DNA of 32,286 bases from contig CADAPG010000011.1 of the NCBI GenBank assembly GCA_902789675.1, positions 1 through 32,286 on the forward strand. Reading direction: 5' to 3'. Both the position numbers and the translations under genes were made by a program. Positions 1 through 32,286 of the stretch are shown piece after piece; within the stretch, counting starts at the first letter, position 1; each line of letters starts with the position of its first letter. Origin of the DNA: an uncultured Eubacteriales bacterium (GTDB taxonomy: Bacteria > Bacillota > Clostridia > Christensenellales > CAG-138). A model generated the notes under the pieces. That model was not told the DNA's origin, did no database searches, and saw nothing but the letters and a program-made list of their open reading frames with translations.

Positions 1-40
1 AAAATCTCCCCCGCAACGAAACGGACATATTGATACACAA
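1..40. repeat. Diverged 40-nt interspersed repeat, copy A
   Basis: This 40-nt stretch aligns without gaps to 27823-27862, with 32 of 40 positions identical by eye, and it may extend beyond the left edge. Each copy lies just past the hairpin terminator of a minus-strand sugar operon, 50 nt away here and 20 nt away at the other site. Read on the minus strand, both copies can be translated in the same frame, but most differences would change the amino acid. That argues for a nucleotide-level element rather than a conserved peptide. Its nature is unknown. Confidence 0.5.
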
Positions 41-89
41 GGTACTTTTTGAACAAATGCTGCATGATCAGAAATCGTCCATCTACAGT

Positions 90-126
90 AAAACCGAAGC
101 CGCAAATCAATGCGGCCCCGGCTTTT
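90..126 (-). terminator. Intrinsic terminator after the msmK-like gene
   Basis: Positions 90-104 pair with 111-125 to give a 15-bp stem with a few G-T wobbles around a 6-nt loop. A short T run follows on the minus strand. The hairpin starts 25 nt beyond the stop codon of the ABC ATPase gene at 151. A T run on the plus side means it could act in both directions. Confidence 0.7.
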
Positions 127-150
127 ACAGGAGTGTGTGTCATGAAAAAA

Positions 151-1338
151 TCAGAATTCGAGGTTCCTGTCGGTTTCCTTGGAGAAGACGTGTACGACGT
201 TGCCCTTGAAGCCGAAGCGGACGGGATCGCCCATCCGGAAGTTGCCCTTCATATCGACCGTCGGAACAATAATAATGACGTCACGGTTCTCCGCCGTGAT
301 ATGCAGATGGACCGAGGATCCCATCATTTCCGCGACGTCGACGGTTCCGGCTACACCGCCGTTCTCGTCGAGGTCGGTGTGCTCGGGACGAACGCCCAGA
401 GTGATCGCCTGCGGTTCGACCTTGTTTGCCGCAAGGCGTTCCTGCTTGTCTTCGGCAAGCCTGACCTTTTCGTCGGCGAGTTTTACAAAGTATCTGCCGT
501 TTTCAAGCAGCAGCTCCGCGTCGAAGAAGTTCATGACAGGCATGCCGATGAAGCCCGCGACAAACAGGTTTGCCGGGTGGTTGAACACCTCCTGCGGCGT
601 GCCGATCTGCTGGACATACCCGTCGCGCATGATGACAATGCGATCGCCGAGCGTCATTGCCTCGGTCTGGTCGTGGGTGACGTAGATGAACGTCGTGTCG
701 ATGCGCTCGCGGAGCTTCAGAATCTCGGCGCGCATTTCGTTACGGAGCTTTGCGTCGAGGTTCGAAAGCGGTTCGTCCATCAGCATGACCTTCGGCGCGC
801 GGACGATCGCTCTGCCGATTGCGACACGCTGTCTCTGACCGCCGGAAAGCGCCTTTGGTTTGCGGTCGAGGTACTGCGTGATGTCGAGGATCTCCGCCGC
901 CTGCCGAACTTTCTGCTCGATCTCGGCTTTGGGGACATGACGAAGCTTCAGTGCGAACGCCATGTTCTCGCGCACGGTCATGTGCGGATACAGCGCATAG
1001 TTCTGGAAGACCATTGCGATATCGCGGTCTTTCGGCGCGACGTCATTCACGAGCTTGCCGTCGATATACAGTTCACCGCCGGAGATCTCCTCGAGCCCTG
1101 CAACCATGCGCAGCGTCGTGGATTTGCCGCAGCCGGACGGTCCGACGAGCACGATGAATTCCTTGTCTGCGATATCCAGATTGAACTCCTGCACCGCGAC
1201 AACGCCTTCGTCCGTGATCTGCAGATTGATTTTTTTCTTCTCAGGTTCGTTTGCTTTCTGCTTCTTGCTCTTCTTTTTCTGTTCGCCGGAAACGAACGGA
1301 TAAACCTTCTTGAGATTCACAAGTTTGACTTCTGACAT
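151..1338 (-). CDS. msmK: Sugar ABC transporter ATP-binding protein (MsmK/UgpC type)
   Basis: This is the cytoplasmic ATPase that powers carbohydrate ABC importers of the CUT1 class, and it probably serves the permease pair encoded at 10.2-12.1 kb, which has no ATPase of its own. Using the ATG at 1338 the protein has 395 residues. Walker A (GPSGCGKST) is at 66-74, the LSGGQ signature at 164-168, Walker B (MLMDEP) at 185-190, the H-loop His at about 222, and a TOBE-like regulatory tail follows from about residue 300. A lysine-rich insert at about 18-37 interrupts the first strands; I recall similar inserts in clostridial MsmK proteins. An upstream in-frame GTG at 1422 would add 28 non-conserved residues, so I prefer 1338, although no good ribosome binding site lies directly before it. 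One such ATPase often serves several transporters. Confidence 0.93.
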   Translation of the reverse strand: MSEVKLVNLKKVYPFVSGEQKKKSKKQKANEPEKKKINLQITDEGVVAVQEFNLDIADKEFIVLVGPSGCGKSTTLRMVAGLEEISGGELYIDGKLVNDVAPKDRDIAMVFQNYALYPHMTVRENMAFALKLRHVPKAEIEQKVRQAAEILDITQYLDRKPKALSGGQRQRVAIGRAIVRAPKVMLMDEPLSNLDAKLRNEMRAEILKLRERIDTTFIYVTHDQTEAMTLGDRIVIMRDGYVQQIGTPQEVFNHPANLFVAGFIGMPVMNFFDAELLLENGRYFVKLADEKVRLAEDKQERLAANKVEPQAITLGVRPEHTDLDENGGVAGTVDVAEMMGSSVHLHITAENRDVIIIVPTVDMKGNFRMGDPVRFGFKGNVVHVFSKETDRNLEF

Positions 1339-1350
1339 AAGCTTTGGCTC

Positions 1351-1460
1351 AGGACGTTTGACATCCGCCCGAAACGTCCTCGCAGTCACCATCCGGTGCG
1401 CTGCATTACGACAGGTCTCCACACTGCCGCACCCCGAGCCGAGGGAAAATATCCTCCTTT
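1351..1460 (-). promoter_or_regulatory. msmK leader: inverted repeat and displaced Shine-Dalgarno
   Basis: A perfect 9-bp inverted repeat (AGGACGTTT at 1351-1359, AAACGTCCT at 1372-1380) ends 12 nt before the preferred ATG at 1338. A strong AAAGGAGGA lies at about 1452-1460, more than 110 nt upstream of that ATG, with no start codon at normal distance in the right frame. The leader may fold to control translation, or an insertion may have separated the ribosome binding site from the gene. Which of these is true cannot be settled from sequence alone. Confidence 0.4.
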
Positions 1461-1522
1461 TTTGAATGAGTCGACGCGAGAAAGTGGAGTCGCTGCCGTC
1501 CCATCGGGATGATTTTTAAGTA

Positions 1523-3892
1523 TCAGTCGAAAATGCTGCTCATGGATGCCACATACAGCTCGGTGATTTTCACCTCGCCGGCGGCAAACAATTCGATTGC
1601 TTTGGAGTCTTTCTGTTCGGGATAGGCACGGATCGAAATCGCTTTGTAATCGTTGAAATATGCTTCGACCAGCGAACGGTCGATGTAGATCTCCATCGTG
1701 ATCGTTCCGTCCTCATTCGGCAATGCGCCGGAAACGGCTTTCGCCTTGGCGCCTTCGCCTTTGTTCTCGGTCATGCCGTGAACGGTTTCGTTCGCAACAT
1801 CGTAAGTGATCTTCGTTTCGTCCCATCTGCCGCCCTTCAGCATCGTGATGCCGAATTCCTGCGCCTTGGAAACGTCCGCAACGATACGGATATACAGAAG
1901 ATCGTCGTTGACATCGGCGAACGCTGCGTTCGCTTCGTCGATCGTTACGTTCTTTTTGTCGATCCAGACTTTATCCTCCAGAGTATGGAGTGCTTCGATC
2001 GGCTCCATCATGAGGTCGGTGCCCTCGTCGTTCAGGAAGATACGTCTTGCAAGCCCCACGGTATGCGCCCAGCCGGACGCGCCCTGTTCGGCGGCGCCGC
2101 GCTGATCCTGCATAATAGAGAACATATAGATGTTTCCGCTTACGGGATCGACGAGACAGCTCGGTCCGGTGAAGACGTTCGCGCCGTAGTCCAGGAGATG
2201 CGGTTCGCCCCGGAACGCTTCGTCCGGTGTGAACTTGCCTGTCTCGAGATCGAAGTCGCCGAGCCAGTAATAGACCTTGTTGTCCGCAATGCTGGCGGGC
2301 GCCGGGCTGATCTCAAAGAAATACTTTGTGATCGTGCCCGCATTGTTGGTCACCGGCAGGATGATCGGAAGCTCCCAGCTCGTACCGTACAGTGCGCTCT
2401 GATTCTGCATTTCGTATACGGGACCGCGATACTGCCAGTTCATTTCCACGTGATCGCCCTGCAGTTCCAGCGTATCGGTGGTGTACAGCAGTGCCGTGCC
2501 GCCCTTCGATCCGGTCGCGCCGGAGCAGATCAGCATGCACCAGGTTTCGCCCTCTTTCCAGATATGCGGATCGCGGAACTCGCCCGGTCTGCCCTGCCCC
2601 TGCTGCTGAATGAGTGCAAGATCCTTTCCGATGATCCATTCGGTCAGTTCGGGATCATTGAGATCCTTCGGCCATGCGACGCCGATGTTCTGATTCGAGA
2701 TCAGTCCCGGCGTATTGCGGAAGCTGTCGTTGCCTGCCGTGAAGAACAGCAGCGGAACACCGTTCCTGTCGAGCGTTGCACCGCCGGACCAGACGCCGTC
2801 CGGAACGACGGAATCCTCGGTGGGCGTGATCGCCTCCCTGATCGGCTTCCAGTTGACCATGTCGGTGCTGACATAGTGTCCCCAGCAGATATTCCGCCAG
2901 TAGGACCCCGTCATGTTTGCCTGATAGAACAAGTGGTACACGCCGTTGTAATAGACCGGCGCGTGCGGTTCGTTCATCCAGAACTGGTACGGACCGCCGT
3001 GGAACTGCGTACGCGTATAATCGTCCTGCAGGATGTTCTGGAGCCAGATCTGATCGAAGTCGATCTCCGGAACCGCAACACTCTTATAGTAGTCGGCAAT
3101 CTCCTGTTCGGTAAGCGCCGCACCGTAGAGCTTGACCTCATCAAGATAGCCGCTTGCCACATTGAGGTACCCCGCCGTCAGGCGTTCCGCGTCCGTGTTG
3201 CGTCCGACAACCAGTGCCGTGCGCTTTGCGGGAGCGATTTCCGCGTCCTTTTCGACGGAGCGGGATGCGACCATTTCACCGTTCAGATACAGCGCCATTT
3301 CGCCTGCATCCGCATCGAACGTCGCCGTTACGAGATTCCATGCGTACTTTTTGAGGTTGTCGCCGTTTGACCAGACGGTCAGCCAGTCGTCGCCGGTGCC
3401 GACCTGGAACGTCAGTCTGCCGAAGCGCTCATAGCCGAGCAGAAAGCCCTGCTTGTTCGCCTTGTTCGCCTGACTGATGATGCCCGTCGGGGAATCGGTA
3501 CCGTTGTCCGCAGCGTTCGGATCGTCCCACTCAAAGGTACGCGGCGCGATCCATGCCTGCACGGTCAGTGCTTTGCCCGATACCTGAATGTCGTTGCGGT
3601 TGTACTGCACATAGGTGGACGAGCCGTCCAGCAGCAGACAGCCGCCGTTGATGCCGTCCGTTCTCCATTCCGGATCCCGGTCGTCCATGTACGCGGCGCC
3701 GTGATACGCATAGTTCATGTCGGTATCCGGCACCTTGCCCGCGGCGTCGGTGACTGTTAAGCCTTTGCCCTCATCAAACTTGAGGTACAAAAGCAGGTCC
3801 TTTTCGTGCTTGTCCTTCCCCCCGCCGGCGCAGGCGGTCAGAATGACCGCCGCCAGCAGAAGTGTGCACAGAACTGTGAGGATCTTTTTCAT
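1523..3892 (-). CDS. Surface GH32 lipoprotein with LamG domain and variant nucleophile motif
   Basis: This is a predicted exported lipoprotein of 789 residues, with lipobox LTAC and lipid-bearing Cys21. Residues about 30-270 form a LamG/concanavalin-like module. The GH32 five-bladed propeller runs from about 295 to 610, followed by a C-terminal beta-sandwich to 789. GH32 enzymes cleave fructosyl linkages in sucrose, inulin or levan. The RDP motif is present (440-442) and the acid/base Glu is probably Glu507 in WELP. The usual WMNDPN nucleophile motif instead reads WMNEPH (305-310), placing Glu308 where Asp is expected. A strong GGGAGGG precedes the ATG. The gene starts 25 nt after the three-module lipoprotein gene and probably shares its transcript. 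It could be a fructanase of a divergent GH32 branch or a binding protein that has lost activity. Confidence 0.88.
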   Translation of the reverse strand: MKKILTVLCTLLLAAVILTACAGGGKDKHEKDLLLYLKFDEGKGLTVTDAAGKVPDTDMNYAYHGAAYMDDRDPEWRTDGINGGCLLLDGSSTYVQYNRNDIQVSGKALTVQAWIAPRTFEWDDPNAADNGTDSPTGIISQANKANKQGFLLGYERFGRLTFQVGTGDDWLTVWSNGDNLKKYAWNLVTATFDADAGEMALYLNGEMVASRSVEKDAEIAPAKRTALVVGRNTDAERLTAGYLNVASGYLDEVKLYGAALTEQEIADYYKSVAVPEIDFDQIWLQNILQDDYTRTQFHGGPYQFWMNEPHAPVYYNGVYHLFYQANMTGSYWRNICWGHYVSTDMVNWKPIREAITPTEDSVVPDGVWSGGATLDRNGVPLLFFTAGNDSFRNTPGLISNQNIGVAWPKDLNDPELTEWIIGKDLALIQQQGQGRPGEFRDPHIWKEGETWCMLICSGATGSKGGTALLYTTDTLELQGDHVEMNWQYRGPVYEMQNQSALYGTSWELPIILPVTNNAGTITKYFFEISPAPASIADNKVYYWLGDFDLETGKFTPDEAFRGEPHLLDYGANVFTGPSCLVDPVSGNIYMFSIMQDQRGAAEQGASGWAHTVGLARRIFLNDEGTDLMMEPIEALHTLEDKVWIDKKNVTIDEANAAFADVNDDLLYIRIVADVSKAQEFGITMLKGGRWDETKITYDVANETVHGMTENKGEGAKAKAVSGALPNEDGTITMEIYIDRSLVEAYFNDYKAISIRAYPEQKDSKAIELFAAGEVKITELYVASMSSIFD

Positions 3893-3917
3893 AAGCCCTC
3901 CCTGTGGGATTCAGAAA

Positions 3918-6107
3918 TTATGCTGCGAGATTTTCCGCCAGCTGCCACGGGATCTGAATTTCGCCAGCCTGATTGCCGTCCATGACGGTATCGAAGAGGT
4001 TTGCGTAATCCGGCGCGGTCTCGTAATAGGTGACGACCTCGTCAAAGAAGCCGTGCGCCCAGCCGCCGTCGATGACTTCGTCATGCAGCTCGATGTAGAG
4101 CTCCTGACCGAGGTATGCACTGAGATCGATGACATAGGTGCCCATGTCCGCCCAGGAACCGCCCTGACCGACCGACGGGAAGAACTCGTCGTGGAAGCGG
4201 GTCTGCTTATAATAGCCGATCTGCGTGCCGTCCGCGGTGAATACCTTGACCGCAGCCGCAGCGCCGCCCATACGGACGGAGATGAAGCCGGAGCCGGAAA
4301 GCGTGAAGGTCGTGGAACGGATCGCCCACGGATCGGGTTCGCCGATACCGGTGTTCCAGCCGTCAAGATGGAAGCTGCCCGCCTGATTGTACGGAAGCGC
4401 TTCGCCCCAGTAGCTTTCTGCGGAGATGACGCCCGGATACTGTCCGTCGACCTTCGCCCATGCGTCGGTGAGGATCGTCCAGCCCGCGAGGTTGCCGCTC
4501 TCAAAGCCGCCGTTTGCGATCTCCTTATGATCCGCCATCGCAACGACTGTGAACGCGGTCTCGACGGTCTTGCCGTTGTACTCCGCACCGTAGGTGACCG
4601 TATAGAAGCCCGGTGCGCTCATGTCGAAGGCGTCAAAGCCCTCGGTAGCCTCGTTGCCTTCAAACGCGACCTTGGTGATCGCAACCGGTACGTCTTCGCT
4701 GCCGAACGCTGCTTTTGCATCCGCGACGAACGCCGTGAGGTCCACGGTGCCGCAGTCGACGACCTGATTGTCCGCATATGCGGTCAGCGTCAGCGACTGA
4801 AGCGGTACGGGGTACGGATAGTTGGTGTAGTAATTTCTGAGATTGGTAAGGTCGTCATAGGACGGCGAGTTGTAGGTCTCGTTCTGGATCTTTTCCATCT
4901 GCTCGACCTCCAGAGCCGCGACTTCGTCCTTGGTCAGCGACACGCGGAAGTCATCGACGTTGATGAACGCGAAGCCGCCCTTGCTGGTATCGTTGTCGTC
5001 AACAACCTTGATGTAGCAGACTCTGCCGATGTACTCGCTCGCATCCATGTAGTAACGGAGCAGGGTCAGCGCAAGCGCCGGATCCGAGAAGTAGGTGTTC
5101 TCCTGCTTGATCAGCTCTTCATCGGTGTTGCCGTCGCAAAGCGCCACATAGGAACCGCCGTTTCCGGAGCCCATCATGAAGGTGATGAAGCCGTCGCCGC
5201 CGAGTGTGAACTTGGTGGAACGGATGGAACCGAGAAGCGTCTCCTGGATCGCGCCGTTGTTGGAACCGTCGAGGTAATATTCGCCCTCGCCGTAGACCAT
5301 ACGGTCATTCCAGTACATCTGCGAGGTGGGCACGATCGCCGAGCGGGTCAGCGCGGTGCCGTCAAGGAGCAGCCAACCGGTGAGGTCGCCGGTCTCAAAT
5401 CCGCCGTTTTCAATCGTGTTGGACGTTTCGTCCTCAACAAACGGCTTCGGACCGAACTCGGCGAACTGACGGTCATGCTCCGCCTTCGCCGCGTCGACTT
5501 CCGCCTGATCCCTGCAAACCTTGAACGCGTCGAGGTTCAGCCAGGAAACGTCGTTGCCGTCGTCGTTGTCAGTGACAACGATGTAGATCGTCTTTCCGAC
5601 ATACGCGGACAGATCTACGACCTTGGTCAGAAGATGATCGGTGATGAACACGCCGTCGCATTCGTCGTTCACGACTTTTGCGATTGCCTCGTCATTGCCC
5701 TGCTCAAAGAACTCGACATAGCACTTTTCGGTGTTCTTGCCGCCGCCCATCTTGAATGTGATGAAGCCGTTACCGCCGAGTTTGAACGGATCGGAGGTCA
5801 GTGTGCCGCGCATTGCCGGGTTGCCGCCGACCGTGCCCGCAAAGAAGTACGTGCCGTTCTTTTCGATCGGTGCGCCGTTCACCTTCTCCGCATCGGTAAC
5901 GCCGCGGAAGTTGAACGCGGCGTCTTTACGCGTCCAGCCGACCCACGCGCCGGAGGACACGTCTTCAAAATCGCCGTTTACGATGTCGTCCGCAACAACA
6001 GCTTCCGGCTTATCGCTGCCGCCGGCATTACCGTAGCACGCGACCACGCTGAAAACCATAAGGACAACAATCAGCACAGCAAACATACGGTGCAAATTTG
6101 ATTTCAT
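3918..6107 (-). CDS. Lipoprotein with three repeated carbohydrate-binding-like modules
   Basis: The 729-residue protein is exported and lipid-anchored (lipobox VVAC, Cys24). It holds three related beta-sandwich modules at about 43-197, 232-390 and 531-695. Each opens with NG[DG]FE...GW and carries an internal [KT]LxGxGFI[ST] stretch, a pattern typical of galactose-binding-like CBMs. An Ig-like domain sits at about 436-524. No catalytic domain is visible. It is the first gene after a LacI-controlled promoter, and the GH32 lipoprotein follows 25 nt downstream, so a role in holding fructan at the cell surface is likely. Large clostridial levanases can carry similar modules in front of LamG-GH32, so this pair may be a split version of one. 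The start at 6107 is chosen because GAGGGAG precedes it; an upstream ATG at 6164 would put 19 residues in front of the signal peptide. Confidence 0.85.
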   Translation of the reverse strand: MKSNLHRMFAVLIVVLMVFSVVACYGNAGGSDKPEAVVADDIVNGDFEDVSSGAWVGWTRKDAAFNFRGVTDAEKVNGAPIEKNGTYFFAGTVGGNPAMRGTLTSDPFKLGGNGFITFKMGGGKNTEKCYVEFFEQGNDEAIAKVVNDECDGVFITDHLLTKVVDLSAYVGKTIYIVVTDNDDGNDVSWLNLDAFKVCRDQAEVDAAKAEHDRQFAEFGPKPFVEDETSNTIENGGFETGDLTGWLLLDGTALTRSAIVPTSQMYWNDRMVYGEGEYYLDGSNNGAIQETLLGSIRSTKFTLGGDGFITFMMGSGNGGSYVALCDGNTDEELIKQENTYFSDPALALTLLRYYMDASEYIGRVCYIKVVDDNDTSKGGFAFINVDDFRVSLTKDEVAALEVEQMEKIQNETYNSPSYDDLTNLRNYYTNYPYPVPLQSLTLTAYADNQVVDCGTVDLTAFVADAKAAFGSEDVPVAITKVAFEGNEATEGFDAFDMSAPGFYTVTYGAEYNGKTVETAFTVVAMADHKEIANGGFESGNLAGWTILTDAWAKVDGQYPGVISAESYWGEALPYNQAGSFHLDGWNTGIGEPDPWAIRSTTFTLSGSGFISVRMGGAAAAVKVFTADGTQIGYYKQTRFHDEFFPSVGQGGSWADMGTYVIDLSAYLGQELYIELHDEVIDGGWAHGFFDEVVTYYETAPDYANLFDTVMDGNQAGEIQIPWQLAENLAA

Positions 6108-6200
6108 AAATACTCCCTCTCTAAGAAAATCGGATAGTGTTTTTTCCGCATTTTTGGTGAGCATGCGGACGACAGGTGGTTTTAGATCGGTCTGATATCG

Positions 6201-6256
6201 TGTAACGTTTCACGTTATCACGATTGTAGTATAACAGATGAAAATACGCTTGTCAA
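6201..6256 (-). promoter_or_regulatory. Sigma-70 promoter and LacI-type operator O1 for the lipoprotein/GH32/msmK unit
   Basis: On the minus strand, TTGACA (6256-6251) and TATACT (6233-6228) are separated by exactly 17 nt. The operator TGTAACGTTTCA, extended to ACG (6201-6214), lies just downstream, covering the expected start of transcription. Binding there would block initiation or early elongation. The same core occurs at 6350-6361, 9965-9975 and 10113-10126, next to a LacI-family gene, so that protein is the likely repressor. Confidence 0.85.
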
Positions 6257-6292
6257 TTGTATATTCACTTATAATACAATATTTTTTTATAA

Positions 6293-6324
6293 AAAAACAT
6301 CCTGCCGCTGCGCCGGATGTTTTT
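6293..6324 (-). terminator. Intrinsic terminator of the lacI operon
   Basis: AAAAACATCC (6293-6302) and GGATGTTTTT (6315-6324) form a perfect 10-bp stem. On the minus strand it continues into a run of seven T. It lies 35 nt after the stop codon of the YcxB-like gene, between the two operators that flank the lipoprotein promoter. Confidence 0.85.
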
Positions 6325-6349
6325 GATTTGATACTTAATCTGGTTTTAT

Positions 6350-6361
6350 CGTGAAACGTTA
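6350..6361. promoter_or_regulatory. LacI-type operator O2, overlapping the last codon of the lacI operon
   Basis: CGTGAAACGTTA (6350-6361) contains the same core as the three promoter operators, in reverse orientation. It covers the stop codon of the YcxB-like gene and sits upstream of the lipoprotein promoter. Its centre (6357.5) is 151 bp from that of O1 (6206.5). No promoter of its own is visible, so an auxiliary looping site is the natural reading. Confidence 0.65.
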
Positions 6362-6862
6362 TTTATCAAGCAGTTTCAGAATGTCGCTTTCCGATCCTTT
6401 CAGGAACCCGTCCCGTTTCACAAGGATTCCTTTGTTTGCCGCAGTGATGAAAATAAGAAGATGATCGCTTGTCAGCGTCTTTGCGATATCGGAATACATC
6501 ACCGTGATCTCCCGGCCTTCCGGGTTGACGATCAGCCGGTCCGCATAGAACATCGTCGTACGTTCCGCATCTTCTCCGTATAATTCCAGAAACGCACGAT
6601 ACGCTTTTCTGCGTTTGTTCCACGGCGTATACACCGCTACCCACAGAGACGCGAGAATCAGAACAAGCGCCTCGACTGCGAGAAATACAACGCTCGGCTT
6701 TGTCAGAAGCGTGATAACCGCGATGATCACCCACGCTGCGACCATGATCAGCACCATGCGAAGCGCAAAGCGGGAGTACGTTTCCCTGCTCGTCCGTTTG
6801 TTTCCCTCATAGAAAAGCTCTTTTGTGAGCGTATAGCGATTGATTGCAACCGATTCCGTCAC
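6359..6862 (-). CDS. YcxB-like two-TM membrane protein
   Basis: This is a 167-residue protein with two adjacent membrane helices (about 34-54 and 58-78) and a soluble C-terminal half that resembles the YcxB-like domain, including the FYADRLIV stretch and a C-terminal Lys-rich end. Members of this family have no established function. The ATG overlaps the stop of the preceding gene by 4 nt, so it is translationally coupled as the last gene of the lacI operon. An operator overlaps its stop codon. Residues 1-33 are polar and probably cytoplasmic. The family assignment is by pattern only. Confidence 0.7.
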   Translation of the reverse strand: MTESVAINRYTLTKELFYEGNKRTSRETYSRFALRMVLIMVAAWVIIAVITLLTKPSVVFLAVEALVLILASLWVAVYTPWNKRRKAYRAFLELYGEDAERTTMFYADRLIVNPEGREITVMYSDIAKTLTSDHLLIFITAANKGILVKRDGFLKGSESDILKLLDK

Positions 6863-7644
6863 GGGATGTATTCCTCCTCAGGCAGATTGTCCGGAAAAGC
6901 TTCGCGGATCTGATCTTCGACTTTAAAGTCCTTATTCAGCGGACGGTAGATAAAGAAAACCGAAAGGAACAGGACATACCAGTCGCCGAGGATCGGTACG
7001 ACGAACGCAGACCACGGCAGAAGGAAGAACAGGATCAGCCAGTAAACGACTTGAAGCGCAGCCGCGCCGAATACCCTGCCCGGATGGAACAGGATGAAAA
7101 ACAGTGTGTTTTTCAGGCGGATCCCGACTTTCTGCGAGAACAGGACCGCCTGCGGCCACCAGACGGTCAGAACCGCCGCAAGAATGACCGAACCGACCAG
7201 AATGATCGCAATTGTACCGAGCGACGGCTTTGTCGCGCCCCACAGCATCAGCGCGCCGGAAAACACCGCCAGCCCTATGAATACGCACTGCACGATGCCG
7301 GTGAGAATCGAGATCAGCAGGTTCTGTTTGAACGCACGCTTCCAGCAGACCCACCACTCGCTTTTGTCATTGCGAAGCCGCCGAAGGATCAGATCGTACA
7401 GGCAGCCGAGACCCGGTCCGGCAAATGCGCCGCCCACAATGCCTGCCACAATCGCGACCAGCGTGCTTTTGCTGAGGATCGCGTAAACCATGCCGCCTGC
7501 AAACGGAATAAACAGGATCAGCGAAATGAACCCGACGAGATAGAGCGCTTTCCAGCTGCCCTCCAGAACCTCGCGGTAACGTGCGAAGCCGACCGATCGC
7601 ACTCCTTCGATTTTGTGGTCATCCTCCCGAAAAAACAGCCCCAT
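6859..7644 (-). CDS. Polytopic membrane protein, possibly DUF624/YesL-related
   Basis: The 261-residue protein has about six hydrophobic segments. The arrangement GPGLGCLYDLIL...RRLRND followed by W, KRAFKQN recalls the DUF624/YesL family, whose members sit in carbohydrate operons with ABC transporters but lack a proven function. The ATG at 7644 has AGGAGG six nt upstream. It lies 16 nt after a lipoprotein gene and overlaps the YcxB-like gene by 4 nt. A clear DUF624 member is encoded in the second fructan cassette at 30.4-31.1 kb, which supports a shared but unknown role in sugar uptake or signalling. An unrelated membrane family cannot be excluded. Confidence 0.6.
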   Translation of the reverse strand: MGLFFREDDHKIEGVRSVGFARYREVLEGSWKALYLVGFISLILFIPFAGGMVYAILSKSTLVAIVAGIVGGAFAGPGLGCLYDLILRRLRNDKSEWWVCWKRAFKQNLLISILTGIVQCVFIGLAVFSGALMLWGATKPSLGTIAIILVGSVILAAVLTVWWPQAVLFSQKVGIRLKNTLFFILFHPGRVFGAAALQVVYWLILFFLLPWSAFVVPILGDWYVLFLSVFFIYRPLNKDFKVEDQIREAFPDNLPEEEYIP

Positions 7645-7660
7645 GGTTTCCTCCTGTCTG

Positions 7661-8230
7661 TCAGTAATGCAGCTTGCTCAGAAACTGCATCAGAACATCT
7701 TCCGTATTGCCCGAAAAATCCTCTTTGGCAAGCACTTCGACCGTGACGGCGTTCGCGCCGAACTGCAGGAATGCCGCTTCTCCATGGTGATACGGATTCT
7801 CCGCACCGCTGTTCAAAAGATGCAGGACGCGGTATTCCCGCCCGTTCACGGTTACGGTTGTTTCCGTTGTTTCATACGCCTCCGCTTCCCTCTTGATCCA
7901 GTCGTTGACGTCGGCTTCCGTGCCCTTTTCCGTTTGTCCTTCCTTCAGAAGGAGATAGACCTGCGCATCATAAACCTTGGCGTTCTTTCCCTGCGCGTTC
8001 TTGATTTCCGTCCCCTCTCCCGCCGTCCACGTTGCATACCAGAGACCGGCGATCGACATGACGTCGTTGGTTTCGTTCAGAGTAAAGCCGTCGATCGTCT
8101 CCGCGGCAAGCACGTTTCCGAAGCGAACCGGGTATTCATTCCATTCCGGATGCTCGTCAACGGGCGCTTCCTTTGTGCAGCCGATCAACAGAACAAGTAC
8201 AAACAGAAGGATCATCAATCGTTTTTTCAC
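7661..8230 (-). CDS. Small lipoprotein of unknown function
   Basis: This is a predicted lipoprotein of 189 residues starting at GTG 8230. KKR and a hydrophobic stretch lead to a lipobox LIGC with Cys18. The GTG is supported by AAAGGAG eight nt upstream and by the 4-nt GTGA overlap with the preceding stop codon; an earlier ATG at 8260 would add a non-signal extension. The mature part is acidic and mixed alpha/beta with no catalytic motif I recognise. It is the third gene of the lacI operon. I see no basis for a function beyond an envelope location. Confidence 0.7.
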   Translation of the reverse strand: MKKRLMILLFVLVLLIGCTKEAPVDEHPEWNEYPVRFGNVLAAETIDGFTLNETNDVMSIAGLWYATWTAGEGTEIKNAQGKNAKVYDAQVYLLLKEGQTEKGTEADVNDWIKREAEAYETTETTVTVNGREYRVLHLLNSGAENPYHHGEAAFLQFGANAVTVEVLAKEDFSGNTEDVLMQFLSKLHY

Positions 8231-8916
8231 GGATTTGCTCCTTTCGTCAAAAGCTCCCACAGCGCGGCGTCGCTTTCATGTCCGCCTGTTTCTTTTCCCG
8301 CATACCAGCGTCTCCCGAGATACAGGTCCGAAAACGCCGGATCCAACTCGGACAGCGCGGTAATATCGGAGAGCTTAACGGTTTTATCATCGGTCTCAAA
8401 ATCGTACTCGTCCGGCTCGGATCCGTCCGCGTTCGCCAGAATCCCGTATGAACGCTGCAGATGATAAGGATCGTCGGTCAGGAAGAAGTAGCTGTCTCCC
8501 TTTGTAATATCTGCAAGGAGTTTGGCGTCCGCCGCCTGGTTGTAAAGAAGCGCGGTCTCCGCGTCGCCGGTGCGCCCCGTTCCATACTGATTGAGCGTCA
8601 CTTTGACCTTTCCGTCTCCGTTAACGTCGGCGCCGACGGCGGCGGCAGCTTCTTCAAACGCGGCTGCCTGTTCCTCGGTGAGCGGGTTTTTGCCGACATA
8701 CGCAAAGACATAGTCCGGTCTGGTTTTACCGATGCCGAGAATATTCCAGAGCATCGTTCCCGTCACGATCAGCAGCACCGCGCCGATTGCAAACCAGTAC
8801 CAGTGGTAATGCAGCCAGTTGGCGATCTTTTCCTTGCGCGAATAGACGACCGGCTCCCGGGGTGTCTCTTCCTGCACTTCTCTCTGCGCTTTTTGTTTCA
8901 GATATTCGCTCGCCAT
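8227..8916 (-). CDS. Single-pass membrane protein with an EF-hand-like loop
   Basis: From the ATG at 8916 the protein has 229 residues: a charged N-terminus, one membrane helix at about 39-60, then an extracytoplasmic domain. That domain contains DVNGDGKV (97-104), the pattern of a calcium-binding loop, but only once, so this is not a dockerin. The start lies 5 nt after the lacI stop codon and has no clear ribosome binding site, which fits coupling to lacI; an in-frame ATG at 8946 would overlap lacI. The downstream lipoprotein gene overlaps by 4 nt. The function is unknown. The partner position suggests an envelope sensor or assembly factor, which is inference only. Confidence 0.65.
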   Translation of the reverse strand: MASEYLKQKAQREVQEETPREPVVYSRKEKIANWLHYHWYWFAIGAVLLIVTGTMLWNILGIGKTRPDYVFAYVGKNPLTEEQAAAFEEAAAAVGADVNGDGKVKVTLNQYGTGRTGDAETALLYNQAADAKLLADITKGDSYFFLTDDPYHLQRSYGILANADGSEPDEYDFETDDKTVKLSDITALSELDPAFSDLYLGRRWYAGKETGGHESDAALWELLTKGANP

Positions 8917-8921
8917 GTTGT

Positions 8922-9911
8922 TTATTTCAGCGTCGTTCCGCCGCATTCATAACGCACGGGCAGGCAGAGCAATGACGGGATCTGACCGGGATCGGTGTTC
9001 AGAATCATATTCACGCAGGTTTCCGCGATCGCGTCCACGGGCTGCACGATGGTGGAACAAACCAATTCCATATCTCCGAACTGCCGGATTCCGTCAAAAC
9101 CGATGATCTGTACATCCTCCGGAACTCTGAGTCCCATTTCTTTCAGCGTTCCGCGGATCTGATAAGCGACCGAATCCGTTACGCAGAACAGCCCGTCGTA
9201 ATCCAGCTTCCCGTTATGAAAATGCGCGTGCAGGAAATCGACAAATTCCTGATACGGCGCACCATCCTCCAGATTCATCTGATCGCAGGCAAGTCCCATC
9301 GCCTCGCAGCCCGCAACAAATCCGTCACGGCGTTTTGCCGGCTCATGCGGCAGTTTACTTGCGATCCGCAGCATGGCGACGCATTTGCAGCCGTTTTCCT
9401 TCAGCTTCTCGGCGGCAAGATATCCGCCGCCGTAGTTGTCGCTTGAAACGCACGGGATCTTTGCGCCGAAATAGCGGTCGATCGAAACAAGCGGAATATC
9501 TTCAGACAGTTCAAGTCTGGGGTTGTAGCTCAAACAGATGATGCCGTCCACCTTTTGCTGTTCCGCAAGGCGTACGTATTCCTGTTCCTGATCCGGATCG
9601 TAATCGGTCCCGAAGAACACCATATAATGTTTTCTTGCTGCAAGGGTTTTGCCGAGGCTGTTCACGAGCGACGCAAAATAGGGACTGACCAGATTGGGCA
9701 TAATCACCGCAATCGCCCGCGTTTTGCCGCTTTTCATGCCCTGCGCATAGCTGTTGACCCGATAGTTCAGTTTTTTGATCGTCTTTTCCACCCGGATGCG
9801 ATATTCCTCGCCGACCGGAATCCCGTTGACGACCTTTGACACCGTTCCGAGCGCAACGCCCGCTTCGCGCGCGACGTCGTTCATCGTCGGGTTGTTCCCC
9901 TTCTTTGCCAT
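8922..9911 (-). CDS. LacI-family transcriptional regulator
   Basis: This is a 329-residue DNA-binding repressor with an N-terminal helix-turn-helix at about 10-30 (MNDVAREAG...GTVSKVVNG), a hinge near 50-60 and a periplasmic-binding-like effector domain (about 62-329) that would bind a sugar or sugar phosphate. GGAGG precedes the ATG. Its own promoter carries an operator between -35 and -10, and the same operator occurs at the ABC/GH32/fructokinase promoter and at the lipoprotein promoter. It is therefore the probable local regulator of the fructan locus and of itself. The inducer cannot be read from sequence; fructose, sucrose or a short fructoside are the reasonable candidates. Four envelope genes follow in the same operon. 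Confidence 0.93.
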   Translation of the reverse strand: MAKKGNNPTMNDVAREAGVALGTVSKVVNGIPVGEEYRIRVEKTIKKLNYRVNSYAQGMKSGKTRAIAVIMPNLVSPYFASLVNSLGKTLAARKHYMVFFGTDYDPDQEQEYVRLAEQQKVDGIICLSYNPRLELSEDIPLVSIDRYFGAKIPCVSSDNYGGGYLAAEKLKENGCKCVAMLRIASKLPHEPAKRRDGFVAGCEAMGLACDQMNLEDGAPYQEFVDFLHAHFHNGKLDYDGLFCVTDSVAYQIRGTLKEMGLRVPEDVQIIGFDGIRQFGDMELVCSTIVQPVDAIAETCVNMILNTDPGQIPSLLCLPVRYECGGTTLK

Positions 9912-9928
9912 GTCGTACCTCCGTTTCG

Positions 9929-9938
9929 TGAAATTTCA
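9929..9938. promoter_or_regulatory. Perfect palindrome in the lacI leader
   Basis: TGAAATTTCA forms a perfect 10-bp palindrome, flanked by CG on one side and TG on the other, between the lacI -10 box and its start codon. It resembles the operators but lacks their central AACGTT. It may be a weak accessory site for the same regulator. Confidence 0.35.
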
Positions 9939-9954
9939 TGAAATCTGTGTCTAT

Positions 9955-9983
9955 ACTATAACGCAACGTTTCACGAATGTAAA
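9955..9983 (-). promoter_or_regulatory. lacI promoter with operator O3 in its spacer
   Basis: On the minus strand, TTTACA (9983-9978) and TATAGT (9960-9955) are 17 nt apart. The operator core AACGTTTCACG (plus strand 9965-9975) fills the spacer, so bound regulator would exclude RNA polymerase. This points to autorepression. The operator centre (9967.5) is 151 bp from that of the diverging operon (10118.5). Confidence 0.8.
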
Positions 9984-10067
9984 GAGTAAAAATACACGGA
10001 TTATGAAAAATACCGCTGTAAGCAGCGTCTCACATGAAAGTTGTCGCATATTTTTGCAGATTTTACG

Positions 10068-10126
10068 TTGACAAATCCGGTTGGTTCGTGATATTATAAC
10101 AACGGTTTTAGATGTAACGTTTCACG
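10068..10126 (+). promoter_or_regulatory. Promoter and operator O4 of the ABC/GH32/fructokinase operon
   Basis: TTGACA (10068-10073) and TATTAT (10092-10097) are 18 nt apart. The operator TGTAACGTTTCACG (10113-10126) lies 16 nt beyond the -10 box. About 107 nt of leader follow before the first gene. I see no known riboswitch there. The arrangement matches the lipoprotein promoter, which has its operator in the same downstream position. Confidence 0.82.
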
Positions 10127-10233
10127 CTGCTCGCATCTTTCATCGCACAGGCCGGTGACCCGACGGTGAAAAGGCGGGCTATTGGAGTCACTTCACTTAT
10201 CCTCGCACTTATGGAATTAAGGAGGGATCCCCT

Positions 10234-11178
10234 GTGAGCACTGTCACAAAAGCTGAGGGGAAGAAAGTCAAGCCGCTGAAGCACGGAAAGTCGCTCGGTC
10301 GCCGAATTATGGAGAACTGGCAGCTTTATCTCATGCTTCTGATTCCGATTGCGATCACGATCGTTTATAAGTACATCCCGATGTACGGCATTCAGATCGC
10401 CTTCCGCAATTATAAACCCGCACAGGGCTTCTTCGGAAGCAAGTGGGTCGGACTCGACTGGTTTGAACGGTTCTTTACGGCACCGACGTTCGGCAGAATG
10501 ATCAAAAACACCGTCCTGCTTTCCACACTGTCCCTGCTGTTCAGCTTCCCCGTTCCCATTCTGTTGGCGCTCGCCATCAACCAACTTCGTTTCAAGCGCT
10601 ATAAGAGAGTGGTGCAGACCGTTCTCTACGCGCCGCACTTCATTTCCATCATGGTTGTTTGCGGTATGATCCGCATCTTCCTCTCCCCCTACGGCGGTCT
10701 CATCAATCTGATTTTCGGAAACCAGATCGATTACATGACGCTGCCCGAGGCGTTCCGTCCCATCTACATCATATCCGGTATCTGGCAGGATGCAGGCTGG
10801 GGCACCATCATCTACCTCGCGACGCTGTCCGCGGTCGACCCCGGTCTCTATGAGGCGGCGAAGATCGACGGCGCATCCATGTTCCAGCGCATCCGCGTCA
10901 TCGACGTTCCGGAATTGATCCCGATGGTCATTCTGCAGCTGATCATGGCGGTATCCGGCATCATGAGCGTCGGCTTTGAAAAGGTCTTCCTTCTTCAGAC
11001 CCAGCTCAACAAGGCGACAAGCGACGTCATCGCGGTCTATGTATACGAACAAGGTATCGTAGACCACGCGTACAGCTACTCCACGGCAATCGGTCTTTTC
11101 AACACGGTCATCAACATCATCCTGCTGGTGGTCGTCAACAAGATCGCAAAGAAAGCCGCGGACGTCAGCTTCGTGTAA
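10234..11178 (+). CDS. lplB: ABC sugar transporter permease 1 (LplB type)
   Basis: This is an inner-membrane permease subunit of a CUT1 carbohydrate importer, with 314 residues and about six membrane helices. The EAA loop that docks the ATPase is visible as EAAKIDGAS at about 208-216. The start is GTG at 10234, with AAGGAGGGA about 8 nt upstream. Four residue blocks typical of LplB are recognisable, including the YKYIPMYGIQIAFRNYKP region near residue 50. It is the first gene of the operon, followed 12 nt later by the second permease. The likely cargo is an oligofructoside or sucrose-like sugar because of the GH32 and fructokinase genes behind it. No ATPase lies in the operon, so the MsmK-like protein probably serves it. 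Confidence 0.93.
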   Translation: MSTVTKAEGKKVKPLKHGKSLGRRIMENWQLYLMLLIPIAITIVYKYIPMYGIQIAFRNYKPAQGFFGSKWVGLDWFERFFTAPTFGRMIKNTVLLSTLSLLFSFPVPILLALAINQLRFKRYKRVVQTVLYAPHFISIMVVCGMIRIFLSPYGGLINLIFGNQIDYMTLPEAFRPIYIISGIWQDAGWGTIIYLATLSAVDPGLYEAAKIDGASMFQRIRVIDVPELIPMVILQLIMAVSGIMSVGFEKVFLLQTQLNKATSDVIAVYVYEQGIVDHAYSYSTAIGLFNTVINIILLVVVNKIAKKAADVSFV

Positions 11179-11190
11179 GGAGGGTTCGAC

Positions 11191-12081
11191 ATGAAGAGAA
11201 AACAAGGTATGCACACCATGTCGGATAAAGCCAGCGATATCGTGCTGGTCGTCCTGACGGCTCTGATCATGCTGATCATCGCCTATCCGCTTTATTACGT
11301 CGTCGTTGCGTCGGTCTCCGATCCGTACGATGTATATGCAGGCAAAACGTTCCTGATCCCGAGCCAGTTCACGCTGGAAGGCTATAAAATGGTGTTCAAG
11401 AACTCCAGCCTTTTCAACGGATTTTTGCACTCTATCCTGTACACCGTGCTCGGTACGGTCTTCTCCGTCGCAATGGTCTATCTCACGGCGTTCCCGCTGA
11501 GCAAGAAAAAACTGCCGGGCAGAAAGTGGATCTCCATTTTCTTCATCATTACGATGTACTTCGGCGGCGGTCTGATCCCGACCTACCTGGTCGTCCGCGA
11601 CACCGGGCTTCTGAACACGATGTGGGCGCTGTTCCTGCCGGGCGGCGTTGCAATGGGCAACGTCATTATCGTCAGAAACTTCTTCGAGAACAACATCCCG
11701 AAGGAACTGTATGAAGCGGCGGAAATCGACGGCGCAAACGACTTCACGACGTTCTGGCGCATCGTGGTTCCGCTCTCCCGTTCCATCATGGCGGTTATCG
11801 TCGTCTTCTCGATGGTCGCCTACTGGAACGACTGGTTCACCGCGTTGATCTACCTCCAGAAAGATCAGTATCCCTTCCCGCTCGTGCTGAGAGGCATTCT
11901 GATTACGTCTGAAGCAATGACGCAAATGACCGGCGGTATGAGCTACGCCGAGTCGAACCGTATCTCCGAGCTCGTCAAGTTCGCTTCCATGATCGTGGCG
12001 GCGGCGCCGATGCTCATCCTCTACCCCTTCGTTCAGAAATACTTCGAGCAGGGCTTTATGTCCGGCGCGGTGAAGGGCTAA
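11191..12081 (+). CDS. ytcP: ABC sugar transporter permease 2 (YtcP type)
   Basis: This second permease of the importer has 296 residues and about six membrane helices. The EAA motif reads EAAEIDGAND at about 178-187, and the long loop before it carries the GGGLIPTYLVV region usual for YtcP-like proteins. AAGGAGG lies 8 nt before the ATG. It pairs with the LplB-type subunit to form the channel. It sits between the first permease (12-nt gap) and the binding protein (21-nt gap), so the transporter genes form one translational block. Substrate specificity lies mainly with the binding protein. Confidence 0.93.
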   Translation: MKRKQGMHTMSDKASDIVLVVLTALIMLIIAYPLYYVVVASVSDPYDVYAGKTFLIPSQFTLEGYKMVFKNSSLFNGFLHSILYTVLGTVFSVAMVYLTAFPLSKKKLPGRKWISIFFIITMYFGGGLIPTYLVVRDTGLLNTMWALFLPGGVAMGNVIIVRNFFENNIPKELYEAAEIDGANDFTTFWRIVVPLSRSIMAVIVVFSMVAYWNDWFTALIYLQKDQYPFPLVLRGILITSEAMTQMTGGMSYAESNRISELVKFASMIVAAAPMLILYPFVQKYFEQGFMSGAVKG

Positions 12082-12102
12082 TTCATAAAAAGGAGAAACA
12101 AC

Positions 12103-13743
12103 ATGAAGAAAGTACTTTCCATTGCACTTGCACTCATTATGGTGCTCGGCATCGTCGCATGCGGCGGCGGCAACAAGCCGGCGGAGATCAACCCCGATCA
12201 GACCGACTTTCTGATCGTCGGCGGCATGTCCGTTCTGTCGAGCGGCAACGACTCGAACCCGGTTCTTGTTGAACTTGCGGAAAAAGCAGGCGTCGAGATC
12301 GAATGGGACCTCATGAGCGACTCGCTCGGTGAGAAGGTCGGTGTTCTGATCGGCGGCAACCAGCTGCCCGACGCGTTCATCGCGGTCGGATTCTCGCAGA
12401 ACGACATCAACGAATACGGCAGCGACGGCACGTTCATCGACCTCACGCCGTACATCACTCCCGAGATCATGCCGAATCTGTGCGCGATCTTCGAGAAGCA
12501 TCCGAACATCAAATCCGGCATCACGCAGGCGGACGGCAAGATTTACGGTCTGCCCTCCGGCGAGCTGATGGGCACCGCGGCAATCGGTGCGACCGATGAT
12601 CTTTCGATTTACGCGGTTCCGGAGTTCTCCATGATCAACAAGACCTGGCTCGACGAACTCGGTCTTCCGGTTCCCACGAATCTGACCGAGCTCCACGATG
12701 CGCTCGTCGCTTTCCGCGATAACGATATGGCGACAAGAAACGGCAACGGCGCAGGCTCCACGATCCCGATGTCCACCGGCTTCGACCAGTGGTGCTGGGG
12801 TCAGGAGATCTTCTATGCGGGCTTCGGCTTCACGAACTTCACCAGCGATATCTGCTTCGACCTGCTGGCGAAGCCGGACGGCACCGTGGAATTCGTGAGT
12901 GCGACCGACGCCTATCGCGATGCGGTCACCTATTTCCATGACTGGTATGCCGAAGGTCTCATGGACCTCGAAATGTTCTCCCAGAGCACCTCGCAGCTGA
13001 TCGCAAAGGTCTCGCAGGGACGCGTCGGCGTCACGACCTGGTGGGAGATCAAGGAAATTGCGGGCGACTATACCGATGATTTCGTATTCATGCCCCCGCT
13101 GTACGGGCCGAAGGGCACCAAGTATGAGAATACCCGCAACCTGACGATCCGCTCGGGCCCGGGCGTTACCTCCGGCAACTTCAACATCACTTCCGCCTGC
13201 GGCAATCCCGAACTGCTCCTGAAGTACTTCGATCAGTGGTATGATCCCGAAGTCGTCATGCAGCTCCAGTACGGTCCGATCGGCATTTACTACACCGAGA
13301 AGGATGCGAACGGTGTCTGGCAGACCATCACGGATGACGCCGCAAAGGCACAGTTCGGCAAGAGTGCCGGCGAGCTCAAGGCACAGTATGAAGTCTACGG
13401 TCCGCGTCTGATCCTCGCAGAGTACTACAACAAGGTATTCTACATGGAAGACCGCGCAACGCAGCGTCTGCATGATATCGAGGAGATCTGGATGCCCTAC
13501 GTTGAAGCACCCGTCTACTATCCGAACGACGTCACGTTCACCGATGAAGAGCTCGAAATCATCAGCCGTTATAAGGCAGACTTCGTTTCCCAGGTCGCAG
13601 AATATGAAGGCACCTGGCTCAAGAACGGCGGACCGACCGACGCTGAATGGGATGCGTATCTCAAGATGCTGAAAGACAACTGCGGCATGGATCGCCTGCT
13701 TGCTGTCTATCAGGATGCGTACACCCGTTATCTCGGCAGATAA
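12103..13743 (+). CDS. Extracellular sugar-binding lipoprotein of the ABC importer
   Basis: This is the substrate-binding component, 546 residues long, exported and lipid-anchored (lipobox IVAC with Cys20, then a glycine-rich linker). The length and the LplB/YtcP partners fit the large family-1 binding proteins of Bacillota. A conserved GxTTWWE stretch is visible in the middle of the protein. AAAGGAG precedes the ATG. It captures the sugar at the cell surface and delivers it to the permeases. The GH32 and fructokinase genes downstream suggest a fructoside. A stable hairpin follows its stop codon and probably separates its expression from that of the enzymes, which is common for abundant binding proteins. 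Confidence 0.93.
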   Translation: MKKVLSIALALIMVLGIVACGGGNKPAEINPDQTDFLIVGGMSVLSSGNDSNPVLVELAEKAGVEIEWDLMSDSLGEKVGVLIGGNQLPDAFIAVGFSQNDINEYGSDGTFIDLTPYITPEIMPNLCAIFEKHPNIKSGITQADGKIYGLPSGELMGTAAIGATDDLSIYAVPEFSMINKTWLDELGLPVPTNLTELHDALVAFRDNDMATRNGNGAGSTIPMSTGFDQWCWGQEIFYAGFGFTNFTSDICFDLLAKPDGTVEFVSATDAYRDAVTYFHDWYAEGLMDLEMFSQSTSQLIAKVSQGRVGVTTWWEIKEIAGDYTDDFVFMPPLYGPKGTKYENTRNLTIRSGPGVTSGNFNITSACGNPELLLKYFDQWYDPEVVMQLQYGPIGIYYTEKDANGVWQTITDDAAKAQFGKSAGELKAQYEVYGPRLILAEYYNKVFYMEDRATQRLHDIEEIWMPYVEAPVYYPNDVTFTDEELEIISRYKADFVSQVAEYEGTWLKNGGPTDAEWDAYLKMLKDNCGMDRLLAVYQDAYTRYLGR

Positions 13744-13765
13744 TCTCTATCCCTCCTATTGGATG

Positions 13766-13801
13766 TACAGCGGCCGCATCGGAAGGGATGCGGCTGCTGT
13801 A
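13766..13801 (+). promoter_or_regulatory. Intercistronic hairpin between binding protein and GH32
   Basis: A 15-bp stem (13766-13780 with 13787-13801), broken only by one G-T wobble, encloses a 6-nt loop. It is followed by TTAAAAGTTTT rather than a clean T run. It lies 22 nt after the binding-protein stop and 26 nt before the GH32 start. It may be a partial terminator or a 3' stabiliser that raises the level of the upstream transporter mRNA. Confidence 0.7.
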
Positions 13802-13827
13802 TTAAAAGTTTTATAAGGAGCACCACC

Positions 13828-15306
13828 ATGAAAGACAAATTGCAGAGAGCCCGTTTATTTGAACAGAAATATCATCCGAATCTGTCGAAGTTCGACCAGC
13901 CGCGTTTTCACGTGACCGGCGGCATAGGCTGGATCAATGATCCGAACGGTTTCTCCGTCTATCAAGGCGAGTACCATCTTTTCTATCAGTATTATCCCTA
14001 TGATACCAAATGGGGTCCGATGCACTGGGGACATGTCAAGACATCCGATTTTATCAGGTGGAACCGTCTTCCCTGCGCGCTTGCACCGGAAGAAAGCTAC
14101 GACAAGGATGGATGCTTCTCCGGCGGAGCGATCGAACTCCCGGACGGACGGCATCTCCTGATGTACACCGGTGTGCGAAACAAACGCCGTTCCAACGGCG
14201 TCGTCGACGGATATCAGACGCAGTGCCTTGCTGTCGGCGACGGAACGAACTACAAAAAATACGAGGGCAATCCCGTTCTGGACGCAAAGGATCTTCCGGA
14301 GGGCGGCAGTCCGATCGACTTCCGCGATCCGAAGATCTGGTTTGAGGACGGTAAATACTGGGCGGTGATCGGAAACCGCCCCGCAGACGGCAGCGGCTCG
14401 ATTCTGCTGTTTGAGAGCGAAAACGGATTTCAGTGGAAGTTCTCCTCCGTTCTCTCGTCCTGTCATAATCAATACGGCAAGATGTGGGAATGTCCCGATT
14501 TCTTTGAACTGGACGGAAAACATGTACTGTTGACCAGTCCGCAGAATATGACCTCAATGGGACTGGAATTTCATCCCGGCAACAGTACGCTCTGTATCAT
14601 CGGGAGATACGACCGTGATCGACGTCATCTGCTGCGCGACAACACGCAGGCGATCGATTACGGCACGGATTTCTATGCGACGCAGTCTCTTCTGTCGCTT
14701 GACGGAAGGCGCATCATGATCGCATGGATGCAGAGCTGGGAATCCTCCGGCTGCAAGCTGAAGGGCCTCCCCTTCTGCGGTCAAATGACACTGCCGCGCG
14801 AGCTCTCGATCCGCGACGGACGGCTCATTCAGAATCCGGTTCGTGAGATTGAAGCATACCGTTCTACGAAAGTCAGCTACCGGAACGTCATGATCTCAGA
14901 CGAAACGAACCTGCAGGGCGTTTTCGGGCGTTTCCTTGACATGACCGTCACCGTTCGTCCCTCCAACCGCGAACATATGTATCGCTATTTCAAGATCTTT
15001 GTTGCAAAGGACGGCGAGCGCGTCACAATGATCCGGCACAAACCGGAAAACAACACGATCCGCGTCGACAGAAGCCGTTCCGGTTTCCCGCATGACATCG
15101 TCAATGTCCGTGATTTTCCGATCGCATCGCATAACGAACTGAAGCTGCGGCTTATCATGGATCGCTACAGTCTGGAATTGTTTGTCAACGACGGCGAGCA
15201 GTCGGCGTCCTTCGTTCTCTACACGCCTGTCAGCGCCGATTCCATCTCCTTTTCCTGCGACGGTGCGGCAATCATTGACGTTGAAAAGTACGATATTGAG
15301 GTATAA
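13828..15306 (+). CDS. Cytoplasmic GH32 fructosidase (sucrose-6-phosphate hydrolase/fructanase-like)
   Basis: The 492-residue enzyme has no signal peptide and should act on imported fructosides, releasing fructose. All three GH32 catalytic motifs are intact: WINDPN (35-40, nucleophile Asp38), FRDP (Asp167, transition-state stabiliser) and WECPD (acid/base Glu221). The C-terminal third is the usual beta-sandwich. The start is ATG 13828 with AAGGAG; an earlier ATG at 13759 would lie before the intercistronic hairpin and adds no conserved sequence. The fructokinase gene begins 2 nt after its stop. Because import is by ABC transporter rather than PTS, the substrate is probably not phosphorylated. 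A close paralogue is at 28.9-30.4 kb. Confidence 0.93.
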   Translation: MKDKLQRARLFEQKYHPNLSKFDQPRFHVTGGIGWINDPNGFSVYQGEYHLFYQYYPYDTKWGPMHWGHVKTSDFIRWNRLPCALAPEESYDKDGCFSGGAIELPDGRHLLMYTGVRNKRRSNGVVDGYQTQCLAVGDGTNYKKYEGNPVLDAKDLPEGGSPIDFRDPKIWFEDGKYWAVIGNRPADGSGSILLFESENGFQWKFSSVLSSCHNQYGKMWECPDFFELDGKHVLLTSPQNMTSMGLEFHPGNSTLCIIGRYDRDRRHLLRDNTQAIDYGTDFYATQSLLSLDGRRIMIAWMQSWESSGCKLKGLPFCGQMTLPRELSIRDGRLIQNPVREIEAYRSTKVSYRNVMISDETNLQGVFGRFLDMTVTVRPSNREHMYRYFKIFVAKDGERVTMIRHKPENNTIRVDRSRSGFPHDIVNVRDFPIASHNELKLRLIMDRYSLELFVNDGEQSASFVLYTPVSADSISFSCDGAAIIDVEKYDIEV

Positions 15307-15308
15307 TT

Positions 15309-16271
15309 GTGGAAAAGCAATTCGAAACAGTCGCTCTCGGCGAACTGCTGATCGACTTTACGGAATACGGCACAAGCGAACAAGGCAACCCGCTTTGGGA
15401 GGCGAATCCCGGCGGTGCGCCGTGCAACGTGCTTGCCATGCTGAATAAGCTCAGCAGAAAAACCGCATTCATCGGCAAAGTAGGAAACGACGTCTACGGG
15501 CAGCAGCTCCGAAAAGTCGTGACCGACGCAGGTATTGATACACGTGCGCTGTTCGCCGATCCGGAAGTGCATACGACGCTTGCAGTCGTGCACAAGCTCG
15601 AAAACGGCGACCGCGACTTCTCCTTCTACCGCAATCCCGGCGCGGATATGATGCTGAATGCGGACGATCTTCCTTTCGAACTGTTGCAGGATTGCAGAAT
15701 CTTCCATTTCGGCTCGCTCTCCATGACGCACGACGGCGTACGGGCTGCGACGGAACAGGCGGTGCAATACGCCAAAGCCTGCGGCGCTCTGATCTCCTTT
15801 GATCCGAATCTTCGTCCCCCGCTGTGGAGCAGTCTCGACGAAGCAAAAACGCAGATCGCGTGGGGACTCGCACACGCGGACATTGTGAAGATTGCCGACA
15901 ACGAACTGGAGTTTTTAACCGGTGAGACCGATTTTGACAAGGGCGCGGCGATCCTTCGCAGCCGGTTTCCCAACATCCGGCTCCTGAACGTCACCGCCGG
16001 CCCCGACGGCAGTTACTGTTATTACGGCGATACGCGCGTCTATGTGCCCGCGTTCCTGCTCGGCGGCTCGATCGAAACCACCGGCGCCGGAGACACCTTC
16101 TGCGCCTGTGTGCTGCACGACGTACTCACAAACGGTATTGACAACCGTTCCGAAGAGAGTCTGCGCTCCATGCTTCGCTTTGCCAACGCGGCAGCCTATC
16201 TGGTCACGACCAAAAAAGGCGCGATCCGTTCCATGCCGTCGCTTTCCGAAATCCAGGCGATTCTTTCATGA
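15309..16271 (+). CDS. PfkB-family fructokinase
   Basis: This enzyme phosphorylates fructose with ATP to feed glycolysis. It has 320 residues, the ribokinase-family GGAPCN sugar-binding stretch at 35-40 and the GAGDTF motif with catalytic base Asp262. The start is GTG at 15309, supported by GAGG within the last codons of the GH32 gene, and the 2-nt spacing implies coupling. It is the last gene of the operon; a terminator follows 15 nt after the stop. A second copy at 27.97-28.92 kb is very similar by eye over the whole length. Specificity for fructose is inferred from the GH32 context. Confidence 0.92.
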   Translation: MEKQFETVALGELLIDFTEYGTSEQGNPLWEANPGGAPCNVLAMLNKLSRKTAFIGKVGNDVYGQQLRKVVTDAGIDTRALFADPEVHTTLAVVHKLENGDRDFSFYRNPGADMMLNADDLPFELLQDCRIFHFGSLSMTHDGVRAATEQAVQYAKACGALISFDPNLRPPLWSSLDEAKTQIAWGLAHADIVKIADNELEFLTGETDFDKGAAILRSRFPNIRLLNVTAGPDGSYCYYGDTRVYVPAFLLGGSIETTGAGDTFCACVLHDVLTNGIDNRSEESLRSMLRFANAAAYLVTTKKGAIRSMPSLSEIQAILS

Positions 16272-16286
16272 TCGTCCACCTGACAT

Positions 16287-16315
16287 AAGCCCTGTCTGCA
16301 AACGGCAGGGCTTTT
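16287..16315 (+). terminator. Terminator of the ABC/GH32/fructokinase operon
   Basis: AAGCCCTGTC (16287-16296) pairs with GGCAGGGCTT (16304-16313) with one wobble, around a 7-nt loop. TTTTC follows. It starts 15 nt after the fructokinase stop codon. Confidence 0.85.
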
Positions 16316-16350
16316 CTTTCGCCGCATGTGACAAGCGCAGCATGGAAATC

Positions 16351-16728
16351 CTAAGATAGTTTTTGTCCTTTTATATAGTTCCTCATGGGAGCGTCCTCTT
16401 CCCGCATCGCCTTCTTGATTGCTCGAATCTCATCGATCCGGAAGAAATGTGCATCCTTATCCTCAACCTTCGGCCGCTCAACCCTATCGGCGGGATTGAA
16501 GGAAATCATGCCCTCCCGAACGGCTTGCTCGAGAACCGTATGAATGAGGCGATGATGCCCAAGTATCGTCTTATTCGAGAGCACTCCGCCATTCTTTGCT
16601 ACTCCCTTTTTCCCGAGCGAGAGATACAAATCGTTGAGCATATCCGGGCGAATCTCCTTCAGTTGAAGATGGCCGATGATATCTGCGTCAATACCACTCC
16701 GATCTTGCGCGGCAGCACACGATAACAC
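16351..16728 (-). pseudogene. Tyrosine recombinase (phage/ICE integrase) core-binding fragment
   Basis: The 125-residue reading frame matches the central SAM-like core-binding domain of tyrosine integrases (GHLQLKEIRPDMLNDLY, then NKTILGHHRLIHTVLEQAV, and NPADRVERPKVE). It reaches the start of the catalytic domain (FFRIDEIRAIKKAM) and then stops, so the R-H-R-Y catalytic residues are absent. The usual N-terminal DNA-binding domain is also missing. It is a remnant of a mobile element lying between two operons. I see no second element gene and no clear attachment-site repeats nearby. The next 150 nt up to 16912 hold only a terminator-like hairpin. Confidence 0.8.
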
Positions 16729-16731
16729 AAC

Positions 16732-16758
16732 AAAGCCCGACCGTCACGGTCGGGCTTT
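16732..16758. terminator. Strong terminator-like hairpin beside the integrase remnant
   Basis: AAAGCCCGACCG and its exact complement CGGTCGGGCTTT surround a 3-nt loop, with a TTTT run on the plus strand. No plus-strand gene ends nearby, so it may be left over from the degraded mobile element. Confidence 0.65.
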
Positions 16759-16912
16759 TCATTCTTGCAAACATTTCACATCGTATTCCGATAATCCTCG
16801 CAAATCCCGGTTATTTACCCCGCAGCGCATCTTCCGCCCCGTTCTCCCCGGGTTCGGGCTTCCGTTCACCGGTATTTTCACAGAGAATCCCCGGTTTCAT
16901 CGTGCATAAACC

Positions 16913-17644
16913 TTATTCCGCCGGTTCGCACCATTCGGTGAAAGTTTCTTCACCTGCAACTTCCAGGGCAAGATGCGAAAACCACGCATTCGGCGCTGCG
17001 CCGTGCCAGTGCTTGACGTTCGCGGGGATATTGACGATATCGCCGGGATGCAGTTCTTGCGGCACCTTTCCCCATTCCTGATAGTATCCTCTGCCGCCGA
17101 CGCAGATCAGCATCTGTCCGCCGCCGTTTTTTGCATGATGGATATGCCAGTTGTTGCGGCACCCCGGCTCGAAGGTCACGTTATAAAGCGGCATCTGCGC
17201 CGTAGAAAGCGGTGCAAGATAGCTTTGTCCGACGAAGAACTGTCCATACGGATTCGGCTCTCCGATCGGGAAGAAAATCGTGCTCTGAAAACGATCCTTC
17301 TCCGTCGGCTCCTCGATCGGATCGTTATAAACCTCCTTTGCAAGGTTGAATGTCGCCCATGCTTTGGGCCAGCCCGCATAGAACGCTGCGTGCGTGACCG
17401 CCGCGGCCATTTCCCTTTGGCTGACGCCGTGATTCCTGGCATTTTGAATGTGGTACTTGAGGCTGCTGTCTGTGATGCCCTGTGCCATCAGCGCGATGAC
17501 GGTGATCAAGCTCCTCGTCTTGAGATCAATATCTTTGTTATTCCAGTTTTCACCGAACAGCACGTCGTCGTTATAGTGGGCAAATTCCGGTGCAAATTCG
17601 CCGAGCGCGTTTCTGCCCGCCGTTTGTACGATCTTTTCGCTCAT
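16913..17644 (-). CDS. Carboxymuconolactone decarboxylase-like/cupin fusion protein
   Basis: This 243-residue protein has two domains. Residues about 15-110 resemble the carboxymuconolactone decarboxylase family (the ALMAQGITDSSLKYHI and HGVSQREMAAAVTHAAFYAG segments) but lack the CxxC pair of AhpD peroxidases. Residues about 130-243 form a cupin with metal-ligand candidates in WHIHH and KHWHG. Such fusions are often annotated without a known substrate. AGAGGA precedes the ATG. It is the third gene of a unit with a metallophosphoesterase and an Fe-S aldo/keto reductase (42-nt gap), which suggests redox or small-molecule detoxification, as inference only. Confidence 0.85.
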   Translation of the reverse strand: MSEKIVQTAGRNALGEFAPEFAHYNDDVLFGENWNNKDIDLKTRSLITVIALMAQGITDSSLKYHIQNARNHGVSQREMAAAVTHAAFYAGWPKAWATFNLAKEVYNDPIEEPTEKDRFQSTIFFPIGEPNPYGQFFVGQSYLAPLSTAQMPLYNVTFEPGCRNNWHIHHAKNGGGQMLICVGGRGYYQEWGKVPQELHPGDIVNIPANVKHWHGAAPNAWFSHLALEVAGEETFTEWCEPAE

Positions 17645-17686
17645 GACAGAATCCTCTCTTTCGCTTTTTTTCTCCGTGCGGCTCCG

Positions 17687-18835
17687 TCAATATCCGAAGA
17701 TCTCCACGGCTTTTTTCATATTTTTGCGGATCGCAACGCCGAAGGGACAGCGATGTTCGCATGCGCCGCATTGGATGCAGTCCGAACCGTGCGCTTCCAG
17801 GACTTTATAGTGTTCCCGCACCGTTTCGGGAACGGCGCCGGACGACACGGCAAGGTTCAAAAACTTCGTCACGTCCGCAACGCTGATCTTCATGGGGCAC
17901 GGTGCGCAATGAGAGCAGTACATGCAGTGCCCGCTCCAGCTGATCTTCGGGAACGACGCGAACGCCGAAGCATAATCGCGCTCCGCATCCGATGCGGTTT
18001 CGTAGGCAATGCATTCCCTGAGCTGTCCCGTTGTATGCGCGCCGCAAAGAACGGTGGCGACGGCGGGACGGGTCAGGCAATAATGAATGCACTGCGCGGG
18101 TGTCAGCGCGGCGCCCGCCGGGGAAAGCTCCGCATTCAGAAGATCGCCGCCCGCAAAGCACTTCATCACGGTGATGCCGACGCCCCTGCTTTGACAGACC
18201 TCGTACAGACGCTGCCGATCGGGATCCATATTCATATAGGTCTTCTTGTAAACATCGTCCGCCCACAGATCGTCCACGTTTTCGGTCGGCGGCTGCAGAT
18301 CGTAAACCGGATTCACGCTGAACATCAGCACCTCGATGTTGCCGCTTTCGACCGCCTTCCGCGCAACGATCGGATTATGCGAACTCAAACCGATATGACG
18401 GATCAGCCCTTTCGCTTTCAATTCCCTCGCGTAATCCAGGATACCGTTGTCGAGAATCTCCTGCCAGTCCTTTTCCGCGTCGCAATAGTGGATCATTCCA
18501 ACGTCGATGTAATCTGTCTTCAAAAGCGAGAGCATTTCTGAAAAGCCCTCTTTGACCTCCGCAAGGTTTCGCGTCCGAAGATACTGTCCGTTTTTCCAAA
18601 CAGAACAGATATGGGACTGGATCATGATCTTCTCCCGTCTGCCCTCGAGCGCGTTTCCTACTGCGCTGCGCAGTTTCGGATCGGAAGCATACAGATCGAA
18701 GTAATTGATCCCCTCCCGCTCCGCAAGATCGAACAGTTCCTTTGTCATAGCACAGTTGTTCTCGGAAAACCCCTCGCAGCCCATGCCGATCTCGCTGACG
18801 AGCAGTCCCGTGTTGCCCAATTCCCTGTAACGCAT
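17687..18835 (-). CDS. Aldo/keto reductase with C-terminal 4Fe-4S ferredoxin-like domain
   Basis: The 382-residue protein has an AKR barrel (about 1-290) followed by a cysteine-rich tail. The first Cys group is C304, C307, C310, C313; the second is C353, C356, C359, C363, followed by Pro, the pattern of iron-sulfur ligands. This architecture is known in anaerobe AKRs that probably exchange electrons through the clusters. In the barrel Asp47, Tyr49 and His116 fit the catalytic set, but the usual catalytic Lys appears replaced in IMIQSH (70-75). GAGAGGGGG lies before the ATG. It starts 14 nt after the metallophosphoesterase gene. Its substrate is unknown. Confidence 0.9.
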   Translation of the reverse strand: MRYRELGNTGLLVSEIGMGCEGFSENNCAMTKELFDLAEREGINYFDLYASDPKLRSAVGNALEGRREKIMIQSHICSVWKNGQYLRTRNLAEVKEGFSEMLSLLKTDYIDVGMIHYCDAEKDWQEILDNGILDYARELKAKGLIRHIGLSSHNPIVARKAVESGNIEVLMFSVNPVYDLQPPTENVDDLWADDVYKKTYMNMDPDRQRLYEVCQSRGVGITVMKCFAGGDLLNAELSPAGAALTPAQCIHYCLTRPAVATVLCGAHTTGQLRECIAYETASDAERDYASAFASFPKISWSGHCMYCSHCAPCPMKISVADVTKFLNLAVSSGAVPETVREHYKVLEAHGSDCIQCGACEHRCPFGVAIRKNMKKAVEIFGY

Positions 18836-18849
18836 TTATTTACCCCCTC

Positions 18850-20010
18850 TCAATTCCTTCCAAACGAATTCGCCTTGAGATCGATCACAACGATCTCCGA
18901 ATGACATCCGGTCTTGAATCGGAACGTCCAGTTGCTGACGCCGCTCGATACGATAAAATCGGTGTTTTGCCGCTTTTCGTGTCCATAACGCAGGGCGTTT
19001 TCGCCGATCCATTCGCCGATATGGTTGATCGGGATGAACTGACCGCCGTGCGTATGCCCGCACAGCACAAGATCCGCGCCCGCCGCCGCTTCGGCATCGA
19101 AATCATACGGCTGGTGATCCAGAAGAATAACGTATCGATCCATATCAACAGACGACAGCAGTTCTTCCGCCGTCATGCGTCCGCCGCTTCTCTGCTCCTC
19201 GGATCGATCCTTCCTCCCAACGATGCAAAGACTGTCCCCGACCGAAACCGATGCGTCCTCCAATACGATCACGCCGTTCTGCTCCAGTCTGTTTCTGAGT
19301 TCCGCGCTGCTCCAGCCGCGGTTCGATTCGCTGAAATATCCTTTGTCGTGATTGCCGTAGACAAAGAATACGCCTTGCGGTGCGGTGAGCTTTCCCAAGG
19401 CGTCGCAGGCGGAAAGCATATCCTGCCGCGAGGTATCGTCGTCCACGAAATCGCCGGTGATCACAACCGCGTCCGGGTGCAGATTGTTGATCCGCTCGAT
19501 GTGCCGGGTAAACCCCTCTGCATCGAAGGTCGCGCCGATATGCGAATCTGTCATTTGTACGATCCGCAGATCCCGATCCAGTTTATTCGATGCGAAGGAA
19601 TAGTTCGTTACCCATACATGATGCTCGGCGATCCATCCTCCCGCAAGCCATAATACACAAAGGGCGATCGCTGCGGCACCCGCAAGATACCGTTTCGGGC
19701 GTTTCTTTCCGATCTTTTCGACGAGAAATGCCGCAAAATCGCAGATCAGCCAGAAAAGGACGAGATGGATCATGCAGGCGACGGCGTTCATCATGTTCCA
19801 TGCAAGCCATAAAACCGCAGTCAAAAGAACGAAAAATCCGAAGCACAGCAGGCGCGCAAGCCATTTCCTGCCATGCGCGACCCGCTGCACCGCCGCAAAG
19901 TGCGCTGCCCGGAAGGAGATGTACAATAGTCCGCCTGCAAACGCCGCAAGCATCAGCCCGATGATGATCAGCCACATATAGGTTTCCCCGTTGATTCGTG
20001 CGTGTTCCAT
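18850..20010 (-). CDS. Membrane-anchored metallophosphoesterase (YkuE-like)
   Basis: This is a 386-residue protein with three to four N-terminal hydrophobic segments (about 12-130) and a C-terminal calcineurin-like phosphoesterase domain. The metal-site motifs are complete: DSH (155-157), GDFVDD (Asp187), GNHD (219-222), DHQ (His299) and GHTHGG (318-323). Related enzymes act on phosphodiesters or lipid-A/UDP-type substrates, but the target here is unknown. The start at 20010 has GGAAAG five nt upstream; an internal ATG at 19977 is an alternative. The AKR gene follows after 14 nt in the same unit. Confidence 0.9.
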   Translation of the reverse strand: MEHARINGETYMWLIIIGLMLAAFAGGLLYISFRAAHFAAVQRVAHGRKWLARLLCFGFFVLLTAVLWLAWNMMNAVACMIHLVLFWLICDFAAFLVEKIGKKRPKRYLAGAAAIALCVLWLAGGWIAEHHVWVTNYSFASNKLDRDLRIVQMTDSHIGATFDAEGFTRHIERINNLHPDAVVITGDFVDDDTSRQDMLSACDALGKLTAPQGVFFVYGNHDKGYFSESNRGWSSAELRNRLEQNGVIVLEDASVSVGDSLCIVGRKDRSEEQRSGGRMTAEELLSSVDMDRYVILLDHQPYDFDAEAAAGADLVLCGHTHGGQFIPINHIGEWIGENALRYGHEKRQNTDFIVSSGVSNWTFRFKTGCHSEIVVIDLKANSFGRN

Positions 20011-20043
20011 TTTGCTTTCCGATACGACCGAGTATACCGGAAG

Positions 20044-20325
20044 TCACCATGCCGACGACTTCAAGCAACACGAGTACGGCGAGATCGTCCGGGAAGAAGA
20101 ACACTCGCAGTTCGCTGCGAAGAACACAAACATCATCGTACCCGCCATATAGCCCGGAAAACCGCGCTTGATAAACGCATACACGCCGCAGATCCGGATT
20201 GCACCCGCAAAGATGCAGACAGCGATACTGTGCCTCGTCAGCAGCGTGACGCCGATCACACGCGCCTGCGCTTTCTCGCTGCCCTCCGGCGAGAGATTTT
20301 TCTGTCTTTCAGCGCTTCGCTGCTG
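20044..20325 (-). pseudogene. Possible decayed or frameshifted small membrane protein
   Basis: The 315 nt between the CDF gene and the phosphoesterase look partly coding on the minus strand. In frame with and directly after the CDF stop codon comes a polar stretch (KNLSPEGSEKAQARVIGV), then a hydrophobic segment from about 20259 (RHSIAVCIFAGAIRICGVYA). A second hydrophobic stretch (FPDDLAVLVLLEVVGMVT) appears in another frame from about 20104. Joining them needs a frameshift near 20095-20105. No good start or ribosome binding site is visible. It may be a degraded three-helix protein, or chance coding-like sequence. Confidence 0.35.
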
Positions 20326-21465
20326 TCAATCGGCAACGTCCACATCCGGCACGATCACGATTTCGTAGTCCGGATACATTCCGCAGATTTCTTTGTACAT
20401 CGTTTCAAGAGCTTCTTTCCGGTCGACGTCGAAGCTCATGACGACGTCGAAACGAGCCGTTTTCTTTTCCGTGTCCGCATAGAAGCCGTGCATCTGCAAT
20501 GCCCATTCGTGCGACAGGACGGTTTCCTGAACCTTGTTGCGCATTTGCGCTGCTTCGTCGTTCGACGTGTTGTAGGAATACACACCGATACCGGTCAGGA
20601 TCACGCCGGTCTTTTGATAAACGTCAACCTGAATTTTACGCGTAATACGGTCGACGTCGTCAACGGTCAGCGTGTCCGGCAGTTCCACATGCACGGAGCC
20701 GTAGTTCCTGTTCGGTCCGTAATTGAACAGCGTCACGTCATACGCGCCGAGAACGGATTCTTCCTCACAGATAATCTGTTTCAGCTCCTTCGTGGTCTCC
20801 GCATCCTCGCGCTTGCCGATGATGTCGTTCAGCGTTTCAATCATCATTTCGACGCCCGCCTTGATGATGAATCCGGCAATCACGACGCCGACGTATGCTT
20901 CCAGTGAGACGCCCCAGATCAGATAAACGATCGCCGAAGCAAGCACCGAAGCGGACAGGATCGCATCAAACATGGCGTCCGAGCCGGAGGCAACGAGCGC
21001 ACCGGAGTTAACCTTTTTACCCTGTTTTTTCACGTACAGACCGAGAATCAGTTTGACAACGATCGCCACCGAGATGATGACGAGCGTTACGGTACCGTAT
21101 TCGGCGGCTTCCGGGCGGATGATCTTTTTGATCGATTCCACCAATGACGTGATGCCTGCGTAAAGCACGAGCGCGGCGACGATCATGGAACTCAGATATT
21201 CGATCCTGCCGTAGCCCAGCGGATGCTTTTTGTCAGGCAGTTTTGCACCGAGCTTCGCGCCGATGATCGTCACGACAGACGAAAGAGCATCGGACAGATT
21301 GTTGACCGCATCCAGAATGATCGCGATGGAGTTGGACATCAGCCCGACGAACGCTTTGAATCCGACGAGCAGCACGTTCGTCAGGATACCGATGATGCTG
21401 GTTTTAACGATCGTTTTCTCTCTGTTTGCCGCAAGGACGTCAATATCATTGTTTTGTTCTTTCAT
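20326..21465 (-). CDS. Cation diffusion facilitator, probable Mn(II) exporter
   Basis: This 379-residue transporter has six predicted helices and a long cytoplasmic C-terminal domain. The family motifs HPLGYGR (81-87) and AVNNLSD are present. In the transport site, helix 2 carries N55xxxD59 and helix 5 carries D163xxxD167, an ND-DD set instead of the HD-HD of zinc transporters. From what I know of streptococcal MntE this favours manganese. CGGAG precedes the ATG. It lies 59 nt after the pyridoxamine-oxidase-like gene and close to a peroxide-response pair, which fits metal control under oxidative stress. It could also move iron or cobalt. Confidence 0.9.
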   Translation of the reverse strand: MKEQNNDIDVLAANREKTIVKTSIIGILTNVLLVGFKAFVGLMSNSIAIILDAVNNLSDALSSVVTIIGAKLGAKLPDKKHPLGYGRIEYLSSMIVAALVLYAGITSLVESIKKIIRPEAAEYGTVTLVIISVAIVVKLILGLYVKKQGKKVNSGALVASGSDAMFDAILSASVLASAIVYLIWGVSLEAYVGVVIAGFIIKAGVEMMIETLNDIIGKREDAETTKELKQIICEEESVLGAYDVTLFNYGPNRNYGSVHVELPDTLTVDDVDRITRKIQVDVYQKTGVILTGIGVYSYNTSNDEAAQMRNKVQETVLSHEWALQMHGFYADTEKKTARFDVVMSFDVDRKEALETMYKEICGMYPDYEIVIVPDVDVAD

Positions 21466-21524
21466 ACTGTACTCCGATTTCTCCCGTTGCCGAATTGTGT
21501 TGTCCTGTATTCAGTTTCAGCAAT

Positions 21525-22007
21525 CTATGCTTCGTTGACGATCTTCCCTGTGATATGTTCCGGGATCAATGCAAACATCAATGTGCCCGGTCCGGAACGC
21601 TCGATCTCGCTTCTGATGTACGCTTCGTCATCCGTAAATTTCCGGCTGAGCGCTTCGGCCATCCGAATCATGACATCTTGATCCTCAATAAACTCGATTC
21701 TGCCGAAAACGATGACCGACCGAATGTTCAGCGCCCATTCCCCATCTTTACGGAAGCCCTTATCATAGACGCAGAAGGATGCTTTTTGATGTCGCTTTAA
21801 GGCGTCGATCTTATGCCCCGTCCTGCCGCCGTGGAAATAGATCTTTCCGTCCGTTTCGCAATAGCAGTGGTTGATCGGTACGCCGTACGGATAGTCGTCG
21901 TCGCCCAGAACGCACAGCACGCCGCGCAGTTCGGTTTTGAGCAGGCGGATGCATTCCTCCTCCGAGAGCTTCTGTTTCTTTCTCTGCATTTCTCTGAATA
22001 CTGTCAT
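21525..22007 (-). CDS. Pyridoxamine 5'-phosphate oxidase-fold flavoprotein
   Basis: This is a split-barrel FMN-binding protein of 160 residues using the ATG at 22007; a longer form from 22043 would add 12 residues. The GVLCVLGDDDYPYGVPINHCY segment near the N-terminus, trimmed here as VPINHCY, and FHGGRTGHKIDAL are typical of Nim/PNPOx-like small proteins in clostridia. These reduce or bind flavin-linked substrates, and some inactivate nitro compounds, but function cannot be assigned here. It sits between the glutathione peroxidase and CDF genes with about 60 nt on each side, probably in one transcript. Confidence 0.85.
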   Translation of the reverse strand: MTVFREMQRKKQKLSEEECIRLLKTELRGVLCVLGDDDYPYGVPINHCYCETDGKIYFHGGRTGHKIDALKRHQKASFCVYDKGFRKDGEWALNIRSVIVFGRIEFIEDQDVMIRMAEALSRKFTDDEAYIRSEIERSGPGTLMFALIPEHITGKIVNEA

Positions 22008-22067
22008 TTGCCTTTTCGTACCATCCGAAATAAATGCTATCAAGTGCAGATCCGGTTCGGTTTTTTC

Positions 22068-22613
22068 CTACAGAATTTCTTCGACGGCCTTTTTGACATC
22101 CGCCATATCGACGGTCGGCTCGAAGCGCGCAACGACTCTGCCTTCGCGGTCGATCAAGAATTTTGTGAAGTTCCACTTGATGTACGCCTTGTCACCGAAC
22201 TGCTTGTTGTTCATCTTGGCGAACTTTTCGAGCATGGCGTTTTTGATGCCCTTTCCGAAGCCCTCGAACGGCTTTTCCGCCGCAAGGTATGCAAACAGCG
22301 GATCGGCAGTCTCGCCGTTGACGTCGATCTTCTTAAACTGCGGGAAGTCCGTGCCGAATTTCAGCGTGCAGAATTCGTGGATCTCATCCTCGCTGCCGGG
22401 CGCCTGATTGGCAAACTGATTGCAGGGGAAGTCCAGAATCTCAAAGCCCTTGTCCTTCAGTTCTTTGTACATTGCTTCGAGCGGATCGTAATGCGGCGTA
22501 AAGCCGCAGCCGGTCGCCGTGTTGACGATCAAAAGCACCTTGCCCCTGTATTCGGAAAGACTGACGTCGTTTCCTGTTCTGTCCTTTACCGTGAAATCAT
22601 AGACCGTTTTCAT
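22068..22613 (-). CDS. Glutathione peroxidase-family (thiol) peroxidase
   Basis: The 181-residue protein reduces peroxides, in bacteria usually with thioredoxin as partner. The peroxidatic cysteine is C36 in NTATGCGFT; Q70 in CNQFANQ and W147 in KWNF complete the known catalytic set. C64 lies in FPCNQF. The codon at the active site is a normal Cys codon, not TGA, so it is not a selenoprotein. The ATG overlaps the stop codon of the MarR gene by 4 nt, so the peroxidase is coupled to its probable regulator. Cytoplasmic location is expected because there is no signal peptide. Confidence 0.93.
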   Translation of the reverse strand: MKTVYDFTVKDRTGNDVSLSEYRGKVLLIVNTATGCGFTPHYDPLEAMYKELKDKGFEILDFPCNQFANQAPGSEDEIHEFCTLKFGTDFPQFKKIDVNGETADPLFAYLAAEKPFEGFGKGIKNAMLEKFAKMNNKQFGDKAYIKWNFTKFLIDREGRVVARFEPTVDMADVKKAVEEIL

Positions 22614-23065
22614 TGTTTTGCTCCTTTTCTTTTTTGATTGTCCAAGAGTTCATACAGCAGCGTGTAAAGCGCCTGCGCTTTCTCCGGCGGCAACGCTATG
22701 CAGCTTGCCGCCTTCGCGGGAATATCCTTTGCCTGCTCCTGCAGCGCTCTTCCCGCTTCCGTCAGCGAGATCACGACCACACGGTCATCCTTTTCGCTTC
22801 TTGTTCGCTTAATATACCCCGCCTGCTGCATCTTTTTCAGCAGGGGAGAAATCGTCCCGTTATCCAGCATCAGCGTTTCGCAAAGTTCACCGACCGTGAC
22901 CCCGTCCTTCTCCCACAGCGTCAGAAAGACGATATACTGCGTATATGTCAGACCGAGCGGACTGAGATACGGCGTATAGAGACCGATTACGTTCCTTGAC
23001 GCCGCATACAGCGGAAAGCACAGCTGATTTTTGAGCTTCATTGCCTCATGATAATCATGATCCAT
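22610..23065 (-). CDS. MarR-family regulator, OhrR-like peroxide sensor
   Basis: This is a 151-residue winged-helix regulator. The N-terminal LKNQLCFPLYAASRNV stretch with Cys16 matches the position of the redox cysteine of OhrR, which senses organic peroxides. The recognition helix region is LMLDNGTISPLLKKMQ and the wing is RSEKDDRVV, both typical. It is translated together with glutathione peroxidase (4-nt overlap). A perfect promoter with an inverted repeat in its spacer lies upstream and is the likely autoregulatory site. GAGGAG is about 9 nt before the ATG. Loss of repression on Cys oxidation is inferred from the family. Confidence 0.92.
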   Translation of the reverse strand: MDHDYHEAMKLKNQLCFPLYAASRNVIGLYTPYLSPLGLTYTQYIVFLTLWEKDGVTVGELCETLMLDNGTISPLLKKMQQAGYIKRTRSEKDDRVVVISLTEAGRALQEQAKDIPAKAASCIALPPEKAQALYTLLYELLDNQKRKGAKQ

Positions 23066-23095
23066 TGTGCCATGCTCCTCATCTTGTTTGAATCA

Positions 23096-23124
23096 ATTAT
23101 ATTTCATCAAATATAAATTGTCAA
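23096..23124 (-). promoter_or_regulatory. Consensus promoter and probable OhrR-type operator
   Basis: On the minus strand TTGACA (23124-23119) and TATAAT (23101-23096) are both consensus and 17 nt apart. A 6-bp inverted repeat, ATATTT-CATC-AAATAT (23099-23114), spans the spacer and the -10 box. Repressor binding there would block polymerase. This drives the marR-gpx pair and probably the genes beyond. Confidence 0.85.
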
Positions 23125-23173
23125 GCAGTTTTATCCGCTGATTCTGCAAAGGGACGGTATTGTGTTTTCCCGA

Positions 23174-23803
23174 TCACATTGTTCCGTCAGAAAGAAGCCG
23201 GGCGAAGGCCTTGGCGGTTCGCTTATCCGGATCTTGAAAATGATTGCCCGGATTCCATTCGAACACGCAGTCAACGCCCTGTGCGCGCAGCAGACCGTGC
23301 GCTTCGGTGATCCTCGTGCCGACCGTTGCCAGGACGGGATTGCGCGTTCGTTCTTCCCGATCGCCCAGGCTCAGATACACGTGTCTCAAGCGGATCGGAT
23401 GTTTCCGCATGTAGTCCGTAAAGCGCGGAAACCAAATCGAAGGAGACGCCGCCGCGACGCCCGCGAACGTATCCGTCTGATATGCCGCCCACAGTGCGAA
23501 CAGTCCCGCAAGCGAGTATCCGCCGATGAAATATATTTTGCTTCTGTCCGTGCAAAGCGGAAGAATCTCTTTGAGAAAGCCGTCTGCCCCGTTACCGAAG
23601 CGTTCCGAACCGAACACCGGCGGCGCGTCCCACGGGGACAGATCTTTGTTCCAGTCGTTGACTTTCACCGCAATCAAACGGAAGTCGTCCGTTGTTTCGC
23701 GGATCGCGGCGACCTCGCTTTCGATCAGCGCAAGATCGTGATCGTCAACCGGTTGTATGAGGACTGTTTTTGACGCTTGATTTCCGTATTCTTGCATGTT
23801 CAT
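23174..23803 (-). CDS. Alpha/beta-hydrolase, putative esterase
   Basis: This 209-residue protein has the nucleophile elbow GYSLAG (Ser97) and a plausible catalytic His188 in GNHF near the C-terminus; the segment YLSLGDREERTRNP probably carries the acidic residue. The pattern (PSIWF after the elbow, then a strand-loop with acid, then His) resembles the enterochelin-esterase/esterase D group but the protein is short. No signal peptide is present. It starts 40 nt after the SPL-family gene and may share its transcript. Its substrate is unknown. Confidence 0.82.
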   Translation of the reverse strand: MNMQEYGNQASKTVLIQPVDDHDLALIESEVAAIRETTDDFRLIAVKVNDWNKDLSPWDAPPVFGSERFGNGADGFLKEILPLCTDRSKIYFIGGYSLAGLFALWAAYQTDTFAGVAAASPSIWFPRFTDYMRKHPIRLRHVYLSLGDREERTRNPVLATVGTRITEAHGLLRAQGVDCVFEWNPGNHFQDPDKRTAKAFARLLSDGTM

Positions 23804-23843
23804 ATTGTTATCTCATCGAAACGCCCACGCGCAGGATAAAGTT

Positions 23844-24728
23844 TTACCTGTCTTTTTTCGCAGATTTCTTGACTTCCTCGTGGTAAAAGTAATTGACGAT
23901 CACCGGCGGCGCGTCAAACGGTTGCTGCATGCTGTCGTCGTCACGCACATAGAGAAGCCCCGCGCTTTCCGCATATCCCCGCAGTCCGGCATCGAGCGTC
24001 TCCCAATACCGGCGGCTGCCGGTTGTGTAGATTTCCCGGTACAGGGGAACCAGTTCCGGATGCTTCTCGCGGATATAGTCGAGGATCACGCCCTTGTAGC
24101 TTCCGCGCAGATTGAGGTTTTCAAGCCAGATGAGCTGGCACTGTGTCTTTACCCGCTCAATGATCGCAGCGACGTCCGTGATGCCGGGAAAAATCGGCGA
24201 GATAAAGCAGGTGGTGCGGATACCCGCTTCATGCAGTGTTTTCATGGCGGCAAGACGGCGCTCGACAGAAACCGCACTGTCCATGTCTGCACGGAACCCC
24301 TCATCCAGCGTGTTGATCGAAAAGCCGACGCGCAGACCGGGAAAGGTCTTCAAAAGATCAAGATCACGCAGCACCAGATCGGACTTGGTCTGGATGCTGA
24401 TCTTGACGCCGCTCCCTTTGAGCTGTTCCAAAAGCGCGCGCGTGCGCCGAAAAGTACCTTCCTGCGGGTTATAAGGATCGGTGACCGTTCCGAAGAACAG
24501 TTCTTTTCCGGCGTATTTCTCCGGATGCTTGATTTCCGGCCAATATTTCACATCCAGAAACGCGCCCCACTCCTCCGGATGGTTGGTAAACCGCTTCATA
24601 AAACAGGCATAACAGTATTTGCAGCCGTGTGTACAGCCGACATAAGGATTCACGGCATAATCGCAGACGGGAACGTCCGTCTTTGTGATCACGCTCTTTG
24701 TCTCGATCTGATGAATGACCGGTTCCAT
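23844..24728 (-). CDS. SPL-family radical SAM protein
   Basis: This is a 294-residue radical S-adenosylmethionine protein with the cluster motif CTHGCKYC (C32, C36, C39). The remaining sequence (GTVTDPYNPQE, then a partial barrel ending with LNLRGSY) matches the spore-photoproduct-lyase-like family that is widespread in non-sporulating bacteria and often called Rv2578c-like. A true photolyase role cannot be claimed. GGAGG lies 8 nt before the ATG. The promoter about 150 nt upstream carries an inverted repeat in its spacer. The esterase gene follows. Confidence 0.9.
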   Translation of the reverse strand: MEPVIHQIETKSVITKTDVPVCDYAVNPYVGCTHGCKYCYACFMKRFTNHPEEWGAFLDVKYWPEIKHPEKYAGKELFFGTVTDPYNPQEGTFRRTRALLEQLKGSGVKISIQTKSDLVLRDLDLLKTFPGLRVGFSINTLDEGFRADMDSAVSVERRLAAMKTLHEAGIRTTCFISPIFPGITDVAAIIERVKTQCQLIWLENLNLRGSYKGVILDYIREKHPELVPLYREIYTTGSRRYWETLDAGLRGYAESAGLLYVRDDDSMQQPFDAPPVIVNYFYHEEVKKSAKKDR

Positions 24729-24874
24729 CGTTTTACCTCCTTCTGTCCAAAAGCAGCTGTTCGTCAGCGTCCGGATCGCTTTGCGGCGATGCCGAAAAGC
24801 GCCGGGATCCTGTGCCGTGCCGTCTTTGGCTGCTTGCGGATCCCGATTTCATGCAGCCTCGGATGATCGTATGG

Positions 24875-24904
24875 ATTATACCACGGAATACCGTGCGCTG
24901 TCAT
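24875..24904 (-). promoter_or_regulatory. Probable promoter of the SPL-family gene with palindrome in spacer
   Basis: On the minus strand ATGACA (24904-24899) and TATAAT (24880-24875) are 18 nt apart. The spacer holds CACGG-4nt-CCGTG (24882-24895), a good candidate for a repressor site. The leader would be about 140 nt, in which I see nothing recognisable. Confidence 0.55.
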
Positions 24905-24933
24905 CCGTAAATCGGAAGCAAACCGTTTTTTTC

Positions 24934-24962
24934 TTGAAAACGGACCGTTCGGCTGATATAAT
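24934..24962 (+). promoter_or_regulatory. Promoter of the flavin-reductase-like gene
   Basis: TTGAAA (24934-24939) and TATAAT (24957-24962) are 17 nt apart, and the gene starts 30 nt beyond the -10 box behind an AGGAGG. The divergent promoter for the SPL-family gene lies just to the left. Confidence 0.8.
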
Positions 24963-24992
24963 ACGAGTAATCAAAAATCAGGAGGAATCATT

Positions 24993-25556
24993 ATGAAACA
25001 ACCGATCAAAACCACCGAAGCCATCTTCCCGATGCCGGTTCTGCTCGTCTCGACTTTCAATCCGGACGGCACCGTCGACGTCATGAACGCGGCGTGGGGC
25101 ACCATGCTCGACCGCGACATGGTCGCGCTGAATCTGACCGAAACGCACCGGACCGTACAGAACATCAAGGCGCGCAAGGGATTTGTCGTGCACATTGCCG
25201 ACGCAAAGCACGTTGTCGAGGCGGACTGGTTCGGCGTCGTCAGCGGAAGCAAAGAACCGGAAAAGTTTGCAAAATCCGGTATGACCTATGTGAAATCCGA
25301 TCTCGTGGACGCGCCGGTCATCAACGAACTGCCCATCGCGCTCGAATGTGAATTCATCGAGTATCAGAACGATTCCACAGGCCTCGGCGTCATTGGCAAG
25401 GTGCTGCGCACGTCTGTCGAGGAAGCGCACATGAAGGACGGCAAGGTCGATATCGATTCGCTCGAAGCGATCGCGTTCGATCCCTATACGCACGGCTATT
25501 ACAAAGTGGGCGGCAGAGTCGGCGACGCGTTCAAGGACGGCTTGAAGCTGAAGTAA
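24993..25556 (+). CDS. Flavin reductase-like FMN-binding protein
   Basis: This is a 187-residue split-barrel flavoprotein of the flavin reductase family, seen in the opening PMPVLLVSTFNPDGTVDVMN, the ETHRTVQNIKARKGFVVH segment and the central LECEF strand. Such small anaerobe proteins bind FMN and may donate electrons to partner proteins; no specific reaction can be assigned. It is a single-gene unit with its own promoter, AGGAGG about 8 nt before the ATG, and a strong terminator 32 nt after the stop. Confidence 0.9.
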   Translation: MKQPIKTTEAIFPMPVLLVSTFNPDGTVDVMNAAWGTMLDRDMVALNLTETHRTVQNIKARKGFVVHIADAKHVVEADWFGVVSGSKEPEKFAKSGMTYVKSDLVDAPVINELPIALECEFIEYQNDSTGLGVIGKVLRTSVEEAHMKDGKVDIDSLEAIAFDPYTHGYYKVGGRVGDAFKDGLKLK

Positions 25557-25588
25557 ACCGATTCGAAAGCGACTGCTTATCGTGAAAT

Positions 25589-25618
25589 AGCGGGCATTGA
25601 ACGATGCCCGCTTTTTTG
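25589..25618 (+). terminator. Terminator after the flavin-reductase-like gene
   Basis: AGCGGGCAT and ATGCCCGCT form a perfect 9-bp stem around TGAACG, followed by a run of six T. Confidence 0.92.
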
Positions 25619-25739
25619 ATCGGTCACGAATTTCCCGACAGCGAAGACCCTGCCGTTTCCCGCAGGATATGACCGGTGTACGGTGCAGGCAAGCATCGCA
25701 GGCATCGGTCAATTGTCTATGTTTTTCGCGTGTTTTCGC

Positions 25740-25768
25740 TTGCTTTTTTCGGCAAGCCGTCCTATCAT
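25740..25768 (+). promoter_or_regulatory. Possible promoter of the YczE-like gene
   Basis: TTGCTT (25740-25745) and TATCAT (25763-25768) are 17 nt apart, 32 nt before the start codon. The -35 box is weak, so this is tentative. Confidence 0.4.
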
Positions 25769-25800
25769 AGGCGTATCGGAATATTTCGGAGACAAACGGT

Positions 25801-26499
25801 ATGACAAAAACGGAACTAAGGGAAAACCAAACGGTCGGCGCAATCCTGTTGAATATGCTGATTGCCGCAGTCAGTCTGTTTGTTAACGGTTTCGGACTGT
25901 ATCTGACGATCCGTGCCAACATCGGCGCGGCGCCGTGGGATGTGCTGAATCTCGGGATTTCAAAGACGTTCGGCATTCTGTACGGCACCGCATCCATCGC
26001 CGTTTCGGTCACGATCCTGATCATTGATATCCTCATGAAAGAGCCGATCGGAATCGCCATGTTCATCGACGCAGTTGTTGTCGGGAAAGCAGTCGACTTT
26101 TTTAACTGGATCGATCCCATTGCTCCGTGCAAGTCTGTTTTCACCGGAATCCCTTTGATGGTCGCCGGTCTGTTCGTTCTTGCATATACGCAGTATACCT
26201 ATATGATCGCGTCGCTTGGCTGCGGTCCGCGTGACACGCTGATGGTCGGACTTGCAAAGCGTGTCAAGCGTATTCCGATCGGCGTCGTCAGCATCGCGAT
26301 CCTGACTGCCGTCACCTTGATCGGCTGGCTGTTGGGCGGCCCCGTCGGCATCGGAACGCTCATCTGTGCGTTCGGGGCGGGACCGATCATGCAGCTTGCC
26401 TTCCGTACCGTTCGCTTTGACGCCACGGCGATCCGGCATCAGCGTCTCAGAGATTCCCTCAAAGTGGTTTTCTCAAAACGGAACAGCACATCTTCATAA
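25801..26499 (+). CDS. YczE/YyaS-type membrane protein
   Basis: The 232-residue protein has about five membrane helices. The features of the YczE-like family are clear: FGLYLTIRANIGAAPWDVL near the N-terminus and GCGPRDTLMVGLAK in the middle, both conserved loops of the group. The role of the family is not established. GGAG lies about 10 nt before the ATG. It appears to be transcribed alone. The 160 nt after its stop hold no gene and no clear terminator. Confidence 0.85.
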   Translation: MTKTELRENQTVGAILLNMLIAAVSLFVNGFGLYLTIRANIGAAPWDVLNLGISKTFGILYGTASIAVSVTILIIDILMKEPIGIAMFIDAVVVGKAVDFFNWIDPIAPCKSVFTGIPLMVAGLFVLAYTQYTYMIASLGCGPRDTLMVGLAKRVKRIPIGVVSIAILTAVTLIGWLLGGPVGIGTLICAFGAGPIMQLAFRTVRFDATAIRHQRLRDSLKVVFSKRNSTSS

Positions 26500-26662
26500 C
26501 GCCCCGAGCAGAACGTGTGCAGGCGGTATAAAACCGATCCCGGCTGCATCGCCGGAGCATCATATACGCACACCCTGCCGGTACGGCAAAATACGAAAAC
26601 AGGAAGCGCTCCGAACGGCGCGCTTCTCTGTGAATCAGTTCTGTTGCTTTTGCCGAACCCGA

Positions 26663-26898
26663 TCAGTCGATGACGGTGGTACAGACCGTGGACTCGGTGA
26701 CTGCGCCTTCAGCGTGATGTCCGCGGTCGCCGCATAGCTGCCGGTCAGTACTGCGGGCAGCTCGGCGACGTTGTTGTATTCCTCTGTGACCCAGCCGAGG
26801 AAGGTGTATCCGGCGGGCGCGTTCGCTGTCGGCAGCGTGACGGTCTCATTTGCCTTGCAGTGCATGGCGGCGGGTGCCTGCGCCGCCGGATGATCCTG
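26663..26898 (-). pseudogene. Remnant of an InlB-repeat-type surface protein
   Basis: A reading frame starting directly after the stop codon of the flavoprotein gene encodes a piece of the Listeria-Bacteroides (InlB B) repeat, seen as LPTANAPAGYTFLGWV and a following TGSYAATADITLKA. Then the frame is lost near 26710; in the next frame the segment AVTESTVCTTVID ends in a stop at 26663. There is no start codon, signal peptide or wall anchor. It looks like a degraded fragment of a large surface protein left by deletion. Confidence 0.6.
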
Positions 26899-27525
26899 TT
26901 ACTTGCCGTCCGGAAAGCTGGTAAACGAGCCGCGTTCCAAAGCCGGCAAGCCGTGAGTCTGCTTTGCGTCCGCAATTGCTTTGATCAAAAACGCCATGCT
27001 GCGCGCCAGATTGCGCATTGTTTGCAGGCCCTCAAGGTCCTTTTTGACGTCCTCCGCCGTGAAACCATGCACCTGATTCCAGTATGTGGACGAAGCGACC
27101 GGCATGCTGCTGATTGTGAAATACTTGTTCAGTACGTCGAACGACGCGGTGTTGCCGCCCCTGCGGCAGGAAACAACCGACGCGCCGACTTTCATATGCT
27201 TCGGAAACGGTGTGCTGTAAAACAATCGATCCAGAAAGGACAGCAGCGTACCGTTCGGCGAACCGTAATAGACCGGGCTGCCAACGACCAGCCCGTCCGC
27301 TGCCTCAAATTTCGGCGCGACCTCGTTGACAAGATCGTCGAATACGCACTTTCCGCGTTCTGCGCATCGATTGCAGGCAATGCAGCCGCGTATGTTCCGA
27401 TTCCCGACATGGATCAGTTCTGTTTCCATGCCCTCCTTCTCAAACGTGCGGATCATCTCCGTCAAAGCAGCCGCCGTACAGCCGTCCTTTCGCGGACTCC
27501 CGTTGAGCAACAAAATACCAGCCAT
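26899..27525 (-). CDS. Flavodoxin-fold NADPH-dependent FMN reductase with iron-sulfur-type cysteines
   Basis: The 208-residue protein has the flavodoxin-like FMN reductase fold: LLLNGSPRKDG binds the FMN phosphate and GSPVYYGSPNG is the second flavin loop. The cysteines C48, C51, C54, C60 give CX2CX2CX5C, the compact spacing known from iron-sulfur flavoproteins (Isf). That would make it an electron carrier for low-potential reactions, but the Cys set occurs in many clostridial relatives without proof of a cluster. AGGAGG lies 7 nt before the ATG, with a good promoter upstream. Confidence 0.88.
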   Translation of the reverse strand: MAGILLLNGSPRKDGCTAAALTEMIRTFEKEGMETELIHVGNRNIRGCIACNRCAERGKCVFDDLVNEVAPKFEAADGLVVGSPVYYGSPNGTLLSFLDRLFYSTPFPKHMKVGASVVSCRRGGNTASFDVLNKYFTISSMPVASSTYWNQVHGFTAEDVKKDLEGLQTMRNLARSMAFLIKAIADAKQTHGLPALERGSFTSFPDGK

Positions 27526-27554
27526 CGTTATGCCTCCTGTCTTTGATATCTTGA

Positions 27555-27583
27555 ATTATAGCGAAAAAGCTCTGCTTCATCAA
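27555..27583 (-). promoter_or_regulatory. Promoter of the iron-sulfur-flavoprotein-like gene
   Basis: On the minus strand TTGATG (27583-27578) and TATAAT (27560-27555) are 17 nt apart, about 30 nt before the start codon. Confidence 0.75.
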
Positions 27584-27713
27584 GAAAAAAAGCAAAAAGA
27601 ATCAAGAAAAACGTGACACGGATCGCAACACTATGGTACATCAATATACAACTGCAGATAAAATATGATCGAATTATACTGGTTTGGCTCGATATTTGAT
27701 CAACTATGAGCAG

Positions 27714-27750
27714 AAAATTAGCACGATGCTGTCGTGCTAATTTTATTTTT
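27714..27750 (+). terminator. Perfect 13-bp hairpin with T-rich tail, no upstream gene
   Basis: AAAATTAGCACGA (27714-27726) and its exact complement (27732-27744) flank a 5-nt loop, followed by ATTTTT. It has the form of a plus-strand terminator, but the nearest plus-strand gene ends at 26499, more than 1.2 kb away. It could end an unannotated RNA or be part of a mobile repeat. The surrounding 27584-27966 contains no recognisable protein gene. Confidence 0.7.
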
Positions 27751-27772
27751 CGAGGAAATCATAGGAATAACC

Positions 27773-27804
27773 GCACTTCCCTGCCTAAGAGAAGCGGGAA
27801 GTGC
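27773..27804. repeat. Inverted repeat (hairpin) beside the interspersed repeat
   Basis: GCACTTCCC (27773-27781) and GGGAAGTGC (27796-27804) form a perfect 9-bp stem with a 14-nt loop and no T run. It lies 18 nt from repeat copy B and may belong to the same element. Confidence 0.55.
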
Positions 27805-27822
27805 TCTTCTGTGTAACGGACG

Positions 27823-27862
27823 AAAATCTCCTCCGGAACCAAATAGACATTAAGATACACAA
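27823..27862. repeat. Diverged 40-nt interspersed repeat, copy B
   Basis: This stretch matches positions 1-40 at 32 of 40 sites without gaps. It lies 20 nt beyond the terminator of the second fructan cassette, and copy A is in the same orientation beyond the terminator of the msmK unit. On the minus strand a 34-codon reading frame starting from a GTG crosses it (ending near 27770), but there is no ribosome binding site, and the differences between copies are mostly amino-acid-changing. Confidence 0.5.
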
Positions 27863-27881
27863 CAAACCAAGCAAATACGAC

Positions 27882-27913
27882 AAAAGTCCCGCCGCGTCAC
27901 CGGCGGGGCTTTT
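27882..27913 (-). terminator. Terminator of the second fructan cassette
   Basis: AAAAGTCCCGCCG (27882-27894) pairs with CGGCGGGGCTTTT (27901-27913) with one wobble around a 6-nt loop. TTTT follows on each strand. It begins 53 nt after the fructokinase stop codon. Confidence 0.85.
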
Positions 27914-27966
27914 GCCAGGAGGGGGTGCTCATGAAATGACTGGCCGCACCTCGGAATAAAACAGAG

Positions 27967-28923
27967 TCAGGATAAAAGTGCCTGCACCTCGGAGAGCGTC
28001 GGCATGGATTTCAGTGCTCCTTTGCGTGTCGTGATGATCGCTGCCGCTGCGTTTGCAAAACGCAGCATGGCGGCAAGGCTTTCTTCGGTTCGATCGGAAA
28101 GACCGTTGTTCAGAATATCGTGCAGAACACACGCACAGAAGGTATCCCCCGCGCCGGTCGTTTCGATCGTTTGTACGCGGAAGCCGGGAACAAAGACGTG
28201 CAGATCGCCGTAAAAGCTGTGACTGCCGTCCGGACCTGCCGTGATGTTCAGAAGCCGGATATTTGGAAACCACGCGCGAAGGATCGCGGCACCCTTTTCA
28301 AAATCGGTCTCGCCGGTCAAAAAGGTCATTTCGTTGTCGGCGATCTTCACGACGTCGCTGTGTTTGAGTCCCCATGCGATCTGCATTTTCGCTTCGTTCA
28401 GGTTGTTCCACAGCGGCTCACGCAGGTTGGGATCGAACGAGATCAACGCGCCTGCGTCCTTTGCGAGATTGAGCGCCGTCTGTGTCGCCGTGCGGCACGG
28501 CTCGTCGGTCAGCGACAGCGAGCCGAAATGGAAGATCCGGCAATCGCCGATCATCTCCTCTTTGAGTTCGTTCGCCGAAAGGGAGACGTCCGCGCCGGGC
28601 TTTCTGTAAAAGCTGAATTCCCGATCACCGTCCGGCAGCGTATGCACAAACGCCAGCGTCGTATGCACGTCCGGATCCTGCAAAAGGCCTTTTGTCTCAA
28701 TGCCGCGTTCCCTGACAGTCTCGATGAGAAGATCGCCGAAGCTGTCCTTCCCCACCTTGCCGAGAAACGCACAGCGTCTGCCGAGATTATTCAGCATTGC
28801 AAGAACGTTGCAAGGCGCGCCGCCCGGATTGACCTCAAGGAGCGGATTGCCCTGCGGGCTCATTCCCGTTTCGGTAAAGTCGATCAAAAGTTCGCCGAGC
28901 GCAACAACATCATACTGTTTCAT
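27967..28923 (-). CDS. PfkB-family fructokinase, second copy
   Basis: This 318-residue sugar kinase contains GGAPCN at 34-39 and GAGD with catalytic Asp260. It is a clear paralogue of the kinase at 15.3-16.3 kb; long blocks such as the one around ADNE-FLTGETDF are nearly the same. GGGAGGAT precedes the ATG at 28923, and the start overlaps the end of the GH32 gene by 14 nt, so the two are coupled. An ATG at 28986 is possible but would lie inside the GH32 gene. The product should phosphorylate fructose released by the neighbouring GH32. Confidence 0.92.
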   Translation of the reverse strand: MKQYDVVALGELLIDFTETGMSPQGNPLLEVNPGGAPCNVLAMLNNLGRRCAFLGKVGKDSFGDLLIETVRERGIETKGLLQDPDVHTTLAFVHTLPDGDREFSFYRKPGADVSLSANELKEEMIGDCRIFHFGSLSLTDEPCRTATQTALNLAKDAGALISFDPNLREPLWNNLNEAKMQIAWGLKHSDVVKIADNEMTFLTGETDFEKGAAILRAWFPNIRLLNITAGPDGSHSFYGDLHVFVPGFRVQTIETTGAGDTFCACVLHDILNNGLSDRTEESLAAMLRFANAAAAIITTRKGALKSMPTLSEVQALLS

Positions 28924-30412
28924 GGTTATCCTCCCAGAGAAGGTCGTATTTCGTAACGTCGATATTGACCGCGCCATCTGCGACAAAGGAGATATCGCTT
29001 GCGGAAAGCTCGGTCAGGATCGTCGCCGTCATAGTTTGCTCGCCGTCGTTGATGAAGATCTCCGCACTGAAGCGGTCGAGAATCAGCCGCAGTTTGATCT
29101 CGCCGTTGCGATTCGGCACCAGACAGCGCCGCTGATGGATGTACGCACGGCGAGAGCCGGAGAACTTGCGGTCGATGCGCAGGATGGATTCGCGCGTACG
29201 ATAGGTGAGTTCCGTGAAGAATTTCTCATTCTGCATAAACCGCACGGCAAAGTTGTGATACATCGGTTCTCCCGGCGCGGGACGCACGGTAATCGTCAGA
29301 TCGACCGTCCTCCCCGTTATCCCGTCCAGGCGCATTTCATCCTCGATGCGGACGTTTTCGTAATGCACGCCGCCGCGGCGGAGTTTTTCCAGCTCCCGGA
29401 TCGGTTGTTGATACAGGCGACCGTTTTTAATGCAAATCTCACGCGGAAGCGACATCTGTCCGAACCATCTGCGATTCTTTCTGCCGGTCAGCTTGGTCGT
29501 GTCCCAGTTCTGCATCCAGCCGATCATGACGCGCCGTCCGTCGGGCATCAGAATCGTCGTCGGCGCATAGAAGTCGATGCCGTAGTCGACCGCATGATCG
29601 CTTTCCGGAATGAACCTGCGGCTTTCTGGATCAAAATGACCGATCAGACACACCGTGCCGTTGCCGTTGTGGTATTCAAAGCCCTCCGGAAGCATATCCT
29701 GCGGGCTGACGAGCAGTACCTGTTTCCCGTCGAGATCAAAATAATCCGGGCATTCCCACATCAAGCCGAGACGTCCGTCGTTTTCGATCAGTATGCCGTC
29801 ATATGCCCATTTGATCCCGTCCGCACTGCGATAACGCAGAAGCTTGCCTAAGCCGTTTTCGTCACAGGAGCCGACGATGCAGAAGAACGTGCCGTCCGCT
29901 TCACGCCAGACTTTGGGATCGCGGAAGTTGTACTTCTCACAGCCGTCCGGCAGATCGCGCTCGGTCAAAACCGGATTGTGCGGGATTTTTTTGTAATCCA
30001 GACCGTCGCCGATCGCAACGCACTGCGTCTGAATGTCCTTGTCGCTCTCGCCGCCCTCTTTGCATACGCCAGTATAGAGCAGCAGATGTCTGCCGTCGTC
30101 CAGCTCGATCGCGCTGCCCGAGAAGCAGCCGAATCCGTCGTATGGTTTATCCGGCGCCATGATTGCGGGCAGATACTCCCAATGCAGTAAATCGGTACTG
30201 ACGGCATGCCCCCAGTGCATGTCGTTCCAAACCGTATCGTATGGATAATACTGATAGAACAAATGGAACTTGCCCTTATAGAAGGAAAATCCGTTCGGAT
30301 CGTTCATCCAGCCGGTATAAGGTGTCAGATGGAACAACGGACGCGCCGTATCGGGAATCAGCTTTGCTGCTTCCTTTTCGTATGCTCTTGCAAACAACAG
30401 TTTTTGCTTCAT
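28910..30412 (-). CDS. Cytoplasmic GH32 fructosidase, second copy
   Basis: This 500-residue enzyme has no signal peptide. The catalytic motifs are complete: WMNDPN (35-40, nucleophile Asp38), FRDP (Asp165) and WECPD (acid/base Glu220), followed by the C-terminal beta-sandwich. It is a diverged paralogue of the GH32 at 13.8-15.3 kb and likewise precedes a fructokinase gene. Its ATG shares one base with the stop codon of the DUF624 gene (TGATG), with GAGGGG upstream. It hydrolyses sucrose or short fructans inside the cell, by family. Having two such enzymes suggests different substrates or different induction. Confidence 0.93.
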   Translation of the reverse strand: MKQKLLFARAYEKEAAKLIPDTARPLFHLTPYTGWMNDPNGFSFYKGKFHLFYQYYPYDTVWNDMHWGHAVSTDLLHWEYLPAIMAPDKPYDGFGCFSGSAIELDDGRHLLLYTGVCKEGGESDKDIQTQCVAIGDGLDYKKIPHNPVLTERDLPDGCEKYNFRDPKVWREADGTFFCIVGSCDENGLGKLLRYRSADGIKWAYDGILIENDGRLGLMWECPDYFDLDGKQVLLVSPQDMLPEGFEYHNGNGTVCLIGHFDPESRRFIPESDHAVDYGIDFYAPTTILMPDGRRVMIGWMQNWDTTKLTGRKNRRWFGQMSLPREICIKNGRLYQQPIRELEKLRRGGVHYENVRIEDEMRLDGITGRTVDLTITVRPAPGEPMYHNFAVRFMQNEKFFTELTYRTRESILRIDRKFSGSRRAYIHQRRCLVPNRNGEIKLRLILDRFSAEIFINDGEQTMTATILTELSASDISFVADGAVNIDVTKYDLLWEDNHETV

Positions 30413-31053
30413 CAGTCTTCCCCTCTCTGCACCCGTTCAAGATCCTCCGGACGCATATGCTTTTTGAATATCGCTTCCATCGGGAAGGTCGAACCCCAAT
30501 AGATCCCGGCTGGGATAATGATCATCAGTGGCGGAATCGTCAGCGCAAGCGCGATTCCCCCGACCAGCAGCACCATGATGCACAGCAGCAGAAGCGGATG
30601 CGCACGGAACAGGATCCAGCTGTATTTCAGCACTTCCTTCACTGTCCCGTTGAACCGCGCGCCGTAGGCCGCAAGATAGATCGTCCATGTCAGCACAAAC
30701 GTGATGATGACCAGAACAGCATAGTAAACCCATCCGAACGGTCTGCCCTGCAGGTAGATGCTGCGGAATACGATCGCGTCAAATGTCAGTACGATCAAAA
30801 TGCCGAGCGGAACGAGCCATGCAAGCGTGGAACGCTTGAAGTTGGACTTAAATGCCGACCAAAAGCTGCTCCAGAGATAGTCATCGCCTTTTCTGACGTG
30901 CTGATAGACCGCATGGTAGAGCGCCGCGGATGCCGCACCCATCGTGACAATTGGCAGTGAAAACACCGTCCAGAAGATGCTTAGAGCGATCAGATCGAAT
31001 ACCGTGATCAGCGCCTTCATGATCGGGTTGTTGATGTCAAGCAGTTTGCGCAT
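30412..31053 (-). CDS. DUF624 (YesL-like) membrane protein
   Basis: The 213-residue protein has about five membrane helices and the DUF624 signature segments: IFWTVFSLPIVTMGAASAAL, then RKGDDYLWSSFWSAFKSNFK. Proteins of this family accompany carbohydrate ABC transporters in Bacillota; the role is unproven. AAAGGAG precedes the ATG at 31053; an earlier ATG at 31119 lies inside the preceding gene. It lies 13 nt after the disrupted GH32 gene and overlaps the intact GH32 by one base. No transporter genes are seen in this cassette inside the window. Confidence 0.88.
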   Translation of the reverse strand: MRKLLDINNPIMKALITVFDLIALSIFWTVFSLPIVTMGAASAALYHAVYQHVRKGDDYLWSSFWSAFKSNFKRSTLAWLVPLGILIVLTFDAIVFRSIYLQGRPFGWVYYAVLVIITFVLTWTIYLAAYGARFNGTVKEVLKYSWILFRAHPLLLLCIMVLLVGGIALALTIPPLMIIIPAGIYWGSTFPMEAIFKKHMRPEDLERVQRGED

Positions 31054-31066
31054 AGCGCTCCTTTCG

Positions 31067-32286
31067 TCAGCGGGTGTATTGTTTGAGATTCGAAATCGTG
31101 ACAGTGTTATTCTCGACAAACAGGCGCACCGGTCTGCCGGAGACGCCGTAGAGACGCACGGTCAGGGATGCAATGCCGTCAAGGCATAAGATGCCGACGG
31201 AACCTTCCTGCACGTAGGTGAACGTGTAGTCCTTGCCCGGTTCGATCGGAGCGGCGGTTTCGGTGATCAGCGTATCGCCCTCGTTGAACGCAAGCGACAG
31301 TTTATCTCCCGCGGGATCGAGCGTGATCGTCTTGTATTTGTCGGTTCTGCCGTTGTAATCGAATGCAAATCCGAACGTGCCGTTCTTCTCAAACCGGATC
31401 GTGCCGGTCAGAAGAAAGCTTTCATACGCTATGCAAAGATCGGTATAGCTGTAAGCCGCGCCGGACGAAAGCGTTGCCGTCATGCTGTCGATCAACAGCT
31501 CACGGCGGTTCTTGAACTGGTTGACAAGCGCATCCACAGGCGCAAGCGTCAGCGTGCCGTCCGGATTCTGTACGACCTTCTGCACGGCAAGGTTGCCCGC
31601 CCAGCCGGAGACCTCCTGCGTGGAGGAAACGGATTCGGAGCGGCGCGCCCAACCAACCATATAGGTGTTGGAACCGTCTTCGATATGCTTTGCGGCATAG
31701 AACAGTTCGCCGTCGAGGCGCACCGGATCGGAATACGGACCGTACGGCGTATCGGACATCGCATACCACAGCGTATCATGTGTTTCCGATCTGGAACGTA
31801 TCGGTGCATTCAAGGTTCCAGAACGTCTCCGGGTCGGTGAAAATGATACCGTCATAGGTAACGGTCTCTAAATCTCCGGAAAGCGTGTACTTGATGACGC
31901 GCGCCTTGTTGCTCTGCGACGCGGTCACAGTCAGGGTGATCGTGTCGGTCTCCGCGTCATAGTAGCCCTGCGGATCGCGGAAGTCGTTTTTCTGTCCGAG
32001 GTCGTTCGGCGGAACGATTTCCCAGCCCTCTACCTTCTCGAACGAGGTCAGGTCGCTGCTTTTCGCGACCATGATTTTTTCTTTGTACTCGTAGGAATCC
32101 GAACCTGCGTGACCGGTATAGAAGAAATAGTAGACGTCTTTCACCTTGACGACCGAGCCGGTGCCGATCCAGCCGTCCTGACCGCCGCTGCGCGACGCTT
32201 CGAGCACGACTGCGTCCTGTTCCGTATAGGTTACGAAGTCGCTGGTGGTCGTCAGATAGACCGAGTGATTATAGGAATCGCCGCCC
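31067..32286 (-). pseudogene. Disrupted GH32 gene, 5' end outside the window
   Basis: The reading frame enters from the right edge with GDSYNHSVYLTTTSDF, contains the RDP motif in NDFRDPQG and the acid/base motif in NLECTDTF, then stops at 31776. The downstream part (HDTLWYAMSDTPYGPY onward, to 31067) continues in the +1 frame and encodes the end of the propeller and the C-terminal beta-sandwich. At the junction (about 31776-31790) residues that should follow the acid/base strand (typically a DTWY-type segment) appear missing. A small deletion that is not a multiple of three fits best. Without an assembly error the product would be truncated and probably inactive. The DUF624 gene follows 13 nt downstream. 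Confidence 0.8.

Follow-up and report, generated by a model that had tools for sequence, protein, structure and literature searches.

The catalytic residues of GH32 enzymes have been described as an Asp nucleophile in the WMNDPNG motif, a Glu acid/base in the EC motif and a stabilising Asp in the RDP motif (PMC3360783). A Glu at the nucleophile position is already in print for fungal endo-inulinases: in the available text of three studies, Glu43 of INU2 is called catalytic or nucleophilic (PMC6042768, PMC5245892, PMC13416181), a precedent missed by the original prediction made for the locus described here. Among 61 modelled fungal homologues of INU2, one was reported to carry an Asp at the place of Glu43 (PMC6042768). 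The pocket of exo-inulinases is described as narrowed by Trp residues, while that of endo-inulinases is wider (PMC6560043), and the Asp-type exo-inulinase KcINU1 had no detectable activity once the Cys that follows its acid/base was changed (PMC7545266). Another branch with an altered nucleophile motif, represented by Bacillus phage and Clostridium/Sporolactobacillus GH32 proteins (WM.D[IV]QR), differs from the one reported here in that the Asp stays and the residues behind it change (PMC4595243).

Our search of literature listings for NEPH-type or WMNEPH GH32 enzymes found no paper. Within the literature searched, a large prokaryotic NEPH clade and its pocket convergence with INU2 appear to be newly recognised. 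It is unusual for members of one glycosidase family to differ in their catalytic nucleophile.

A GH32 lipoprotein with Glu at the nucleophile position

The window, i.e. the whole stretch of 32,286 nucleotides analysed here, encodes on its minus strand (positions 1523-3892) a lipoprotein of 789 aa that combines an LTAC lipobox signal, a Laminin_G_3 domain (aa 89-266), a GH32N domain (aa 298-631; PF00251, 181 bits) and a GH32C domain (aa 644-779; PF08244, 65 bits). Its LamG-type (concanavalin-like) module, detected by Pfam profile, is encoded at 3095-3628 on the same strand. The motif stretch of the translated protein, YQFWMNEPHAPVYYNG, reads WMNEPHA where the GH32 strand usually reads WMNDPNG. 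The canonical Asp, a feature that is not universal in GH32, is absent, and the carboxylate of the WMN[D/E]P position is present as Glu308, whose GAA codon lies at 2969-2971 on the minus strand (ttc on the plus strand). The replacement of the nucleophile Asp, originally predicted at 2961-2985 (about residues 303-311), is borne out by the alignment of E308 with D23 of the Arabidopsis cell-wall invertase AtcwINV1. The alternative raised with that prediction, another Asp serving as the nucleophile, finds no support in the alignment, which shows no other acid replacing E308. In the same region, D291, 17 residues upstream of E308, is kept in 99% of the NEPH rows and in 60/60 of a 60-member set.

As was also anticipated, the RDP motif and a Glu acid/base are retained. 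Translation and conservation place Arg440-Asp441 at 2570-2575 (minus strand), and alignment identifies the acid/base as Glu507, within WELPI where WECPD is usual. The residue encoded next to it (Glu507-Leu508, 2369-2374, minus strand) is mostly Cys in Asp-type enzymes, so that the EC motif is absent from the lipoprotein. The alignment shows further departures from the Asp type: Ile593 (2114-2116, minus strand) stands where all 50 Asp-type representatives, and 135/137 in a larger set, have Trp, and Thr575-Gly576 (2165-2170, minus strand) stand where Asp-type enzymes have Tyr-Ala, in a column that is sensitive to the alignment method.

Profiles and fold matches of the model both indicate the GH32 five-bladed propeller with its beta-sandwich. 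The AlphaFold2 model of the lipoprotein, computed from a 60-sequence alignment, has a mean pLDDT of 92.8 and a pTM of 0.90, and was matched by VIA-align to the invertase of T. maritima (1UYP; Z 42.7, 427 residues, 2.3 Å), to AtcwINV1 (Z 41.7, 467 residues, 2.2 Å), to INU2 (Z 39.8, 454 residues, 2.5 Å) and, more weakly, to the endo-levanase BT1760 (6R3R; Z 31.5). With AtcwINV1 (2QQU), 1UYP, 6NUM and 7VCO, the lipoprotein shares the fold, the RDP motif, the acid/base Glu and the W.N.P strand, but these plant and bacterial invertases and beta-fructofuranosidases use an Asp nucleophile, and AtcwINV1, 6NUM and 7VCO also have the Cys, the Tyr-Ala pair and the Trp. The fold cannot separate exo from endo enzymes, nor transfer from hydrolysis.

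The Glu is neither an error nor a sign of decay. A sequencing or assembly error is ruled out since three relatives from other assemblies, 99, 89 and 79% identical, share the motif. Moreover, the nucleophile column of 311 distinct full-length GH32 domains holds 174 Glu, 137 Asp and nothing else (524 matches gave 389 covering at least 440 of 502 columns, of which 311 were distinct; the rest were dropped). R440, D441 and E507 are kept in 174/174 Glu-type domains, which rules out a decayed enzyme. A motif pattern scan of named genomes returned at least 120 loci; among the 120 listed, the profile recognises a Glu-type GH32 in 115 and none in five, so the pattern alone gives some chance matches. We also ran a profile built from 43 members on whole genomes, so that recruitment was independent of the motif; one genome search covered 11 genomes chosen for their motif loci and one chosen for a plasmid found by protein search. 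Clade members recruited by profile or protein search (at least 450 bits, not identical to a motif-recruited row) have Glu in 70/70 rows, some of which are possibly the same genes as motif-recruited fragments. Their motifs are WMNEPHA (50), WMNEAHA (8), WMNEPHG (7), WQNEPGG (2) and WMNESHA (2), with one truncated row. Under the strictest rule, i.e. no 30-residue stretch in common with motif-recruited loci, Glu is found in 19/19 rows, a few of which are two cuts of one gene. Since these motif-independent members vary only around the Glu, the Pro and His are variable and the Glu is invariant.

In a tree of 94 representatives from which we masked the columns of the motif and the acid/base, a single clade (SH-aLRT 96) unites the Glu proteins, with all 44 Glu rows on one side of one branch; the tree was built by a quick method, and some of its Asp rows have long branches. 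This tree requires one Asp/Glu change; shuffles average 31, and 0/500 are as low. The divergent branch of NEPH-type relatives that had been suspected is thus real, and it is widespread. Sub-branch I (WMNE[PAS]HA/G and similar; support 100), which contains the window lipoprotein, includes Bacillota, Actinomycetota, Bacteroidota, Pseudomonadota, an Anaerolineae genome and haloarchaea, while sub-branch II (W[TA]NE[PAS][HY]G; support 99) includes Bacteroidota, Catenovulum, Massilia and Promicromonospora. On the clade profile, the lowest full-length member of the lipoprotein's branch scores 499 bits and the highest Asp-type protein 373 bits; sub-branch II overlaps the Asp types (264-364 bits). Matches below E 1e-150 occur in 4/398 genomes of a phylum sample, in 3/391 of a class sample and in 42/197 genomes of the family of genome G279.

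We found neither a solved nor a characterised clade member, the best solved chain reaching 283 bits against at least 499 for full-length members of the lipoprotein's branch, and existing annotation models name clade proteins only as generic GH32 or sucrose-6-phosphate hydrolase. An Arthrobacter endo-inulinase mentioned in PMC13416181 may be a member. The LamG, GH32N and GH32C domains occur together in 60/60 of the 60-member set, which comprises the window protein plus 59 relatives selected in part for their length. A simple pattern finds a lipobox in 21/60 of them; the others have other signals or, for many Bacillota members, apparently none. No signal peptide was detected in many relatives from Bacillota that are about 720-760 aa long (e.g. 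L050, L076, L083 and L093).

Pocket changes and apparent convergence with INU2

The solved chain of INU2 (3RWK) reads WMNEPNG and WEVPD. Like the lipoprotein, INU2 has the Glu of WMNEP, a residue other than Cys after the acid/base (EV), no Trp and no Tyr at the columns concerned, Gly for Ala, and the same fold. It differs by NEPNG in place of NEPHA and by a solved chain of 516 aa without the LamG part. Thus, the Glu nucleophile, the non-Cys residue and the loss of the Trp are common to both, and WMNEPNG is not.

We compared the pocket columns in a MAFFT L-INS-i alignment of 44 Glu-type and 50 Asp-type representatives with INU2. Column 508 holds Leu (33), Met (8) or Cys (3) in the Glu type against Cys (47), Val (2) or Thr (1) in the Asp type, and Val in INU2. 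At column 575, the Glu type has Thr (34), Leu (5), Ser (3) or Ile (2), the Asp type Tyr in 50/50 and INU2 Asp; the count of Tyr in Asp-type domains depends on the method (67/137 by the model alignment), and we used that of MAFFT L-INS-i. Column 576 is Gly (37), Ser (4) or Ala (3) in the Glu type, Ala (48), Ser (1) or Gly (1) in the Asp type, and Gly in INU2. Finally, column 593 is Ile (40), Val (2), Met (1) or Leu (1) in the Glu type, Trp in 50/50 of the Asp type and Val in INU2. In the larger set, column 508 of the 174 Glu-type domains is Leu in 153, Met in 14 and Cys in 7, and Trp593 is absent from 174/174 and present in 135/137 Asp-type domains. Cys508 and Trp593 are both missing in 167/174 Glu-type domains, and both present in 130/137 Asp-type ones. 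Column 593 could possibly be one of the Trp residues that narrow the exo-inulinase pocket.

With the nucleophile column left out, INU2 departs from the Asp type at 3/4 of the columns given up by the clade and at 1/20 of those it keeps (Fisher p 0.008); with it, the figures are 4/5 and 1/20 (p 0.0019). The compared columns, at least 96% conserved in the Asp type, are few and not independent, and INU2 was chosen for its Glu. The Asp-type references AtcwINV1, 6NUM and 7VCO depart at 0/5 columns. Nonetheless, the pockets of INU2 and the clade are not identical: after Glu-Pro, INU2 has Asn-Gly and the clade mostly His-Ala/Gly. INU2 retains Asp510 and Gly610 of the Asp type and has Asn in place of His310.

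With the signature columns masked, INU2 is placed among the Asp-type enzymes (99), and a common Glu clade including INU2 is rejected by the AU test (p 2.7e-5). The tree used here, again a quick one, has 51 rows, composed of every second row of both types with the window protein and sub-branch II rows added and six long-branch Asp rows omitted. Since the pocket changes are common to both and INU2 lies elsewhere in the tree, INU2 and the prokaryotic Glu clade appear to have converged in sequence. The lipoprotein may therefore work like INU2 while belonging to another lineage. As the Cys mutant of KcINU1 has no detectable activity, the exchange of this Cys in the Glu clade must be compensated, and the pocket package probably works only as a whole.

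More tentatively, GH32 may have exchanged its Asp for Glu on at least two occasions, once in an ancestor of the very widespread prokaryotic clade and once in fungi, in both cases together with the same pocket changes, and the exchange would mark a switch to endo cleavage that is readable from sequence. The prokaryotic clade could then be an undescribed subfamily and, in gut Clostridia and soil Paenibacillus, a main type of endo-inulinase. If endo-acting fructanases can be recognised by their Glu, annotation could distinguish whether a major dietary fibre is cut internally or at its ends. The two independent lineages would also allow one to ask what suits Asp to one mode and Glu to the other.

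Genomic context and proposed role

The source genome has five GH32N places. The lipoprotein gene lies between that of a MalK/UgpC-type ABC ATPase, directly downstream (151-1422, minus strand), and that of a second lipoprotein, upstream after a gap of 25 bp (3918-6164, minus strand). The latter has no Pfam family at E 0.01, but module repeats and fold reveal three unnamed CBM-like modules of about 165 aa. They are mutually homologous and recur in large Glu-type GH32 proteins, and the model (pLDDT 80.1, pTM 0.66) has a fold like that of CBM61/CBM4. Further on, Pfam identifies a LacI-family regulator (8922-9911, minus strand) and, on the plus strand, two ABC permeases with BPD_transp_1 (10234-11178 and 11191-12081). 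They are followed on the same strand by a lipoprotein without Pfam family that is probably the solute-binding protein of the importer, given its position, its lipobox and homologues at the same place (12103-13743). Next come an Asp-type GH32, likely cytoplasmic as no signal peptide was seen in its translation (13759-15306), and a PfkB-family kinase, probably a fructokinase (15309-16271). A second PfkB-family kinase (27967-28986) and a second Asp-type GH32 (28910-30412) are encoded on the minus strand. These GH32 copies, at 13.8 and 30.3 kb, had both been expected to read WMNDPN; the Asp is kept in both, but the first reads WINDPNG and only the second WMNDPNG.

Importer genes, LacI regulators, PfkB kinases and Asp-type GH32 genes are recurrent neighbours of Glu-type genes, and parts of this set are found in Paenibacillus, Butyrivibrio, Anaerolineae and Kribbella; no second GH32 was seen in the Kribbella stretch, and the neighbours sought were not recognised within 20 kb in Glycomyces and Cellulomonas. 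On haloarchaeal plasmids with Glu-type genes, an ABC set is annotated and a regulator of the TrmB type is present as well, and SusC/SusD proteins are encoded at the Litoribacter and Cesiribacter loci. For 48/115 loci among the matches listed, the fetched sequence, no longer than 8 kb, also holds an Asp-type GH32, a raw count not corrected for chance. In Haloterrigena, Paenibacillus harenae, Metabacillus, Halobacillus and others, a single frame encodes a Glu domain fused to an Asp domain.

The Glu is common to a large bacterial and archaeal group and to a fungal endo-inulinase, so a working enzyme is probable; the lipoprotein is very probably an active GH32 with a Glu nucleophile. By analogy with INU2, it is likely an endo-acting fructanase. 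A changed specificity is plausible, INU2 having the same substitution and further pocket changes. Our preferred reading, to which we give a probability of roughly 55%, is that the lipoprotein works at the cell surface, where it is anchored, as a retaining endo-fructanase, in all likelihood an endo-inulinase, with Glu308 as the nucleophile. Inulin is our best single guess for the substrate, from the INU2 match, with levan and graminan as alternatives. Glu507 would act as the acid/base and Asp441 as the transition-state stabiliser. The longer Glu would be accommodated with the accompanying losses, Cys to Leu or Met, Tyr to mostly Thr and Trp to mostly Ile, and this INU2-like package may open the pocket for internal cleavage. 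The lipoprotein would thus cut a polymeric fructan internally at the cell surface, with the triple-module lipoprotein helping to hold the polymer. The resulting oligosaccharides would be taken up by the ABC importer, and their breakdown would be completed in the cytoplasm by the Asp-type GH32 and the PfkB kinase. The apparently signal-less Bacillota relatives sit uneasily with polymer cutting across the whole clade. Further points against our preferred reading are the 7/174 Glu-type domains that still have Cys508, the pocket differences from INU2, the Asp in one modelled INU2 homologue, the effect of the Cys change in KcINU1 and the absence of recognised neighbours in Glycomyces and Cellulomonas.

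Other readings of the lipoprotein

An endo-levanase or graminan-type endo-fructanase, which would use Glu308 in the same way but on fructans of the beta-2,6 or mixed kind from grasses and bacteria, is possible but rather doubtful. Grass fructan is a likely food in the ruminant gut, and the close named relatives of the lipoprotein come from ruminant gut metagenomes (water buffalo and sheep). Furthermore, a DUF4960 protein is encoded at the Jejuia locus, and this family includes a binder described as preferring levan (PMC10076258), so this neighbour indicates levan as much as inulin. However, the Glu package resembles that of endo-inulinase, and the solved endo-levanase BT1760, described as a surface-bound endo-acting GH32 of a fructan locus, has Asp41 at this position (PMC6560043). 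Its likeness to the lipoprotein lies in this location and in an endo mode which, for the lipoprotein, we infer.

That the lipoprotein would be an exo-acting fructosidase or an invertase-like enzyme, giving ordinary products from a Glu nucleophile, seems unlikely. Invertases are its best sequence and VIA-align matches, and the apparently signal-less members would suit imported oligosaccharides. But the adjoining Asp-type GH32, present at the loci counted above and sometimes fused, would do the same job, and the Trp of the Asp type is missing from every Glu-type domain.

A fructosyltransferase or a cyclising enzyme of the difructose anhydride or cycloinulo-oligosaccharide (CFTase) type is less probable still, even though such enzymes occur within GH32 and Foldseek ranks the plant fructosyltransferase 3UGF first, closely followed by invertases. 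Paenibacillus macerans, named as a CFTase producer under B. macerans (PMC4835578), holds a clade member (L134, L293), and its CFTase resembles the lipoprotein as a GH32 with extra binding modules from a genus rich in clade members (PMC10076258). This clade member is nevertheless a protein of 762 aa. The CFTase is presumably a larger protein, and we take it to be the Asp-type protein of 1316 aa (SASDPNG) of the P. macerans genome, which fits by size. A characterised CFTase is thus probably not a clade member, the size-fitting protein of P. macerans MER 50.2, which we identify from size and species as the probable CFTase, being Asp-type with SASDPNG and WECP.

Finally, the changed nucleophile residue, the surface lipoprotein signal and the attached LamG module might suggest a catalytically dead fructan-binding protein, as the original prediction had envisaged, but this is highly improbable because R440, D441 and E507 are kept throughout the Glu type, and INU2, a crystallised enzyme that has the same Glu, has been described as an endo-inulinase.

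In two viral contigs, the motif falls within open frames no longer than 25 and 46 aa, and a phage origin was rejected. MT837307.1, a contig of a phage collection from human faeces that is probably bacterial DNA, encodes a related WTNETHG protein.

A three-module lipoprotein beside the Glu-type GH32 gene

Directly upstream of the gene for the Glu-type GH32 protein of the window, which carries Glu in place of the usual Asp at the nucleophile column, lies a gene on the minus strand (3918-6164) encoding a lipoprotein made of three homologous modules of ~165 aa, for which no Pfam family was matched. Counted as distinct frames, of which there may be several per gene where loci overlap, this module is present in 60 of the 212 Glu-type (or mixed) GH32 frames and in 5/146 Asp-type GH32 frames; it was also found in 4 frames of unclear GH32 type and in 65 frames without GH32. 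As the structural model of the lipoprotein (pLDDT 80) shows likeness to CBM61, CBM4-2 and a porphyran-binding CBM (best Z 13.2), we propose the module as a candidate unnamed fructan-binding module.

Glu-type and Asp-type GH32 in other genomes

Some single open frames, from haloarchaea and from three genera of Bacillota, encode one GH32 domain of the Asp type together with one of the Glu type; four of these frames are named here by locus and locus coordinates (L006, 17395-21633; L127, 2-4783; L084, 2-4012; L153, 2255-7999). Their sequences suggest that one chain carries two activities. In Paenibacillus, Glu-type proteins of ~757-759 aa (loci L050, L076, L083, L093, L105, L113, L136 and L151) apparently have no signal peptide and may thus be cytoplasmic enzymes that attack oligosaccharides after import. 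The large Asp-type GH32 of Paenibacillus macerans (L312, 3259-7206, minus strand, 1316 aa) and of a relative (L253, 8959-12945, plus strand, 1329 aa), both with the motif SASDPNG, are probably cycloinulo-oligosaccharide fructanotransferases, judging from size and species.

Sub-branches I, which includes the window protein, and II of the Glu clade occur together in the Bacteroidota fructan loci of Litoribacter and Cesiribacter (L271 and L272), where SusC/SusD were confirmed by Pfam, and of Jejuia (L273), where Pfam identified DUF4960/DUF5018. Asp-type GH32 are also found within the Litoribacter and Jejuia loci. A GH32 resembling sub-branch II, with WTNETHG, scored 364 bits against the clade profile (L318, 1294-3483); its contig, MT837307.1, is human faecal and filed as phage. 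Finally, our genome counts by E-value cut miss a Glu-type GH32 on a Limnochordales contig (L128 and L184, JADBKP010000010.1) because its frame is interrupted by stops.

Other frames in the window

At the contig end, a further GH32 is apparently broken over two frames (31067-32286, minus strand). Its GH32N part spans 31779-32285 with a TGA within the profile match, and the second frame had no Pfam match; a pseudogene and an assembly error are both possible explanations. An open frame of 1121 aa (10108-13473, minus strand), antisense to the ABC importer genes, appears to be an artefact of base composition.
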